A stretch of DNA of 64,000 nt from Actinotalea subterranea (GTDB lineage: Bacteria; Actinomycetota; Actinomycetes; Actinomycetales; Cellulomonadaceae): assembly GCF_008364845.1 (NCBI RefSeq), contig NZ_VTTP01000001.1, positions 457,594-521,593 of the forward strand, in the 5' to 3' direction. The notes beneath the pieces were generated by a model. It ran no database searches. It was not told where the DNA came from and saw nothing but the letters and a program-made list of their open reading frames with translations. The position numbers and the translations under genes are program-made. Each line of letters opens with the position of its first letter. Position 1 is the first letter of the stretch. Shown one piece after another: positions 1-64,000 of the stretch.

Positions 1-3000
1 GAGGCCGTCGCGCCGTCACCGAAGTCCCACGCGAACCCCGCGACCGTGCCGTCCGGGTCCGAGGACCCCGACGCGTCCACCGACACCGACAGGTCCGTCG
101 CCGTCGCCGTGAACGCCGCCACCGGGGCCTGGTTGACCGGCGCCGTGCCGGTGCCGAGGGTGTAGTGGGACGCGACCGTCGACGCGGAGAGCACGTGCGG
201 GTACACGGCGACCTCGTCGATCGTCCCCGCGAACCACGGCTGCGGGCCCCACGTCGTGTCGCCGCCCGCGCGCCACCGGCCCGTGTAGCTCTGCGCCGCC
301 GTCTGCGGGTGCGTGCCCTGCAGGACCCCGTCGACGTAGAGGCTCATGCCGCCCGGGCCCTGCGTCGCGACCATGTGGTGCCATGCGCCGTCGTTGAACG
401 CGCCGGCCGTCGTGATCGTGTTCGCGGCACCGGTCCAGACGCCGAAGGTCAGACGCCCGTCGGTCTCCATGTAGACGTGCCTGTCGTAGTTGCTCGACGT
501 GCCCGTCGCGGCGTCGCCGAAGCCGATGAGCTTGCCGCCGGCCGTCGTCGTCGTGCTGAACCACAGCTCCTCGCTGTACACCGTCGGGTTCGTGAACGTG
601 CGTGCGCTCACGACGCCCCCACCCGCACCGTCGGTGGTCACCGCGGTGCTCGACGCCGACGGGAGGGCCCCGGGCGCACCGAGCGTCACGCCGCCGATGT
701 AGGTGCCGTCGTTGCCAAGGAGGCCCGCGTCGCGCGCCACCGTCCCGCTGCTCTCACCGAGCCGCCAGTACAGGTCGGGCGATGCGCCGTACACCGCCGC
801 GCCGTAGGCGTCCGCGGGTGCTGCGGGGAGCTCCGACGTGCGGCCGGACGCCACGTAGTGCGCGTTGACCTGCTGCGCGCTCAGGGGAGCCCCGTACAGG
901 GCGACCTCGTCGATGTCGCCGTCGAAGTACGCGGCACCGCTCCACGGCGAGTCGCCGCCGATGCGCCAGTAGCCGGAGTACCCCTGCGCGGAGGTGGTGT
1001 CCGAGCGCTGCGCGACGCGCGCGCCGTCGATGGACAGGACCATGCCGTCGGGTCCGAGCGACGCCACGACGTGGTGCCACTCCCCGTCGTTGTAGGCCTC
1101 GCCCGACGTGACGGTCCGCACGCCGCCCGGGTACACGCCGAACACGACGCGCCCGTCAGGCTCCATGTAGACGTGCCGGTCGTAGCTCGTGCTGCTGCCC
1201 GACGACGCGTTGCCGAACCCGACGATCTTGCCACCGGCCGTCGTCGTGGTGCGGATCCAGGCCTCGACGGCGAACGTCTGGCGCCCCTGCTCCGCGGTGC
1301 TCGTCGAGGCGAGGCCCGCGGACGTCCCGTCGAACGACGAGGCCGTGTCCGAGTCGTCGCCGATCGCGCCCGTCAGGCCGCGCGTGACGCCCGAGCCGAC
1401 CGTGAGGTCGGACCAGCCGGCCCAGTCGGGGCTCAGCGCGCCGCCGTCCTCACCGAGGCGCCAGTACGAGACGGGGTCGTCGTCGAGCACGGTCTGCGCG
1501 TACGACGACAGCTCGCCCTCGGTGCTCACGGGCACGGTGATCCAGTTGGACCGCACGACGTTGCCGAACGGGTCGACCGCCTCGAGGCGGTAGCGCTGGT
1601 TCGAGCCCGGGGTCAGGCCCGTGTCCATGAAGCCCATCGTCGGCAGGTTCCAGAACGACGCGGTCCGCGTCTCCTCGTAGACGGGCGTGCTGTCCAGGCT
1701 CGTCCGGTACACGCGGTACGTCAGCGTCGCGTTGTCCCGGTCGTAGTTGGCCTTCCACGTGAGGCGGACCGTACCGGCCGCGAACGAGCTCCCGACGAGC
1801 GGGAAGCTGCTGCCGCTCAGCACCGGCCCCTGGGAGTCGGGCGCGATGTCGGACACCGCGAACCGCACGAGCCCCTGCTGCGCGACGCCGTTGACCTGCG
1901 TGAACTCACCGCCCATGAGGACGTAGTCGTCGTTCCCGCTGACCGTCCAGGGGCCCTGGGTCTTGCCCGTGAACGTGCCCGCGTTGATGGTCGGGTACCA
2001 GTTGAGGATGGTGGGGGCGGGCTCGCCGTCGTGGTCGGGGTAGCCGTAGATGTCGGGCGTGTTCACGCCCGTCGCGACCTTGGTCACGGCCGTCGCGCGG
2101 TAGTACGACCACGGGTCGGTCTGCGGGAAGCCGCCGGTGTTGCCGCAGTAGTGCTTGTGGCTCGCCTGGTAGACGGCACCGCCGGCCGGGAACGCCGAGT
2201 ACGTGTCCCCGTGGCAGTCCTCGACCCACACCAGGCTGCCCGTGTCCCAGTCCGCGGCGAACGACCCCTCGATGTTCCCGGCACCGCCGAAGTGGAAGCC
2301 CGCGCCGTAGAAGTTCTCGCCGTCGGTCTCGAGGCTGAGGATCGCCGCGTTGGTGCCGGCGTTGCGCGCGTAGGTGTTCGCGGGCAGCGGCATGAGGTCG
2401 CCGGTCGTGCCGTCGAGCCGGGCGAGGCCGTAGCCGGGGTTCGACGAGCCGTTGACCGTCGTGAAGCTGCCCCCGATGACGACGGACCCGCCGTCGGGGG
2501 CGATCGTCATCGCGTTGATCGTGCCGTCGGTCAGCGTCGCGGCGAACGGCAGCGTCGCCCCCGTGCTCGCGTCGAGGGCCGCGAGCTTGGTGCGCGCGAC
2601 CTTGTTGACGCTCGTGAGCGAGCCTGCGACGTACACCGTGGTGTTCGTCGCGGAGACCGCGTTGACCGTCGCGTTGATCGTCGGGCGGAACGTGCTGGAC
2701 AGCGCCCCGGTGCTCGTGTCGAAGGCGGCGACGCGGTAGCGGTTCTGGCCGTTGACCTGCGTGAACTGCCCGGCCGCGTACAGCGTGGTCCCGTCCGGGG
2801 AGACCGTGAGGTCCTTGACCTGGCCGTTGAGGGTCGGCGCGAACGAGGAGATGAGGACGCCCGTGGTGAGGTCGTACGCGAGCAGGTGGCTCCGGTTCAC
2901 CTCGTTGGTCCCCGGAGCGGCACCCGCCGGCCGGGCCTTGGTGAAGTTGCCGCCGACGTACACGGTGTTCCCGACGATGACCTGGCTCCACACGACGCCG

Positions 3001-3164
3001 TTGATCTGCGCCGTCGGGAGGCCGTCGGCCGTGACGGTGGTCGGGAGCGTGGGGTCCGCCGGTGCGGTGTCCGCGTGGGCCGGTGAGGCGACGAGGACCG
3101 TCGCGGTCAGCACGGCTGCGGCTGCGAGGGCGACGAACGGACGGAACCGCTGACGTGCGTGCAT
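1..3164 (-). CDS. Secreted LamG/PKD multidomain surface protein, C-terminus cut by window edge
   Basis: The reading frame is open from the ATG at 3164 to base 1, giving at least 1,054 residues with no stop, so the C-terminus lies outside the window. The start has a GGAG ribosome site just upstream and leads into a signal peptide ending near PAHA (residue 31). In order I see a propeller-like region with GGxFT-type repeats (about 40-440), an Fn3-like stretch (about 450-550), two LamG/concanavalin-like domains (about 560-760 and 770-970, each with WRLGE and a WHH motif) and the start of a PKD domain (FDFGDGAT-like). It is a close paralogue of the next gene and shares the unusual CHGDTYSAFP and HKHYCGN motifs. 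I infer a cell-surface or biofilm-matrix role beside the EPS genes. No catalytic residues are recognisable. Confidence 0.85.
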   Translation of the reverse strand, partial: MHARQRFRPFVALAAAAVLTATVLVASPAHADTAPADPTLPTTVTADGLPTAQINGVVWSQVIVGNTVYVGGNFTKARPAGAAPGTNEVNRSHLLAYDLTTGVLISSFAPTLNGQVKDLTVSPDGTTLYAAGQFTQVNGQNRYRVAAFDTSTGALSSTFRPTINATVNAVSATNTTVYVAGSLTSVNKVARTKLAALDASTGATLPFAATLTDGTINAMTIAPDGGSVVIGGSFTTVNGSSNPGYGLARLDGTTGDLMPLPANTYARNAGTNAAILSLETDGENFYGAGFHFGGAGNIEGSFAADWDTGSLVWVEDCHGDTYSAFPAGGAVYQASHKHYCGNTGGFPQTDPWSYYRATAVTKVATGVNTPDIYGYPDHDGEPAPTILNWYPTINAGTFTGKTQGPWTVSGNDDYVLMGGEFTQVNGVAQQGLVRFAVSDIAPDSQGPVLSGSSFPLVGSSFAAGTVRLTWKANYDRDNATLTYRVYRTSLDSTPVYEETRTASFWNLPTMGFMDTGLTPGSNQRYRLEAVDPFGNVVRSNWITVPVSTEGELSSYAQTVLDDDPVSYWRLGEDGGALSPDWAGWSDLTVGSGVTRGLTGAIGDDSDTASSFDGTSAGLASTSTAEQGRQTFAVEAWIRTTTTAGGKIVGFGNASSGSSTSYDRHVYMEPDGRVVFGVYPGGVRTVTSGEAYNDGEWHHVVASLGPDGMVLSIDGARVAQRSDTTSAQGYSGYWRIGGDSPWSGAAYFDGDIDEVALYGAPLSAQQVNAHYVASGRTSELPAAPADAYGAAVYGASPDLYWRLGESSGTVARDAGLLGNDGTYIGGVTLGAPGALPSASSTAVTTDGAGGGVVSARTFTNPTVYSEELWFSTTTTAGGKLIGFGDAATGTSSNYDRHVYMETDGRLTFGVWTGAANTITTAGAFNDGAWHHMVATQGPGGMSLYVDGVLQGTHPQTAAQSYTGRWRAGGDTTWGPQPWFAGTIDEVAVYPHVLSASTVASHYTLGTGTAPVNQAPVAAFTATATDLSVSVDASGSSDPDGTVAGFAWDFGDGATA

Positions 3165-3230
3165 GGGCCGGACTCCTCGACTCGAGCGGGCCACGGCGGG
3201 GGTCCGACGGCACCGCTTCACGAATCCCCC

Positions 3231-3276
3231 ACTTTATGGGCGAACCGGACATTTCCACGTCCGCCGAGCGGGTGAA
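3231..3276 (-). promoter_or_regulatory. Shared EPS-type promoter, first LamG gene
   Basis: On the gene strand TTCACCCG (3276-3269) is followed by GTCCGGTTCG starting at 3250, and 14 nt after that start by TAAAGT (3236-3231), a good -10 hexamer. The same layout precedes the paralogue at 7577 and two EPS transcription units. The -10 assignment and operator role are inferences. Confidence 0.5.
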
Positions 3277-3317
3277 CCTCCGCCGGCGACGCCGCGCACC
3301 GGGCGGCGGCCCCGCAC

Positions 3318-3353
3318 GCCGACGGGCGCCCGGTCACCCGGACGCCCGTCGGC
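3318..3353 (-). terminator. Hairpin terminator after the second LamG gene
   Basis: An 11-bp perfect stem (GCCGACGGGCG / CGCCCGTCGGC) lies 31 nt past the stop of the gene ending at 3384. There is no clear U-tract, as is usual for terminators in high-GC actinobacteria. Confidence 0.6.
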
Positions 3354-3383
3354 CCTGCTCTGCGGCGGCTGCCGCTCATGCAC

Positions 3384-6300
3384 TCAGGCCACGCCGCGCA
3401 CCACCAGGTCGTCGTACCGGAAGACGACCGGCCCGTTGGTCGCGGAGCCGAAGAGGTAGGTGCTCAGGCCGAACGCGCCGGGCACCTGCATCGACGCGGT
3501 CGCGTCGGTGGTCGTGGCGCGCCACTCGGCGGGCTCGGGCTCGCCGACCTTCCACACCTTGGCGCGCACCGTCGTCGGCGCGGTGCCGTCGACCTGCACC
3601 CGGACCACGAGCTGGTCGCCGGGCGCGAACGTCAGGCCACTCACGGTCCCGCCGCTGAGCGGCGTGCCGTTCCGTGTCGCGTGCACCTGGACGGAGCCGT
3701 CGGCCTGGAGCCGCAGCCGTGCGCCGTAGAACTCCGTGGCCGAGGTCCGGCGCGCCTGGACGTGGACGAAAGCGCCGCTGCCCGCCGGGACCTTGTCCGC
3801 CGTGACCGTCACGGACGCGTCCGCGCTCGTGGTCGCGACCGTGTCGAGCGTCGACGTCTGCGTCCCGCCTGCGACGAGGGTGTGGACGCCCGCGGCGCCG
3901 TCGACCGCGAACCGGCTCGCGGTGCCGGCGACGGTCCAGGCTCCCCCGACCTCGGCGGCGCCCCAGCCGTCGGCGACGGTGCGGCCGAAGGTGTCCCGCA
4001 CGGCGTCACCGCCGGGCTCGACCTGTGGCGACGTGACCGTGACGGGCTGCACCGTCGACGCCGTCGCGCCGTCGTCGTCCGTGACCGTGAGGGTCACCTG
4101 GTAGGTCCCCGCCGCGGCGTACGTGTGGGACGCGGTCGCACCCGCGCCGGTCCCGCCGTCGCCGAAGTCCCACGCGTGGGCCGTGACCGACCCGTCGGGG
4201 TCGGTCGAGCCCGAGCCGTCGACCGTCGCGGCGAGATCGGCCGTACCGACCGTGAACGACGCGGTGGGCGCGACGTTGGCGGGCTCCTGCACGGGCCCGT
4301 CCGGTGTCGTGCCGACCGGCCCGGCCCACAGGTCGTCGTACCGCACGGTCACGGGCGCGTTGGTCGCCGAGCCGAACAGGTAGCTCGTCACGCCGACGCC
4401 GCCGGGGACCTGCATCGAGGCGGTCGCGTCGGTGGTCGTCGCACGCCAGTCGGCGGGCTCCGGCGTCCCGACCTTCCACACCTTGGCGCGGACGGTCGTC
4501 GGGGAGACCCCGTCGACCTGGAGGCGGACGCGCAGCTCGTCACCCGCCGCGAACGTCAGGCCGCTCACCGTCCCGCCGTTGACGGGCGTCCCGTTGCGCG
4601 TGACGTGGAGCTGGACGGAGCCGTCGGCCTGGAGCCGCACCCGCGCGGCGTACGCCTCGGTCGCCGAGGTGCGCCGCCCCTGGACGGTCAGGAAGGCACC
4701 GCTGCCCGTGGGCACCTTGTCGGCGCTGACCGTGACCTGGACCTCCGTGCTCGACGACGACACCGCGTCGAGCGCCGAGCCGAGCGTGCCGCCCGCGACC
4801 AGCGTGTGCGCGCCCGCCCCGCCGTCGACCGCGATGCGGCTCGCGACGCCGGACGACGTCCACGGGCCGCCCGTGGAGGCGACGCCCCAGCCGTTGGCCG
4901 TCGTCCGCGCGAAGTCGTCGCGCACGAGCGCCTCACCGGGTGCCGGCGGGGCGACGACCGTGACGGACGCCGAGAAGGCAGCCGTCGCGCCGTCGTCGTC
5001 GGTGACCGTGAGCGTCACGGGGTACGTGCCGGCCTCGGCGTACGTGTGGCTCGCGCTCGCACCCGTCGCGGTCGCGCCGTCACCGAACGTCCACGCCCAC
5101 CCGACGACCGTGCCGTCGGAGTCCGTGGAGGACGATCCGTCGACCGCGAGGTCGAGGTAGGAGGTCGTCGACGTGAACGCGGCGGCCGGCGCGCGGTTCG
5201 CCCCGGACCCCGTCCGACCGGTCGTGTGGTGCTGCGCGACGGTCTCGGCCGTCAGCACGTACGGGTAGACGGCGACCTCGTCGATGCCACCGGCGAGGAA
5301 GTCGCTCCAGGGTCGGCTCGGCCACCCGCTCAGCCTGTCGCCGCCGATGCGCCAGTAGCCCCAGTAGGCACGGTCGTACTGGACGTCCGCGCGCTGCGCG
5401 ACCTCGGTGCCGTCGACGTACAGACGCATCGTGCCCGAGCCGTACGTCGCGACCACGTGGTGCCAGACGCCGTCCCGGTAGCTGCCCGGGCTGCTGACCG
5501 TCTGGAAGGTGCCGGACTGCATGCCGAAGTGGATGCGCCCCGCGTTGTCGAGGTAGACGTGCCGGTCCGACGAGGTCGACGTCCCGCTCGCGCGGTTGCC
5601 GAAGCCGACGACCTTCCCGCCCCGGGTGGACGTGGTCCGGACCCAGGCCTCGACGGTGAACGTCTCGGGCGCGTTGATCGCCTCGGTGCTCCCGGCCGTG
5701 CCGGACGACGTCCCGCTGAACGTGGTGGCCCGGTCCGCGTCGCCGGCGAGGGCACCGGTCACGCCGCGGGTCAGCCCGGAGCCGGCCGTGGCGTCGTCGA
5801 ACCCGGTCGCGTCCTCCAGGGTCGAGCCCGAGGGCTCGCCGAGGCGCCAGTACTGCGTCGGCCCGTCGTCGAGCACCTCCTGCGCGTAGGCCGACAGCGC
5901 CCCGGTGGACGCCACGGTGACCGTGGCCCACGCCGACTGCGCCTGGTTGCCGAAGGGGTCGGTCGCGACGAGGCGGTACCGCTGGCTCGACCCGGGCGCG
6001 AGGCCGGTGTCGAGGAACGACATGCCCCGCGGCTCCCAGAACCTCGTCGTCATGGAGGTCCGGTGGATCGGCGCACCCGCCTGGTCGGTCCGGTAGATGC
6101 TGTACTCGAGCGTCGCGTTGTCGGGGTCCTCGTTCGACCGCCACGTCAGCCGCACGGTCCCGGCGGCGTCCGAGGTCGCCACGAGGGGGAAGCTCGACCC
6201 CGCGCGCTCGGGCCCCACCTCGTCCGGCGCGATGTCGGAGACCGCGAAGCGCACGAGCCCCTGCTGCGGCACGCCGTTGACCTCGGTGAACTCGCCACCC

Positions 6301-7577
6301 ATGAGCACGTAGTCGTCGTTCCCGCTCACGGTCCACGGGCCCTGCGACTTGCCGGTGTACGTGCCCTCGTTGACGTCCGGGTACCAGTCGAGGAACCGCG
6401 GCGAGGCCACGCCGTCGTGGTCCGGGTAGCTGTAGTAGTCGGGCGTGTTGACGCCCATGGCCGCCTTGGTCACGGCGGTCGCGCGGTGGTAGCTCCACGG
6501 CGTGGTCTGCGGGAAGCCGCCGCTGTTGCCGCAGAAGTGCTTGTGGCTCGCCTGGTAGACGACGTCGCCCACCGGGAACGCGGAGTACGTGTCGCCGTGG
6601 CAGTCCTCCACCCACGCGATCGCGCCCGTCCCCCAGTCGACGGCGAACGTGCCCTCGATGTTGCCGGCCTTGCCGAAGTGGTAGCCGGTCCCGTAGAAGT
6701 ACTCGCCGTCCGTCTCCAGGCTCAGCACGGCCGAGTTGCTGCCGGCGTTGCGGGCCTCCGCGTTGGCAGGGAGGGGCAGGAGCGCTCCTGTCGCGGCGGT
6801 CACACGGGCGAGCCCGTACCCCGGGTTGGACGAGCCGTTGACCGACGTGAAGCTCCCGCCGATGACGACCGAGGCCGCGTCGGGCGCGACGGTGATGGCG
6901 TTGATGCCACCCTCGGGCACCGACGGGCTGAACGCGAGCGTCGAGGCGTTGCCCGGCGCGAGGGCCGCGACACCGGTGCGCGCCGTGCCGTTGACGCTCG
7001 TGAAGATCCCACCGATGTAGACGGCGTCGGCGGTCGCGGCGATCGCGTTCACGGTCGAGTTCACCGTGGGCCGGAACGTGGGCACGAGCGCCCCCGTCGC
7101 GACGTCGAACGCGGCGACCCGGTACCGGTTCTGGCCGTCGACCGACGTGAACTGCCCGCCCGCGTACAGGCGCGTCCCGTCGGGCGACACTGCGAGGTCC
7201 TTGACCTGGCCGTTGAACACGGGCGCGAACGAGGGCACGAGCTCGCCCGTCGTCAGGTCGTAGGCGAGCATGTTCGCGCGCGGGGTCTCGCCGGTCCCCG
7301 GGGGAGCCCCGGCGGGCCGCGCGGAGGTGAAGCTGCCCGCCACGTACACGGTGTTGCCGGCGATCTGCTGGTTCCACACGACGCCGTCGATCTGGACGGT
7401 CGGCAGCCCGTCGGCCGCGACGGTCGCGGGCACCGCGGTGTCCGCGGGCACCGTGTCGGCGGACGCGGGGGCGACCGCGAGCGCGAACGACGCCAGGCCG
7501 GTCACGGCACCCGTGAGGGATGCGGTCACGGCTGCGAGGAGGCGCTGGGCACGGGGACGGCGGTGGTTCCGCGGCAT
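3384..7577 (-). CDS. Secreted propeller/Fn3/LamG/PKD surface protein (complete)
   Basis: A 1,397-residue exported protein. The ATG at 7577 follows GGGGAG by 5 nt. The signal peptide ends near APASA (about residue 40). Modules in order: propeller-like repeats (45-450) with CHGDTYSAFP and HKHFCGN, an Fn3-like domain (455-560), one LamG domain (575-800), PKD 1 (805-890, ending in LTVTDDDGAT), a ~190-residue beta-rich unit ending YDDLWAG, PKD 2, and a second copy of that ~190-residue unit ending YDDLVV. There is no sortase motif or C-terminal membrane anchor, so it is either released or held through its sugar-binding-like folds. It is a paralogue of the neighbouring gene with a different domain set (one LamG instead of two). 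No enzyme active site is visible; a matrix or adhesin role is inferred. Confidence 0.9.
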   Translation of the reverse strand: MPRNHRRPRAQRLLAAVTASLTGAVTGLASFALAVAPASADTVPADTAVPATVAADGLPTVQIDGVVWNQQIAGNTVYVAGSFTSARPAGAPPGTGETPRANMLAYDLTTGELVPSFAPVFNGQVKDLAVSPDGTRLYAGGQFTSVDGQNRYRVAAFDVATGALVPTFRPTVNSTVNAIAATADAVYIGGIFTSVNGTARTGVAALAPGNASTLAFSPSVPEGGINAITVAPDAASVVIGGSFTSVNGSSNPGYGLARVTAATGALLPLPANAEARNAGSNSAVLSLETDGEYFYGTGYHFGKAGNIEGTFAVDWGTGAIAWVEDCHGDTYSAFPVGDVVYQASHKHFCGNSGGFPQTTPWSYHRATAVTKAAMGVNTPDYYSYPDHDGVASPRFLDWYPDVNEGTYTGKSQGPWTVSGNDDYVLMGGEFTEVNGVPQQGLVRFAVSDIAPDEVGPERAGSSFPLVATSDAAGTVRLTWRSNEDPDNATLEYSIYRTDQAGAPIHRTSMTTRFWEPRGMSFLDTGLAPGSSQRYRLVATDPFGNQAQSAWATVTVASTGALSAYAQEVLDDGPTQYWRLGEPSGSTLEDATGFDDATAGSGLTRGVTGALAGDADRATTFSGTSSGTAGSTEAINAPETFTVEAWVRTTSTRGGKVVGFGNRASGTSTSSDRHVYLDNAGRIHFGMQSGTFQTVSSPGSYRDGVWHHVVATYGSGTMRLYVDGTEVAQRADVQYDRAYWGYWRIGGDRLSGWPSRPWSDFLAGGIDEVAVYPYVLTAETVAQHHTTGRTGSGANRAPAAAFTSTTSYLDLAVDGSSSTDSDGTVVGWAWTFGDGATATGASASHTYAEAGTYPVTLTVTDDDGATAAFSASVTVVAPPAPGEALVRDDFARTTANGWGVASTGGPWTSSGVASRIAVDGGAGAHTLVAGGTLGSALDAVSSSSTEVQVTVSADKVPTGSGAFLTVQGRRTSATEAYAARVRLQADGSVQLHVTRNGTPVNGGTVSGLTFAAGDELRVRLQVDGVSPTTVRAKVWKVGTPEPADWRATTTDATASMQVPGGVGVTSYLFGSATNAPVTVRYDDLWAGPVGTTPDGPVQEPANVAPTASFTVGTADLAATVDGSGSTDPDGSVTAHAWDFGDGGTGAGATASHTYAAAGTYQVTLTVTDDDGATASTVQPVTVTSPQVEPGGDAVRDTFGRTVADGWGAAEVGGAWTVAGTASRFAVDGAAGVHTLVAGGTQTSTLDTVATTSADASVTVTADKVPAGSGAFVHVQARRTSATEFYGARLRLQADGSVQVHATRNGTPLSGGTVSGLTFAPGDQLVVRVQVDGTAPTTVRAKVWKVGEPEPAEWRATTTDATASMQVPGAFGLSTYLFGSATNGPVVFRYDDLVVRGVA

Positions 7578-7583
7578 GCGGCT

Positions 7584-7595
7584 CCCCTTTCGGGG
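7584..7595 (-). promoter_or_regulatory. GNRA hairpin covering the ribosome site of the second LamG gene
   Basis: On the mRNA strand CCCC-GAAA-GGGG forms a short GNRA-capped hairpin. Its 3' arm is the GGGG of the GGGGAG Shine-Dalgarno sequence 5 nt before the ATG at 7577. It could limit translation; this is inferred from complementarity only. Confidence 0.4.
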
Positions 7596-7652
7596 TCAAA
7601 GGCCTGCTCGCGGCGCGGTGGCACCACGGCGGACCGACGGTCTGGAATGCCC

Positions 7653-7699
7653 ACTTTAAGGTCAAAACGGACATCCGGACGTCGGCCGACCGGGTGGAA
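7653..7699 (-). promoter_or_regulatory. Shared EPS-type promoter, second LamG gene
   Basis: On the gene strand TTCCACCCG (7699-7691), then GTCCGTTTTG from 7672 and TAAAGT (7658-7653) exactly 14 nt after the start of GTCCG. The layout matches the paralogous gene upstream region almost base for base around GTCCG and the -10 box. Confidence 0.55.
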
Positions 7700-7712
7700 T
7701 TCGAACCGCGGC

Positions 7713-8471
7713 TCAGGCGGGTGCGGCGCCCTGGAACAGCACGACGTCCGCCTCGGTCGAGAGGTCCAGCTCGACGAGCACGTCGCCCCTCGCGTCCTGC
7801 GGCACCAGGAACACGAACCGCCCCTCGGCCGTGCCACCGTCGGGCACCGACAGGGGGAAGTCGGCGCGCCCCGGCTCGAGCAGGTCGATCGCCGGTGCAC
7901 GGTCGGCACCGGTGTAGAGGTTGACGACGGCGCCGGTCAGGTCGAGCTCCTGCCCCGTCGCGTTGGTGATCGCCACGGTCACCCGCAGCGAAGGCCCGCC
8001 GACCTCGCCCGGGATCGTCGCGGTGCCCTCGACGGCCTCGATGAGTGCGAGCTCGGCCGTCACGCCCGCGGCGGGCGCCGCCTCGCCGTCGAGCGGCACG
8101 GGCTCGGCGGTGGGCCGCACCTCCGGGTCGCCCGCACCGGGGGCCTGGCTCTCCTGAGCACCGGGCGCCGCCGTCGCGCCCGGGCCCTGCGGCGCGGCCG
8201 ACCCGGTCGCGTCGGGCGTGGGCGTGGCGTCAGGCGCGGTCGTGGTGGCGGTGCTCGACGGCGACGCCGACGGAGCGCCACCGTCGTCCCCGGCGACCTG
8301 GGTCGCGACGAGCACACCGGCGGCGACGAGCACGACCGCCGCACCCGCGATCACGAGCCGTCGGCCTGTCGAGCCGGGACCGAGACGGCCCGCGGCGGTG
8401 CCTGCCGGGGCGTCCGCCTCCCCGGGGCCCGGCGACCCGTCCCCGGTCCCCTCGCGCGACGAGTCCGTCAC
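7713..8471 (-). CDS. Single-pass membrane protein with extracytoplasmic DUF4352-like domain
   Basis: About 252 residues from the GTG at 8471, which follows a GGAGGG. Longer in-frame starts exist, but a TATGCT -10 box at 8522-8517 would lie inside them. The protein has a short Gly/Pro/Ala-rich cytoplasmic N-terminus, one membrane segment (about 38-57), a Ser/Thr/Pro/Ala-rich linker (about 60-120), and a C-terminal beta-sandwich-like domain (about 130-252) resembling the DUF4352 type found in many actinobacterial exported proteins. Function is unknown. It is divergent from the BY-kinase gene and shares its intergenic region. Composition matches its neighbours. Confidence 0.65.
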   Translation of the reverse strand: MTDSSREGTGDGSPGPGEADAPAGTAAGRLGPGSTGRRLVIAGAAVVLVAAGVLVATQVAGDDGGAPSASPSSTATTTAPDATPTPDATGSAAPQGPGATAAPGAQESQAPGAGDPEVRPTAEPVPLDGEAAPAAGVTAELALIEAVEGTATIPGEVGGPSLRVTVAITNATGQELDLTGAVVNLYTGADRAPAIDLLEPGRADFPLSVPDGGTAEGRFVFLVPQDARGDVLVELDLSTEADVVLFQGAAPA

Positions 8472-8516
8472 GGCGTCCACCACCCTCCGCGAGCACCACC
8501 CAGCGTGGCCGCCGTC

Positions 8517-8522
8517 AGCATA
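8517..8522 (-). promoter_or_regulatory. Putative -10 box, membrane protein gene
   Basis: TATGCT on the minus strand, 46 nt before the GTG at 8471. It fits the actinobacterial TANNNT consensus. No convincing -35 was found. Confidence 0.4.
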
Positions 8523-8584
8523 GGCGCAGGCCCCCGGTCCGCCGCGAGCACCAGGAAGGCCTCCGGCCGGGTGAGATCCGGCAC

Positions 8585-8590
8585 TAGGGT
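8585..8590 (+). promoter_or_regulatory. Putative -10 box for the Wzz/BY-kinase operon
   Basis: TAGGGT, giving a leader of about 120 nt before the ATG at 8719. The leader carries a perfect inverted repeat ACGTCCC-TC-GGGACGT (8623-8638), which could be an operator or a small hairpin. Confidence 0.4.
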
Positions 8591-8718
8591 GGCCCCCTGG
8601 GTACGCGACGGGGGCCTCGGCCACGTCCCTCGGGACGTCGGACGGGATCAGCGCACGCGCAGGCCCGGCCAGCCCTGCCCGTCACGTGCCTGACACGTCC
8701 CGATCCGAGGAGCGCCGG

Positions 8719-10671
8719 ATGGAGCTTGGCGAGTACCTCGCCGTGCTGCGCAAGCGGTGGTTCGTCATCCTGGTCCTCGCGCTCGTGGGCGGCGGGCTCG
8801 GCTACGCGCAGGCGGCCACGAGCACGCCGATGTACCGCTCGACGAGCAAGATCTTCGTCTCGCTCGCGCGCGGCGAGACGGTCAGCGAGCTCGTCCAGGG
8901 GGCGACGTACACCCAGAACCTCGTCGAGTCCTACGTGCAGCTCGCCACGATGCCCGTCGTCCTCGACCCCGTGATCGACGAGCTGGGCCTCGACGTGTCG
9001 GCGCGCGCCCTCGCCGGCACCGTGCAGGCGGACTCGCCCCTGAACACGGTGATCATCGAGATCTCGGCCGTCAGCGCGGACGCCGAGCGCGCGGCGGCCG
9101 TGGCCGACGCCGTCGCACGCGAGCTGTCGACGACCGTGCGCGACCTGTCACCGACGTCGGCCGACGGCGCGGCATCCGTCGAGATGACGATCGTCGCCGA
9201 GGCCCGGCCCGCGCTCGCGCCCTTCTCGCCCAACACCAAGCTCGACGTCGCGACGGGCGGCGCCGTCGGCCTGGGCCTCGGCGTGCTGCTCGCCCTGCTC
9301 GGCGCCCAGCTCGACACGCGGGTGCGCTCCCCGCGGGACTTCCCGGCGTACCCAGCCCGGCCGGCGCTCGGCAGCATCCCCTTCGACAGGTCCGTCGGCG
9401 TGCGGGGCCAGATGCTCCTGGACAACCCGCACGGCGTCCTCGTGGAGTCCTACCGCAGGCTGCGGACGAACCTGCAGTTCCTCGACGCGTCGAGACCGCT
9501 GCGTGCGATCGTCGTCACGTCGTCCGTGCCCGGCGAGGGCAAGTCGACGACGGCCGTCAACCTCGCGCTCGTGATGGCGGAGAAGCGCGGCCGCGTGCTG
9601 CTCGTCGACACGGACCTGCGCAACCCGTCCGTCGCGAAGATCTGCGGCCTCGAGGGCGGCGCGGGCCTGTCCGCGGTGCTCATCGGCGAGGCGACCGTCG
9701 CCGACGTCGTGCAGCCGTGGGGCACCGAGGGGCTCGACGTGATCGCCGCGGGCCGCATCCCCCCGAACCCGAGCCAGCTCGTCGACTCCGACGCCATGGA
9801 GGCCTTCCTCCACGAGGTCACGCGCACCTACGACTTCGTCATCCTCGACACCGCCCCGCTGCTCGCCCTGACCGACGCCGCCGTGCTCGCGCGCCGGACC
9901 GACGGCGCGCTCGTCCTGGCCCGCAGCCGCAAGGTGCGCCGCCACGAGCTCGCCGACGCCCTCGCGTCCCTCGACACCGTCGGCGCAACGTGCCTGGGAC
10001 TCGTCGTGAACGGCGCCCAGGCCGCCAAGACGGACATCCACTACGGCTACACCCAGTCCACGCCCACCCCGACGCGCCGCGAGCGCATGCGGGAGCGCCG
10101 CCGTCGGGCCTCGGCGCCGGACCATGCCGCCGACGCCCGGCGCGGCCTCGGTGCCGCGGCCCCCGCCGACACCCACCGGACCGGGACGCTCGACGACCTC
10201 TTCGGCCCCGCGCCCGTCCTGAGCGAGCCCGTCGCCGTCCACGCCGACGCGGAGGCCGTGGCCGACCACGACCTCGACGTCGACCTCGACCCGGCACGGG
10301 AGCACGGCGCCGGCGGGCGCGGCGATCACGACGCGCGGCCCGACGGCGCGGCGGCCGACGACGACACCACCGGGACCGCCGCGGCGCACCGTGACCACGC
10401 GACGACGCCGGACCACGCGACGACGCCGGAGCACGCGACGAGCGCGGAGCACGCAACGAGCGCGGAGCACGGGGCGCGCGCGGAGCACGCGACAAGCGCG
10501 GAGCACGCGACGCCGGTGGGCCACGCGACAGAGGCGGAGCGCACGACAGAGGTGGAGCGCGCTCCGGAGGTGGCGCACGCGACCGAGGTGGAGCGCCGCG
10601 CGGCACCGCGTCACGCACCCGCACCCACGCCGGACGAGCCGGCGACCGACGAGAGCCACGACCGGGCGTGA
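8719..10671 (+). CDS. Polysaccharide co-polymerase / BY-kinase (Wzz-CpsD fusion type)
   Basis: A 650-residue protein that probably controls EPS chain length and export. ATG 8719 follows GAGGAG by 6 nt. The N-terminal Wzz domain has two membrane segments (about 17-35 and 178-200). The cytoplasmic kinase domain carries Walker A (PGEGKSTTAVNLA, about 273), Walker A' (VLLVDTDLRNPS) and Walker B (FVILDTAPLLAL). The expected C-terminal tyrosine cluster is reduced to HYGYTQ. Beyond it lies a ~190-residue low-complexity tail (His/Ala/Asp/Glu-rich) containing eleven hexapeptide repeats of the type (D/E)HATxx, encoded by an 18-bp tandem repeat. It is the first gene of an operon; the next gene overlaps it by 4 bp. 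Confidence 0.9.
   Translation: MELGEYLAVLRKRWFVILVLALVGGGLGYAQAATSTPMYRSTSKIFVSLARGETVSELVQGATYTQNLVESYVQLATMPVVLDPVIDELGLDVSARALAGTVQADSPLNTVIIEISAVSADAERAAAVADAVARELSTTVRDLSPTSADGAASVEMTIVAEARPALAPFSPNTKLDVATGGAVGLGLGVLLALLGAQLDTRVRSPRDFPAYPARPALGSIPFDRSVGVRGQMLLDNPHGVLVESYRRLRTNLQFLDASRPLRAIVVTSSVPGEGKSTTAVNLALVMAEKRGRVLLVDTDLRNPSVAKICGLEGGAGLSAVLIGEATVADVVQPWGTEGLDVIAAGRIPPNPSQLVDSDAMEAFLHEVTRTYDFVILDTAPLLALTDAAVLARRTDGALVLARSRKVRRHELADALASLDTVGATCLGLVVNGAQAAKTDIHYGYTQSTPTPTRRERMRERRRRASAPDHAADARRGLGAAAPADTHRTGTLDDLFGPAPVLSEPVAVHADAEAVADHDLDVDLDPAREHGAGGRGDHDARPDGAAADDDTTGTAAAHRDHATTPDHATTPEHATSAEHATSAEHGARAEHATSAEHATPVGHATEAERTTEVERAPEVAHATEVERRAAPRHAPAPTPDEPATDESHDRA
10393..10590 (+). 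repeat. 18-bp tandem repeat, 11 units, inside the BY-kinase gene
   Basis: Eleven head-to-tail units of exactly 18 bp, best consensus GAGCACGCGACGAGCGCG, with divergence growing towards the 3' end. Each encodes a hexapeptide such as EHATSA. Because the unit is a multiple of three, copy-number change keeps the frame, so this is a candidate VNTR. Confidence 0.85.
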
Positions 10672-12209
10672 ACCCCCCGGGTCCGGTGGCGACCGAGGGC
10701 CTCGCGCGGCGGGCCACCCTCGCAGGGCTCGCCACGGCACTGGTCGCCCTCGTGGGCTCGTGGCACGTCTCGCTGTGGTCCGACGAGGTCGCGACGATCT
10801 CAGCCGCCTCACGGGACCTCGGCGCGCTCGGCCAGCTGCTCGACCACATCGACGCCGTGCACGGCACGTACTACGCACTCATGCACGCGTGGGTCGCGGT
10901 GTTCGGCGCGTCGCCGTTCAGCGTCCGCCTGCCCAGCGCGCTCGCCGTCGGGGCAGCAGCCGCCGGGGTGCACCTGCTCGCCGGGCGCCTGGCCGGCCGG
11001 TCGACGGCCGTCCTCGTGTCGGTGGTGCTCGCCGTCCTGCCGCGCGTGACCTGGGCGGGCATCGAGGCGCGGCCGTTCGCCGTCTCGCTCGCGCTCGGCG
11101 TGTGGCTCACGGTGCTCCTGCACGGCAGCCTCGAGCGGCCACGCCTGCGCCGGGACCTCGCGTACGGCGCGCTGCTCGCCCTGGCCGTCGCGGTCAACCT
11201 CTACCTCGCGCTCCTCCCGCTCGCGCACCTCGCGACCGTCCTGGTGCTCCGGCGGGGCCGCACCGCGGCGCTGCGCCTGCTGGGCTCGTCCGCGCTGGGC
11301 GCGCTGCTCGTGTCGCCCATCCTCGTCGTGGGCCTCGGCCAGGCCGGCCAGCTCGGCTCGGCCGACCGCGGGCTCGTCGCCCTCGTGCGCAACGTCGTCG
11401 TCAACCAGTGGTTCCTCGGGGAGACGCCGACGGCGACGACGGCGTCCGGTGGCTCGCTCGAGGCCGGGGGCGCCGCCTGGAAGGTCGCCGCGATCGCGCT
11501 CGCGGCACTCTGCTGGGTCCTCGTCGCGGTGGCCGTGGCGGCCGCGGCGCGGCGGCGTGGCCCGGCGACCCCGACACCGCTCGTCGCGTGGGCGCTGCCC
11601 TGGCTCGTGGTGCCCACCGTGGCCCTCGTGGCGGCCTCGGTGCTCTCGCCGTCGGCGTACAACCCGCGCTACCTGACCTTCTGCGCCCCCGGCGTCGCGC
11701 TGCTCGTGGGCGCGGCCCTGCGGACGCTCGACCGCCGGCTCGGCTACGCGGTGCTCGCGGCCGTCGTGGTGCTCGCTGCGCCCGTGTACGCGTCCCAGCG
11801 CACGACGACGGCCAAGAGCGGTGCCGACCTCGCGCTCGTCGCCGAGCACCTCGACGGGCGGACCTCGCCCGGCGACGGGGTCTACTTCGCGAGCAGGGAC
11901 GGGGACGACGCGGAGATCCTTCGCTCGTCACGCACGGTCAGCCTCGGGTACCCCGGCCCCTTCCAGGGACTGGTGGACGTCACGCTCCTCGAGGACCCGG
12001 CCACGGGCGGCACGCTGTTCGGCACCTCCGTCCCGCTCGCCGACGCCGGCGACCGCCTCGCGGACGTGGACGTGCTGTGGGTCGTGCGGCGTCAGGACCG
12101 GCCCGAGCAGGCGGCCCACGACGACGCGCTCCTCGAGGACGCCGGCCTGACCCCGGGCGAGGCCTGGGACGGACCGCAGCTGCAGGTCGTGCGGTTCGAG
12201 CGTCGCTGA
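10668..12209 (+). CDS. GT-C fold membrane glycosyltransferase (GT39/ArnT-like)
   Basis: A 513-residue polytopic membrane protein. Its GTG start (10668) overlaps the TGA of the BY-kinase gene (GTGA). About ten hydrophobic segments fill residues 15-400, and a soluble C-terminal domain follows (about 400-513). SLWSDEVAT in the first external loop (about 34-42) matches the acidic DE motif of GT-C enzymes that take sugars from polyprenyl-phosphate donors. It probably adds a sugar to a lipid-linked EPS intermediate on the outer face of the membrane. Because no Wzy polymerase is recognisable in this region, it might instead be a polymerase-like protein, but the DE motif favours a transferase. It converges with the CDP-alcohol phosphatidyltransferase gene. 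Confidence 0.75.
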   Translation: MNPPGPVATEGLARRATLAGLATALVALVGSWHVSLWSDEVATISAASRDLGALGQLLDHIDAVHGTYYALMHAWVAVFGASPFSVRLPSALAVGAAAAGVHLLAGRLAGRSTAVLVSVVLAVLPRVTWAGIEARPFAVSLALGVWLTVLLHGSLERPRLRRDLAYGALLALAVAVNLYLALLPLAHLATVLVLRRGRTAALRLLGSSALGALLVSPILVVGLGQAGQLGSADRGLVALVRNVVVNQWFLGETPTATTASGGSLEAGGAAWKVAAIALAALCWVLVAVAVAAAARRRGPATPTPLVAWALPWLVVPTVALVAASVLSPSAYNPRYLTFCAPGVALLVGAALRTLDRRLGYAVLAAVVVLAAPVYASQRTTTAKSGADLALVAEHLDGRTSPGDGVYFASRDGDDAEILRSSRTVSLGYPGPFQGLVDVTLLEDPATGGTLFGTSVPLADAGDRLADVDVLWVVRRQDRPEQAAHDDALLEDAGLTPGEAWDGPQLQVVRFERR

Positions 12210-12231
12210 CCGCGGTGACGGGCGCCGCGCG

Positions 12232-13002
12232 CTACGGTCGCGAGGCCTGCGGCGCCGGGGTGGGCCTCGGCGTGGCGGCGATCTCCCGGTACCACTTGAC
12301 GCACGCGAGGACGAGGAAGCCCGCGGTCGCGGCGACGATGCCCGCGTACACCACGAGGAACACCGGCAGCACGCCGAGCAGCAGGAAGCTGAGGCACAGC
12401 AGGCCGTAGTCCGTCGGGATCGCCAGGACCGAGCGGAGCCAGGCCCGCGGCCCACCACCGGGCGCCGCGAGCGGGACCGTGCCCGTCGCACGCCTCAGCT
12501 GCTCCGTGAGGATCATCGTGAAGAAGAGGACGGACGAGACCACCGCGGAGACCAGCGGGACGGCCAGCCATGCGGTCGCCACCTCACCCGAGCGCGCGAG
12601 CCCGACGAGGAGCCCGAGGGGCAGCGCGGTGACCTTCACGGCATCCACGACGTGGTCGAGCCACTCGCCGGCGGGGCTGCTCGACCGCCGCAGGCGTGCG
12701 AGCTGACCGTCCGCGGAGTCGAGCGCGTAGCCGATCACGAGCAGGAGCGCGACGACGACGCCGGTGCGCAGGCTCGGCGCGGCCAGGGCCAGCACGCCGA
12801 TCCCGGACATGGTGAAGAGCGCACTGATCCCGGTGACCCCGTTGGGCGTCAGCCGTGTGGTGGCCGCCGCCGCCGCGAGGTAGCGGCCGAGCCTGCGGTT
12901 GACGAAGCGCGAGTAGGCGGGCGCCCCGCGCGCCGCGTGCTTCTGGGCTCCCCCGAGCGCCACGAGGGCGCTGCGGTAGGAGTACGCCTCGACGCCGCTC
13001 AT
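12232..13002 (-). CDS. CDP-alcohol phosphatidyltransferase family membrane protein
   Basis: A 256-residue integral membrane enzyme. The family signature D-x2-D-G-x2-A-R-x8-G-x3-D-x3-D is intact (DSADGQLAR followed by G...D...D at about residues 90-120). Six or so hydrophobic segments are present. ATG 13002 follows GGAGGT and overlaps the TGA of the upstream GT4 gene (ATGA), so the two are translationally coupled. These enzymes move a phospho-alcohol from a CDP-alcohol. In this EPS setting it may make a special phospholipid carrier or a phosphodiester-linked substituent rather than a housekeeping lipid. The substrate cannot be read from the sequence. Confidence 0.8.
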   Translation of the reverse strand: MSGVEAYSYRSALVALGGAQKHAARGAPAYSRFVNRRLGRYLAAAAATTRLTPNGVTGISALFTMSGIGVLALAAPSLRTGVVVALLLVIGYALDSADGQLARLRRSSSPAGEWLDHVVDAVKVTALPLGLLVGLARSGEVATAWLAVPLVSAVVSSVLFFTMILTEQLRRATGTVPLAAPGGGPRAWLRSVLAIPTDYGLLCLSFLLLGVLPVFLVVYAGIVAATAGFLVLACVKWYREIAATPRPTPAPQASRP

Positions 13003-14207
13003 CGGGTGACCTCCGCCTCTCGTGGTGCGGACCAGGTGGTGCGCACGCCGTCCTGCTCGGTGCCGTGCCGTCGGCGACCGCTCAGCCCCGGGCGCCGTGC
13101 CGCACCCGACGCGAGGTCCCGCACGAGCGCCTCGTAGCCGTCGGCGACCGCGTCCCAGTCGTAGTCCGTCGAGCGCACCCGCAGCGCGTCGCCGCGCTCG
13201 CGGGCCCCCGCCGGGTCCTGCTCGGCGTCCAGCACCCACCGCGCGACGTCGTCGGGGGCGCTGAAGTAGCGGCCGGCGTGGCCGAGGACCTCGCGGTTGA
13301 AGCCGACGTCGTACGCCACGGTCGCGGTGCCCGCGCCGATCGCGCGCAGGAGGGACGGGTTGGTGCCGCCCACGGAGTGGCCGTGCACGTAGGTCAGGGC
13401 GTTCGCGTACAGCTGGTCGAGCAGCTCGGCGTCCCACACGCCGCCGAGGAAGCGGACGCGCTCGTCGGCGGCGTCGCGCACGGCGCGCGTGTAGGCCTCG
13501 GCGTACGGGGCCGAGCCGACGACGACGAGCGGCAGGCGTGCGGCCGAGGCGGCGTAGCCCCGGACGGCGAGCTCGACGTGGTTCTCGGGCTCGAACCGCG
13601 CGACGACGAGGTGGTACCCGTCGGGCTCGAGGCCGAGCTCGGCGATGCGGTCGTGGCGGTCACGGGAGACCTGCGGGGCCCCGTAGGCGAGGAGCCGGGT
13701 GGGGGCGCCGAAGACGTCCGTGTAGTAGTCCTGGATCCCCCGGGCGTCCGCGACCAGCGCGTCGGACCAGCGCACCGCGAGCGACTCCGCCGCGCGGTAG
13801 TAGCGCCGACCCGCGCCACCCCACTTCGCCCGCCGCCACTCGAGGCCGTCCACGTGGGTCGCGACCGGGATGCGCGCCGCGCGCAGCACGGGCAGCCACG
13901 GCGCGTTGGCGGCGTTGAAGACGATCGCCGCGTCGACACGGTGGCCCAGCAGGTGGGCCACGGACAGGCCGGTGTGGCTCAGGGTCTCGAGCGACCGACG
14001 GCGCATGGCGGGCCGGTGCACGAGCCGCATGCCCAGGTGCTCGTCCGGCCGTGCCTCGCCCTCACCGGCCCGGCAGTAGACGACGACGTCGTGACCCCGC
14101 GCCGCCAGGCGCCGCCCGACCTCTTCCACGGCGGTCTCGAACCCGCCGTACCGGGCGGGGACCCCGCGGGTCCCCACGAGCGCGACGCGCAGCGCCTGCG
14201 ACGACAT
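12999..14207 (-). CDS. GT4 glycosyltransferase with DUF1972 N-terminus (rhamnosyltransferase-like)
   Basis: A 402-residue cytoplasmic GT-B enzyme. The N-terminus GTRGVPARYGGFETAVEE (about 10-28) is the signature of DUF1972-type GT4 transferases, many of which are rhamnosyltransferases for capsules. The C-terminal donor-binding half has HGHSVGGTNPSLLRAIGAG. I chose ATG 14207 because GGAGG lies 5 nt before it; a GTG two codons upstream would overlap that site. It probably adds the second or a later sugar to the lipid-linked EPS unit, but donor identity is unknown. It is coupled to the downstream CDP-alcohol phosphatidyltransferase gene by a 4-bp overlap. Confidence 0.85.
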   Translation of the reverse strand: MSSQALRVALVGTRGVPARYGGFETAVEEVGRRLAARGHDVVVYCRAGEGEARPDEHLGMRLVHRPAMRRRSLETLSHTGLSVAHLLGHRVDAAIVFNAANAPWLPVLRAARIPVATHVDGLEWRRAKWGGAGRRYYRAAESLAVRWSDALVADARGIQDYYTDVFGAPTRLLAYGAPQVSRDRHDRIAELGLEPDGYHLVVARFEPENHVELAVRGYAASAARLPLVVVGSAPYAEAYTRAVRDAADERVRFLGGVWDAELLDQLYANALTYVHGHSVGGTNPSLLRAIGAGTATVAYDVGFNREVLGHAGRYFSAPDDVARWVLDAEQDPAGARERGDALRVRSTDYDWDAVADGYEALVRDLASGAARRPGLSGRRRHGTEQDGVRTTWSAPREAEVTR

Positions 14208-14282
14208 GGACACCTCCGACGAGTGGGCTCACCGGTACAGCAGGGTCAGCGGCACCGCCCATGAGTCTGCCCGAGGAAGCGG

Positions 14283-14320
14283 GCAATCCGGAACAAACGG
14301 ACGCCGAGCGCACGGGTGAA
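14283..14320 (-). promoter_or_regulatory. Partial EPS regulatory element upstream of the GT4 gene
   Basis: TTCACCCG (14320-14313) and GTCCGTTTG (from 14302) occur on the gene strand, but spacing is 10 nt instead of 17-19 and there is no TANNNT box at the expected distance. It may be a degenerate copy. Confidence 0.3.
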
Positions 14321-14331
14321 ACCGTGCGAGA

Positions 14332-15525
14332 TCACCCGGCCGGACCAGCGGTCGGCGCCGTCGCCGGCCGCTCGAGGTACCGCTGCTCGACCACGTGGTA
14401 GGAGAACGCAGCCCACGGGAGCGTCAGGGCGAGGACCGCCAGCACCGCCCCGAGGTACGCGAGGCCGGACCCGTCGACGTCGCCCAGACCGTCCGCGAGC
14501 GCGCGCACCACCGGTAGGTGCCACAGGTAGAGCCCGTAGCTCACGGTCCCGAGGTAGCGCAGGGGCCTGAGCTCGAGCACGCGGCGCAGCGGGTTGCGCG
14601 CGAAGCACAGACCGAGGATGAGCAGGGCGAACCCCGCGGACAGGCCGGGCCGGACGACCGCGAGGGCGGGCACGCCCCAGGCGTGGTCGGCCGACCAGAA
14701 CGCCACCATGCCCACGAGGCGGTGGACCACGAGGACGACCGAGGCGACGAGCGCGACGCCGACGGCCGCGACGGCGGGCCCGGCCCATCGCGGGATGCGG
14801 TCGCGCCGCACCTCCGCCCACGCCCAGACGGCCCCGACGGCCATCCCGTACGCGAACTGGTCCAGGACGCCCGGGAACTGCATGATCGCGGACGCGTGGC
14901 TCTCCGCGTCGGGTGCCGCGAGCACCACCGCGGTGCGGTAGCCCGCGGCGAGCACGATCGCAGCGGGCAGTCCCACGAGCCACCGGCGGCCCACGAACGC
15001 GCGTGCGACGAGCGGCAGGGCCACGTAGAAGGCGACCTCGCAGTAGAGCGACCAGTACACGCTGTTGATCGACGGCCGCCCCAGGTAGTCGGCCGTGAAC
15101 GTCGCGTCGGCCAGGACCGTGGCCCAGCCCGACGGCGTCGCGAGGATCCCCGGCACCGTGAGGGTCACCAGGACGAACAGGTTGAACCAGTACGCGGGCA
15201 GGATGCGACGCGCGCGGCGCACGAAGAAGCGGCGGAGCGGCACCGGCCGGCCGTCGCGGTGCGCCCGGGCGAACGGCAGGAAGAGGATGAAGCCCGAGAT
15301 CGCGAAGAAGAGGTCGACGCCGATCCAGCCGACCCCGGCCAGGGCGGCGACGGGCCCGGTGCTGGGCCCCACGAGGAAGTGCACGTGGTAGGCGAGGACG
15401 CCCACGGCTGCCACCGCCCGCAGGCCGTCGAGACCCTCGACGTGGCGCGCGGCCGGGAGCCGGGCGGCCGGGTCGGCCGCCAGGACCGGCATCGGGACGG
15501 CCGGTCCCGAACCCCCGGCCACCAT
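14332..15525 (-). CDS. Acyltransferase family 3 (OafA/YrhL-type), EPS O-acylation
   Basis: A 397-residue membrane protein with about ten hydrophobic segments. LDGLRAVAAVGVLAYHVHF (about 31-49) carries the conserved Arg and the catalytic-type His of membrane O-acyltransferases, and FFVRRARRILPAYW is the typical second motif. It probably transfers an acetyl or succinyl group to EPS sugars at the membrane. The start (ATG 15525) lies 3 nt past the TAG of the upstream glycosyltransferase gene, so they form an operon. It lacks the extra C-terminal SGNH domain of longer OafA proteins. Confidence 0.85.
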   Translation of the reverse strand: MVAGGSGPAVPMPVLAADPAARLPAARHVEGLDGLRAVAAVGVLAYHVHFLVGPSTGPVAALAGVGWIGVDLFFAISGFILFLPFARAHRDGRPVPLRRFFVRRARRILPAYWFNLFVLVTLTVPGILATPSGWATVLADATFTADYLGRPSINSVYWSLYCEVAFYVALPLVARAFVGRRWLVGLPAAIVLAAGYRTAVVLAAPDAESHASAIMQFPGVLDQFAYGMAVGAVWAWAEVRRDRIPRWAGPAVAAVGVALVASVVLVVHRLVGMVAFWSADHAWGVPALAVVRPGLSAGFALLILGLCFARNPLRRVLELRPLRYLGTVSYGLYLWHLPVVRALADGLGDVDGSGLAYLGAVLAVLALTLPWAAFSYHVVEQRYLERPATAPTAGPAG

Positions 15526-15528
15526 CGC

Positions 15529-16689
15529 CTACCCCGGCAGACCCGTGCGTGGGGCGCGGTCGGCGTCGGCCCCGGCTCCGGCTCCGACGGGAACCTCGGG
15601 CGCAGGGTCGGGGCGGGCGGCGGATGCGTCCGCCGGGACGCGACCACGCGCGCGCCACCCGGGTAGGCCGCGACCGTGCGCGACCGCGACGGCCGCAGCG
15701 AAGACGTCGGCGTGCGCACGCCCGAGGGCGGGCCAGTCACGTCCCGAGAGGTCGGGCCCGGGTCCGGCGGCGTCACGCGCCTCGCGCAGCGCGCGCGCGA
15801 CGCGACCGGCCTCGAGCGCACCGTCGAAGCGGAGCACCCACGCGTCGCCGACCTCTGCCGCGAGGGCGGCGGTCACGGCGTTGTCCGGCACCAGGACCGG
15901 CCGGCCGAGGGACAGTGCGAGCAGTGCCGCACCCGAGTTGTGCATCTCCCGGTACGGGAGCACGACGAGCTCGGCAGCGCCGATCTCCTGCGCCAGGTCC
16001 TCGTCGGGGACGTGCTCCAGGCGCACCGACACCCGGGCGTCCCGCGCGGCCCGCTCGCGTACGGCCTCGGCCAGGGCGGGGTCGCTGGGCCGACCCACGA
16101 CGCGCAGCGACGCGTCCTGGCCCGGCACGTCGCCGAACACCTCGAGGAGCTCCTCGACGCCCTTGTAGGGGCGGACGAGGCCGAAGTACAGGAGCCGGCC
16201 CGGGACGACGTCGGGCCGCGGGAGGTGCGCGAACCAGTCGCGGTAGTGGCCGTGCAGGATCGTCGTCGCGGGGACGCCGGCCGGGGTCGGCGTCGTGTCG
16301 TTGAGGCGGACGTACCACGTGGTCCAGCGGTCGCAGAGGCGGAGCACCGCGCGTGCCAGGAACCCGTGCTCCTCGTGCGGGCGCAGGTTGTGCGCGGTCC
16401 GCACGACCGCGCGTCCCGTCAGCCGGCACCGCACGAGGACCAGGCCGAGCAGGAGGGCGGCAGCCGCGCCGCGCACCGGGTTCGCGCGCCGGACCACCAC
16501 CTCCGGCCAGTGCACGTGCAGCACGTCGTAACGGCCGGTCAGCGCGCGGCGCCACCCGAACGTCACGGCCTCGACGTCCGCCGGGAGGGCACCGAGCAGG
16601 AGGCTCAGGTACGGGTTCGTCGTCGAGCGTGGCGCCCGGAAGGACTCGAGCACCCGCAGGGGCGCGGCACCGGGAGACCGTCCGGCCAT
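15529..16689 (-). CDS. Glycosyltransferase, GT-B fold (GT4-like)
   Basis: A 386-residue cytoplasmic transferase. Of several in-frame starts I chose ATG 16689 because AGGAGG sits 5 nt upstream; the longer form would run through the promoter. The N-terminal half has YDVLHVHWPE (about 75) and the donor half YFGLVRPYKGVEELLEVF (about 185-203) and PYREMHNSGA, typical of GT4 donor-site E-x7-E regions. The C-terminal ~35 residues are Pro/Ala/Gly-rich and probably disordered. Likely role: one sugar-addition step of the EPS repeat. It is the first gene of an operon with the acyltransferase. Confidence 0.8.
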   Translation of the reverse strand: MAGRSPGAAPLRVLESFRAPRSTTNPYLSLLLGALPADVEAVTFGWRRALTGRYDVLHVHWPEVVVRRANPVRGAAAALLLGLVLVRCRLTGRAVVRTAHNLRPHEEHGFLARAVLRLCDRWTTWYVRLNDTTPTPAGVPATTILHGHYRDWFAHLPRPDVVPGRLLYFGLVRPYKGVEELLEVFGDVPGQDASLRVVGRPSDPALAEAVRERAARDARVSVRLEHVPDEDLAQEIGAAELVVLPYREMHNSGAALLALSLGRPVLVPDNAVTAALAAEVGDAWVLRFDGALEAGRVARALREARDAAGPGPDLSGRDWPALGRAHADVFAAAVAVAHGRGLPGWRARGRVPADASAARPDPAPEVPVGAGAGADADRAPRTGLPG

Positions 16690-16718
16690 GCGCACCTCCT
16701 GAGCGTCGCTGACCTCGG

Positions 16719-16740
16719 ATGCTAGCGGGAAGACGGACAT
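16719..16740 (-). promoter_or_regulatory. Shared EPS-type promoter, GT4-acyltransferase operon
   Basis: GTCCGTCTTC starts at 16738 and TAGCAT (16724-16719) begins exactly 14 nt later, the spacing seen at both LamG genes. No TTCACCCG box lies upstream here. Confidence 0.5.
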
Positions 16741-16818
16741 CCGGGACATGGCGGGCAGTGCCGGGCATCGCCGTCGGTACGCTGCAGCACGTCTCCCAGC
16801 CCCGACCCGGAGGTCGTC

Positions 16819-18960
16819 GTGCCGTCAGTGCCCGCAGGGTCAGCAGCGCCGGAAGGCCCCACCGAGCCGGGACCGCCCGCCGGCCCGGCGGCGCCCGCGC
16901 GCACGGCGGTGGTCGTCGTGAGCTACGGCTCCGCCGACCTGCTCGAGCGGCACCTCGCGCGCACGTCGTCGGGCACCGGGGCCACCGTGGTCGTCGTCGA
17001 CAACTTCTCGACCCACGCCGAGCGCGCCGCCGTGACCCGCGTCTGCGAGCGGCACGGCTGGCACCTCGTCGCGCGTGAGGCCAACGACGGGTTCGGGGCG
17101 GGCGTCAACGCCGGCGCCGAGCGCGCGCGTGCCCTCGGCTGCGACGTGCTCGTGCTCCTCAACCCGGACCTGGCCGCCGCGGGTGCCGTCGTGGACGCCC
17201 TGGCCGACGCGGTGCGTGAGGACCCGCGCGCGCTCGTCGCGCCGGCGATCGACCGGGAGGACGGGACGCCCTGGTCACGCGGCGGGCTCCTGGACGTGGC
17301 GACGGGGCGCACCCGCACGCGCGGCGTCGCACCCGAGCGCGCCGAGTGGCTCAGCGGCGCGTGCCTCGCGGTGCACCTGAGCCTGTGGGACGACGTCGGC
17401 GGGTTCGACGAGGACTACTTCCTCTACTGGGAGGACGTCGACCTGTCGTGGCGGGTGCGCGGCGCGGGCGGTCACCTGGTCGTCCGGACCGACCTGACCG
17501 CGACGCACAGCGTCGGCGGCACGCAGCGCACGGCCGACCCGCGCCGCAAGTCGGGCACGTACTACGCCGAGAACTGCCGCGGCAGGCTGCTGTTCGCGGC
17601 GAAGCACCTCGACCCCGCCGGCGTGCGGCGGTGGCGCGTCACCGCGCCGGGCTACGCACGCGACGTCGTCCTGCGCGGGGGCCGGCGCCAGCTGCTGCGC
17701 TCCCCCGCACCGCTCGCGGCCGTGCTGCGCGGCACGCTCGCGGGGCTGTCGGCGACACGACGGGCCCAGCGGGCGGGGCGGCCGGCATCCGGCGGCGCGG
17801 GGCGCTCCGCCACCAGGCACCTGCTGGTCGCCCACCCGTCCCCCGACGTCTACGGGTCCGACCGTCAGCTCCTCGAGACGGTCGAGGCGGCCGTCGCGGC
17901 GGGGTGGTCCGTCGAGGTCGCGCTGCCCGGGCCGGGGCCGCTCGTCCCGCTGCTGCGCGAGCGCGGGGCGCGTGTCAGGCGCGTACGGATGCCCGTGCTG
18001 CGCAAGGCACTGCTCCACCCGCGCCGGCTGCCCGGGTTCGCCGTCGACTCCGTGACCGCGACGCTGCGGCTCACGCGGCTGCTGCGCCGCGAGCGGCCGG
18101 ACGTGCTGTACGTCAACACGATCACGATCCCGACGTGGCTCGTCGCCGCGCGCCTGGCAGGGGTCCCGCGGCTGTGCCACGTGCACGAGGCGGAGGAGCA
18201 CCACCGCCTGGTCACCGCGGGCCTCCTCGCACCCTTGGCGCTCGCCGACCTCGTCGTCGCGAACAGCGCGGCCGCCCGGGACGTCGTGGCGTCGGCCCTG
18301 CCTCGCGTCGGCGGCGCGGTGCGCGTGGTCCACAACGGGGTGCCCGGGCCGGCCACGGAGCCCGCACCTGCGCAGCACGACCGGGCGGAACCGTGGCGAC
18401 TGGTCGTCGTCGGGCGGCTCTCGCCCCGCAAGGGCATCGACGTCGCGCTCGACGCGGTCGACGCACTGGTCCTCGCCGGCTACGACGTCACGCTGGACGT
18501 GTGCGGGACGGTCTTCCCGGGCTACGAGTGGTACGAGCGCGAGCTCCGCGACGCCGCCACCGGGCGACCGCGTCTGATCGGCCGCGTGCAGCTGCTCGGC
18601 TACGTCCACCCGACGTGGCCCCACCTCGCGGCCGCGGACGTGGTGCTCGTCCCGTCCCGATCGGAGCCCTTCGGCAACACCGCCGTGGAGGGGATGCTGG
18701 CGCGGCGCCCCGTGGTCGCCTCACGCGCGCAGGGCCTGGCCGAGGTCGTGCACGACGGTCGCACGGGCCTCCTCGTCGCTCCCGGTGACGCCACGGCGCT
18801 CGCGGGCGCGGTGCGGCGCCTCCTCGACGACGCGGGGCTGCGCCAGGGCCTCGCCGACGCGGCACGCACCGAGGCGCTCGCCCGGTTCTCGACCGGCCGG
18901 TACGCCGCCGACGTCGTGCGCGCGCTCGAGGAGGTCCGCGCAGGCATGGCGCGCGGCTGA
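16819..18960 (+). CDS. Bifunctional GT2-GT4 glycosyltransferase fusion
   Basis: A 713-residue cytoplasmic protein with two glycosyltransferase domains. GTG 16819 lies 5 nt after GGAGG. Residues 1-28 are Pro/Ala-rich. The GT-A domain (about 29-300) is rhamnosyltransferase-like GT2: VVVVSYGS, NPDLAAAG in place of DxD, and FLYWEDVDLSWR. The GT-B domain (about 335-713) is GT4: VVVGRLSPRKGIDVALDAV and PSRSEPFGNTAVEGMLARR, with the expected donor-site E-x7-E. The fusion would add two successive sugars. It is divergent from the GT4-acyltransferase operon and is followed by a GC-rich repeat-like stretch. Confidence 0.9.
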   Translation: MPSVPAGSAAPEGPTEPGPPAGPAAPARTAVVVVSYGSADLLERHLARTSSGTGATVVVVDNFSTHAERAAVTRVCERHGWHLVAREANDGFGAGVNAGAERARALGCDVLVLLNPDLAAAGAVVDALADAVREDPRALVAPAIDREDGTPWSRGGLLDVATGRTRTRGVAPERAEWLSGACLAVHLSLWDDVGGFDEDYFLYWEDVDLSWRVRGAGGHLVVRTDLTATHSVGGTQRTADPRRKSGTYYAENCRGRLLFAAKHLDPAGVRRWRVTAPGYARDVVLRGGRRQLLRSPAPLAAVLRGTLAGLSATRRAQRAGRPASGGAGRSATRHLLVAHPSPDVYGSDRQLLETVEAAVAAGWSVEVALPGPGPLVPLLRERGARVRRVRMPVLRKALLHPRRLPGFAVDSVTATLRLTRLLRRERPDVLYVNTITIPTWLVAARLAGVPRLCHVHEAEEHHRLVTAGLLAPLALADLVVANSAAARDVVASALPRVGGAVRVVHNGVPGPATEPAPAQHDRAEPWRLVVVGRLSPRKGIDVALDAVDALVLAGYDVTLDVCGTVFPGYEWYERELRDAATGRPRLIGRVQLLGYVHPTWPHLAAADVVLVPSRSEPFGNTAVEGMLARRPVVASRAQGLAEVVHDGRTGLLVAPGDATALAGAVRRLLDDAGLRQGLADAARTEALARFSTGRYAADVVRALEEVRAGMARG

Positions 18961-18961
18961 C

Positions 18962-19035
18962 GTCGCCCGCCGGCGCCCGCCGGCGTCCGGCGTCGCCCGG
19001 CGGAGCCCGGCGGAGCCCGACGGACCCTCGACGGG
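18962..19035 (+). repeat. Short GC-rich imperfect repeats after the GT2-GT4 gene
   Basis: Imperfect direct repeats of about 10 bp (CGCCCGCCGG twice, then CCCGGCGGAG twice) start 2 nt after the stop. They can fold into GC hairpins and may help termination. Confidence 0.35.
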
Positions 19036-19040
19036 CCAAG

Positions 19041-19085
19041 TTCACCCGGTGGGCCGATCACAGCCCCGTCCGTTTTGGATAGATT
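19041..19085 (+). promoter_or_regulatory. Shared EPS-type promoter, pyruvyltransferase-flippase operon
   Basis: TTCACCCG (19041-19048), GTCCGTTTTG (from 19068) and TAGATT (19080-19085). The spacing from GTCCG to the -10 is 12 instead of 14 nt. It is the only plus-strand example. Confidence 0.5.
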
Positions 19086-19195
19086 CATCCTGGTCATGGT
19101 GGGTGCCACGGGGCGCGCACGGGCCTGACGGAATCGATGACGGTCCGACGTCCGCCGGACCCGGCGGCCGGCGCGGCCCGCACGCGGGGAGCGAG

Positions 19196-20269
19196 ATGCG
19201 AGCACTGGTCGCCTGGGCCGACGACACCTCGACCAACCTCGGGGTGCGTGCGCTCGCGCAGGGGACCGCCGCCCTCGTCGGGCGCACCTTCCCGGGGGCC
19301 GCCGTCGACTTCCAGAACTTCGGCAAGGGCGCGGCGCCCATGCGCGTCGGTCGCGTCCGGAGCCTGGCCCGCGAGCGCGTGACGGGGCGGGCCGGCCTGC
19401 TCGAGTGGCTGCGCGGCTACGACATGGTGCTCGACACGCGCTCGGGAGACAGCTTCGCCGACATCTACGGGCTGCGGCGGCTCGCCCGCATGACGGCCTT
19501 CGCGGAGCTCGCCACCGAGGCGGGGGTTCCCGTGGTCCTCGCCCCGCAGACCATCGGCCCGTTCTCCTCCCGCCGGGGTCGCGCGCTCGCCCGCTGGACG
19601 CTCCGGCGCGCGACGACGGTCCTGGCGCGGGACGGCGAGAGCGCGCGGTGCGCGCAGGGGCTCGGCCGGCCGGTCGACGCCCTGACCACGGACGTCGTCT
19701 TCGCCCTGCCGGTGCCCGAGGTCGAGCGGACGCGCGACGTCGTGCTCAACGTGTCGGGGCTGCTGTGGCGGCCGAGCCCGCACGTCGACGCGGCCGCGTA
19801 CCGGCGCACCGTCGAGGACCTGCTCGGTGCGCTCGCGGCCGCCGACCGGCGCGTGACGCTGCTCGCGCACGTGCTCGACTCGCCCCTGCCGGACAACGAC
19901 GTGCCCGTCGTCCGGGCGCTCGCGCAGGCCCACGAGGGTGTCGAGCTCGTGGTGCCGGCGGACCTGGCCGAGGTGCGCGAGGTGGTCGCGTCGGCCCGGG
20001 TCGTCGTCGGCTCCCGCATGCACGCGTGCCTCAACGCGCTGTCGGTCGGCACGCCCGCCGTGCCCCTGGCGTACTCGCGCAAGTTCGGCCCGCTGCTCGC
20101 GGACCTGCGCTGGGACCGCGTCGTCGACCTCCGCACCGCGCAGGACCCGGTCGGGGACGTCATGGCCCACCTCGGGAGCGACGACCTCGACGACGACGCC
20201 GCGCGGTCCCTCGAGATCGCCCGGGCGGCGCTCGCCCCCGCGGTGGCCGCACTGAGGGCGCTCGGATGA
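19196..20269 (+). CDS. Polysaccharide pyruvyl transferase family protein
   Basis: A 357-residue cytoplasmic protein with the two-lobed layout of the family. An N-terminal ADDTSTNLGVRAL segment is followed by VVLAPQTIGPFSS (about 105-118) and by VVGSRMHACLNALSVGTP (about 272-289), the conserved donor-binding RMH motif. It probably transfers pyruvate from phosphoenolpyruvate to make a ketal on an EPS sugar, which gives the polymer negative charge. Start ATG 19196 has GGGGAG 4-5 nt upstream. The stop overlaps the flippase start (ATGA), so the two are co-translated. Confidence 0.85.
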   Translation: MRALVAWADDTSTNLGVRALAQGTAALVGRTFPGAAVDFQNFGKGAAPMRVGRVRSLARERVTGRAGLLEWLRGYDMVLDTRSGDSFADIYGLRRLARMTAFAELATEAGVPVVLAPQTIGPFSSRRGRALARWTLRRATTVLARDGESARCAQGLGRPVDALTTDVVFALPVPEVERTRDVVLNVSGLLWRPSPHVDAAAYRRTVEDLLGALAAADRRVTLLAHVLDSPLPDNDVPVVRALAQAHEGVELVVPADLAEVREVVASARVVVGSRMHACLNALSVGTPAVPLAYSRKFGPLLADLRWDRVVDLRTAQDPVGDVMAHLGSDDLDDDAARSLEIARAALAPAVAALRALG

Positions 20270-21870
20270 CCACGCCGTCGTCCGTCGGACCGACGGCAGG
20301 GCCGGGCGGTGCGCCTGAGGCCGCACCGGGCGGGGCACCGGGCGGGGCGCCGGGCGATCCGACCTCGGCCCCCCTCGGCGCGCGCGCGGCACGCGGCGCG
20401 GTCGTGACGATCGGCGGCCAGGCGATCCGCATGGTCGTCCAGGTCGTGAGCGTGGTGCTGCTGGCGCGGATGCTCTCTCCGCACGACTACGGCCTGGTCG
20501 CGATGGTGCTGGCGGTGGTCGGCATCGGGGAGATCTTCCGCGACTTCGGCCTGTCGTCGGCGGCGATCCAGGCGAAGACGCTCTCCCGCGCGCAGCGCGA
20601 CAACCTGTTCTGGCTGAACTCCGGGATGGGGCTGCTGCTGTCCGTCCTCGCGTTCGCGGCGGCCGGGCCCCTGGCGACCCTCTACGGGGAGCCGGAGCTG
20701 GTGCCCGTCGCACGCGCCCTCGCCGTGACGTTCCTGCTCAGCGGCCTCGCGACGCAGTACCGCGCGGACCTGAACCGGCACCTGCGGTTCGCGCTGCTCG
20801 CGGCGGTCGACGTCGCGGCGCCGGTGGTCGGCCTCGCGGTCGCGCTCACCTTCGCGCTCCTGGACGCGGGGTACTGGGCGCTCGTGGCCCAGCAGGTGTC
20901 GGTCGCGCTGACCCTGCTCGTCGGCGCCGCGATCGCCGCGCGCTGGGTCCCGCGGCTGCCGCGGCGGGACGCCGACATGCGCGGCCTCCTGCGGTTCGGC
21001 TGGAACCTCCTGGCGACGCAGGTCATCGGCTACGCCGGCAACAACGTGGACTCCCTGGTGATCGGCCTGCGCTTCGGGGCGGGGCCGCTCGGCCTGTACA
21101 ACCGGGCGTTCCACCTCCTCATGACCCCGCTCTCCCAGCTCCGCTCGCCCACGACGACGGTGGCCCTGCCGGTGCTCTCCCGCCTGCGCGAGGAGCCGGC
21201 GCGCTTCGACGAGTTCGTGCGGCGCGGGCAGCTCGCGCTCGGCTACACGCTGGTCGTGGGGCTCGGCCTGGTCGTGGCCGGCGCCGACCCCCTGACCGAC
21301 GTGCTGCTGGGCTCGCAGTGGACCGAGGTCGCCCCGGTGATCAGACTGCTCGCGGTCGCGGGCGTGTTCCAGACGCTCGCGTACGTGGGCTACTGGGTCT
21401 ACCTGGCGTGCGGCCTGACGGACGTCCTCCTGCGCTACACGATGGTGTCCGTCGCGCTCAAGGTCGCGTGCATCGTCGTCGGCAGCCAGTGGGGCATCGT
21501 CGGCGCGGCAGCCGGGTACGCGCTCGCCCCCGCCCTGTCGTGGCCGCTCTCCCTGTGGTGGCTCTCGCGGCACACGCGGTTCCCGCTGCGGACGCTGCTC
21601 CTCGGCGCCGGCCGGGTGCTCACGCTCGTCGCGCTCGCGTCCGGCGCGGGGTGGCTCACGGCGCACCTCGTGGGCTCGGGGGTCGCCGCCCTCGACCTCC
21701 TGGTGACCGTCGGGGCAGCCGGCGTCGTGCACGTCGCGGCATGGCTCACGGTGCCCTCCGTCCGGCGGGACGTGCACGACGTCGCGCTCGTCGCACGGCT
21801 GGCCCGTCACCGGCCGACCGGGGTCACCAATGCCGCACAACGGGACACTCCGGACGAAGATCGATCGTGA
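20266..21870 (+). CDS. Lipopolysaccharide/EPS flippase (Wzx, MOP superfamily)
   Basis: A 534-residue polytopic membrane protein. A ~40-residue Gly/Pro/Ala-rich N-terminus precedes about twelve hydrophobic segments typical of the WzxC/MOP flippase family. LARMLSPHDYGLVAMVLAV (about 65-83) and RFGWNLLATQVIGYAGNNVD (about 242-261) are family-like. It would move the lipid-linked repeat unit across the membrane. ATG 20266 overlaps the TGA of the pyruvyltransferase gene. The next gene, which starts the beta-helix trio, has its own promoter region. Confidence 0.9.
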   Translation: MTTPSSVGPTAGPGGAPEAAPGGAPGGAPGDPTSAPLGARAARGAVVTIGGQAIRMVVQVVSVVLLARMLSPHDYGLVAMVLAVVGIGEIFRDFGLSSAAIQAKTLSRAQRDNLFWLNSGMGLLLSVLAFAAAGPLATLYGEPELVPVARALAVTFLLSGLATQYRADLNRHLRFALLAAVDVAAPVVGLAVALTFALLDAGYWALVAQQVSVALTLLVGAAIAARWVPRLPRRDADMRGLLRFGWNLLATQVIGYAGNNVDSLVIGLRFGAGPLGLYNRAFHLLMTPLSQLRSPTTTVALPVLSRLREEPARFDEFVRRGQLALGYTLVVGLGLVVAGADPLTDVLLGSQWTEVAPVIRLLAVAGVFQTLAYVGYWVYLACGLTDVLLRYTMVSVALKVACIVVGSQWGIVGAAAGYALAPALSWPLSLWWLSRHTRFPLRTLLLGAGRVLTLVALASGAGWLTAHLVGSGVAALDLLVTVGAAGVVHVAAWLTVPSVRRDVHDVALVARLARHRPTGVTNAAQRDTPDEDRS

Positions 21871-21886
21871 TGTGACATATGTCACA
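21871..21886 (+). promoter_or_regulatory. Perfect CRP/GlxR-type palindrome
   Basis: TGTGACATATGTCACA matches both the CRP consensus TGTGA-N6-TCACA and the actinobacterial form with TA at the centre. Its centre lies about 61 nt before the predicted start site of the gene at 21940, the class I activator distance. It follows the flippase stop by one base. The adjacent CACCCG-AA-CGGGTG (21885-21898) is a second, overlapping inverted repeat. Confidence 0.75.
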
Positions 21887-21925
21887 CCCGAACGGGTGAC
21901 TGTACGGGTTGCCATGCGGTGCACC

Positions 21926-21931
21926 TAGGCT
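21926..21931 (+). promoter_or_regulatory. -10 box for leaderless transcription of the first beta-helix gene
   Basis: TAGGCT ends 8 nt before ATG 21940, and there is no Shine-Dalgarno sequence in the pyrimidine-rich gap. This fits a leaderless mRNA. Confidence 0.5.
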
Positions 21932-21939
21932 CTCCCCCC

Positions 21940-24261
21940 ATGAGGAGACCGACCCCGGCCCCGGCCGCCGCGACCGCACGGACGAGCACTCCCCGCCGCA
22001 GGCACCTGACCACGGGCAGCGCCCCCGGCCGCCCTCCGGCCCGGCACGCCGTCGCGCGTCGCAGCCGCCGCGCCGTCCCCACCCTCCCCGCGGCCCTCGC
22101 GACCGCCGCACTCGTCCTCTTCGGCATGCCGGCCGCGGCGAGCGCCACCCCCCTCGCGCACGACGCGTACCGCCCGACCGCCCCGGAGCGGGTCCTCGCG
22201 GGGACCGCGCTCGCAGCCGGTGAGGTCGTCGAGGTCGCCGTCCCGCACGCGCCCGCAGGCGCTGTCGCGGTGACCCTCCAGGTGACCGGGGCCCGCGCCG
22301 GCGGGAAGGCGTCGCTCGAGGTGTGCGAGGCCGCCGACGTCAGGTGCGAGAGCGGGACACCCGTGGCGGTGAACGCCGACGAGGCGTCCTCGCAGACCGT
22401 GCAGGTCGCCCTCGCACGCGCCGACGGCACCACCGACCCGACCGTGCGCCTGCGCGCGGACCGCGCCCTGACGGCCTTCGTCGACCTGCACGGCTTCGTC
22501 GTCGCCGAGGGCACGGCGGCCGCGCCCGGCGACGGCGTCTTCGTCGCGGGCCCCACGACGCCGGGCGCACGCGACCTCTCCCTCGCGGACCGCACCACGA
22601 CCACCGTGACCCTGCCCGACGCGCCCGACGCGGCCACGGCCGCCGTCGTCACGCTCACCGCGACGGACAGCGGCGGCTCGGGGTACGTCGCGGCGTGCCC
22701 GGCCGGCCAGGTGCTGCAGGACTGCGCCCGGACGTCCGTGCTCAACACCGTCGCGGGCCGTACGCGCCAGGCCACGGTGACGGTGCAGCTGGGCGGGGAG
22801 GCACGCGACTCCCTCACGCTGCACCATCGCGGGAGCGGCACCCTCGTCGACGTCGACGTCCAGGGCTACTACGTCGAGACGGCGTCAGCCGCCGAGGGCG
22901 GGATCCTGCGCCCGGGCGGCGACGTCGTGACCGCCCAGGTCCTCCCACCGCACGGTGCGGTGAGCGTGCGCGTCCCGTCCGTCCCGAAGGACGCGACGGC
23001 CGTCGCCCTGCGCCTGCGCGGCTCGGGAGCCTGGCGCGAGACCGCCGTGACCGTGTGCCCCGGTGCCGACACCTCCGCGTGCCAGGACGCCCCCGCGCTC
23101 GTCGCAGGCCCCGGCGGACCGGACCACAACGTGGTCTACCTGCCCGTCACTGCCGCCGACGCCACGCTGACGCTCGCGAGCTCCAGGGCGAGCGTGCGGC
23201 TCACGGTCGAGACCCTCGGGTTCGTCCGGCCCGACGGCGGCGACATCGGCACCACGCCTCCCGCCGGCGCAGGCCCGGGCGAAGGCACCCCGCAGCCCGC
23301 CCCCGGACCCACCCCGGCCCCGGCCCCCACACCCGCTCCCACGCCGGAGCCGACCCCCGCGCCCGTCCCGGAGCCGACCCCGACGCCCGCGCCGACCCCC
23401 ACACCGGCGCCCGCCCCTGCACCCGCTCCGGCTCCGGCGCCGGTGCCGGTGCCCGCGCCCTCGCCGGAGACGCCCGCACCAGCCGGCCGCCCCGGCCCGG
23501 GCAGCACGGGCGTGCCCGCGGGGACCGCGCTGACGGTCCACGAAGGCGACCTGACGATCACCGAGCCAGGCACGGTCATCGACGGCCTGGACATCCGCGG
23601 GTTCGTGCGCGTCAAGGCGCCGGACGTGACCATCCGTCGCTCGATCATCCGCGGGGCGCCCGTCACGAGCTACATGTCGCTCGTGCAGAACTCGGACCCC
23701 GCCAACCACCTGACGATCGAGGACTCCGAGCTCGTGGCGGCGCACCCGTCACCGTTCATCGACGGCATCGTCGGCAAGAACTTCACGCTGCGCCGGGTCA
23801 ACATCCACGGCGTGGTCGACCAGGTCAAGATCACCGGTGACGACGTCACGGTCGAGGACTCGTGGCTCCACGACAACCTGCACTACCTCAAGGACCCGAA
23901 CTACAACAACACACCCACGCACGACGACAACGTCCAGGTGCAGATCGGACGCCGCATCACCCTGCGCAACAACACCATGGAGGACTCGCACAACGCGGCC
24001 CTCCAGGTCACGCAGGACCGCGGCGACGTCGGCGAGCTCACCGTGGCCGGCAACTACGTGGACGGCGGCGCCTGCTCGATCAACGTGGCCGAGAAGTCGT
24101 ACGGGCCGCTGTCAGGCCTGCGGGTGACCGACAACGTCTTCGGGACGTCCCGGCGGGTGGCGGGCTGCGCCATCCTCCTGCCGAGCGGCACGGCCGCGAA
24201 GGCAACCGTCAGCGGGAACACGTTCGTCGACGGCCTCGTGGCGAACATCTCCCGCGGCTGA
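21940..24261 (+). CDS. Secreted right-handed beta-helix protein 1 with three beta-rich N-terminal units
   Basis: A 773-residue exported protein. The long N-region contains RRSRR before a hydrophobic stretch ending AAASA (about 65), possibly a Tat or extended Sec signal. Three ~120-residue beta-rich units follow (about 70-430), each with paired cysteines (EVCEAADVRC, AACPAGQVLQDC, TVCPGADTSAC) and each ending in a (L/V)xGFV-like or VQGYYV strand. A Pro/Thr/Ala linker (about 438-522) joins them to a ~250-residue beta-helix domain (522-773) with THDDNVQ and GIVGKNFTLR. The same domain ends the next two genes. It might be an EPS lyase or epimerase, or a structural matrix protein; no known catalytic triad is evident. 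I infer control by CRP from the palindrome upstream. Confidence 0.8.
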   Translation: MRRPTPAPAAATARTSTPRRRHLTTGSAPGRPPARHAVARRSRRAVPTLPAALATAALVLFGMPAAASATPLAHDAYRPTAPERVLAGTALAAGEVVEVAVPHAPAGAVAVTLQVTGARAGGKASLEVCEAADVRCESGTPVAVNADEASSQTVQVALARADGTTDPTVRLRADRALTAFVDLHGFVVAEGTAAAPGDGVFVAGPTTPGARDLSLADRTTTTVTLPDAPDAATAAVVTLTATDSGGSGYVAACPAGQVLQDCARTSVLNTVAGRTRQATVTVQLGGEARDSLTLHHRGSGTLVDVDVQGYYVETASAAEGGILRPGGDVVTAQVLPPHGAVSVRVPSVPKDATAVALRLRGSGAWRETAVTVCPGADTSACQDAPALVAGPGGPDHNVVYLPVTAADATLTLASSRASVRLTVETLGFVRPDGGDIGTTPPAGAGPGEGTPQPAPGPTPAPAPTPAPTPEPTPAPVPEPTPTPAPTPTPAPAPAPAPAPAPVPVPAPSPETPAPAGRPGPGSTGVPAGTALTVHEGDLTITEPGTVIDGLDIRGFVRVKAPDVTIRRSIIRGAPVTSYMSLVQNSDPANHLTIEDSELVAAHPSPFIDGIVGKNFTLRRVNIHGVVDQVKITGDDVTVEDSWLHDNLHYLKDPNYNNTPTHDDNVQVQIGRRITLRNNTMEDSHNAALQVTQDRGDVGELTVAGNYVDGGACSINVAEKSYGPLSGLRVTDNVFGTSRRVAGCAILLPSGTAAKATVSGNTFVDGLVANISRG

Positions 24262-24263
24262 GA

Positions 24264-24292
24264 TTCACCCGGGACTCAACCCGTTCGGGTGA
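24264..24292. promoter_or_regulatory. TTCACCCG box plus ACCCG-TT-CGGGT inverted repeat
   Basis: ATTCACCCG (24264-24272) is followed by the 12-bp near-palindrome ACCCGTTCGGGT (24279-24290). Another GAACGGGTGAAT lies at 24421-24432 and GTCCGTTTG at 24455. These repeat the boxes seen at other EPS promoters, but no -10 is appended here. The hairpin could also act as a weak terminator for the gene ending at 24261. Confidence 0.35.
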
Positions 24293-24479
24293 TCATGACT
24301 CGGCCGTTCGTGTCGGGCCGTGCGCCCCCGGCCCGAGGCCGTCGCGCGAACCGGACCGCACGCGCACAAACGCGTACGGAGCGGGTCGAACGCCGCGCCT
24401 CGGGCCGCGAGGACTACGGCGAACGGGTGAATGCCCCGGCGCTAAGCACACTTTGTCCGTTTGCGCCCGTTCCCACGAC

Positions 24480-24495
24480 TGTGACCTGAGTCACG
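24480..24495 (+). promoter_or_regulatory. Near-perfect CRP-type site
   Basis: TGTGACCTGAGTCACG matches TGTGA-N6-TCACA at nine of ten conserved positions. The centre is about 48 nt upstream of the predicted transcription start of the riboswitch-controlled gene, close to class II spacing. Confidence 0.55.
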
Positions 24496-24498
24496 TCC

Positions 24499-24529
24499 TA
24501 GACAGCGCGCGTCGGAGCGCGCCTAGTAT
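24499..24529 (+). promoter_or_regulatory. Promoter of the riboswitch-controlled beta-helix gene
   Basis: TAGACA (24499-24504, resembling TTGACA) and TAGTAT (24524-24529) are separated by 19 nt. Transcription would start near 24535, right at the 5' side of the riboswitch. Confidence 0.5.
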
Positions 24530-24533
24530 CACG

Positions 24534-24618
24534 CCGTCAGCGAGAAGAGCAAACCTGTCGCAAGGCAGGGGCGCAAAGCCATGGGACCCACGTGGTCAGC
24601 CAGGCTGCCGAACGACGG
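24534..24618 (+). ncRNA. Cyclic di-GMP-I (GEMM) riboswitch
   Basis: The conserved core is present: GCAAACC (24549-24555), a 6-bp P1b stem capped by a GCAA tetraloop, then GCGCAAAGCC (24571-24580). A second hairpin built on GGACC/GGTC follows, ending in AGCCAGGCTGCCG (24598-24610), which resembles the tetraloop-receptor arm. The closing P1 helix pairs CCGTC (24534-24538) with GACGG (24614-24618). Its 3' strand takes in the first bases of the GGAG ribosome site (24617-24620) for GTG 24628. Ligand binding normally stabilises P1, so c-di-GMP would be expected to reduce translation. The direction of control is an inference. Confidence 0.85.
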
Positions 24619-24627
24619 AGACCCCCC

Positions 24628-26319
24628 GTGCCCCACCTCACCCTGCCCTCACGCCTCCCCGCACGCGGTGCGCGAGGCGCCCTGCGCGCCGCGGTCGCTG
24701 CGGCCGTCGTGATCGGGGCGGTGACCGCCGCCGGTCCCGCGACCGCGCTCCCGGCCGGTACGCCGTCGGGGGTCGCCGCGGTCGCGCAGCCGACCCGTGT
24801 CGCGACCGCAGCGGGCGACTACGCGTCCTACGTCGTCTCCGTCTACCGCGACCTCTTCGGGCGCGAGCCCGACGCGGCAGGCCTCAACGCCTGGAGCGCG
24901 GCCCTGAACGCGGGCGCGGCGCGCGTCGGCGTCGCGAACTCGATCACGGGCAGCGACGAGTACCGCGGCGGGCTGATCACCGGCTCCTACGCCCAGTACC
25001 TCTCGCGCACGCCCGACGCCCCCGGGCTGCAGAACTGGCTGCTCCACATGAACCGCGGCCTCACGCTGCAGCAGATGGAGGGCGGCTTCCTCGCCTCCGA
25101 CGAGTACTACGTCCAGTCGGGCTCGACGCCGGCGGGCTGGGTCACCCGTCTCTACCAGCACGTCCTCGGTCGCGAGGCGGCGGGCGTGGAGATCAACCAC
25201 TGGGCGAGCCAGCTCGAGGCCGGTACGACTCGCGTGAGCGTCGCGATGGGCTTCCTGCTGTCCGCCGAGCACGTCGGCGCGGTGCTCGACGTCCAGTACC
25301 GCAAGCTCCTCGGTCGCCCGCTCGACGACGGCGGCCGCGCCGCATGGGTGTCGGCGATCCAGTCCGGCTCGCGCATCGAGGCCGTGATCGGCTCGATCGT
25401 CTCGAGCTCCGAGTACGTCACGCGCACGGGCAGCTACGTCCCGGCCACCCCGGCCCCGCCCGTCGCCGCGCCGCCCGCCCCGGCGCCCGCGCCGCCCGCG
25501 CCCGCACCGGGCGGCGGGACCGCACCCGCCCCCAGCGTCGGCGGACCCGGCGGCCTGCCCGTCGGCGTCCCCGCGGGCACCCACCTGACCGTCCACACCG
25601 GCGACCTCACGATCACGACGCCGGGCACGGTCATCGACTCGCTCGACATCCGCGGGTTCGTGCGCGTCCGCGCCGCCAACGTGACCATCCGCAACTCGAT
25701 CATCCGGGGCCGCGGCGGCCTGACGAGCTACATGTCCCTCGTGCAGAGCCCCGACGCCGGCGCCAACCTCGTCATCGAGAACTCCGAGCTCGTCGCGCTC
25801 GAGCCCTCCCCGTACATCGACGGGATCGTCGGGAAGAGCTTCACGCTGCGTGGCGTGAACATCCACGGGGTCGTCGACCAGGTGAAGATCACCGGGAATG
25901 ACGTCCTGGTCGAGAACTCCTGGCTCCACGGCAACCTGCACTACGCGCAGGACCCGAATTACGGCTACACGCCCACGCACGACGACAACGTGCAGATCCA
26001 GGTGGGCTCCAACATCACCATCCGGAACACCACGATGGCCGACGCGCACAATGCAGGCGTACAGATCACCCAGGACCGCGGAACGGTGAGCAACGTCGTC
26101 TTCAGCAGCAACCGGGCAGATGGCGGCGCGTGCACCATCAATGTCGCAGAGAAGGCTTACGGTCCGATCGGCGGGATGGTCATCTCCAACAACACGTTCG
26201 GCCTCAACACCAGGGTCGCGCGGTGCGCCATCCTCATGCCGGCGACGACGACCGCACTGTCGACGGTCGCCAGCAACATCTACGTCGACGGCGCCGTCGT
26301 CGCCGTGAAGCGCGGCTGA
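24628..26319 (+). CDS. Secreted DUF4214 / right-handed beta-helix protein 2
   Basis: A 563-residue exported protein. I chose GTG 24628, 7 nt after GGAG; an in-frame GTG at 24592 lies inside the riboswitch. The signal peptide ends near ATALP (about 41). Residues 60-275 hold repeated DUF4214-like units (VYRDLFGREPDAAGLNAW, LYQHVLGREAAGVEINHW, QYRKLLGRPLDDGGRAAW), known from S-layer and secreted bacterial proteins. A Pro/Ala linker (about 276-311) leads to the shared beta-helix domain (312-563) with THDDNVQ, GIVGKSFTLR and INVAEKAYGP. It is controlled by a c-di-GMP riboswitch and probably CRP. A surface or EPS-attached role is inferred, and no active site is recognised. Confidence 0.85.
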   Translation: MPHLTLPSRLPARGARGALRAAVAAAVVIGAVTAAGPATALPAGTPSGVAAVAQPTRVATAAGDYASYVVSVYRDLFGREPDAAGLNAWSAALNAGAARVGVANSITGSDEYRGGLITGSYAQYLSRTPDAPGLQNWLLHMNRGLTLQQMEGGFLASDEYYVQSGSTPAGWVTRLYQHVLGREAAGVEINHWASQLEAGTTRVSVAMGFLLSAEHVGAVLDVQYRKLLGRPLDDGGRAAWVSAIQSGSRIEAVIGSIVSSSEYVTRTGSYVPATPAPPVAAPPAPAPAPPAPAPGGGTAPAPSVGGPGGLPVGVPAGTHLTVHTGDLTITTPGTVIDSLDIRGFVRVRAANVTIRNSIIRGRGGLTSYMSLVQSPDAGANLVIENSELVALEPSPYIDGIVGKSFTLRGVNIHGVVDQVKITGNDVLVENSWLHGNLHYAQDPNYGYTPTHDDNVQIQVGSNITIRNTTMADAHNAGVQITQDRGTVSNVVFSSNRADGGACTINVAEKAYGPIGGMVISNNTFGLNTRVARCAILMPATTTALSTVASNIYVDGAVVAVKRG

Positions 26320-26353
26320 CCAGGCACGACCGCCCGGTCGCCCAACGCCTCTG

Positions 26354-26385
26354 AAGGCCCGACCCCGTGCGCGGGGTCGGGCCTT
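26354..26385 (+). terminator. Terminator after beta-helix gene 2
   Basis: Perfect 13-bp stem AAGGCCCGACCCC / GGGGTCGGGCCTT with a 6-nt loop, 34 nt after the stop codon. Confidence 0.8.
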
Positions 26386-26781
26386 CGGCATGCCCGGCCC
26401 ACACCTCGCCCCGTGGCACGCCATGATCGCCGACGGGCCGCCGAGGGGGCCGCACACAGCTCGGCGCACGGCCGTCGCATGATCACATCGCCGACGGAAG
26501 CGCATTCGCAAGAATGTGCTGCACATCACGCCCTTTCACGCGAGGACTAAAGTCCCACGCACAATTGCGCGCATTGTTGATCTTCATCGGGCGTCGCGCA
26601 CGCATTGTTCGCCGGGATTGCTCGATGTGTCCGGAATCCCCCTCATGGAATTTACTCCGGACGCCTGAACTTCCTCATTTCCGCGCACATCTGCCGATGG
26701 TCAGTGTGGCGGCGCGAACCCCTTTATCGGCTCACCCAGCGACGCGCCGACGAGCCCATTCCATCCATCGGGAGTCCAACC
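26386..26781. other. Long intergenic region with an AT-richer 3' part upstream of beta-helix gene 3
   Basis: No coding sequence is evident in this ~400-bp gap. From about 26,480 the composition becomes clearly richer in A/T than the surrounding DNA. It contains GGACT-AA-AGTCC (26542-26553), a TCCGG...CCGGA inverted repeat (around 26,632-26,663), CAATTGCGCGCATTG-like sequence and CCCCTTTATCGGCT. It probably holds the promoter and a long 5' leader of the next gene. I do not recognise a known riboswitch class in it. Confidence 0.4.
26515..26530 (+). promoter_or_regulatory. Weak CRP-like site
   Basis: TGTGCTGCACATCACG matches the CRP consensus at eight of ten conserved positions. It is listed because the two upstream paralogues carry stronger versions at comparable places. 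Confidence 0.3.
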
Positions 26782-29217
26782 GTGTCCCAACCACAACGCA
26801 TGTCCCGCACGTTGCGCAGGATCGCCGTCGCTGCGGCCTTCGCGACCCTCGTCGTCGGTACCGCGCAGGCCACTCCTGCGAGCGCCCGGACAGGGTCCCC
26901 GATCGGGAACCTCGAGAAGGTCACCGCAGTCTCCGGCGGCGTCCGGGTCCAGGGCTGGGCCTGGGACCCCGACACCACCGCATCCGTCGTCATGGTCGGT
27001 GTGGCGGGCTCGTCACGGACGACCGCGACCGCGTCCACCTACCGCGCGGACGTCGCCAGGTCGTTCCCGGAGTCGGGCGGCTACCGCGGCTTCGACATGG
27101 TGATCCCGGCCACGCCGGGCGCCCAGCAGGTGTGCGTGACCGCGACCGACGTCGGCGCGGGCAGCGACAAGACCTTCGCGTGCCAGACCGTCACGGTCGT
27201 CAACAGCTCTGCGCGCGGCAACCTGGACGGCGTCGCCGTCGAGGGTGAGGCCGTCAAGGTGTGGGGCTGGGCCGCCGACCCGGATGCCACCGGCCCGGTC
27301 ACCGTGCGCGTCGTCGTGGCGGGGATCACCCGTGATCTCGTCGCGAACCTCCCACGGCCCGACGTCGCCAAGGCGCTGCCCGCCTACGGCCCCAACACCG
27401 GCTTCAGCGCCGTCATCCCCGTCCCGCCGGGCACCCACGGGGTCGCCGTCACGACCCTCAACGTCGGCCCGGGCGAGGACAAGGTGTACGCGCCGCGCGT
27501 CGTGAACGTCCTCGACCACAGCCCGACCGGCGCGGTCGATCCCGCCACCGACGGCCCCCTCGGGCTGCGCGTGCGCGGCTGGGCCACCGACCTCGACGCC
27601 ACGGCACCCGTCCAGGTGCGGCTCTCCGTCACGGGCACCACGGTGACCCGCACCGTCACCGCCGACGGCACGCGCGCGGACCGCTCCGACGCCGCGGCCT
27701 TCGAGACGCTCCTGCCCCTCGGTCCCGGGGCGTACGAGGTGTGCGCCACGGCGCTGAACAGCGGCATCGGCCGCGACACCGCGCTCGGCTGCACCTCCGG
27801 CGCCGTCCTCGACCACGCGCCGCAGGGCGCCCTCGACCCGGCCGCTGACGACGCGGGCGGCCTCCGCGTGTCCGGCTGGGCGACGGACGTCGACGCCAGC
27901 ACCCCGCTCGAGGTGCGCCTGACCGTCACGGGGACGACCACGACCCAGACGGTCCGCGCGGACCGCGTGCGCTCCGACCGCCCCGGCTCGACCGGCTTCT
28001 CGACCGTGCTGCCCCTGGGCCTCGGCCTCCACGAGGTGTGTGCGACCGCCGTCAACGTGGGCGTCGGCGCCGACACGAGCCTCGGGTGCACCTCGGGCAC
28101 CGTGCTCGACCACAAGCCGCTCGGCAACCTCGAGGACGCCACGCCCGTCGAGGGCGGCGTGAAGGTGTCGGGCTGGGCCGCAGACCCGGACACCGCGGGT
28201 GCGCTGACGGTGCGCGTGACGGTCGCCGGTGCGACGCACGACATCGCAGCGAGCACTCCTCGGGCCGGCGCGGGCACCGCCCCCGTCGCCGGGGCGCAGA
28301 TGGCCTTCAGCGCCGTCGTCCCGGCCGCTCCTGGCACGCACACCGTGTCCGCGGTCGTCGTCAACGTGGGACCGGGCGCCGACCAGGCGCTGACCCCCCG
28401 GACGGTCACCGTGGCCCCGCCCGCGCCGACCACCCCGGACGTCCCCGGCCCCACCAACACGGGCGTCCCCGCGGGTACGGCCCTCCGGGTGCACAACGGC
28501 GACCTCACCATCACGACGCCGGGCACCGTCATCGACGGTCTGGACATCCGCGGGTTCGTGCGGGTCAAGGCGAACGACGTGACGATCCGCAACACGATCG
28601 TCCGCGGACGCCCCGGCCTCACGGGCTACATGTCGCTCATCCAGAACGCCGACCAGGCGAACCACCTGACGATCGAGGACTCGGAGCTCGTCGCCGCCGA
28701 CCCGTCGTTCTACATCGACGGGATCGTCGGGAAGAACTTCACGCTGCGCCGGGTCAACATCCACGGTGTGATCGACCAGGTCAAGATCACCGGGAACGAC
28801 GTCCTCGTCGAGGACTCGTGGCTGCACGACAGCCTGTACTACCTCCAGGACCCCAACTACAACTACACGCCGACCCATGACGACAACGTGCAGATCCAGC
28901 GGGGCACCAACATCACCATCCGGAACAACACGATGGAGGACGCGCACAACGCAGGTGTCCAGATCACCCAGGACTCCGGCGTCGTCGGGAACGTGAGGTT
29001 CGAGGGCAACCGGGCCGACGGCGGGGCGTGCACGATCAACGTCGCCGAGAAGTCCTACGGCCCGATCAGCGGGACGGTCATCACCGACAACGTGTTCGGC
29101 ACCGGCACGCGCATCGCGCGGTGCGCGGTCCTCATGCCGAGCACGACGACGGCGCTCTCGAACGTCACCAACAACGTCTACACCGACGGTGTGGCCGTGA
29201 CGGTCAAGCGGGGCTGA
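26782..29217 (+). CDS. Secreted GWAxDPD-repeat / right-handed beta-helix protein 3
   Basis: An 811-residue exported protein. GTG 26782 follows GGAG by 7 nt; ATG 26800 is a possible alternative. The signal peptide ends near PASA (about 36). Five ~100-residue repeats follow (starting near residues 38, 143, 246, 345 and 443), each opening with xxGxL(D/E) and containing (V/R)xGWAxDxD. Such repeats are common as accessory modules of actinobacterial secreted proteins. A short Pro/Thr linker leads to the shared beta-helix domain (558-811) with GIVGKNFTLR, THDDNVQ and INVAEKSYGP. No riboswitch is visible upstream, unlike gene 2. Function is unknown; the shared domain is the probable active or binding part. 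Confidence 0.85.
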   Translation: MSQPQRMSRTLRRIAVAAAFATLVVGTAQATPASARTGSPIGNLEKVTAVSGGVRVQGWAWDPDTTASVVMVGVAGSSRTTATASTYRADVARSFPESGGYRGFDMVIPATPGAQQVCVTATDVGAGSDKTFACQTVTVVNSSARGNLDGVAVEGEAVKVWGWAADPDATGPVTVRVVVAGITRDLVANLPRPDVAKALPAYGPNTGFSAVIPVPPGTHGVAVTTLNVGPGEDKVYAPRVVNVLDHSPTGAVDPATDGPLGLRVRGWATDLDATAPVQVRLSVTGTTVTRTVTADGTRADRSDAAAFETLLPLGPGAYEVCATALNSGIGRDTALGCTSGAVLDHAPQGALDPAADDAGGLRVSGWATDVDASTPLEVRLTVTGTTTTQTVRADRVRSDRPGSTGFSTVLPLGLGLHEVCATAVNVGVGADTSLGCTSGTVLDHKPLGNLEDATPVEGGVKVSGWAADPDTAGALTVRVTVAGATHDIAASTPRAGAGTAPVAGAQMAFSAVVPAAPGTHTVSAVVVNVGPGADQALTPRTVTVAPPAPTTPDVPGPTNTGVPAGTALRVHNGDLTITTPGTVIDGLDIRGFVRVKANDVTIRNTIVRGRPGLTGYMSLIQNADQANHLTIEDSELVAADPSFYIDGIVGKNFTLRRVNIHGVIDQVKITGNDVLVEDSWLHDSLYYLQDPNYNYTPTHDDNVQIQRGTNITIRNNTMEDAHNAGVQITQDSGVVGNVRFEGNRADGGACTINVAEKSYGPISGTVITDNVFGTGTRIARCAVLMPSTTTALSNVTNNVYTDGVAVTVKRG

Positions 29218-29228
29218 GCCACGACGTA

Positions 29229-29261
29229 GGGCCGGTACCGGAGATGCTCCGGTACCGGCCC
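29229..29261. terminator. Bidirectional terminator between convergent genes
   Basis: 14-bp perfect inverted repeat (GGGCCGGTACCGGA / TCCGGTACCGGCCC) with a 5-nt loop, between beta-helix gene 3 and the priming glycosyltransferase gene. Confidence 0.85.
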
Positions 29262-29301
29262 TCGCGTGCGCCCTCGGCGCCCTCTGTGCGTCGGCCCGGC
29301 G

Positions 29302-30828
29302 TCAGTACGCGCCCGAGCCGGAGAGCACCGCGCGCGCGGTCTTCCACAGGATCATGAGGTCCATCGCGACGGACCAGTTGTCGACGTAGCGCAGGTCGAG
29401 ACGGACGGACTCGTCCCAGCTCAGGTCCGAGCGGCCCGAGACCTGCCAGAGCCCGGTGAGCCCGGGCTTGACGCGCAGGCGACGGTGGACCGCGTCCTCG
29501 TACCCCTCGACCTCGGCCGCGAGCGGCGGCCGGGGGCCGACGAGCGACATGTCACCCTTCACGACGTTCACGAGCTGGGCGAGCTCGTCGAGCGAGAAGC
29601 GACGCAGGAGGCGCCCGACGGGCGTGACACGGGGGTCCTGCCGCATCTTGAACAGCACCCCGGCGCCCTCGTTGCTCGCGGCCAGGTCCGACCGGCGCTG
29701 ATCGGCGTCCACGTACATGCTGCGCAGCTTCCACATGGTGAAGGTCGAGCCGTCGACGCCGACCCGCGTCTGCCGGTAGAACGCCGGCCCGGGCGACGTG
29801 AGCCGCACCGCCAGCGCGGCGACGCCGATCACGGGCGCGGCCGCGACGAGCAGGGCGAGCCCGACGGTCCGGTCCATGACGGCCTTCGCGAGCAGCCGCC
29901 GCCGGGTCGCACCCACCTCGACCTCGAGCAGCGACAGGCCCGCCGTCGGCTTGACGGTCAGCCGGGGCGCGGTGACCTCGAGGATGTCCGGGACCACGAT
30001 GAGCTTCGCGCCGGCGCGGTCCAGCGCCCACGACAGCCGCCGCAGCGCCTCGCCGTTCAGCGTGCTGCCGGAGACGACCACGACGTCGATCGCCCGGTCG
30101 GCGACGACCTGCGCGACGTCGGCGACCGCCCCGACGACGGGCACGCCTGCGACGGGCCGCGCGTCGGTGAGGCTCGGTACGCACACGCCGGTGACCTGGT
30201 AGCCGTGGTACGGGGCGCCGGCGAGGTCGGCCACGACGCGCGCCGCAGCGTCGGCCTGGCCCACGATGAGCGTCCGCATCATCGCCTCGCCGTGGCTCCG
30301 CTGGTGGTGCAGCACCCGCCGGTGGAAGTAGCGCGCGATCACGGCGATCGCGACCGCCGCGGGCACGCCCCCGAACACGAGCAGCCGCGAGATCTCGGCC
30401 TTCGTGAGGTAGCTCGCCGTCATGAGCGCGACGACCGCCCACGCCCCCGACCGCAGGAGGGCCTGGAACTCGGCCGGCCCGTCCCCGAGCTCGCCCGCCT
30501 CGTAGCCCCGGGCGAGCGCCACGAGGACCACGAAGCCGACGACGCCCCCGGCGACGACGGCCGCGAGGAGCGGCCCCGGGCCGTAGATCGGGAGCCCGAT
30601 GAGAAGCGTGGCGGCCAGGGCGGCGAAGCCGTCGAGGACCACGACACGCGCCCGGTAGGCGGCGGCGCGGTGCGACCACAGGTGCTCACGCGCGCTCGCG
30701 TCGTTGAAGGGCGTCAGGCGCTGCACGAAGGGCTGCGAGGAGGCCCAGGACCGGCGCACCTCGGCGGCGGCACCACGACGGTCTGCCGGGCTCGACCACC
30801 GGAGGTCTCGTTCTGCTGCGATCGTCAC
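29302..30828 (-). CDS. Polyprenyl glycosylphosphotransferase (WbaP/CpsE-like EPS priming enzyme)
   Basis: A 508-residue membrane protein that should start EPS repeat synthesis by moving a sugar-1-phosphate to undecaprenyl phosphate. About four hydrophobic segments lie in residues 60-165. A Rossmann-like CoA-binding-type domain follows (about 180-290), then a membrane re-entry segment (about 312-335) and the catalytic bacterial sugar transferase domain (about 305-508). Hallmarks are SPGPAFYRQTRVGVDG, FTMWKLRSM, RRFSLDELAQLVNV, MSLVGPRPP and RLRVKPGLTGLWQVSGRS. The GTG start (30828) has GGGGGTG about 8 nt upstream. It is the only gene on its strand between two terminators, apart from the housekeeping block. 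Confidence 0.9.
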   Translation of the reverse strand: MTIAAERDLRWSSPADRRGAAAEVRRSWASSQPFVQRLTPFNDASAREHLWSHRAAAYRARVVVLDGFAALAATLLIGLPIYGPGPLLAAVVAGGVVGFVVLVALARGYEAGELGDGPAEFQALLRSGAWAVVALMTASYLTKAEISRLLVFGGVPAAVAIAVIARYFHRRVLHHQRSHGEAMMRTLIVGQADAAARVVADLAGAPYHGYQVTGVCVPSLTDARPVAGVPVVGAVADVAQVVADRAIDVVVVSGSTLNGEALRRLSWALDRAGAKLIVVPDILEVTAPRLTVKPTAGLSLLEVEVGATRRRLLAKAVMDRTVGLALLVAAAPVIGVAALAVRLTSPGPAFYRQTRVGVDGSTFTMWKLRSMYVDADQRRSDLAASNEGAGVLFKMRQDPRVTPVGRLLRRFSLDELAQLVNVVKGDMSLVGPRPPLAAEVEGYEDAVHRRLRVKPGLTGLWQVSGRSDLSWDESVRLDLRYVDNWSVAMDLMILWKTARAVLSGSGAY

Positions 30829-30958
30829 GCGTCGTTCACCCCCAGGTCACCAGCCGCTTGTCTGGGTTGAGGGTATACCGACCGGTCTGGGCGTTACGTC
30901 CTTTCTGTCCGATTTCACCCGCATGCGCGACAGGGTGGACGCCTGGGGCGCGCGGGGC

Positions 30959-31558
30959 TCAGGCCGGCGGCGCGTGGAACCGTTGCTGCGCAGCCAGGAG
31001 CCCCTGCGTCACGACCATCTCGACGGCGTCGGCCGCCGCGTCCACCAGCCAGGGCAGCTCCGGGCGCTCGACGGTGGCGAAGTCCTTCAGCACGAAGTCG
31101 GCGGGGTCCGTCCGTCCGGGCGGACGCCCGATGCCGACCCGCACGCGCACGTAGTCGCGGCTGCCGAGCACCGAGCTGATGCTGCGCAGGCCGTTGTGCC
31201 CGCCCTCTCCGCCGCCGGCCTTGAGCCGCACCGTCGGGAAGGGGATGTCGAGCTCGTCGTGCACGACGATCACGCGCTCGACCGGCACCTGGAGGTACTG
31301 CGCGAGCGCGCCGACCGGCCCGCCCGAGACGTTCATGTAGGTCGTGGGCTTGGCGAGCACCACGCGGGGGCCGGGCGCACCGCCCGGCAGCACCCCGAGG
31401 CGGATGTCGGCGACGGCCGCGCGGCTCCGGTGGGAGGTGAACGCCGAGCCGGCGCGCCGGGCGAGGTCGTCGACGACCATCTGACCGACGTTGTGCCGGT
31501 TGGCCGCGTAGGCGGGGCCCGGGTTGCCGAGCCCGACCACGAGCCACGGTGCGCTCAT
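30959..31558 (-). CDS. pth: Peptidyl-tRNA hydrolase
   Basis: A 199-residue cytoplasmic enzyme that frees tRNA from peptidyl-tRNA. Hallmarks: [18 protein letters not shown] with the catalytic His (about 22), [10 protein letters not shown] (about 67-76), HDELDIPF with the catalytic Asp, and [14 protein letters not shown] chose ATG 31558 because GGGAGGGG stands before it and all Pth proteins begin right at this motif. It lies 97 nt downstream of rplY, an arrangement common in bacteria (rplY/ctc-pth), and the two are probably co-transcribed. Confidence 0.97.
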
Positions 31559-31655
31559 CTCATCCCCTCCCAGGGTTCGACGTGCCCGGAGACGAGCGAC
31601 GCCTGGTCCCAGGAGGACCAGGCGTCGCAGCGTTCGCACGGATGACCGGCCGAGC

Positions 31656-32288
31656 TCAGAGCCCCTGGGTCCCGGCGGCCTCGGCGGCGGCGGCCGACGC
31701 GGCCGACTGCTCGGCGGCGAGCTCGGCGGCGGCGTTGTCGTCAGCGGCGGACGACTGCGGGACGGAGATCACGAGGATGACCGACTCGGGGTCGCCCACG
31801 AACGAGGCGCCCTCGGGCAGGACCAGGTCGGACGCGTGGACCTGCGTGCCGGCCTCGAGGCCCTCGACCGAGACCTCGATGGCCTGCGGGAGGTGCGTGG
31901 CCTCGGCCTCGAGGGTCACCGACTGGGCCTCGACGACGTGGATGGTGCCGGGCGCGGACTCGCCGACGACGTGGACGTTGACGTCGACGGTGACCTTCTC
32001 GCCCTTCTTCACGACGAGGAAGTCGATGTGCTCGATGACGTTCTTGACCGGGTCGCGCTGGACGTCCTTGGCGATCGCGAGCTGCGTCGCACCGTCGAGG
32101 TCGATCGCGAACAGCGCGTTGGCGTGCTTGAGCGCGAGCATCGTCTCGTGGCCGGGGAGCGCGATGTGCAGCGGCTCCGCGCCGTGGCCGTACAGGACGG
32201 CGGGGATCTGGTGCGCACGACGGATGCGGCGGGCGGCGCCCTTGCCGAACTCGTTTCGGGCGACGGCGGCGAGCTTGACCTCGGACAC
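31656..32288 (-). CDS. rplY: 50S ribosomal protein L25/general stress protein Ctc
   Basis: A 210-residue protein with the two-domain Ctc layout: an L25 5S-rRNA-binding domain (about 1-92, [26 protein letters not shown]) and a TL5-type beta domain (about 95-185). A short Ala/Glu-rich acidic tail (about 188-210) follows, as usual in actinobacteria. A TAGAGT -10 (32482-32477) implies a leader of about 180 nt. The gene lies downstream of prs on the same strand, with pth behind it. Confidence 0.95.
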
Positions 32289-32476
32289 GGGAACTCCTGG
32301 AGTCTGGAAGGACGGGATGACTCATCGCTGGTTCGACCAGCAGCTGACGCGGTGCGGCGGCCTCGGCGCGGGACACAGGACGGACGCGCGGAGACGACCG
32401 CCGCGTCAATCACGGAGTCGTGGGGTGGGCACCAGCCGCACAGCCGTCCGACGTCCCTCGCCGAGGCAACTTGCTT

Positions 32477-32511
32477 ACTCTACCCGCACCGGGCAGGAGC
32501 CGGAAACCGGC
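32477..32511 (-). promoter_or_regulatory. rplY promoter and small hairpin in the prs-rplY gap
   Basis: TAGAGT (32482-32477) on the minus strand is a good -10 for rplY. Just upstream, GCCGG-AAA-CCGGC (32499-32511) follows the prs stop and could be a weak terminator. Confidence 0.4.
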
Positions 32512-32527
32512 CCCACCCGGGACCGCG

Positions 32528-33511
32528 TCAGACGGCGCCGTCGAACAGGGACGTCACCGAGCCGTCGTCGAAGACCTCACGGATGGCACGCGCGATGAGC
32601 GCCGCGATCGAGAGCACCGTGAGCCGCGCGAAGTGCCGCTCCTCGGGGATCGGCAGGGTGTCCGTGACGATGACCTCGCGCGCGCCGCACTCCTGGAGCC
32701 GCTGCGCGGCCGGGTCGGAGAGCACGCCGTGGGTCGCGGCGACGATGACGTCCTTGGCGCCCGCCGCGAGCAGCACGCGGACGGCCTCGGCGATGGTGCC
32801 GCCCGTGTCGATCAGGTCGTCGACGAGCACGCACGTGCGGCCCTCGACGTCACCGACGACACGGTTCGCGACCGCCCGGTTGGGCGTGTTGATGTCGCGC
32901 GTCTTGTGGATGAAGGCCAGCGGGCAGCCACCGAGCTTCGCGGCCCACTGCTCCGCGACACGGATGCGGCCCGCGTCGGGCGAGACGACCGCGACGTTGG
33001 TCAGGTCCACGCGGGTGCGCACGTAGTCGACGAGGAGCGGCATCGCCCACAGGTGGTCGACCGGGCCGTCGAAGAACCCCTGCGTCTGCGCGGCGTGCAG
33101 GTCGACGCTCATGAGGCGGTCGGCGCCGGCCGTCTTGAACAGGTCCGCCATGAGGCGCGCCGAGATCGGCTCACGCCCGCGGTGCTTCTTGTCCTGACGG
33201 GCGTAGCCGTAGAACGGCTGGACCACGGTGATGGTCTTGGCGGAGGCGCGCTTGAGCGCATCCACCATGATCAGCTGCTCCATGATCCACTGGTTGATCG
33301 GGGCCGTGTGGCTCTGGAGCACGAACGCGTCGGCCCCGCGCACGCTCTCCGCGTACCGGACGTAGATCTCGCCGTTCGCGAAGTCGTACGCGGTCGTCGG
33401 GACCAGCTCGACGTCGAGCTCGCGGGCAACGTCGTCGGCGAGCTCGGGGTGCGCGCGACCCGAGACGAGGACGAGCCGCTTCTCACCGTCGTGGGAGAGG
33501 ATCCCGGTCAT
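32528..33511 (-). CDS. prs: Ribose-phosphate pyrophosphokinase (PRPP synthase)
   Basis: A 327-residue cytoplasmic enzyme that makes PRPP from ribose-5-phosphate and ATP. Hallmarks are FYGYARQDKKHRGREPISA (ATP flexible loop), DLHAAQTQGFF, VVSPDAGRIRVAE and the PRPP-binding VLVDDLIDTGGT (about 227-238). Start ATG 33511 gives the usual family length; in-frame upstream starts would extend into glmU. It follows glmU after 4 nt, so the two form an operon, a common actinobacterial pairing that links UDP-GlcNAc and nucleotide precursors. Confidence 0.97.
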   Translation of the reverse strand: MTGILSHDGEKRLVLVSGRAHPELADDVARELDVELVPTTAYDFANGEIYVRYAESVRGADAFVLQSHTAPINQWIMEQLIMVDALKRASAKTITVVQPFYGYARQDKKHRGREPISARLMADLFKTAGADRLMSVDLHAAQTQGFFDGPVDHLWAMPLLVDYVRTRVDLTNVAVVSPDAGRIRVAEQWAAKLGGCPLAFIHKTRDINTPNRAVANRVVGDVEGRTCVLVDDLIDTGGTIAEAVRVLLAAGAKDVIVAATHGVLSDPAAQRLQECGAREVIVTDTLPIPEERHFARLTVLSIAALIARAIREVFDDGSVTSLFDGAV

Positions 33512-33515
33512 CTGT

Positions 33516-35132
33516 TCAGTGCCCTTCGGTGGTGGACGGTGCTGCAGAGCCGTGGTCGTCGGCCGCGGGCTGCCCACCCGGTGCCTGCTGCGCCCGGGCC
33601 AGCTCGGCGCGGGCCTGGGGGGAGAGCGCGGGGGCGTCGTCGTCCTCGCCGAGCGCGAGCGCCGCGGCCTCGGCGGACGCCGTCCCGGGACGGCGGCGCA
33701 GGACCCAGCGGTCGATCGTGCGCTGGGGCGCCGTGTTGATGCCGAGCGCACCCGGGTGCACGTCGCGACGGATCACTGAGCCGGCACCCGTGTAGGCGCC
33801 GTCCCCGATCGTCACGGGCGCGACCAGCGCGTTGTCGGAGCCGATCCGCACGTGCGAGCCGACCGTCGTGCGGTGCTTCGTCACGCCGTCGTAGTTGACG
33901 AAGATGGTCGCGGCGCCGATGTTCGAGTGCTCGCCGATGGTCGCGTCGCCCACGTAGGACAGGTGCGGGACCTTCGAGTGGGCACCGATCGTCGCGTTCT
34001 TCGTCTCGACGAACGCGCCGATCTTGCCGTCCGCGCCCAGGTCCGTGCCCGGCCGCAGGTAGGAGAACGGTCCGACGACGGCGCCCGCGCCGACGCGTGA
34101 CGACGAGCCGTGGCTGCGCACCACGTGCGCGCCGGCCTCGACCACCACGTCCCGCAGCGTCGTGTCCGGGCCGACGACGGCGCCCGAGGCGACCCGCGTC
34201 GCACCGTGCAGCTGCGTCCCAGGAAGGAGCGTCACGTCCTGCTCGAGCTCGACGTCCACGTCGATCCAGGTCGTCGCCGGGTCGACCACGGTGACGCCCG
34301 AGAGCATCGCGTCCGTCACGATCCGACGGTTGAGCTCGGCCGCGAGGACCGCGAGCTGCGCCCGGTCGTTGACGCCCTCGACGAGCACCGGGTCGTCGAC
34401 CCGCAGGGCGCGCACCGAGCCGCCGTCGGCCCGCGCGATCGCCAGCACGTCGGTCAGGTAGACCTCGCCCTGGGCGTTGTCCCGGCCCAGCCGTCCGAGC
34501 GCACCGCGCAGCACCGCGGCGTCGAACACGTAGACCGAGGAGTTGATCTCGGCGATCTCGCGCTGGGCGTCGTCCGCATCCTTGTGCTCGACGATGCCCA
34601 GGACGGCGCCCGTGCCCTCCTCGCGGACGATGCGCCCGTAGCCCGTCGGGTCGGCCACCTCGGTCGTCAGGACCGTCACCGCGTTGCCGTCGGTCACGTG
34701 GGCCTCGAGGAGCTGCGCGAGCGTCCCGCCGTCGAGGAGCGGGATGTCACCCGCGAGCACCACGACGGGGCCCTCCAGGACCGGGCTGACCGCTCCGTCC
34801 GTCGAGGAGCCCTCGTGCGCCAGGTCGGCGTGCGCCGCTGCGTCCAGCACGCCCAGCGCACACTGGACCGCGCGGCCCGTCCCCGGGATCTCGTCCTGGT
34901 CGGCGATGACCACACCCGGGTCGACCTCGAGGGCGTGGGCCGCGACGCGGTCGCGCTCGTGGCGGACGACGACGGCGATGCGGCGGGGGTCGAGCTCACG
35001 CGCTGCGGCGAGCGCGTGGCCGAGCATCGAGCGCCCGGCGAGGGTGTGCAGCACCTTCGGTGTCGTGGAACGCATCCGCGTCCCCTCACCGGCTGCGAGC
35101 ACGACGACGGCAGCGGGGCGGGCGTTGGTCAC
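33516..35132 (-). CDS. glmU: Bifunctional UDP-GlcNAc pyrophosphorylase / GlcN-1-P acetyltransferase
   Basis: A 538-residue enzyme for the last two steps of UDP-GlcNAc synthesis, which feed peptidoglycan and EPS. The uridyltransferase half has [18 protein letters not shown] (about 12-29) and LAGDIPLLD. The left-handed beta-helix acetyltransferase half has the hexapeptide repeats, [20 protein letters not shown] and [10 protein letters not shown] with the catalytic His. A ~50-residue Ala/Pro/Gln-rich tail is beyond the family norm but common in actinobacteria. I chose GTG 35132, preceded by GGGAG at 4-5 nt. A TAGAGT -10 (35221-35216) gives a leader of about 78 nt. Confidence 0.95.
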
Positions 35133-35215
35133 TGGACTCCCGAGGGATCTGCTGGACTGCTCCGCCGGTCGCAGGGCGAACGGCGCAGCGCCACGCGATG
35201 GTCTGGCGCCCCGCC

Positions 35216-35221
35216 ACTCTA
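35216..35221 (-). promoter_or_regulatory. Putative glmU-prs -10 box
   Basis: TAGAGT on the minus strand, identical to the rplY -10, between tRNA-Gln and glmU. Confidence 0.4.
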
Positions 35222-35278
35222 CCGTCGCGCGCGGGGCCCGGGTGCGACGGCCGTCGTCGGCGGCCGTCGCACGTGCGG

Positions 35279-35350
35279 CTCCGCCCCCAGGATTCGAACC
35301 TGGACCGCAAGGCTCCAAAGGCCTGCGTGCTGCCGTTACACCAGGGCGGA
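35279..35350 (-). tRNA. tRNA-Gln (anticodon UUG)
   Basis: A 72-nt cloverleaf. The acceptor strands TCCGCCC and GGGCGGA pair perfectly with discriminator G. The D-loop has GTGTAACGGC and the T-arm GGTTCGAATCC. The anticodon loop CTTTGGA puts TTG at positions 34-36, which reads CAA as Gln. The outermost pair of the anticodon stem appears as C-U, a mismatch sometimes tolerated. CCA is not encoded. It sits upstream of glmU on the same strand. Confidence 0.92.
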
Positions 35351-35477
35351 CCGATCACCCGTCGGTCGTCACGGGCCTGCGCGCGGGCCACCGTCGGGGC
35401 GGCCGGGCCGGGCAGACCCGGCGGACGTCGGGCGAGCGATCCCCCAGTCTGCCAGGGCCGCACGGCATGATGGGCGC

Positions 35478-36125
35478 GTGGCCTCCTCGAGCAAGCGACC
35501 CGCCCGCGCGCGGATGACCGGCACGCAGCGTCGCGAGCAGCTCCTGGACGTGTCCCGTCAGCTCTTCGCCGAGAAGGGGTTCGAGGGCACGAGCGTCGAG
35601 GAGATCGCCGCCCGCGCCCAGGTGTCCAAGCCCGTCGTGTACGAGCACTTCGGCGGCAAGGAGGGCATGTACGCGGTCGTCGTCGACCGAGAGATCCAGG
35701 CCCTGACGGGCGCCCTCACCCTGGCCCTCGAGGCCGGCGGCCACCCGCAGGTCCTGCTCGAGCGGACGGCGCTCGCGCTGCTCGACTACATCGAGGAGTC
35801 GACCGACGGGTTCCGGATCCTCGTGCGCGACTCGCCCGTCGCCCAGGCGACGGGGACGTTCTCGAGCCTCATCGGCGACGTCGCCACCCAGGTCGAGCAC
35901 CTCCTCGGGGACCAGTTCACGCGTCGCGGCCTCGACCCGCGCACGGCGCCGATCTACGCCCAGATGCTCGTCGGCATGGTCGCGCTCACCGGTCAGCACT
36001 GGCTCGACTCCCGGAGCCCCAAGAAGGCCGACGTCGCCGCGCACCTGGTCAACCTCGCCTGGAACGGGCTGTCCGGCCTCCAGCGACGACCCGAGCTCCG
36101 CGGCGAGCCCGGGGGAACCGCATGA
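35478..36125 (+). CDS. TetR family transcriptional regulator
   Basis: A 215-residue repressor-type regulator. The N-terminal helix-turn-helix is clear: LLDVSRQLFAEKGFEGTSVE (about 23-42), then EEIAARAQVSKPVVYEHFGG. The C-terminal ligand domain (about 75-205) is not diagnostic of any ligand. GTG 35478 is chosen because a CATGAT hexamer 6 nt upstream would support a leaderless start; ATG 35514 is an alternative that still keeps the whole domain. It overlaps the MarR-family gene by 4 bp (ATGA), so the two are co-expressed. Target genes are unknown. Confidence 0.88.
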   Translation: MASSSKRPARARMTGTQRREQLLDVSRQLFAEKGFEGTSVEEIAARAQVSKPVVYEHFGGKEGMYAVVVDREIQALTGALTLALEAGGHPQVLLERTALALLDYIEESTDGFRILVRDSPVAQATGTFSSLIGDVATQVEHLLGDQFTRRGLDPRTAPIYAQMLVGMVALTGQHWLDSRSPKKADVAAHLVNLAWNGLSGLQRRPELRGEPGGTA

Positions 36126-36610
36126 CGGACGAGGTCGACCGGATCGTCGAGGCATGGGGGCGCGAGCGCCCCGACCTGGACATCGCCCCGCTCGCCGTCC
36201 TCTCCCGGGTGAGCCGGCTCGCCCGGCACCTCGACCTCGCGCGGCGCGCCGCGTTCGACCGGCACGACCTCGAGCTGTGGGAGTTCGACGTCCTCTCGGC
36301 GCTGCGCCGCACCGGCGAGCCCTACCAGCTCTCCCCCGGCGCGCTCGTGACGCAGACGCTCGTCACGAGCGGCACCATGACCAACCGGATCGACCGGCTC
36401 GAGGCCCGGGGCCTGGTGGGCCGGCTCCCGCTGCCCGCGGACCGCAGGGGCGTGCTCGTGCGGCTCACGCCCGACGGCCGACGCCGCGTGGACGCGGCGC
36501 TCGAGGACCTGCTGCACATCGAGCGCCGGCTGCTCTCCGACCTCACGGACGAGGACCAGCGCACCCTCGCGGACCTGCTCCGCACCGTCGTGGCACCCTT
36601 CGACGCCTGA
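36122..36610 (+). CDS. MarR family transcriptional regulator
   Basis: A 162-residue winged-helix regulator. The core (about 52-125) contains LWEFDVLSALRRTGEPYQLS, the recognition-helix segment SGTMTNRIDRLEARGLV (about 82-98) and the wing PLPADRRGVLVRLTPDGRR. Flanking helices for dimerisation are present. The start overlaps the TetR gene stop. It converges with the ABC-F gene with only 9 nt between, so no shared regulation with it is implied. Its ligand is unknown. Confidence 0.88.
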   Translation: MTDEVDRIVEAWGRERPDLDIAPLAVLSRVSRLARHLDLARRAAFDRHDLELWEFDVLSALRRTGEPYQLSPGALVTQTLVTSGTMTNRIDRLEARGLVGRLPLPADRRGVLVRLTPDGRRRVDAALEDLLHIERRLLSDLTDEDQRTLADLLRTVVAPFDA

Positions 36611-36619
36611 GTCGCGCGG

Positions 36620-38568
<1,949 letters not shown>

Positions 38569-38569
<1 letters not shown>

Positions 38570-39543
38570 CAGCCCCTGTCCCCGGACCGTGCGGACGTGC
38601 GCGGGAGCTCGTGCGGGGCGCCCGTGCCGGACGCGGTCGTCAGGCGCGCACCCGCGACCGGCCCCGTGGCGCACAGGACCGAGTCGGCGACGCCTGCGGC
38701 GGTCATCGCCGCGGCGATCGCGAGCGCGTGCTGCCGCGACCGGGCGAGGGCGGCGACCGTCGGGCCGGACCCGCTGACGACGACGCCCAGGGCGCCCGCG
38801 TCCTGCGCCACCGCCAGCGTCTCGGCCAGGTCGGGTGCGAGCTCGAGCGCGGCGTCCTGGAGGTCGTTCACGAGCGCCTCGCCCACGGCGACGGGGTCCC
38901 CGGAGCGCAGCGCCTGCATGAGCTGGACGTCGGCCTCCGGCTCGCCGGTGGTGCCACCCACGATCTCGTCGAACGTCGCGTACACCTCAGGGGTCGAGAG
39001 GCCGGTCGCACGCACGCCGAGCGCCCAGTGGTACTCCCCGCGGCTCATCGCCGGCGTGAGCAGGTCACCGCGGCCACGGCCCACCGCGGTCTGTCCGAGG
39101 AGCGCGAAGGGGACGTCGGAGCCGAGCGTGGCCCCGAGCTCCGCCAGCGCGTCGCGGGACAGGCCCGTGGACCACAGGGTGTCGAGGGCGAGCAGGGTCG
39201 CCGCGGCGTCGGCCGACCCGCCGGCCATGCCGCCCGCGACCGGGACGCCCTTGGTCACGTGCAGGCGCGCGCCGGCCTCGACACCCGTCGCCTCGGCCAG
39301 GAGGTGCGCCGCGCGCAGCACGAGGTTGGTCCCGTCGGTCGGCACGAGGTCCGCCTGCGGACCGCTCACGGTGAGGCTCACCTCCTCCGCGAGCGTCGCC
39401 GTCAGGTCCTCGTACACGGAGACGGCCTGGAAGACGGTCGCGAGCGGGTGGTAGCCGTCCGGCTGACGGCGGCCCACCGTGAGGGCAAGGTTGATCTTGC
39501 CCGGCGCACGGACGTGCACCTCGGGGACCGCGGTCTCGAACAC
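38569..39543 (-). CDS. ispE: 4-diphosphocytidyl-2-C-methyl-D-erythritol kinase
   Basis: A 324-residue GHMP kinase of the MEP isoprenoid pathway, which supplies the polyprenyl carriers used in wall and EPS synthesis. Hallmarks: RAPGKINLALTVG (about 12-24, catalytic Lys), the ATP loop VPVAGGMAGGSADAAATLLA (about 100-119) and VVSGSGPTVAAL near the C-terminus. The start is a GTG at 39543. It follows rsmA with a 56-nt gap and is coupled to the ABC-F gene; the rsmA-ispE order is widespread in actinobacteria. Confidence 0.95.
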
Positions 39544-39599
39544 CCCACCACTCTTTCACGTCCGGGCAGGCGTGCACGTCCACGGCCGCGGGACGGCCC

Positions 39600-40454
39600 T
39601 CAGCCGCGCGGGAGGTGCTCCGCGACCCGCGCGAACGCCGCGATGTCCAGGCGCTCGCCGCGCGTGGTCGGGTCGACACCGGCGGACCGCAGGGCGTCCT
39701 CGGCGGCGGCGGAGGACCCGGCAAGCCCTGCGAGCGCCGAGCGGAGCATCTTGCGGCGCTGGGCGAACGCCGCGTCGACGACCGCGAACACCGCCTCACG
39801 CGAGGCGGTCGTCCCGGGAGGGTCCCGGCGCTCGAGCGCGACGAGCGAGGAGTCGACCCGCGGCACGGGCCAGAACACGGCGCGCCCGATCGAGCCCGCA
39901 CCGCGCGCGGAGGCGTACCAGGCGGCCTTCGCCGAGGGGATGCCGTACGTGCGCGAGCCGGGCGGGGCGACGAGGCGGTCCGCGACCTCGGACTGCACCA
40001 TCACCAGGACCCGCTCGAGCGACGCGAACCGCGCCAGGAACGAGAGCAGCACGGGCACCGCCACGTTGTACGGCAGGTTCGCCACGAGGGCCGTGGGCGG
40101 CGGGCCGGGGAGCTCGGTGATCGCGAGGGCGTCCGCGGGCAGGACGGTCAGGCGCTCCGCACCCGCGGGGTCGCGCTCCGCGACGGTCTCCGGGAGCTGC
40201 CGGGCGAGGACGGGGTCGATCTCGACGGCGACGACGTGCGCGCCCGCCTCGAGGAGCCCGAGCGTGAGCGAGCCGAGCCCTGGACCCACCTCGACGACGT
40301 GCTCACCCGGCCGCACGGCGGCCGTGCGGACGATCTTGCGCACCGTCCCGGAGTCGACGACGAAGTTCTGGCCCCACGTCTTGGTGGGGCGAACCCCGAG
40401 GCGTCCGGCGAGCTCGCGGATCTGCGCGGGCCCGAGCAGGGCGTCGGTGGTCAT
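39600..40454 (-). CDS. rsmA: 16S rRNA (adenine1518/1519-N6) dimethyltransferase
   Basis: A 284-residue SAM-dependent enzyme (KsgA) that dimethylates two adenines in the 3' end of 16S rRNA during 30S assembly. Hallmarks: [11 protein letters not shown] (about 24-34), SAM motif [13 protein letters not shown] (about 53-65), and motif IV NLPYN (about 122-126). Start ATG 40454 has no Shine-Dalgarno; a TAGGCT hexamer (40466-40461) lies 6 nt upstream, which fits a leaderless mRNA. It heads the rsmA-ispE-ABC-F operon. Confidence 0.96.
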
Positions 40455-40460
40455 GGAGCG

Positions 40461-40466
40461 AGCCTA
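40461..40466 (-). promoter_or_regulatory. -10 box of leaderless rsmA
   Basis: TAGGCT on the minus strand, 6 nt before ATG 40454. Confidence 0.5.
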
Positions 40467-40530
40467 GGGTCTGCGCGCGCCCGACCCGCGCCGGGCTGCG
40501 GCCGGGGGGCGGCAGGCGGGGGCCGTCATA

Positions 40531-40580
40531 CCGCGGGGCGGGTGCGGCGACCGGTCACGGCCACCCCACCCGCCCCGCGG
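40531..40580 (-). terminator. Terminator after the rpf gene
   Basis: 14-bp perfect stem CCGCGGGGCGGGTG / CACCCGCCCCGCGG, 23 nt past the rpf stop codon. Confidence 0.75.
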
Positions 40581-40603
40581 CTCACGCCACGTCGCGGACG
40601 ACG

Positions 40604-42004
40604 TCAGAGCAGGCCGAGCTTGGCCGCGCAGGCGGGCCACTGGCCCCAGCCCGAGCGCGCCTGGAGCGCCTGGGCGCGCTGCGTCTGCTCCTCGGCGGAC
40701 GCCTCGGACGGAAGGCCGGCGCCACCGACGGCCTGCCACGTGCCGACCGAGAACTGGTACAGGCCGTGGTACTTCCCGCTCGAGGAGACGGCGGTCGGGT
40801 TGCCCCCGGACTCGCACTTGGCGAGCGCACCCCACACGTCGCCGGTCACGACCGTGCCGCCGGTCGGCGCCGGGGCGGGCCGAGCCTTGGTGCCCTCGCG
40901 GACGACCTCGGTGACGGGTGCTCGCGTGACGAGGTCGCTCAGCTGGACGCTGGACTCGTCGACGCCGTCGACCGTGATCACGCGGTGGACGGTGGTCCGC
41001 TCCCCGGTGGCACCGGCGACCTCCGTGCGACGCTGGCCCTTGTAGAGCGCGTCCGTCTGCTCGACGACCTGCTCGAACGGGATCTCGGTGAGCGTGACGC
41101 GCTCCTCCGCGACGACGCGCTGCACCACGACGGTGACCGCGGGGACGGCGTCGACGGCGGCCTCGGGCTCGGTCGCCGTCGCGTCCGCGTCGGTCACCTC
41201 GGCGGAGCCCACCTCAGTGGCCTCCCCGCTCGCCGACGCAGCCTCCTGGGTCGCCTCGGCGGGTGCCGCGGGCGCCTCGGCGGGCACCGGCGCGGGGGGT
41301 GCGTCGCCCGGAAGGTAGACGTGGACCCGGTCGAGGTCGCCCACCGTCACGCCCTGCTGCTCGAGCAGCTCGGCCACACCCGTGGACCCGTCCTCGATGC
41401 GCTCGGTGCGCCCGTCGACGACGAGGTCCACCGGCCCCCCGTCGTTGAGGTGCACGGCGAGCTCGGGGCGGCCGGTCGCCGCGGACCGGGCCGCAACGAG
41501 CCGCACGTCCTGCGCCCTGGTCTCGAGGGTCTCGAGCGCCTCCTCGGCGCTCAGGGCCGTCGTCCACACCGTGCTCTCCTCGCCGTCGGCGAGGACCGTG
41601 ACCTGGCGCGCGTGGCGCACCACGACGTCACCGCCGTCCGCGAGCGCGTCGTCCTGCGTCGGGGCGACCACGTCCCGCTCGCCCAGCTCGATGCCCTGCT
41701 CGGCGAGAAGGCCGTCGACGCTGCCCGCGAAGGTCGTGACGCGCACGAGCTCCCCGTCGACGTCGAGCGTGACCGACTTGTGGGCCGACGCGACGGCGAT
41801 CGAGCCGCCGGCGAGCACGGCGCACGCGGTGGCGAGGGTGGCGACGAGGAGGACGCGGCGGCGGGGGCGGGGGGCGTCGTCGGCGACGCGGTGCGAGGCT
41901 GCCTCGCGGGCCGGTCCCGGGCCGTCAGGGTGGAGCTCGGTGGTGGTGCGGTGGTCGGCCTGCGAACGGGCCGAGCGGGGGCGGAGCAGGTCCAGGAAGG
42001 TCAC
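40604..42004 (-). CDS. rpf: Resuscitation-promoting factor: DUF348-G5-Rpf cell-wall hydrolase
   Basis: About 466 residues. A cytoplasmic N-terminus precedes one membrane segment or signal anchor (about 50-72, ending ASAHKSVTLDVDG). DUF348 ubiquitin-like repeats follow, with an Ala/Glu/Thr-rich insert (about 240-280), a G5 domain ending LVTRAPVTEVVREGTKA, and a C-terminal Rpf lysozyme-like domain (about 388-466) with VWGALAKCESGGN, which holds the catalytic Glu, and YHGLYQFSVGTWQAVGG. Rpf proteins cleave peptidoglycan and wake dormant cells. The start is uncertain: GTG 42004 has no good ribosome site, and GTG 42145 is an alternative. A TAGGTT -10 (42272-42267) implies a long leader. Confidence 0.9.
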   Translation of the reverse strand: MTFLDLLRPRSARSQADHRTTTELHPDGPGPAREAASHRVADDAPRPRRRVLLVATLATACAVLAGGSIAVASAHKSVTLDVDGELVRVTTFAGSVDGLLAEQGIELGERDVVAPTQDDALADGGDVVVRHARQVTVLADGEESTVWTTALSAEEALETLETRAQDVRLVAARSAATGRPELAVHLNDGGPVDLVVDGRTERIEDGSTGVAELLEQQGVTVGDLDRVHVYLPGDAPPAPVPAEAPAAPAEATQEAASASGEATEVGSAEVTDADATATEPEAAVDAVPAVTVVVQRVVAEERVTLTEIPFEQVVEQTDALYKGQRRTEVAGATGERTTVHRVITVDGVDESSVQLSDLVTRAPVTEVVREGTKARPAPAPTGGTVVTGDVWGALAKCESGGNPTAVSSSGKYHGLYQFSVGTWQAVGGAGLPSEASAEEQTQRAQALQARSGWGQWPACAAKLGLL

Positions 42005-42309
42005 GTGGTTCCAGACGTCGAGCTGTCCGGGCACAGGGGGGCCAGCCGCCGAGCGTGCTCGGCCCGTGAGGGAAGGCTGTCCGGAACCCTGATCCGGCCG
42101 TCGTGTGGACCGGGCCACGTCCGTGGGGCCCAGCCGCCGCCCCACCGGCTGGTCGACGACCCACCGGCTACGGGCAGGGGTCCGGCGCGTGCCCGTCGGT
42201 CACTCGAAGCGAGTGGCCGTCTCTAGCACGTCCGACCCCAGGAGGCCCGGAGCGACATGCGACCGTAACCTATCCGTGACCTTCTGCCAACCCGGCAGGG
42301 TCCGGCGGC
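42005..42309 (-). other. Long 5' leader region of rpf
   Basis: The gap holds a likely -10 (TAGGTT, 42272-42267) and, downstream on the same strand, a perfect CACTCG-CTT-CGAGTG hairpin (about 42,201-42,215). Several further GC-rich inverted repeats follow. Rpf genes of other actinobacteria often have c-di-AMP riboswitches, but the conserved core of that class was not found here. Confidence 0.4.
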
Positions 42310-43602
42310 TCAGTACCAGCCCTTGGACTGGAACGCGCTCCAGGCGCCGCACGGCGTCGTGTACCGACCCGCGATGTAGTTCAGGCCCCAGGTGATCTGG
42401 GTCGCCGGGTTGGTCTGCCAGTCGGCCGCGACCGACGCCATCTTCGAGCCCGGCAGGGCCTGAGGGATGCCGTAGGCGCCGCTCGACCCGTTCGCGGCGT
42501 TGACCCGCCAGCCGCTCTCCTTGGTCCACAGGGCGTCGAGGCACGCGAACTCGTCCTCGTTCCAGCCGCGGGCCAGCGTGAGCTCGAGCCCGATGGCCCG
42601 CGACGTGCCCGGCTCGACGGGCGGGGCCGTCGGGACGGCCGGGGCGACCTTCGTGCCGACGCGGATGACCTCGTCGACCGCGGGCACGAGCACGGACTCG
42701 GCGAGGACGGTGCGGCCGATCTCGACCCCGTCGACCTCGTAGGCGACGAACGTGACGGCGCGGCTGCCCTCGCGGCCCTTGACCGAGACGACCTCGCGCC
42801 CCTGGACGAGCGTCTCGTCGTCCTGGCGGACCGTCGTGAAGGGCTGGGCGGTCGTCTCCGAACGGGTCACGCCCGTCACCCGGGTGATCTTGACGGCGAG
42901 GCCGTCGACCGCAGCCGCGTCGAGGGGGACGGAGACCTGGTCGAACTCGCCGAGCACGACCCCGCTCTCCTGGAGCACCTCGCGCACCGTCGAGCCGGTC
43001 GTCTCGACCGGCGTCGTCGACCCGTCGACCGCCACGTTCACGGTCTTGACGGTCGACATGCGGAGCACGTCGCGGCCGATCGTCGACGAGCGGGAGACGG
43101 ACGCGCGCACACCCTCGCGGAGCCCCAGCTCGGAGAGCATGTCCTCGACCGTCAGGGCCGTCGTCCACACGGTGCTGCGCTCGCCGTCGACCTCGACCAC
43201 GACCTCGCGGCCGTGGCGCACGACGATCTCCCCGTCGTCAGGCACGAGGGCGTCGGGCGCGGGGACGACCAGGTCGCCCTCCGCCACGTCCACGCCCTGC
43301 CCCCCGAGCACGTCACCCACGGTGCGGCCGAAGGCACTCACCGTCGTGACCGATCCGTCGACGTCCAGCGTGACCGTCTTGTGCAGGACGGCGAACGCGC
43401 TCGTGCCCGTGACCACGAGCGCGAGGACGAGGCCCTGGCCGATGAGCCGACCGCGGGCCGACAGGTGGGGTGCGCTCTGCTCGGCACGCAAGGCCGCACG
43501 CTCACGCCGGGTCGTGCCACTCGCCTCGGAGGCGGGCCCCGCGACGGGGGCCGCCTGCTCCGTCGACCGGTTCCACCGGCCGAGAGTCGAGGCGATGCGC
43601 AC
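42310..43602 (-). CDS. DUF348-G5 protein with lytic-transglycosylase-like C-terminus
   Basis: About 430 residues from GTG 43602; a longer start at 43635 cannot be excluded. A membrane segment (about 55-78) is followed by three DUF348 ubiquitin-like repeats (KTVTLDVDGSVTTVSAFG and two later copies), a G5 domain (about 245-315) and a C-terminal ~85-residue domain. In that domain, CLDALWTKESGWRVNAANG has a candidate catalytic Glu, and GAYGIPQALPG and ITWGLNYIAGRY match SLT-type transglycosylases. It is a paralogue of the downstream rpf gene in its N-terminal part only; the catalytic heads differ. It probably acts on peptidoglycan. Confidence 0.88.
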   Translation of the reverse strand: MRIASTLGRWNRSTEQAAPVAGPASEASGTTRRERAALRAEQSAPHLSARGRLIGQGLVLALVVTGTSAFAVLHKTVTLDVDGSVTTVSAFGRTVGDVLGGQGVDVAEGDLVVPAPDALVPDDGEIVVRHGREVVVEVDGERSTVWTTALTVEDMLSELGLREGVRASVSRSSTIGRDVLRMSTVKTVNVAVDGSTTPVETTGSTVREVLQESGVVLGEFDQVSVPLDAAAVDGLAVKITRVTGVTRSETTAQPFTTVRQDDETLVQGREVVSVKGREGSRAVTFVAYEVDGVEIGRTVLAESVLVPAVDEVIRVGTKVAPAVPTAPPVEPGTSRAIGLELTLARGWNEDEFACLDALWTKESGWRVNAANGSSGAYGIPQALPGSKMASVAADWQTNPATQITWGLNYIAGRYTTPCGAWSAFQSKGWY

Positions 43603-43793
43603 GAAGATGTCCGTCCGTCGGGGGCAGGGGCGCACCGGACACGCGGTCCGGTGGTCGTGCAGGGGCGTGCAGGGTCATGCGGGTGGTTCAGCGTTCGACG
43701 GTAACGGAAAGGACGCGGCGACCGGTAGTCGGGCGTCCGGGATTCATCCGTCCCACCGGCCGGCCGGCCGCGTCACGCACGGCCCGCCACGGG

Positions 43794-44720
43794 TCACCAG
43801 GGACCGTAGACCTGCTCCGACGTGCGCCACACGGTGCGGCACACCTCCTCGACCGGGACGTCGAGCTCGGCGGCGACCGCCCGGGCCGTCGCCGCGACGA
43901 GGTAGGGCGCGTTGGGCCGGCCGCGGTAGGGGTGCGGCGTCAGGTAGGGCGCATCCGTCTCGAGCAGCACCTGGGAGAGCGGTACCGCGCGCACGGCCTC
44001 CCGAAGGCCCGTCGAGCCCTTGAACGTCACCGTGCCCGCGAACGAGAGGTACCAGCCGCGTGCGGCGCACTCACGAGCCATCGCGGCGTCTCCCGAGAAG
44101 CAGTGGAACACCGTCCGCTCCGGCGCACCGTCCCGCGCCAGGACGTCCATGACGTCCTGGTGGGCGTCGCGGTCGTGGATCTGCAGCACGAGGCCGAGCT
44201 CCTTGGCGAGCGCGACGTGCGCACGGAACGACTCGCGCTGGACGGCTCGTCCGCGCTCCCCCGCCCGGAAGAAGTCGAGGCCCGTCTCGCCGATGACCCG
44301 CACCCGCTCGTTGCCCGCAGCGATCCGCGCGACGGCCGCGATCGCGTCGTCGAGGCCGACGTCGTGCCGGGGCTCCGGCTGGGGCTCGAGGCCGTCAGGG
44401 GCGACCTCGCGCACGCCCGCGTGGAGCACCGCCTCGTTCGGGTGGATCGCGACGCCGCCGAGCAGGGCGGGGTGCTCGCGCACGGCGCTGTCGGTCCACG
44501 CGGCTGCGGGCAGGTCGCACCCGATCTGCACCATCCGCGTGACGCCGACCCGTGCCGCGCGGGCGAGCTGGTCCTCGACCGACGGCGGTCCGGACCCGTC
44601 ACCGTCGGGCGCACCGAAGCCGCCGGCACCGGGCGCGGGTGCGTCGAGGTGGGTGTGGTTGTCGACGAGCTCGTGCGGGAGGGCCTCCGGGTCCGGCGGC
44701 CAGGACCGGTCCCTGCCCAC
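43794..44720 (-). CDS. tatD: TatD family metal-dependent deoxyribonuclease
   Basis: A 308-residue TIM-barrel hydrolase. Metal ligands sit in DNHTHLD (about 20-26), VIGETGLDFFRAG (Glu and Asp), QIHDRDAH, FHCFSG and LETDAPYLTP. TatD enzymes are 3'-5' DNases linked to DNA repair. The GTG start (44720) lies one base past the metG stop, so the genes form an operon (metG-tatD), as in many bacteria. Upstream genes of the rpf type often follow tatD in actinobacteria, as seen here. Confidence 0.94.
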   Translation of the reverse strand: MGRDRSWPPDPEALPHELVDNHTHLDAPAPGAGGFGAPDGDGSGPPSVEDQLARAARVGVTRMVQIGCDLPAAAWTDSAVREHPALLGGVAIHPNEAVLHAGVREVAPDGLEPQPEPRHDVGLDDAIAAVARIAAGNERVRVIGETGLDFFRAGERGRAVQRESFRAHVALAKELGLVLQIHDRDAHQDVMDVLARDGAPERTVFHCFSGDAAMARECAARGWYLSFAGTVTFKGSTGLREAVRAVPLSQVLLETDAPYLTPHPYRGRPNAPYLVAATARAVAAELDVPVEEVCRTVWRTSEQVYGPW

Positions 44721-44721
44721 G

Positions 44722-46530
44722 TCAGTCCTCCGCCGCGGCGTCCCGCAGCCGGTCGAGCTCGGCCTCGACCACGTCGTCGTCGAGCTTGGTGAAGATCGGG
44801 GTCGGCTTCACGACGCGCGCCCCGACCGGCACGGGGCTCGACGCCCACGCGGGTGTCGCCGAGTAGTCGCCCGTGATGATCGGGTAGGGGTGACCGTCCT
44901 CGAGGTCCGTGACCTCGTCGACGCGCGGCATCGGCATGAAGTCGCCGGAGCCGCCGAGCGCCGTGTGCACCGCGTTCGCGGAGTGCGGCAGGAACGGCGC
45001 GAGGATCGTGTTCAGGTCCCAGACCGCCTGGGCCAGCACGTGCAGGATCGTCGCGAGCCGCTCCCGCTGCTCGGGCGCCTTGAGCGTGAACGGGGCCGTG
45101 TCCGTCACGTACTTGTTCGCGACGCCGACCACGCGCATCGCCTCGGCGATCGCCTGGCGCTGACGGTGGCGCGCGATGAGCGCGCCGACGGAGTCGAAGC
45201 CCTCGCGCACCGCGGCGAGCAGCGCCTCGTCGGCCTCGGTGAGCGGGCCGGGGGCCGGGACCTCGCCGAAGCTCTTCGCGATCATGGCGGCCGTGCGGTT
45301 GACGAGGTTGCCCCACCCGGCGACGAGCTCCCCGTTGGTGCGGCTGACGAACTCCCGCCACGTGAAGTCGGAGTCGGCGTTCTCGGGGCCCGCCGCGCAG
45401 ATGAAGTAGCGCAGCGCGTCGACCTGGTAGCGCGCGAGCACGTCCTTGAGGTAGATGACGACGCCGCGCGACGAGGAGAACTGCTTGCCCTCCATCGTCA
45501 GGTACTCGCTCGAGACCACCTCGGTGGGCAGGTTCAGGTCCCCGAACGCACCCGCCTGACCGCCCTTGTCCCCGTGGCCCCCGTACGCGAGCAGCTCCGC
45601 CGGCCAGATCTGGGAGTGGAAGGTGATGTTGTCCTTGCCCATGAAGTAGTAGGACAACGCCTCCGGGTCGTTCCACCAGTCGCGCCAGCGCTCCGGGTCG
45701 CCGATCCGGCGGGCCCACTCGACCGACGCCGACAGGTAGCCGATCACGGCGTCGAACCAGACGTAGAGCCGCTTGGTCGGCTGCTCGACCCAGCCCTCGA
45801 GCGGGACGGGGATGCCCCAGTCGATGTCCCGCGTCATCGCGCGCGGCTTGATGTCGCCCAGGATGTTGCGGCTGAACCGGATGACGTTCGGGCGCCACGT
45901 GCCGGACGCCTCGCGCCCGTCGAGCCACTCGCCGAGCGCCGCCGCGAGTGCCGGCAGGTCGAGGAAGAAGTGCTGGGTCTCGACGAACTGCGGCGTCTCG
46001 CCGTTGATCCGGCTGTGCGGGCCGATCAGCTCGGTCGGGTCGAGCTGGTTGCCGCAGTTGTCGCACTGGTCGCCGCGCGCCTCGGCGTAGCCGCAGATGG
46101 GACAGGTGCCCTCGATGTACCGGTCGGGCAGCGTGCGCCCCGTCGACGGTGAGATCGCGCCGCGCGTGGTGCGCTCGACCATGTACCCGTTGGCGTGGAC
46201 CTGACGGAACATCTCCTGCGCGACCGCGTAGTGGTTGCGCGTCGTCGTGCGGGTGAAGAGGTCGTACGAGCAGCCGAGGGCCGCGAGCTCGTTCACGATG
46301 ATGCGGTTGCTCCGGTCGGCGAGCTCCTGCGCCGTCGTGCCCTCCTTGTCTGCCTGGACGAGGATCGGCGTCCCGTGCTCGTCCGTGCCGGACACCATGA
46401 GCACGTCGTGGCCCGCCATGCGCATGTAGCGGCTGAACACGTCGGAGGGGACGCCGAAGCCTGCGACGTGACCGAGGTGGCGGGGGCCGTTGGCGTAGGG
46501 CCAGGCGACCGCCGAGAGGATGTGGGCCAT
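44722..46530 (-). CDS. metG: Methionyl-tRNA synthetase
   Basis: A 602-residue class I aminoacyl-tRNA synthetase. Hallmarks: the HIGH-equivalent [11 protein letters not shown] (about 15-25), a zinc knuckle with CPICG and CDNCG (about 130-150), [11 protein letters not shown], and a KMSKS-equivalent in KQFSSSRG (about 345-352). The anticodon-binding domain is present; a C-terminal dimerisation (OB-fold) domain is missing, as in many actinobacterial forms. ATG 46530 is chosen; a TAGGAT hexamer 8 nt upstream and no ribosome site suggest a leaderless mRNA. It is divergent from pncA. Confidence 0.96.
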
Positions 46531-46538
46531 GGGCCCCG

Positions 46539-46544
46539 ATCCTA
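46539..46544 (-). promoter_or_regulatory. -10 box of leaderless metG
   Basis: TAGGAT on the minus strand, 8 nt before ATG 46530. Confidence 0.5.
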
Positions 46545-46577
46545 GTGATCGACGGCACGGGCTCACGACGCCCGCCG

Positions 46578-46583
46578 TAGCCT
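46578..46583 (+). promoter_or_regulatory. -10 box of leaderless pncA
   Basis: TAGCCT, 6 nt before ATG 46590. It lies back-to-back with the metG promoter. Confidence 0.5.
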
Positions 46584-46589
46584 GACGCC

Positions 46590-47219
46590 ATGAGACCCGA
46601 CCTCCCGACGCCCGGCGCTGACGACGGCACGCCGCCGGTCGTGCGTGCCCTGGTCGTCGTCGACGTCCAGCCGACCTTCTGCGAGGGCGGTGCGCTGCCC
46701 GTCGCGGGTGGCAACGCCGTCGCACAGGCGGTCGCCCTCTTCGCGGCCCGCGCGCGCGGGCGGTACGCCGTGGTGGCCACCACCCAGGACTGGCACGTCG
46801 ACCCCGGCGAGCACTTCAGCACCGAGCCCGACTTCGTCGACACGTGGCCGCCGCACGGCGTGGCGGGCACCCCCGAGGCCGAGCTCCACCCCGCGCTCGC
46901 CGCGCTGCACCCCGAGGTGTCGGTCAAGAAGGGTCGCTACGCGGCCGCGTACTCGGGCTTCGAGGGCGTCGACGACGCGGGGACGCCGCTCGACGCCCTG
47001 CTGCGGGACCGCGGCGTCACGGACGTCGACGTCGTCGGCATCGCGGAGTCGCACTGCGTGCGCGCGACCGCGCTCGACGCGGTCGGTGCGGGGTACCGCA
47101 CGCGCGTGCTCACGGACCTGACCGTGCCCGTGACACCCGAGCTGGGCGCCGCCGCGCGCGCCGACATGGTCGCCGCCGGGGTCGAGCTGCTCACGTCCCC
47201 GGCGCTCACCACGCCCTAG
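46590..47219 (+). CDS. pncA: Nicotinamidase / isochorismatase-fold hydrolase
   Basis: A 209-residue cytoplasmic enzyme that probably hydrolyses nicotinamide to nicotinate for NAD salvage. The catalytic triad residues are visible: Asp in [13 protein letters not shown] (about 25), Lys in [16 protein letters not shown] (about 112) and Cys in [15 protein letters not shown] (about 156). The metal-binding segment [13 protein letters not shown] is present. ATG 46590 is leaderless (TAGCCT 6 nt upstream). It converges with rsmI, with a tandem repeat in between. Confidence 0.92.
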
Positions 47220-47236
47220 CGAGCGGCAGGCACGCT

Positions 47237-47348
47237 CAGCATCCGCGCAGATCAGCGTCCACGCAGATCAGCATCCGCGCAGGTCAGCGTCCACGCAGAT
47301 CAGCATCCGCGCAGGTCAGCGGCCGTTCAGGTCAGCGGCCACGCGCCG
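47237..47348. repeat. 16-bp tandem repeat, seven units, between pncA and rsmI
   Basis: Seven consecutive 16-bp units, consensus CAGCRTCCRCGCAGRT. The first five alternate strictly between two variants (CAGCATCCGCGCAGRT and CAGCGTCCACGCAGAT), showing a 32-bp higher-order unit; the last two are degenerate. The rsmI stop codon (47332-47334) spans the junction of the sixth and seventh units, so the array supplies the end of that gene. No spacers are present, so this is not a CRISPR array. Confidence 0.85.
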
Positions 47349-48171
47349 CGAGGGACGCCGCGTACAGCTCCCGCTTGGGCACCCCCGTGGCCTCCGCGAC
47401 GGCCGCGACGGCGTCCTTGAGCCGCTCGCCCGCGTCGGCGCGCGCCAGGACCTCGGCCGCGAGGAGGCCCACGTCCGCGGGGCGCTCGTCGACGACGCCC
47501 GCGACGACGACGACGATCTCCCCGCGGGTCCCGTCGGCGGCCCAGGACGCGAGCTCCGCGAGCCCGCCCCGGACCACCTCCTCGTAGGTCTTCGTCAGCT
47601 CGCGGCACACCGCGGCCGGACGATCCGCCCCGAAGGCCTCGGCCATCGCCGCGAGGGTCGCGTCCAGGCGGTGCGGGGACTCGAAGAAGACCATGGTGCG
47701 CCGCTCGCGCGCGAGCTCGCCCAGCGCACGGGCCCGCTCGCCGGTGCGGCGCGGGAGGAAGCCCTCGAACGTGAAGCGGTCCGTCGCGAGACCCGAGACC
47801 GCGAGGGCCGCGAGCACGGCGCTCGGGCCGGGAGCCGTCGTGACCGGCAGGCCCGCCTCGGCTGCGGCACGCACGAGCGTGAAGCCCGGGTCGGAGACGG
47901 TGGGCATGCCCGCGTCGGAGACGACGAGGACCGTCCCACCCGCACGGACGACGTCGAGGAGCTCGGCCACACGGCTCGCCTCGTTGTGCTCGTGGTGGCT
48001 GACGACCCGTCCGCCGATGCGCACGCCCAGCCGCTGCGCGAGGCCGGCGAGGCGGCGCGTGTCCTCGGCGGCGACGACGTCCGCCGTCTCGAGGAGCCCG
48101 CGCAGGCGGGGCGACGCGTCCGCGGGGTCGCCGATGGGCGTCGCCGCGAGGACGATCCGGCCGGGGTTCAT
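47332..48171 (-). CDS. rsmI: 16S rRNA (cytidine1402-2'-O)-methyltransferase
   Basis: A 279-residue SAM-dependent TIM/SpoU-unrelated tetrapyrrole-methylase-fold enzyme. Hallmarks: [16 protein letters not shown] (about 7-22), [43 protein letters not shown] and the C-terminal [15 protein letters not shown] 48171 is leaderless, with TAGCCT 7 nt upstream. It is divergent from pmt, and their two leaderless promoters share a ~66-bp gap. The stop codon lies in the 16-bp repeat array. Confidence 0.95.
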
Positions 48172-48178
48172 GGCCGCC

Positions 48179-48184
48179 AGGCTA
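48179..48184 (-). promoter_or_regulatory. -10 box of leaderless rsmI
   Basis: TAGCCT on the minus strand, 7 nt before ATG 48171. Confidence 0.5.
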
Positions 48185-48225
48185 GGCCACCGACCCGCAC
48201 CCCCCGGCCGCACCGGCGCGTGCCC

Positions 48226-48231
48226 TAGCCT
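48226..48231 (+). promoter_or_regulatory. -10 box of leaderless pmt
   Basis: TAGCCT, 6 nt before GTG 48238. Confidence 0.5.
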
Positions 48232-48237
48232 GGCGGC

Positions 48238-49746
48238 GTGCGCCCGGCCCTCCTCCGTGACGATCGCGTCCTCGGGTGGGTGACCGCGCTGGGCGTGACC
48301 GCCGTGGCTGCGGCGCTCCGGCTCCCCGGCCTCGGCCGGCCCCACGACCTCGTGTTCGACGAGACGTTCTACGTCAAGGACGCGTGGACGCTGCTCAACC
48401 TCGGGTACGAGGCGCAGTGGCCCGCCGAGCCCGATCCCGGCTTCGTCGCCGGGCAGGTCGACACCTACACCGACCGCGCGAGCTACGTGGTGCACCCGCC
48501 GGTCGGCAAGTGGGTGATCGCGCTCGGCCTGCGTCTGCTCGGCGCCCAGGACCCTGTCGGCTGGCGGCTCGGGACGGCGGTCGCCGGCATCGTCGCCGTC
48601 CTCCTCCTGACGCGGATCGCCCGCCGCCTGACAGGCTCCACGACCCTCGGGGCGACGGCCGGCCTCCTGCTCGCCGTCGACGGCACCGCGATCGTCATGT
48701 CCCGGACGGCCGTGCTCGACGGCATCCTCATGACGTTCGTGCTCGCGGCCTTCGGGGCGCTCCTCCTCGACCGCGACCGCGCACGGTCCCGCCTCCTCGC
48801 GACGACCGGGCCGCCCCGCGCGGCGAGCCGCTGGGGCCCGGGCCTGGGGCTGCGCCCGTGGCGGCTCGTCGCCGGGGTGCTGCTGGGGCTCGCGGTCGGC
48901 ACCAAGTGGTCGGGCCTGTGGTTCCTCGCCGCCTTCGGCCTCATGACCGTCGCCTGGGACGTCGCGTCCCGCCGCCGCGCCGGCGTCCGAAGCCCGCGGC
49001 TGGGGACCCTCGTGCGGGACGCCGTCCCGGCGTTCGCGTCGGTCGTCGTCGTCGCCGCCGGGAGCTACCTGGCCGGGTGGGGCGCCTGGCTCCGCGGGAG
49101 CGGGGGGTACGGCCGCGCGTGGGCCGCCATGCACCCGGGCGAGGGCGTGACGTGGCTGCCCGACCCGCTCCGCGCCCTGTGGCACTACCACCAGGAGATG
49201 TGGCGCTTCCACACGACCCTGACGGCCGAGCACCCGTACGCCGCGCACCCGCTCGGCTGGGTGCTCCAGTGGCGGCCGACGTCGTTCTTCTACGAGTCGC
49301 CCGAGCCGCCCGAGCAGGCGTGCGGGGCCGAGCGGTGCGCGCAGGCGGTCACGTCGCTCGGCAACCCGGTGCTGTGGTGGCTCGCCGCCCTCGCCCTCGT
49401 GGCCTGCGTCTGGTGGGTCGTGCGACGGCGTGACGGTGTCGCGGCCGTCGCGCTCACGGGGGTCGCCGCGGGCTGGCTCCCGTGGTTCGCGTACTCCCAC
49501 CGCACCATCTTCACGTTCTACGCGATCGTCCTGCTGCCGTGGCTGGTCCTCGCGCTGACCTGCGCCGTCGGGCGCCTCGTCGCGTGGGGCCGCAGGAACG
49601 ACCGGACGCTCACCGTCCGAGCCGTGCTCGTGGGCCTGGCCACGCTCGTCCTCGCCGTCAGCGTCTTCTACTACCCGCTGTGGACCGCGCAGGTCATCCC
49701 GTTCCGCACCTGGCAGCTCCACATGTGGCTGCCGAGCTGGGTCTGA
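48238..49746 (+). CDS. pmt: Protein O-mannosyltransferase (GT39)
   Basis: A 502-residue GT-C membrane enzyme that mannosylates secreted proteins from polyprenyl-phosphomannose. [20 protein letters not shown] (about 37-56) contains the catalytic DE motif, VVHPPVGKW is the second Pmt signature, and about eleven hydrophobic segments are seen. A large external loop (about 305-375) carries two cysteines ([11 protein letters not shown]). The rsmI-pmt divergent pair is widespread in actinobacteria. The Pro/Thr/Ser-rich linkers of the secreted proteins in this window are plausible substrates; that is an inference. Confidence 0.93.
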
Positions 49747-49803
49747 CCGCCTGCACCCACGGGCAGGCCCGACCCAGAGGTGGGGCCGTCGGTCCCGCCA
49801 CGC

Positions 49804-51318
49804 TCACCAGTCGATCTGCGGCGACCGGTACCACACCAGCCCCGCGGTCTCCCACCGCGGGACGTGCGCCGGGACGCGCGCCGCGAAGCTCTCCCACCCG
49901 CGCCTGCCGGGAGCCGACCAGGCGACCTCCGCGACCGCGGCGAGCCGCGGCAGGAGGAGGAAGAACAGGTCGTCCGACGTCCGGATGGTCTCCGTCCACA
50001 CCGCCGCCTCGACGCCCACGACACGTTCGCGCGGCACGCCCGGCAGCACGTCGAGCGGCTCCCACTCGTAGCTGTCGCGCACCTCGATGTGTCCCGCCCA
50101 GTCGAGGCCCAGCGGAGTCGACGCGTCGTAGCGCATGTCGAGGTACACCTTGCTCGCGGGCGAGAGCAGCACGTCCGCACCGGCCAGGGCCGCGCGCGTG
50201 ACGTCGTCGGCGCCCTCGCGCTCGTCCCAGTACTGCACGACGACGGGTGCCGCGGCGTCGGCGGGCGCGCCGTCGGGCACGAGCGCGGTCGCGACCTCCT
50301 GCCAGCCGACCACGACCTTGCCGGCCGCATCGACCTCGGCCATCGCGAGGTGCACGAGGCGCCGGTACTCCTCGGCGTCCATCGTCAACACCTCGTCCCC
50401 GCCGATGTGCACGTGGGCCCCGGGTGTCATCGCGGCGACGTCGCCGAGGACGTCCCGCAGGAACGGTGCGGTCCCCGGGAGGTCCACGTGGAGCCGGCTG
50501 AACCCGACGTCGGTGCCCGTGTACTCGCGCGTGGGCTCGCCCGAGGGCGTGAGCTCCCCGTACGCGTGCAGGGCCGCGTTCACGTGGCCCGGGATGTCGA
50601 TCTCCGGGACCACGGTGATGAACCGCGAGGCCGCGTGCGTGACGATCGCGGCGTAGTCCTGCCCGGTGAGCCAGCCCCCCGGGTCCCCGCCGACGGCGGT
50701 GGTGCCCGAGACGGCCGTCAGCTCGGGCCGGGACGGGATCTCGAGCCGCCAGCCCTGGTCGTCCGTGAGGTGCAGGTGCAGCACGTTGAGCTTGTAGCTC
50801 GCCATGAGGTCGACGACCGACCTGAGCTGCTCGAGGTCGAAGAAGTGCCGCGCGAGGTCGACCGACAGGCCCCGCCAGCTGAACCTGGGGTGGTCGACGA
50901 CGTGCACCGGGGGCACCTCGTACAGGCCGCCGCCGGAGGGCCGGGAGGACTGCTGGAGCGTGATGACGCCTCGGAAGAGCCCGGCGCCGGCGAGGGCCGT
51001 CACGACGACCCGCTCCGTCGAGACCTCGAGCCGGTACGCCTCGTCCGCGAGGCGCGGGTCCACGTCCGCGGGGAGCCCCACGTCCGTCCTGTCGGCGGTC
51101 AGGCGGAGCACGATGACGCCCGCGGACCCGTCGTCCTCCTCGACGACTGCCACGGGTGTCCCGACGGCCTCGCCGACCCGGCCAGCGACCAGGATGGCCG
51201 TCGACACCGCGTCCGGCTCGGGGCCGGCGACGATGCGCAGGCCGGGGCCGATGACGAACGGCTCACCGGGCCGCCGTTCCGCCTCGAGGGGTGCTGGGAT
51301 GACCGGGATCTCGGTCAA
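49804..51318 (-). CDS. Beta-N-acetylhexosaminidase, GH20, cytosolic
   Basis: A 504-residue GH20 enzyme. An N-terminal GH20b-like domain (about 1-135) precedes the catalytic barrel (about 140-490). The catalytic Asp-Glu pair is D308-E309 in HIGGDEV; LTDDQGWRLEIP and PEIDIPGHVNAAL line the site. No signal peptide is present, so it likely recycles chitin- or wall-derived GlcNAc disaccharides in the cytoplasm. The start is probably a TTG at 51318, preceded by GGAAGG and GGCGG, because the family N-terminus begins exactly here and no ATG or GTG lies nearby. It converges with pmt. Confidence 0.92.
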   Translation of the reverse strand: MTEIPVIPAPLEAERRPGEPFVIGPGLRIVAGPEPDAVSTAILVAGRVGEAVGTPVAVVEEDDGSAGVIVLRLTADRTDVGLPADVDPRLADEAYRLEVSTERVVVTALAGAGLFRGVITLQQSSRPSGGGLYEVPPVHVVDHPRFSWRGLSVDLARHFFDLEQLRSVVDLMASYKLNVLHLHLTDDQGWRLEIPSRPELTAVSGTTAVGGDPGGWLTGQDYAAIVTHAASRFITVVPEIDIPGHVNAALHAYGELTPSGEPTREYTGTDVGFSRLHVDLPGTAPFLRDVLGDVAAMTPGAHVHIGGDEVLTMDAEEYRRLVHLAMAEVDAAGKVVVGWQEVATALVPDGAPADAAAPVVVQYWDEREGADDVTRAALAGADVLLSPASKVYLDMRYDASTPLGLDWAGHIEVRDSYEWEPLDVLPGVPRERVVGVEAAVWTETIRTSDDLFFLLLPRLAAVAEVAWSAPGRRGWESFAARVPAHVPRWETAGLVWYRSPQIDW

Positions 51319-51469
51319 CGGATCCGCCTTCCGCCGTCACGGGGCGCTCGCCCCTCCTGCCCCCCGGTCAGGGCGCGGTGCCCCGTGGGGCGACCGGCCG
51401 CGGCCAGGCTAGCCGACCGCGCACCCCTGCGGGAGGAGGACGGCGAGCGGAGCGCGCCGCGTCTGCGGC

Positions 51470-51835
51470 TCAGGGCAGCCTGGGGCCGACCTCCGGCGGG
51501 GTGCGGCCCTCGGCTGCGCCCCGTGCGCCGCCCGGTGCGGGCTCCTTGAGCTCGACGAAGATCGCGTGGGTGGGCGTCTCGCCGATGTTCTCGCCGGCGT
51601 GCTGCTGCGCGGCGAGCCAGACGCTCGCGCCGGCGGGCAGCTCGACGTCGCGGTGCTGGTCCCCGCGGTGCAGCCTGCGCCGGAACGCGCTGAGGGTGTA
51701 CATGACGCTGTCCGGGTGCTCGTGGACGGTCGTCCGGGTACCCGGGACGTCCCGGTACTCCAGCACGCGCACGCGCTCGTTCTCGAAGACCACGCGGTAG
51801 TGGTCCGGGTTCGTCCGTACCGGGTCGAGGGTCAT
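51470..51835 (-). CDS. Small cupin domain protein
   Basis: A 121-residue single-domain cupin. VHEHPDSVMYTLSAFRRR (about 37-54) resembles cupin motif 1 and gives His ligands; ASVWLAAQQHAGENIGETP carries motif 2. The C-terminal ~20 residues are Pro/Gly/Arg-rich. Such cupins are found as stand-alone proteins of unknown substrate, and a metal-binding role is likely. ATG 51835 is used. It lies between the hexosaminidase gene and tRNA-Ala with no sign of an operon. Confidence 0.75.
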   Translation of the reverse strand: MTLDPVRTNPDHYRVVFENERVRVLEYRDVPGTRTTVHEHPDSVMYTLSAFRRRLHRGDQHRDVELPAGASVWLAAQQHAGENIGETPTHAIFVELKEPAPGGARGAAEGRTPPEVGPRLP

Positions 51836-51892
51836 CTCGGCAGTGTGGACCCGGCGGGACAGCCTGTCGATGCCCTCACGGCCGGGGACGAC

Positions 51893-51924
51893 GAAGGCGG
51901 ACGGTCCAAGGACCGTCCGCCTTC
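51893..51924 (-). terminator. Strong hairpin downstream of tRNA-Ala
   Basis: 15-bp perfect stem GAAGGCGGACGGTCC / GGACCGTCCGCCTTC with a 2-nt loop, 7 nt past the tRNA 3' end. It likely terminates the tRNA transcript. Confidence 0.85.
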
Positions 51925-51928
51925 ACAG

Positions 51929-52003
<75 letters not shown>

Positions 52004-52096
52004 TTGAGCGGGTAACAGGTTAGCACCCGTCGGGCGATGCTCCGCATCCTTGCCCGCGCGCCGTCGTGTCCGGTGCGGCCGGCACGAGCTGCGCGC

Positions 52097-53209
52097 TCAC
52101 TCGCCGGCCGCGCGGCGGCGCGCGAGCACGGCGTCGAGGTCGAGGCTGCCCGTCCGCGGGGCGCTCGTCGTCTCGCGCGCCTCGTCGGTGTCGCGCTGCG
52201 CGTCCGTGCGGTCGTCCGTGGTGGCTGTCGCCTCCGCGTGACGCGTCTCGTCGAGGACGAGGGGTGCCGGCTCGGCCCGACGGGCCGACGGCTTGAGCGT
52301 GTACGACGGGCGCGGGACGGGCACGGGGGCCCAGGTGTCGCCGGGCGCCTCCTGCTCGCGGGCCGCACGTGTGCGCACCGGGGTGGAGCGTTGCTGGGAG
52401 GTGTCGCCGTCCGTCGCGGTGCCCGACGAGCGCCCGGTGGCGGAGCGGTGCGCGTCGTGCCGGTCCTGGGCGAGCCGCGCGGCCGCGTCCGCGAGCGCGG
52501 TGGCGCCGGGGACGGTCGTCGTCCTGGCCGGGACGCGGGCCATGACCTCGGTCGTCGCCTCGGAGGGGTGGACCGCGCGTCCGACGGCCACGGGCGTCCG
52601 GCCGCTGACGGGCACGGGGAGCCGCGTGGCGGCACCGGCGGCCCACGCGGCGTCGGCGCGCGCACCGGCGACGACGGCGCGGCGACCCAGCACGAGGACG
52701 CCCGCGAGGAGGACGGTGGGGGCGGCGCCGAGGAGCACGCTCAGGCCGGGGACCGCGATCGTCGCCGCCCAGCCGCCGACGGACGCGACGAGCAGGAGGG
52801 CGGTCAGGGCCGCGCGGCGCCGGGCGCCCGCGGCGCGGCTCGCGAGGTGCGCGGCACGGCGGGCGTGCTCGGACGCGGAGTGGCGGACGGCGTCGGCGAG
52901 CACGCGGTCGCTCGTCCCGTGCGGTCGATCCATGGGGATGCCTCCTCGTCGTGCTCCGCGTGCTCCACGCGGGAGGGTTGCGGGACGGTCGGGGTGCAGA
53001 CGCACCCCTCGCCGCTCCGCGGGCACCTCCCGCACCTGCGCCGTGCCCGTAGCCGTCGGCCCGCCCACGCGGACCACCCGCAGGCCCGCGGAGAACCGGT
53101 CGTCCGACCGGGCGTCGAGGAGCTGCTGGCGGTACCGCAGACGGTGCGGGACGAGGTACGCGATCCACAGGCCGAAGACCGCCGTCAGGACGGGCCCAGC
53201 CTGGTTCAC
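52097..53209 (-). CDS. glpR: Glp receptor / SepX-like division membrane protein
   Basis: A 370-residue membrane protein. One N-terminal segment (about 5-23, GPVLTAVFGLWIAYLVPHRL) is followed by a basic cytoplasmic stretch (to about 130), two close segments (about 133-155 and 158-176), and a long hydrophilic Thr/Arg/Asp-rich C-terminal tail ending LDLDAVLARRRAAGE. This layout and the position behind galU, a MoeA-like gene and a rimJ-like gene match GLPR of Corynebacterium and SepX of Streptomyces, membrane proteins that act with the gephyrin-like Glp at the FtsZ ring. Sequence identity cannot be measured here, so the name rests on topology and gene order. Confidence 0.7.
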   Translation of the reverse strand: MNQAGPVLTAVFGLWIAYLVPHRLRYRQQLLDARSDDRFSAGLRVVRVGGPTATGTAQVREVPAERRGVRLHPDRPATLPRGARGARRGGIPMDRPHGTSDRVLADAVRHSASEHARRAAHLASRAAGARRRAALTALLLVASVGGWAATIAVPGLSVLLGAAPTVLLAGVLVLGRRAVVAGARADAAWAAGAATRLPVPVSGRTPVAVGRAVHPSEATTEVMARVPARTTTVPGATALADAAARLAQDRHDAHRSATGRSSGTATDGDTSQQRSTPVRTRAAREQEAPGDTWAPVPVPRPSYTLKPSARRAEPAPLVLDETRHAEATATTDDRTDAQRDTDEARETTSAPRTGSLDLDAVLARRRAAGE

Positions 53210-53273
53210 GTCACGACGGTAGGTGAGCCTCCCCCGGCACGGCCGGAGGGCCGTCGGCGTGTCGAGCGCCGAA

Positions 53274-53876
53274 CTACACCGATGTGCTTCGCGCCCGCCA
53301 CCGGGCCACGAGCCCCTCGGGGACCTCCTCGGCGGTGATCGCGAACGTCCGGTGGTCGCACCACCGGCCCTGGATGTGCAGGAACCTCTCGCGGAGGCCC
53401 TCGTCGCGCAGGCCCAGCTTCTCCACGACGCGCAGGCTCGCGGCGTTCTCGGGTCGGATGTTCACCTCGACGCGGTGGAGCCCGACGGGCCCGAAGCAGT
53501 GGTCGACGGTCATCGCGACGGCCATCGGGGTGATGCCGCGGCCCGCCACGTGCTCGCTGATCCAGTAGCCGATGCTCGCCGAGCACAGCGACCCACGGAC
53601 GATCGACGACACCGTGAGCTGCCCCACGAGCTCGCCGCGGTACTCGACCGCGAGCGGCAGGGCGGTGCCCTGGCGTCCCTGCGCGGACAGCGCGCGCACG
53701 AACTCCCCGAACGTCGGTGCCGGACCAGCCACCGGGTCGGGGGACGTCGCCTCCCAGGGCTCGAGCCAGGCGGCGTTCCGCGACCGGGCCGCGAGCCACG
53801 CACGGGCGTCCCGACGGCGCAACGGACGCAGGAGCACGTCGTCCTCGAGCAGCGCGACCGGCCAGCCCCGGGCCAT
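53274..53876 (-). CDS. rimJ: GNAT N-acetyltransferase, RimJ-like
   Basis: A 200-residue acetyltransferase with the full GNAT fold: LRPLRRRDARAWLAARSRN (about 16-34), the acceptor beta strands SASIGYWISEHVAGRGITP with the acetyl-CoA pyrophosphate loop (about 118-136), and LHRVEVNIRPENAASLRVVE, typical of RimJ/RimL. It would acetylate the N-terminus of a ribosomal or other protein. It follows the moeA-like gene by 2 nt and precedes glpR, the order conserved in actinobacteria. A link to cell division is implied only by this context. Confidence 0.88.
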   Translation of the reverse strand: MARGWPVALLEDDVLLRPLRRRDARAWLAARSRNAAWLEPWEATSPDPVAGPAPTFGEFVRALSAQGRQGTALPLAVEYRGELVGQLTVSSIVRGSLCSASIGYWISEHVAGRGITPMAVAMTVDHCFGPVGLHRVEVNIRPENAASLRVVEKLGLRDEGLRERFLHIQGRWCDHRTFAITAEEVPEGLVARWRARSTSV

Positions 53877-53878
53877 GC

Positions 53879-55186
53879 TCAGTCCTCCAGCACGAGGCAG
53901 GCGAGGCTGTCGCCCGCCCGCACGAGAGTCGTGTCCTCACCGACGACGGCGAGCGCGTTCGCGCCGGCGAGCGCGCGCAGCGACACCTGGCCGGGCTCCC
54001 CGACCGGGGTCACGACGTACCCCTGGCTCGGCGAGCCCGTCACGGTCGCGGGGACGAACTCCCGGCGCCCGGCGGGCGACGCCCACGGACGCGTGACCGC
54101 GGCCCGGAGCGAGGGCCGGAACAGGTCCGCGTGGCCCGCCATGGCGCGCAGGGCAGGACGGACGAAGACCTCGAACGAGATGAGGGCCGCGACCGGGTGG
54201 CCGGGCAGCGCGAACACCGGGACGCCGCCGGGGCTGCCCTCGTCCCCGACACCCAGGCCGTCACGTGCACCGGCGCCGCTCGCGCCCACGAACCCGTCCG
54301 CCTCCTCGTCGGCCGCGCGCACGGTGCCGAAGCCCTGCCGCCGGCCGGGCGTCATCGCGACCTGGTCGAACCGCACCGTCCCGAGCGGTGCCAGCACGTC
54401 CGTCACCGTGTCCCAGGGGCCGGCGCTCAGGCCGCCCGTGATGACCAGGAGGTCGGCGCGCACGAGCTGGTCCGCGAGCACCTCACGCAGGTGGGCGCGG
54501 TCGTCGCTCACCGGGCCGACGCGCACGGCGCTGGCACCGGTGCCCTTGACGGCCGCGGCGAGCGCGTGACCGTCGGCGTCGAACGTCGTCCCGTCCCGAC
54601 GCGGGCGCCCCGGCTCGACGAGCTCGTCACCCACGGACACCACGACCACGCGGGGCGCCGGGTGCACACGGAGCCGCCCTCGGCCCATCGCGGCCGCGAC
54701 CGCGAGATGCCGCGACGCGAGCCGGGTGCCGGCGTGCAGCACCACCTCGCCCGCGGGTGCGTCCTGCCCCGCGGGACGGATGTGCTCGCCCGGCTCGGCC
54801 CCGCCGCGCACCAGGACCTGCGCGCGGCCACGGTCGGTCTGCTCGACCGGGACGACGCAGTCCGCCCCGTGCGGCATCGGCGCGCCGGCCGCCACGAGGA
54901 TGGCCGTGCCGGGGACGTGCCGCATCGCCGCCGTCGCCGTGACGGGTGCGTCATGGACGACCGGCAGCGTCGTGTCCGGCACGGCACCGGGACCGCGCGT
55001 GCCGACGTCGGCCGACCGCACGGCGTACCCGTCGCACCCGGCGACCGCCCAGGCAGGGACGTCCTGCGGCGCGGTCACGTCCTCCGCGAGGATGCAGCCG
55101 TCCGCATCCGCCAGCACCACGTCCAGCGGGGACACCGGACGGGCCGCGGCGAGCACCGCGGCGAGCTGGTCGGAGACAGATCTCAT
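53879..55186 (-). CDS. glp: Gephyrin/MoeA-like protein, probably Glp of the division apparatus
   Basis: A 435-residue MoeA-fold protein. Domain order is that of MoeA: I/II with GCDGYAVR (about 50-57) in place of the usual NSAMDGYA, III with VVVVSVGDELVEPG and VITGGLSAGPWDTV (about 245-258), the loop VAMTPGRRQGFG, FALPGHPVAALISF, then domain IV. The changed NSAMDGYA-type motif and SAGPWD instead of SVGDYD argue for a role other than molybdenum insertion. Its position after galU and before rimJ and glpR matches Glp, an actinobacterial MoeA paralogue that binds FtsZ. A true moco role cannot be excluded. Confidence 0.75.
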   Translation of the reverse strand: MRSVSDQLAAVLAAARPVSPLDVVLADADGCILAEDVTAPQDVPAWAVAGCDGYAVRSADVGTRGPGAVPDTTLPVVHDAPVTATAAMRHVPGTAILVAAGAPMPHGADCVVPVEQTDRGRAQVLVRGGAEPGEHIRPAGQDAPAGEVVLHAGTRLASRHLAVAAAMGRGRLRVHPAPRVVVVSVGDELVEPGRPRRDGTTFDADGHALAAAVKGTGASAVRVGPVSDDRAHLREVLADQLVRADLLVITGGLSAGPWDTVTDVLAPLGTVRFDQVAMTPGRRQGFGTVRAADEEADGFVGASGAGARDGLGVGDEGSPGGVPVFALPGHPVAALISFEVFVRPALRAMAGHADLFRPSLRAAVTRPWASPAGRREFVPATVTGSPSQGYVVTPVGEPGQVSLRALAGANALAVVGEDTTLVRAGDSLACLVLED

Positions 55187-55196
55187 AGGGCCGTCA

Positions 55197-56096
55197 TCAT
55201 GTCAGGGTCGCGACGTACTCCGTGAGCCAGGCGCGCAGGTCGGGGCCGAGGTCGGGGCGGTCGGCGGCGATCCGCACGACGGCCTTGAGGTAGTCGAGCC
55301 GGTCCCCCGTGTCGTAGCGACGGCCGCGGAACACGACGCCGTAGACGCCGCCGCCGTCCTGCGGGCTCATGGACGCGAGCGTGGCGAGCGCGTCGGTGAG
55401 CTGGATCTCGCCGCCGCGGCCCGGGCCGGTCGTCTCGAGGACCCCGAACACCGCGGGGTTCAGCACGTAGCGACCGATCACCGCGAGGTTGCTCGGTGCG
55501 TCCGCGGCGTCCGGCTTCTCCACGAGGCCGGTGACCCGCACCTGGTCCGGATCGCCCGCGTCGGGGTACGGCTCGACGGCCGCGCAGCCGTAGAGGTGGA
55601 CCTGGTCCGGCTCGACCTCGAGCAGGGCGATCACCGAGCCGCCCGTCTTCTCCTGGAGCGCGAGCATCACCGTCAGGAGCTCGTCGCGCTCGTCGATCAG
55701 GTCATCGCCGAGGAGCACCGCGAACGGCTCGTCGCCCACGTGCTGCTTCGCGCACAGCACGGCGTGCCCCAGGCCCTTGGGCTGGCCCTGACGCACGAAG
55801 TGGACGTTCGCGAGCTCGGTCGAGCGCCGGACCTCGGCGAGGCGGGTCGTGTCGCCCTTGGCCTCGAGCGCGCTCTCGAGCTCGGGCACCGAGTCGAAGT
55901 GGTCGGCCAGGGTGCGCTTGGACCGACCGGTGATCATCAGCACGTCGTCGAGGCCGGCGGCGACGGCCTCCTCGACCACGTACTGGATCGCGGGCTTGTC
56001 GACGACCGGGAGCATCTCCTTGGGCGTCGACTTCGTGGCCGGGAGGAACCTCGTCCCGAGGCCGGCGGCGGGGATGACGGCTTTGCGGATGGTCAT
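55197..56096 (-). CDS. galU: UTP-glucose-1-phosphate uridylyltransferase
   Basis: A 299-residue cytoplasmic enzyme that makes UDP-glucose for EPS, glycolipids and glycogen. Hallmarks: VIPAAGLGTRFLPATKSTPK (about 7-26), MLPVVDKPAIQYVVEEAV, LLGDDLID, GLVEKP and RGRRYDTGDRLDYLKA. ATG 56096 is leaderless (TAGCCT 7 nt upstream). It is the first gene of a probable galU-glp-rimJ-glpR operon (10-nt and 2-nt gaps, then 64 nt) and is divergent from the 5-formyl-THF cyclo-ligase gene, the conserved actinobacterial layout. Confidence 0.97.
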   Translation of the reverse strand: MTIRKAVIPAAGLGTRFLPATKSTPKEMLPVVDKPAIQYVVEEAVAAGLDDVLMITGRSKRTLADHFDSVPELESALEAKGDTTRLAEVRRSTELANVHFVRQGQPKGLGHAVLCAKQHVGDEPFAVLLGDDLIDERDELLTVMLALQEKTGGSVIALLEVEPDQVHLYGCAAVEPYPDAGDPDQVRVTGLVEKPDAADAPSNLAVIGRYVLNPAVFGVLETTGPGRGGEIQLTDALATLASMSPQDGGGVYGVVFRGRRYDTGDRLDYLKAVVRIAADRPDLGPDLRAWLTEYVATLT

Positions 56097-56103
56097 GTCG
56101 GGC

Positions 56104-56109
56104 AGGCTA
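56104..56109 (-). promoter_or_regulatory. -10 box of leaderless galU
   Basis: TAGCCT on the minus strand, 7 nt before ATG 56096. Confidence 0.5.
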
Positions 56110-56204
56110 GCCCGCGCAGGCTGCGGCGGCGCTTCGAGCGCGTGAACTCCGCGCAACCGGGTGGCGTGGCACGCACCCGACGCATTCTTTGCGATGATGT
56201 GACC

Positions 56205-56858
56205 ATGAGCACCGCCGCCCAGCCCTACCCTGCACGCGTCGCGGGCCTCGACCCCGGCGAGCTGAAGGAGGCGCTGCGCAAGGACATCCGGGCCGAGCGC
56301 GATCGGCTCACGCCCAAGGCCCGGGCTCGCGCCGCCGAGGACTTCGCGCAGGTCGTCGGGGACCTGCCGCACATCCGGGCCGCACGTGTCGTCGCCGCCT
56401 ACGTGTCGCGGCCGAACGAGCCGGGCACCGTCCCGCTGCTCGAGCGCCTCGCCCAACGGGGCACCCGGATCCTGCTGCCCGTGCTGGGCACCGGGCTCCA
56501 GCGCGACTGGGCATGGTTCACGACGGCCGCCGACCTCGAGGTCCGGGCACCCGGGCGACCGCCCGAGCCGAGCGGTCCCACGCTCGGTGCCGAGGTGCTC
56601 GCCGAGGCCGAGGCGATCGTCGCACCCGCGCTCGCGGTCGACACCGAGGGCGCGCGGCTGGGCCAGGGGGGCGGCTGGTACGACCGGGTGCTCGAGCACG
56701 CGCGGCCTGAGGCACTCGTGCTCGCGATGGTGTACCCGGACGAGGTGTACGACGCCACGACGCGCCCGCTGCCGCGCGAGCCGCACGACCGTCCGGTCGA
56801 CGTGGTGGCCACGCCGACCACCTACCGCTGGCTCAGGAGGTCTCCGGACGGAGCGTGA
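56205..56858 (+). CDS. 5-formyltetrahydrofolate cyclo-ligase
   Basis: A 217-residue cytoplasmic enzyme that turns 5-formyl-THF into 5,10-methenyl-THF with ATP. Hallmarks: LRKDIRAERDRLTPKARA near the N-terminus, VAAYVSRPNEPGTVPLLERL, VAPALAVDTEGARLGQGGGW with the glycine-rich GQGGGWYDR (about 165-173), and the C-terminal RPVDVVATPT. ATG 56205 has a GATGAT hexamer 6 nt upstream and no ribosome site. Its 3' end overlaps the penicillin-acylase-family gene on the other strand by 26 bp. Confidence 0.93.
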   Translation: MSTAAQPYPARVAGLDPGELKEALRKDIRAERDRLTPKARARAAEDFAQVVGDLPHIRAARVVAAYVSRPNEPGTVPLLERLAQRGTRILLPVLGTGLQRDWAWFTTAADLEVRAPGRPPEPSGPTLGAEVLAEAEAIVAPALAVDTEGARLGQGGGWYDRVLEHARPEALVLAMVYPDEVYDATTRPLPREPHDRPVDVVATPTTYRWLRRSPDGA

Positions 56859-59427
56859 GCTCGCGCGACGACGCCTCGCGCACCGCCTCGGCCGAGAACG
56901 GCCACGGGAACGTCTCGCCCCGGGCCCACGCGGCGAACTGGTCCGTGTAGTGGACGCTGCCCGGGTGCCCCGAGGTGCCCGTGAGCGTGACCCACGTCGA
57001 GGCGTCGAGGTCCGCGAGGTCGACGACCATGCGCATCGACGGGGCCGAGGTGACCTCGAACGAGCCCGTCGAGGCGTCCCAGGCGGTCGCGTTGACGATC
57101 GACGAGCCGCCGCTCACCGGGAGCGGACGCGGGTTCACGAGCTGACGCACGGCGCCGGGGACGCCCTCGCCCCCGAGGACCGCGTGCTCGGGCGCGGCGG
57201 TGTGCAGACGGCCCCACTCCCAGTCGCCCGCGTCCTTGCTCAGGTCGACCGTGAGCCGCAGGCGGGCCGTCGTCAGGGTGCGCGACAGGATCTCGTCACG
57301 GCTCTCGACGACGTTGACGGTCCGTCTGTCGTCCCACCACGCGCTGTCCGGCTGCTCGAGCAGGCGCACCACCACCTCGAGCCACCTGCTGTCGCCGCTG
57401 GGCCACTCCTCCTCGGGCAGGTCGTCCCAGAACGTCAGCTCGAGCAGCGTCGACCACACGGCCGCGAAGTACGCGGCCGCGGCCGAGTCCTCGTCCTGCG
57501 ACAGGTCCCAGTCGCGCAGCAGGTCGACACCCTCCCGCGTGAACGCGCGGTCGACCGCCGCCTCGTCCTCGACGGGTGCCTGCAGCAGCGCAGGGACGAG
57601 CGCCGCGGCGTACGCGCTCCAGGCGTCGTTCTGCATCTGCGAGGTCAGCTCGGCGTCGATGGGCGTGCCCGCCGCGATCGCTTCGTCGAGGAGGTCCCGG
57701 ATGCGCTCCGACCGGTAGCCGTAGTCCCAGTCGGCCGTGAGGAACGGGCCCGCGCCTGACGTCGTGACGGCCTGGTTCGCGGCGACGACGTAGCCGACCG
57801 CCGGGTCGAGCGCCGCCGGCATGTCGGCCGCGTCGACGTACCCCTGCCAGTCGTAGCGCGGGTCCCAGCCCGGCCGGGGCCAGGTGCCGTCGGACGGCAC
57901 GGGGCCGTCGGCGACGCGCTCACGCACCGGGATGAGGCCCGGCGCCTGGTAGCCGATGTGCCCGTCCGTCGTCGCGAACACGATGTTCTGGGAGGGCACC
58001 GCGAAGAGCGCCGCGGCGTCCGCGATGTCCTGGGCGTCCGAGGCCGTCGCGAAGGCGAACACCGCGTCGGCGGTCCTGCCGGGCTCGAGCGCCGTCCAGG
58101 CGAGCGACACCTCGGGGCTGCCGCGGCCGCCGTCGGGCATGGGCGCGGACGCGAGCCGGCCGACGTCGAGCGCTCCCGAGACGATGGGGCCGTGCACGGT
58201 CGAGCGGATCTGGAGCTCCACGGGCTCGCCGCCGTTGACCTCGATGGTCTCCGTCCTGACCTCGAGGGGCACCTGCTCACCGTCACGCAGGTAGGTGCTC
58301 GCGTCCCGGTCCGTGCGCTCCAGGAAGAAGTCCGTGACGTCCGCGCCCAGGTTCGTCAGGCCCCACGCGAGCTCCGCGTTGTGGCCGATGACCACCCCGG
58401 GGAAGCCCGAGAACGTGAAGCCGGACACCGCGAACGGGCAGTCGGAGTCGACCTCCGTGCAGTACAGGCCCATCTGCGACCAGATGCCCGGGGCCGAGAT
58501 CGACAGGTGCGGGTCGTTGGCCAGGAGCGGCTCGCCGGACGCGGTGTGCTCGCCGGACACGACCCACGAGTTGCTGCCGGTGCCGTCCCCCTCGCCGAGC
58601 AGGTGGGGCACGGCGTCGAGCGCCTCACGCACCGAGTCGAGCGCGCGCTGGAGGTCCGCGTCCAGGATGCCGTCGACGTCCGCCGCCGGGTCCGGCTCCA
58701 CGGGTGCCGACGCGGGCGTGACCTCCGACAGGATCGGCGCGTTGACCTCCTGCGGGTAGCGCGGGAACAGCTCGTTGACGCGCGCGACGTCCCGCACCGT
58801 CGAGTACGTCAGGGCGCGCGCGAGCTCGTCGTCGTAGTTGCCGCGCAGGTCCCAGGCCATGGCCTTGAGCCACGCGAGGGAGTCGACCGGGTCCCACGGC
58901 TCGGGCTGCTCGACGTCGACCTGGAGGCCCAGGACCGCGTACTCGAGCGCGAGCGAGTCGGGTTCGCGCTGGTCGAGGTAGCTGTTCACGCCGTCCGCGT
59001 AGGCCTCCAGGTAGCGGCGCGTGTCGTCCGTGAGCAGGTCCCACTCCTGCTCGGCGACGTGCCTCCAGCCGAACGTGCGGATGACCTTGTCCGCGTCGAG
59101 CGCCTCCGGGTTCTCGCCGACGAGCTCCGAGAGCCGGCCCGCCGTCACGTGGCGCCGGTAGTCCATCTCGAAGAACCTGTCCTGCGCGTGCACGAACCCC
59201 TGGGCCCGGAAGAGGTCCTCGGCGTCGTCGGCGTAGATGCTCGGCACGCCCCGCGCGTCCCGCAGGACCGTCACCTCACCCGAGAGCCCGGGGAGCGTGA
59301 GCGTCCCCGAGTCGTCCGGCAGGGGCCGGCGGACCACCGTCGCCCCGAGGGCGAGGACCGCGACGAGCGCCAGGACGAGCGTGGCGGCGGTACCGACGAG
59401 CAGGCGCAGGGAACGACGACGAGGCAC
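56833..59427 (-). CDS. Penicillin acylase family protein (Ntn hydrolase, S45)
   Basis: An 864-residue exported or membrane-tethered amidohydrolase precursor. An N-terminal hydrophobic segment (about 8-30) anchors or exports it. The alpha region (about 45-270) has VLRDARGVPSIYADD and GFVHAQDRFFEMDYRRH. The self-processing nucleophile is Ser285 in GSNSWVVSG, and ANDPHLSI follows. The beta region runs to the C-terminus with VVAANQAV and DWDYGYRSERI. Substrates of such actinobacterial enzymes may be acyl-homoserine lactones, beta-lactams or lipopeptides; the sequence does not say which. GTG 59427 is leaderless (TAGTCT 6 nt upstream). Confidence 0.92.
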   Translation of the reverse strand: MPRRRSLRLLVGTAATLVLALVAVLALGATVVRRPLPDDSGTLTLPGLSGEVTVLRDARGVPSIYADDAEDLFRAQGFVHAQDRFFEMDYRRHVTAGRLSELVGENPEALDADKVIRTFGWRHVAEQEWDLLTDDTRRYLEAYADGVNSYLDQREPDSLALEYAVLGLQVDVEQPEPWDPVDSLAWLKAMAWDLRGNYDDELARALTYSTVRDVARVNELFPRYPQEVNAPILSEVTPASAPVEPDPAADVDGILDADLQRALDSVREALDAVPHLLGEGDGTGSNSWVVSGEHTASGEPLLANDPHLSISAPGIWSQMGLYCTEVDSDCPFAVSGFTFSGFPGVVIGHNAELAWGLTNLGADVTDFFLERTDRDASTYLRDGEQVPLEVRTETIEVNGGEPVELQIRSTVHGPIVSGALDVGRLASAPMPDGGRGSPEVSLAWTALEPGRTADAVFAFATASDAQDIADAAALFAVPSQNIVFATTDGHIGYQAPGLIPVRERVADGPVPSDGTWPRPGWDPRYDWQGYVDAADMPAALDPAVGYVVAANQAVTTSGAGPFLTADWDYGYRSERIRDLLDEAIAAGTPIDAELTSQMQNDAWSAYAAALVPALLQAPVEDEAAVDRAFTREGVDLLRDWDLSQDEDSAAAAYFAAVWSTLLELTFWDDLPEEEWPSGDSRWLEVVVRLLEQPDSAWWDDRRTVNVVESRDEILSRTLTTARLRLTVDLSKDAGDWEWGRLHTAAPEHAVLGGEGVPGAVRQLVNPRPLPVSGGSSIVNATAWDASTGSFEVTSAPSMRMVVDLADLDASTWVTLTGTSGHPGSVHYTDQFAAWARGETFPWPFSAEAVREASSRELTLRPETS

Positions 59428-59433
59428 GGAGCG

Positions 59434-59439
59434 AGACTA
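59434..59439 (-). promoter_or_regulatory. -10 box of leaderless acylase gene
   Basis: TAGTCT on the minus strand, 6 nt before GTG 59427. Confidence 0.5.
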
Positions 59440-59604
59440 ACGGCCCGGCACCCGGTGGGCCGCCGGGCGCCGGGGACCGGCCGGGCCCCGCGCGCGGACG
59501 CGGGGTGCACGGCGACGCGCGCGGCCTCTACTATTGGCACTCGGACGAGTCGAGTGCCAGCCCGCAGGCGCCCGTCGCCGTCCCGGACCGTGATGGAGGA
59601 ACCT

Positions 59605-60057
59605 GTGCCCACCTACGCCTACGCGTGCACGCAGTGCGACCACCGCTTCGACGCCCAGCAGGCGTTCACGGACGCCGCGCTCACGCAGTGCCCCCGCTGC
59701 GGCGGCCGGCTGCGCAAGCTCTTCGGCAACGTCGGCGTCGTGTTCAAGGGCTCGGGCTTCTACCGCAACGACGCACGCTCGGAGAGCAAGGGCGCCAAGA
59801 CCTCCTCCGGCTCGTCCTCGTCCTCGTCGGCCGCCACGGCGGGCTCCGGCGGGTCCGCCGGGTCCGGGGCGACCACGAGCGGGTCCGGCAGCTCGGGTGG
59901 CGGCGACTCGTCGAGCTCCTCGTCCACGGGTGCGGGGTCCACCTCGACCTCCTCCGGGACCTCGACGTCGGGCGCGTCCACCGGGACGAGCGGGTCGTCG
60001 GGCGGCAGCTCGAGCGGGTCCGGGTCGAGCGGCTCGTCGACCGCAGCCTCGAGCTGA
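59605..60057 (+). CDS. FmdB-type zinc ribbon protein with Ser/Gly-rich tail
   Basis: A 150-residue protein. Residues 1-50 form an FmdB regulatory zinc ribbon: PTYAYACTQCDHRFDAQQ and TQCPRCGGRLRKLFG give two Cys-x2-Cys knuckles. Residues 65-150 are almost wholly Ser, Gly, Thr and Ala, a low-complexity tail common in actinobacterial members. GTG 59605 follows GGAGG by 5 nt. The stand-alone family is widespread but its function is not settled; metal or nucleic-acid binding is inferred. It is divergent from the acylase gene and precedes the SAF-domain gene. Confidence 0.88.
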   Translation: MPTYAYACTQCDHRFDAQQAFTDAALTQCPRCGGRLRKLFGNVGVVFKGSGFYRNDARSESKGAKTSSGSSSSSSAATAGSGGSAGSGATTSGSGSSGGGDSSSSSSTGAGSTSTSSGTSTSGASTGTSGSSGGSSSGSGSSGSSTAASS

Positions 60058-60189
60058 CGCCCAGGCGTCACCGAGCAGGCGCCGGCTGACCTCGGGGCGC
60101 CCGCGGTCGTCGTCGTCCACAGGCCCTGACCTCGGTCTGCCCCGCCCCGGTCCCGACGGGTGCGCAGACCCGTCGTCGACCCTCACGCC

Positions 60190-60195
60190 TAGCGT
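60190..60195 (+). promoter_or_regulatory. -10 box of leaderless SAF-domain gene
   Basis: TAGCGT, 6 nt before GTG 60202. Confidence 0.45.
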
Positions 60196-60201
60196 CCGGA
60201 C

Positions 60202-61080
60202 GTGGCCTCGACCGACCTGAAACCTGCCCGGCACCCGCGGCTGCCCCCTCGACGGGCGGTCGCCGTGCGCGTCCTGCTGTGGCGCACCCGACGGATCAGG
60301 GCGGTCCTGCTCCTGGTGCTGGTGGGGCTCGCCCTCGCCAGGCAGGCGGCGCCCCCGCCGCCCGTGAGCGTGCCGGTCGTGGTCGCCGCGCGGGACCTCG
60401 ACGCGGGCAGCGCGCTGGACGCCGCCGACCTGCGCGTCGCCCACGTCCCCGCGGGCCTCGCGCCGCAGGCCGCGCACGCCGACGTGCAGGCACTCGTCGG
60501 GCGGACCGTCGCCGTCGCCGTCCCCCGAGGACTTCCGCTCGTCGACGCGAGCCTGGCCGGCGACAGGTTCGCGGTCGACGCGCCCGAGGGCACCGTCGTG
60601 GTGCCGGTGCAGGTCGGCGCCGGGGCCGTCACGGGCCTGCTCCGCCCCGGCGACCGGGTCGACCTCGTCTCGACGGCCGTGCCCGACCTCTGGACGTCCG
60701 GGTGCGCCGGCACCTTCCCCGGCGGGGCGGAGAGCGACGAGGCCGGGGACGGCGGGGCGGAGACCGATGAGGCCGGGGACGGCGAGCACGACCCGGGTGA
60801 GGCGGGCGCGGACGAGAGCACCGAGGACGGCTCGGCGAGGCAGGAGCAGGCCGCCGCGGACGCTTCAGGCGCGGGCTGCCCGGCACCCGAGCCGGAGGTG
60901 CTCGCCCGGGACGCGGTCGTGCTCGAGGTGCGCTCCGGCGCCGCGCAGGACGGCGGGCTGTCCCTCACGTCCGGCGGGGCCACCGACCCGCTCCTGCTCG
61001 TGGGCGTCACGCCCGACGACGGCGCCCGGCTCGCCTCCCTCGCAGGTTCCGGTGCCGTGGGCGTGGTCCTGGTGCAATGA
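60202..61080 (+). CDS. SAF domain / CpaB-RcpC-like membrane protein
   Basis: A 292-residue protein. A basic N-terminus and one membrane segment (about 33-48, VLLLVLVGLALAR) precede a SAF domain (about 55-120, VVVAARDLDAGSALDAADLR and ALVGRTVAVAVPRGLPLVDA) and an RcpC-like region. A 60-residue acidic insert (about 175-232) with SDEAGDGGAETDEAGDG repeats separates the last two strands. The CpaB family helps assemble Flp/tad pili, but no other pilus gene is nearby; single SAF genes next to fmdB and mscL are usual in actinobacteria. GTG 60202 is leaderless. Confidence 0.8.
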   Translation: MASTDLKPARHPRLPPRRAVAVRVLLWRTRRIRAVLLLVLVGLALARQAAPPPPVSVPVVVAARDLDAGSALDAADLRVAHVPAGLAPQAAHADVQALVGRTVAVAVPRGLPLVDASLAGDRFAVDAPEGTVVVPVQVGAGAVTGLLRPGDRVDLVSTAVPDLWTSGCAGTFPGGAESDEAGDGGAETDEAGDGEHDPGEAGADESTEDGSARQEQAAADASGAGCPAPEPEVLARDAVVLEVRSGAAQDGGLSLTSGGATDPLLLVGVTPDDGARLASLAGSGAVGVVLVQ

Positions 61081-61123
61081 TCCGAGACGTACGCATCCGT
61101 ACACCCCTGGGGGAGGACCCGCC

Positions 61124-61516
61124 ATGATCACCGGCTTCAAGAACTTCATCATGCGAGGCAACGTCATCGACCTCGCCGTCGCGGTGGTCATCGGCGCCGC
61201 GTTCACCTCCGTGGTGACCGCGCTCGTCGAGGGCCTGCTCAACCCGCTCATCGCCGCGATCTTCGGGCAGCCCCAGCTCGACGACGTGTGGATGTTCGAG
61301 GTGAACGGGGCCGTGTTCACGATCGGCGCGGTCCTCGGCGCGATCATCAACTTCCTGCTCGTCGCGGCCGCCGTGTACTTCGTCGTCGTGATGCCCATGA
61401 ACGCGCTCGCCGAACGGCGCAAGCGCGGCGTCGAGCCCGAGCCCGCCGCCCCCGCCGAGGACGTCCTGCTGCTCCAGGAGATCCGGGACCTGCTCGCCGC
61501 GCGACGCGACGTGTGA
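61124..61516 (+). CDS. mscL: Large-conductance mechanosensitive channel
   Basis: A 130-residue inner-membrane channel that opens under osmotic downshock. GFKNFIMRGNVIDLAVAVVI (about 4-23) is the conserved N-terminal helix and start of TM1; TM2 is IGAVLGAIINFLLVAAAVYF (about 68-87). The C-terminal LLLQEIRDLLAARR (about 115-128) forms the cytoplasmic helix bundle. ATG 61124 follows GGGGGAGG. It is 43 nt downstream of the SAF-domain gene and probably co-transcribed with it. Confidence 0.96.
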   Translation: MITGFKNFIMRGNVIDLAVAVVIGAAFTSVVTALVEGLLNPLIAAIFGQPQLDDVWMFEVNGAVFTIGAVLGAIINFLLVAAAVYFVVVMPMNALAERRKRGVEPEPAAPAEDVLLLQEIRDLLAARRDV

Positions 61517-61520
61517 GCGC

Positions 61521-61560
61521 CTGCGCCCGCACCGCCCGGTGACGGGCCGTGCGGGCGCAG
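61521..61560. terminator. Bidirectional terminator after mscL
   Basis: Long hairpin CTGCGCCCGCAC ... GTGCGGGCGCAG (12-bp stem plus an inner CCCG/CGGG), between convergent mscL and the LpqF-like gene. Confidence 0.75.
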
Positions 61561-61594
61561 GGACGTGGGCCTGCGGGCCGGCGGGACCGACGCG

Positions 61595-63031
61595 TCAGCG
61601 CGTGAGCGCGAGCGCGTCCTCCGCGATCCCGACGAGCGTCTGGGCAGGCAGGGCCTCCTGCGGCGCGGTCGCGGCGGCCTGCATGACGACGACCACCGGC
61701 ACGCCCCCGTCGACCGGCTCCGCCAGCCAGGCGCCCGCCATCGTGCCGACCGAGCTGCCGCCCTTGAACGCCACGTGCTCCCACGCGTCGTCGACCTCGA
61801 TGCCCGGGTTGGCGGACAGGATCTCGCGCACCGGCTCGCCGGCACCCGTCGCAGCCCGCTGGGCGAGCGCGACGTGCGCGGCGCACAGGTCGGCACCGGT
61901 CGCGAACCAGTCGACGCCGTAGGGCCAGGCCGCGACGGCGCCGATCTCCTGCTCGTCGATCTCGACCGCGCCTCCAGGCAGGGCGGCGAGGATCTCCTCG
62001 CGACCGGCGGCGTCGGCGTCGCGCCACCGGCCACGCAGATCCTCGCCCCCGCCCCAGCCCAGCTGGAACAGCTCGCGTGTGGTCGCGAGCGGCACGTTGC
62101 GCGCGGGGTCGCCGTGGCCCATGTCCGTCAACGCCTGCTCGACCGCGTCGCGTCCCACCGCGTGCACGAGGAGGTCGGTCGCCGTGTTGTCGCTGATCGC
62201 GATCATGTCGCTCGCGGCTGCCTGCACCGTGATGACGGCCCCGGCGGGCTCGTCCTGAAGGTTCCCCGACGGGAGCGAGCGCAGGTCGTCGGTGAGGGTG
62301 AGCTCGGTGTCCCACGCGAGCCGACCGTCCTCGACGGCGTCGACCACTGCGCCGAGGACGTAGAGCTTGACGATGGACCCGACGGGCAGGCTCTCGCCCG
62401 CGGCGTTCCCCGCGGGCATGCCGTCGACGGGTACGCACCGGCCGTCCTCGACGCGTGCGACGTACAGCGAGGTCGAGCCGGGCAGCGCGGCGACCTCGTC
62501 GGACAGGTCGCCCCATGAGGTCGCGCGGTCACGGGGTGGCGCGGCGGGCGTGAAGAGCAGGCCCGCGATACGGCCGTCGGGGTCGACCGCGAGCTCCATG
62601 TCCAGCGAGCCGTCCTGCCCGTCGAGCCTGGCCAGCAGGGCGCCCGGCCCCGTCTCGACCGACGCGAGCGTCCACGGGCCCGCCGCGCGCAGCGACGTGA
62701 AGACGGGGTTCAGCTGGTCAGCGGGCACCTCGGCGAGGAAGGCCTCGGAGAACCGGCCGGCGATCTCGTCCTCCGGCACGTCCGCGGTTCCGGCGAGGGT
62801 CTCCAGGACCCAGGCCGCCTGCCGCCCCGCGTCGTCGTCGGGCAGGTCCACAGCCGGACCCGCGGCGTCCTCGACGGGTGCGGTCGGGCTCGGGCCTGAC
62901 GCGTCACCACCGCCCGTGCAGCCGGCGAGCAGCGCGAACGTGCACGCCGTCGTGACTGCCGCCGCGCCCGGGTTCCGCCAACGGACGTCGCGGCCCGGAC
63001 GTCCCCCGTCGTGCCTGCCGCCCGTCGTCAT
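61595..63031 (-). CDS. LpqF-like lipoprotein with class A beta-lactamase fold
   Basis: A 478-residue lipoprotein: lipobox LLAGC with Cys38. Residues 65-165 resemble the small SnoaL/isomerase-like domain found in LpqF and ORF12-type proteins. The serine hydrolase domain (about 180-478) has S219-x-x-K222 in VGSIVKLY, S280-D-N282 in ISDNTATD, and K423-G-G in FKGGSSVG. The Glu166 of true class A beta-lactamases is not obvious. So it is probably a wall-associated esterase or beta-lactamase-related protein rather than an antibiotic-resistance gene. ATG 63031 is chosen. It converges with mscL. Confidence 0.85.
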   Translation of the reverse strand: MTTGGRHDGGRPGRDVRWRNPGAAAVTTACTFALLAGCTGGGDASGPSPTAPVEDAAGPAVDLPDDDAGRQAAWVLETLAGTADVPEDEIAGRFSEAFLAEVPADQLNPVFTSLRAAGPWTLASVETGPGALLARLDGQDGSLDMELAVDPDGRIAGLLFTPAAPPRDRATSWGDLSDEVAALPGSTSLYVARVEDGRCVPVDGMPAGNAAGESLPVGSIVKLYVLGAVVDAVEDGRLAWDTELTLTDDLRSLPSGNLQDEPAGAVITVQAAASDMIAISDNTATDLLVHAVGRDAVEQALTDMGHGDPARNVPLATTRELFQLGWGGGEDLRGRWRDADAAGREEILAALPGGAVEIDEQEIGAVAAWPYGVDWFATGADLCAAHVALAQRAATGAGEPVREILSANPGIEVDDAWEHVAFKGGSSVGTMAGAWLAEPVDGGVPVVVVMQAAATAPQEALPAQTLVGIAEDALALTR

Positions 63032-63126
63032 GCCGCCCCCTTCGCGTCGCAGCGATCACGGTACGGGCCCCCGGGCCGACCGCCCAAGCACGTCCGTCGG
63101 CGGGTCGCGCCAGGTGGCCACCACGC

Positions 63127-63381
63127 TCACCAGTGCGGTGGGACCTCGCGCAGGAACCGCTCGTCGTCGTCCGAGGCCGCCGGGCGCTCGCCCCAGCCCG
63201 TGTCCTGGTCCTCCGCGGCCCGGCGAGGCAGCAGCGGGACGTCGTCCGCCCCCGTGGCGGCGACCGCCGGCGGGGTCGGCGGCATGCCCCCCGTCGCCCG
63301 GCGTCGCCCGCGCCTGCGCGGCGCCGCACCGCCTGGCTGCTCGGGCGGCGCGGTCTGCTCCTCCGGTGCGTCGCGCGTCAT
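63127..63381 (-). CDS. Small hydrophilic protein of unknown function
   Basis: An 84-residue protein from ATG 63381, whose ATGA overlaps the stop of the upstream gene, so it is translationally coupled to it. It is Pro/Arg/Ala-rich and ends with DDDERFLREVPPHW. There is no membrane segment or signal peptide. I recognise no domain. Coding status is supported by the overlap and by codon bias like that of its neighbours. Confidence 0.6.
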   Translation of the reverse strand: MTRDAPEEQTAPPEQPGGAAPRRRGRRRATGGMPPTPPAVAATGADDVPLLPRRAAEDQDTGWGERPAASDDDERFLREVPPHW

Positions 63382-64000
63382 CGGGCCCGCCGGACCGCGC
63401 CCTTCACGACAGCGTCGACGCGCGAGCCGCGCCGGACGATGCCCAGCTCGGCACGCAGCGCCGCCGCGAGCTCGTCTTCGGTGCGCTCGACGCCGTCCGC
63501 GCGCAGCCACGCGACGAGGTCGTCGAGCTGGTCGTCGCTGTACGCGCCGATCGGCAGCCCCCTCTCGACGGGCGGCCGCGCTGGTGCGGGCGTGGGAACG
63601 CCGGGGACGTCGAAGAGCGGCGCCATCCGGGCGTCGGCGGGGACGGGCGGCGGGACGGGTCCGAGCCGGCGGTCCAGCTGAGCGGGCGCGAACGGCTCGC
63701 GTCGAGCAGCGGCGGGTGCGGCGGGCTCACCTCGCGCCGCGGCGGGCTCGGCCGCGGCGGGATCGACGGTGGTGGGCTCGGTGGCGGTGGGCCCGGCGGC
63801 GGCGGGCTCGACGACGGCGGGCCCGGCGGGGGCGTGTGCCGGTGCCGCGTCCTGCGGCGTCTCGCCCGTGGAGGACGGCACGAGCGAGGGCACCGGCATC
63901 CGGCGCTTCTTGGCCGGCCGCCCCTTGGCGGACGTCCGCACGGGCTCGCGGGCGCCGTGCGCGTCCGCGGGGATCCCGGTCGGCGACCAGGCGGGCATCT
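63378..64000 (-). CDS. C-terminal part of a large protein, possibly a DUF4011/DUF3320 helicase
   Basis: At least 206 residues, and the 5' end probably lies beyond the window; an ATG at 63998 is likely internal. A Pro/Ala/Glu/Thr-rich low-complexity stretch (about 35-130) leads to a compact C-terminal domain (about 150-206): DDQLDDLVAWLRADGVERTE, DELAAALRAELG and RRGSRVDAVVKGAVRRAR. Such a domain closes many actinobacterial DUF3320-type helicase-like proteins, which is my tentative reading. Its stop overlaps the small downstream gene. Confidence 0.5.
   Translation of the reverse strand, partial: MPAWSPTGIPADAHGAREPVRTSAKGRPAKKRRMPVPSLVPSSTGETPQDAAPAHAPAGPAVVEPAAAGPTATEPTTVDPAAAEPAAARGEPAAPAAARREPFAPAQLDRRLGPVPPPVPADARMAPLFDVPGVPTPAPARPPVERGLPIGAYSDDQLDDLVAWLRADGVERTEDELAAALRAELGIVRRGSRVDAVVKGAVRRAR

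What the first reader, a model, noticed from the sequence alone, without database searches (positions are those of the whole stretch)
21940..29217. Three consecutive mosaic genes: one shared beta-helix domain, three unrelated N-terminal modules
Three adjacent same-strand genes end in the same ~250-residue domain (GIVGK.FTLR, THDDNVQ, GGAC.INVAEK.YGP), joined by a Pro/Thr/Ala linker to a different module each time: cysteine-containing beta units, DUF4214 repeats, or five GWAxDPD repeats. They sit between the Wzx flippase and the priming transferase of an EPS cluster. The invariant HDDN and NVAEK segments look like a conserved surface of a helix-fold carbohydrate enzyme or binder. This could be an undescribed EPS-modifying or EPS-anchoring family with swappable targeting modules.
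Basis: partly seen in the sequence, partly recalled or inferred. Interest (0 to 1): 0.8.

Follow-up and report, generated by a model that had tools for sequence, protein, structure and literature searches.

The report
Swappable-head sugar-coat proteins, one shared tail
Soil actinobacteria carry, inside their sugar-coat gene clusters, sets of secreted proteins with unrelated front halves and one shared rear domain whose copies are often kept alike within a strain and carry an enzyme-like set of fixed residues, so the domain probably acts on the strain's own coat polysaccharide.

Summary
In detail: three adjacent proteins (window 21940-29217) end in the same 250-251-residue right-handed beta-helix (67-76% identical), with unrelated N-modules, between Wzx and the genome's only priming sugar transferase. 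The design recurs: 86 of 221 family genomes match (69 at E 1e-20 or better), often with several copies. In 66 of 87 loci examined (63 by a stricter count) a Wzx, WbaP or Wzz gene lies in the fetched stretch, against 0 of 20 arbitrary stretches. Heads include DUF4214, PKD, CWB2, SLH, phytase; some copies stand alone or look like lipoproteins. Two new facts. (1) In 17 of 43 de-replicated multi-copy loci every domain's nearest relative is a locus-mate, in 12 of these with a different head; one pair about 11 kb apart is 99% identical in DNA from the domain's first codon to just past the stop. In 26 of 43 this is not so. Best reading: an EPS-acting, probably catalytic domain, tuned to the strain's own EPS and placed by exchangeable heads. 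A pure EPS-binding anchor is the main rival. No Pfam or NCBIfam enzyme family matches; the reaction is unknown.

The parts
21940..24261 (+). gene 1: protein with a signal peptide by eye, three Cys-containing beta units (module class cl0) + Pro/Ala linker + C-terminal beta-helix domain
   Evidence: start at the ATG is inference (ORF opens at GTG 21919)
22165..23238 (+). N-module of gene 1 (cl0): tandem beta-sandwich-like units; the commonest partner class of the domain (49 of 151 distinct domain ORFs)
   Evidence: low-confidence model pLDDT 70; no Pfam match
23509..24258 (+). C-terminal beta-helix domain, copy 1
24592..26319 (+). gene 2: protein with a signal peptide by eye, DUF4214 repeats + Pro-rich linker + C-terminal beta-helix domain
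24823..25425 (+). DUF4214 repeats of gene 2
   Evidence: 4 stretches, E 5e-35
25564..26316 (+). C-terminal beta-helix domain, copy 2
26800..29217 (+). gene 3: protein with a signal peptide by eye, five GWAxDPD-type repeats + linker + C-terminal beta-helix domain (ORF opens at TTG 26605; ATG 26800 precedes the signal peptide, inference)
26905..28420 (+). five GWAxDPD-type repeats of gene 3
   Evidence: internal repeats 42-44% identical
28462..29214 (+). C-terminal beta-helix domain, copy 3 (numbering reference: R97 at 28750, D105 28774, H122 28825, H139 28876, D141 28882, Q144 28891; C190-C221 a likely disulfide)
19405..21870 (+). Wzx-type flippase (Polysacc_synt_3 PF13440, E 3.5e-73, matching from residue 352 of this ORF, so the real start is probably further in)
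29302..30828 (-). priming sugar transferase (Bac_transf PF02397, WbaP/CpsE type), the only PF02397 match in the genome
8686..10671 (+). Wzz/tyrosine-kinase-like chain-length regulator
12999..18960 (.). EPS glycosyltransferases and acyltransferase (GT4 12999-14213 -, Acyl_transf_3 14332-15525 -, GT4 15529-16749 -, GT2-GT4 16819-18960 +)

Best explanation
The shared C-terminal domain is a beta-helix module that acts on the strain's own Wzx/Wzy-made exopolysaccharide, most likely as an enzyme (lyase-, epimerase- or hydrolase-like chemistry at a site built from R97, D105, H122, H139, D141 and Q144 along one edge of the helix). Each protein is secreted by its signal peptide; the N-module holds or aims the domain (DUF4214, SLH, CWB2 or a lipobox at the cell envelope; PKD, F5/8C or malectin modules perhaps towards other surfaces). 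Because the proteins of one locus face the same EPS, their domains are often kept alike by gene conversion or module swapping, while the N-modules stay different. Shown: the domain, a confident fold model, EPS-locus context, module diversity, within-locus homogenisation in part of the loci, invariant residues. Inferred: secretion, catalysis, EPS as substrate, that the six residues meet in space, and the reason for homogenisation.
For: EPS context in 66 of 87 loci against 0 of 20 control stretches; 63 of 87 when hits overlapping the domain ORF or weaker than 1e-12 are dropped, 57 of 87 within 5 kb; it reaches distant relatives (19 of 25 low-scoring loci, 16 strictly). Six polar residues kept in 80-83 of 83 domains that differ down to about 26% identity, H139 in 83 of 83, while neighbouring positions (106, 108, 140, 142, 146, 170, 171) vary. 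DSSP places D105 and D141 each two residues before strands 107-109 and 143-145, as on neighbouring coils. Many fold and profile neighbours act on polysaccharides: Foldseek AlgE6 E 7e-4, alginate lyase 6kfn; profile endopolygalacturonase 1k5c E 4e-5, AlgE4 E 2e-4. Copies with little besides signal peptide and domain exist (e.g. L119 332 aa, L120 329 aa, L121 326 aa, stop to stop), which suits an enzyme. Homogenisation: in 17 of 43 de-replicated multi-copy loci every domain is nearest to a locus-mate; L013 copies with DUF4214 and GWAxDPD heads 90% alike; L094 99.1% over 764 bp, 98% at third codon positions, genes about 11 kb apart. Domain distance tracks Wzx distance beyond Pth (partial r 0.49, p 0.0005, 24 loci) and beyond the N-module of the same gene (partial r 0.35, p 0.004, 19 loci; 0.31, p 0.009, 16 de-replicated loci).
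Against: The constellation matches no active site I compared: AlgE's Y149-D152-H154-D178 and GH28's NTD/DD/GHG/RIK are not reproduced. No distances were measured (no coordinates available). 21 of 87 loci lack Wzx, WbaP and Wzz in the stretch. 26 of 43 de-replicated loci are not fully homogenised; without de-replication only 42 of 113 genes have a locus-mate as nearest domain; and a group (L100-L102, L106-L109) keeps two domain subfamilies 40-48% alike side by side. WbaP distance follows the N-module (partial 0.35) rather than the domain (0.10, not significant), Pth likewise more the N-module (0.33 against 0.22). The r 0.85 for Wzx is mostly one five-locus clade; without it 0.41. In L094 and one L013 copy the unlike head is little more than a Pro-rich or Ser/Pro-rich linker. 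Several near-identical copies per locus is unusual for a simple enzyme. The best profile hit, PfbA, is an adhesin.
Confidence: 0.5

Rival explanations
1. The domain is a non-catalytic EPS-binding anchor: it hooks diverse secreted heads (adhesins, wall binders, a phytase) onto the strain's EPS, or hooks the EPS onto the cell wall through DUF4214, SLH or CWB2, as VPS-binding RbmA works with the Vibrio EPS.
For: Constant C-terminal place, diverse N-modules including a phytase and wall-binding modules, several copies per locus each with its own head, C-termini of the three window proteins without a hydrophobic tail or sortase-like motif by eye, homogenisation inside a locus. In this genome DUF4214 otherwise sits on an amidase, a SpoIID-like protein and a metallopeptidase, which fits a cell-wall module.
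Against: Invariant His/Asp/Arg/Gln residues although the EPS machinery (as judged by Wzx) differs between strains; copies with little besides the domain.
Confidence: 0.33
2. Homogenisation is a by-product: the domains are recent tandem duplicates or convert simply because they are long, close, similar repeats; no EPS-specific selection. (This bears on the reason for homogenisation and can be true beside either function.)
For: Gene conversion needs only proximity and similarity; most homogenised copies are neighbours. Codon use at the domain edge shows no special recombination site. 26 of 43 loci are not homogenised.
Against: Several N-modules are shared with other genomes and so look older than the domain pairs. 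L094's copies are about 11 kb apart on opposite strands with EPS genes between. In 13 of 13 same-module locus pairs the domain is more alike than the homologous N-modules, though the domain also seems to evolve more slowly in general.
Confidence: 0.35
3. The domain is a membrane-proximal biosynthesis helper (assembly or ligation factor) that is exported, not acting on the finished EPS.
For: Tight link to Wzx and WbaP; forms with a lipobox-like motif by eye (L020, L127, L137, L140).
Against: Long Pro-rich linkers and adhesin-like heads, several copies with different heads; some loci lack EPS genes.
Confidence: 0.1

Closest known systems
AlgE1-7 secreted mannuronan C5-epimerases of Azotobacter (A-modules + R-modules)
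   Same: Secreted modular proteins with a right-handed beta-helix catalytic module; six of the seven A. vinelandii genes clustered; A- and R-modules in varying numbers (passages of PMC4444821); top fold match.
   Different: The A-module is followed by Ca-binding R-modules; catalytic residues Y149, H154, D152, D178 (passages of PMC8824271) are not reproduced; 16% identity, TM 0.51.
GH28 polygalacturonases
   Same: Beta-helix; the profile aligns D105 with the NTD Asp and D140-D141 with the Asp pair of 1k5c.
   Different: Positions 140, 162 and 197 vary (D 45, H 24, K 31 of 83); H139 and H122 are kept instead; Pfam does not call GH28. The GH28 motif names are recalled.
PfbA of Streptococcus pneumoniae
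   Same: Surface protein with a beta-helix core; best profile hit (E 1e-5).
   Different: Cell-wall-attached binder of host fibronectin, plasmin and plasminogen (start of abstract of PMC3718772), not known here as an EPS-locus protein.
EPS-binding matrix proteins (Vibrio RbmA/RbmC/Bap1, Pseudomonas CdrA)
   Same: Secreted proteins that work with the strain's own EPS; RbmA binds VPS (start of abstract of PMC5605196).
   Different: Other folds and no family sharing one locus-wise homogenised domain, by recall; seen only as a search listing with abstract starts.
GimA/GimB and the imp cluster of Actinoplanes missouriensis
   Same: Actinobacterial enzymes acting on a polysaccharide of a putative Wzx/Wzy cluster adjacent to gimB (passages of PMC12691653).
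   Different: Glycoside hydrolases that release spores; the word helix does not occur in the text.

Membership tests
AlgE mannuronan C5-epimerases | Catalytic Y149-D152-H154-D178 arrangement | tested here: not met
   Family-wide residues are R97, D105, H122, H139, D141, Q144; the DPH run (recalled as part of the AlgE motif) is absent in the window domains. By sequence only; no structural superposition was read
AlgE mannuronan C5-epimerases | Ca-binding R-modules after the A-module | tested here: not met
   No RTX-type Pfam match in the three proteins; the domain ends each protein
AlgE mannuronan C5-epimerases | Right-handed parallel beta-helix catalytic module | tested here: met
   Model pLDDT 94.9; best Foldseek hit AlgE6 E 7e-4, TM 0.51
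AlgE mannuronan C5-epimerases | C5-epimerase activity on a uronan | not testable with these tools
   needs purified EPS
GH28 polygalacturonases | Three catalytic Asp (NTD, DD), GHG His, RIK Lys (recalled) | tested here: not met
   D105 80/83 and D141 81/83 kept, but D140 45, H162 24, K197 31 of 83
Pfam Beta_helix PF13229 (generic) | Score over the gathering cut-off 25.9 | tested here: inconclusive
   g3 26.1 bits passes; g1 21.9 and g2 19.5 do not
Characterised polysaccharide lyase and epimerase families in Pfam or NCBIfam | A significant family match of the shared domain | tested here: not met
   At E up to 1 only Beta_helix and weak sub-cut-off hits (NosD, PBS_linker, LIC-type and others); over cut-off only PF13229 in g3 and DUF4214 in g2
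Wall-anchor modules SLH and CWB2 | Sequence match of the shared domain | tested here: not met
   SLH (1 of 71) and CWB2 (2 of 71) occur as other modules of relatives; the window proteins have neither

The most novel reading that the evidence does not exclude
A class of EPS-cognate module that I found no description of: a single beta-helix domain that recognises and chemically works on the strain's own exopolysaccharide, kept in step across its host proteins in a locus by gene conversion, so that any head (adhesin, wall binder, enzyme) can be placed on the coat by acquiring the local copy of the domain. It would be a plug-in system for decorating Gram-positive EPS.
Probability: 0.4. Interest if true: 0.8.

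Novelty: new variant of a known kind. Interest (0 to 1): 0.62.

Why it matters
How actinobacteria hold, remodel and decorate Wzx/Wzy exopolysaccharide is, to my knowledge, little worked out. This family gives a concrete handle: one domain with a match in 86 of 221 genomes of the family searched (69 of them at E 1e-20 or better), a candidate active site of six residues, domains that often match within a strain, and a list of heads. If it is an enzyme it is a candidate for a new polysaccharide-active family whose specificity follows the EPS locus; if it is a binder it is a tag for putting proteins on bacterial EPS.

Tried and rejected
Match to known enzymes: Pfam, NCBIfam and PHROGs gave no characterised family for the shared domain. 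PDB phmmer gave nothing better than E 0.07; a 12-sequence profile gave 1k5c at E 0.05; the 83-sequence profile gave PfbA, 1k5c, AlgE4 and an alpha-galactosidase at 1e-5 to 4e-4, which beta-helix periodicity alone may explain.

GH28 membership was attractive from the alignment (D105 with NTD, D140-D141 with DD) but fell with positions 140, 162 and 197 varying. AlgE membership fell with the motif and the module plan.

A site-specific recombination site at the domain's first codons (shufflon-like exchange) was considered because homology begins exactly at GVPAG in several pairs; synonymous codons there are no more conserved than elsewhere, so ordinary conversion limited by homology is enough.

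The strong correlation with Wzx (r 0.85) proved to be driven by five loci and fell to 0.41 (partial 0.35) without them. WbaP and Pth follow the N-module better than the domain; GT4_DUF1972 follows both.

The EPS count was rechecked: 3 of the 66 loci (L119, L124, L138) rest on weak hits or one that overlaps the domain ORF.

The model of g1's N-module is weak (pLDDT 70, four rows) and its Foldseek hits (TM about 0.2) say no more than beta-sandwich-like.

Literature: I found no paper on this family in the eight searches run (searches returned no paper). Listings and abstract starts only, except passages of PMC8824271, PMC12691653 and PMC4444821.

Full report
What is there. Three consecutive + strand genes, 21940-24261, 24592-26319 and about 26800-29217, encode proteins of about 773, 575 and 805 aa with a signal peptide by eye, whose last 250-251 residues are 67-76% identical while the N-terminal parts have no significant similarity to each other. 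The N-parts are three Cys-containing beta units (gene 1), four DUF4214 stretches (gene 2; PF13946, E 5e-35) and five GWAxDPD-type repeats (gene 3; three exact). Upstream lie a Wzz/kinase-like protein, GT4s, an acyltransferase, a GT2-GT4 protein and the Wzx-type flippase; downstream, on the other strand, the priming transferase, the only PF02397 match in the genome. The domain is found three times in the genome, only here.

Fold. With 12 related sequences AlphaFold2 gives a confident right-handed beta-helix (pLDDT 94.9, pTM 0.92). Foldseek against the PDB lists alginate epimerases and lyases first (AlgE6 E 6.8e-4, TM 0.51, 16% identity; 2 hits at E 0.001 or better), then among others a polygalacturonase, PfbA, tailspikes and PL6 lyases: a fold-level match, not a family assignment. 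Pfam offers only the generic Beta_helix model for the domain.

Spread. A profile of 12 domains finds a match at E 0.001 in 86 of 221 genomes of the same family (8 of 25 genera); 17 of the 86 are weaker than 1e-20 and may be other beta-helices, which leaves 69. In the phylum sample 7 of 396 genomes match, the own genome included, 3 of them weakly. Named carriers (nine loci) are Actinotalea, Cryobacterium, Naasia and Allorhizocola. I fetched 80 stretches of up to 20 kb around hits that I picked from the listings and joined them with the nine named loci and the window: 151 distinct domain ORFs, 147 with at least 180 domain residues.

EPS context. After removing two duplicate places and one overlapping stretch, 66 of 87 loci have a homologue (phmmer 1e-8) of the window's WbaP, Wzx or Wzz in the fetched stretch: 42 of 57 high-scoring, 5 of 5 middle and 19 of 25 low-scoring loci. 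Of 20 arbitrary stretches from genomes of the same set 0 do, and 1 has a GT2/GT4 hit. Dropping hits weaker than 1e-12 or overlapping the domain ORF leaves 63 of 87 (42, 5, 16), and 57 of 87 within 5 kb (42, 5, 10). The stretches are up to 20.7 kb, the window 64 kb. The 21 loci without are named; five belong to one genus (g6), of which four genomes also have a copy beside Wzx and Wzz, and some are short contigs. The link is strong but not exclusive.

Modules. BLAST single-linkage sorts the N-parts into 46 clusters; gene 1's class has 49 members, a class partly of PKD-containing proteins 20, gene 2's DUF4214 class 6 and gene 3's class 5; many of the single-member clusters are short heads or distant sequences. 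Of 71 proteins scanned with Pfam, 6 hit DUF4214, 4 PKD, 2 CWB2, and 1 each SLH, phytase, F5/8C, malectin, REJ and DUF4082; 35 hit Beta_helix. Copies with little besides signal peptide and domain (L119, L120, L121, L080, L090) and forms with a lipobox-like motif by eye (L020, L127, L137, L140) exist. In the window's own genome DUF4214 also sits on an amidase, a SpoIID-like protein and a metallopeptidase, which suggests, but does not prove, a wall-directed module.

Conserved site. On 83 domains, chosen from the 147 at under 72% identity to each other (window copies excepted; domains under about 196 residues left out), H139 is kept in 83, R97, D141 and Q144 in 81, D105 and H122 in 80; D140 in 45, N142 in 39, H162 in 24, E196 in 39, K197 in 31. 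C190 and C221 are both present in 59, both absent in 24 and never single, which suggests a disulfide. DSSP of the model puts D105 and D141 at matching places two residues before strands 107-109 and 143-145, so they probably stack on neighbouring coils; real distances could not be measured. An invariant polar core with variable neighbours is what an enzyme with changing substrates would show.

Homogenisation. In L013 three copies (a DUF4214 head, a GWAxDPD head and one that is mainly a Ser/Pro linker) are 90-94% identical in the domain (92-94% at third codon positions) while the best outside domains are 59-62%; a fourth copy is 68-69% alike. In L094 two copies, one with DUF4214 and one whose head is a short segment and a Pro-rich linker, about 11 kb apart on opposite strands, match over 764 bp at 99.1%, from the first codon of the domain to 5 bases past the stop. 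In L092 (DUF4214 and cl0 heads) 84% against 58% outside. Over all 53 multi-copy loci, 42 of 113 genes have a locus-mate as nearest domain, and 21 of 73 have an other-module mate closer than the best same-module gene elsewhere. When close lineages (domains 85% or more alike) are left out of the comparison, 44 of 93 and 22 of 53, and in 17 of 43 loci every gene is nearest to a mate, the window included; in 12 of these 17 at least one mate has a different head class, the other 5 are same-class pairs (classes; L133 and L134 are neighbouring stretches of one genome counted as two). The remaining 26 of 43 are not homogenised in this sense, and L100-L102 and L106-L109 keep two old subfamilies side by side. 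The quick domain tree (one support value) shows the same mixture.

Co-variation. Domain distance follows Wzx distance beyond Pth (partial 0.49, p 0.0005, 24 loci), and WbaP, GT4 and GT2/GT4 distances more weakly (partial 0.24, 0.33, 0.22). With the N-module of the same gene as control, in 24 loci with a class cl0 gene and a Wzx, r is 0.85 (0.81) and the N-module adds nothing; without one five-locus clade r is 0.41, partial 0.35 (p 0.004, 19 loci), and 0.31 after de-replication (p 0.009, 16 loci), the N-module given the domain 0.08-0.13 and not significant. WbaP and Pth distances go the other way, GT4 follows both. This is moderate support for a tie between domain and EPS type; physical linkage and the more saturated N-module distances limit it.

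Reading. EPS locus, fixed rear domain, free heads, frequent locus-wise homogenisation and an enzyme-like invariant core fit best with a domain that acts on the strain's own EPS. I favour catalysis (0.5) over pure binding (0.33) because the six residues do not change while the EPS machinery does, and because copies with little besides the domain exist; the diverse cargo, including a phytase, and the several near-identical copies per locus favour binding. The nearest analogue is the clustered, modular AlgE family, but membership fails on the motif and on the module plan.

Limits. N-module clusters are single-linkage; neighbour calls used the window's own proteins as queries, so divergent genes may be missed; loci were picked from truncated listings and are not a random sample; signal peptides, lipoboxes and C-termini were judged by eye; nothing here measures activity.

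Noticed in passing
window 3384-7577 (-): A 1397-aa protein with a LamG and two PKD stretches near the EPS cluster; phmmer relatives stand directly beside the beta-helix gene in Cryobacterium loci L014-L017.
   Followed up: partly
window 29302-31639 and 43 of 90 loci (duplicates included): The EPS locus sits near peptidyl-tRNA hydrolase (and in the window an L25-like ribosomal gene by eye) in many genomes: a conserved chromosomal place for a variable EPS cassette.
   Followed up: partly
L094 3427-4842 (-) and 15827-17686 (+): Two genes with unlike heads (one mostly linker), about 11 kb apart on opposite strands, share a 764-bp 99.1% identical stretch that begins exactly at the domain's first codon.
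   Followed up: yes
L119 10234-12558 (-): A phytase fused to the beta-helix domain, beside a copy with little besides the domain, 95-97% alike in the domain.
   Followed up: partly
G000 contigs C21 and C7 (L002, L005, L006): DUF4214 repeats are C-terminal on a metallopeptidase, a SpoIID-like protein and an amidase in this genome, a hint that DUF4214 is a cell-wall-directed module.
   Followed up: partly
L065, L073, L077, L084, L103: One genus of the family (g6) carries domain genes (pairs in L065, L073, L077) in places without Wzx, WbaP or Wzz; four of these five genomes also have a copy beside Wzx and Wzz (L074, L078, L085, L104).
   Followed up: no
domain positions 190 and 221: Two cysteines present together in 59 and absent together in 24 of 83 domains, never singly: a likely disulfide.
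   Followed up: yes
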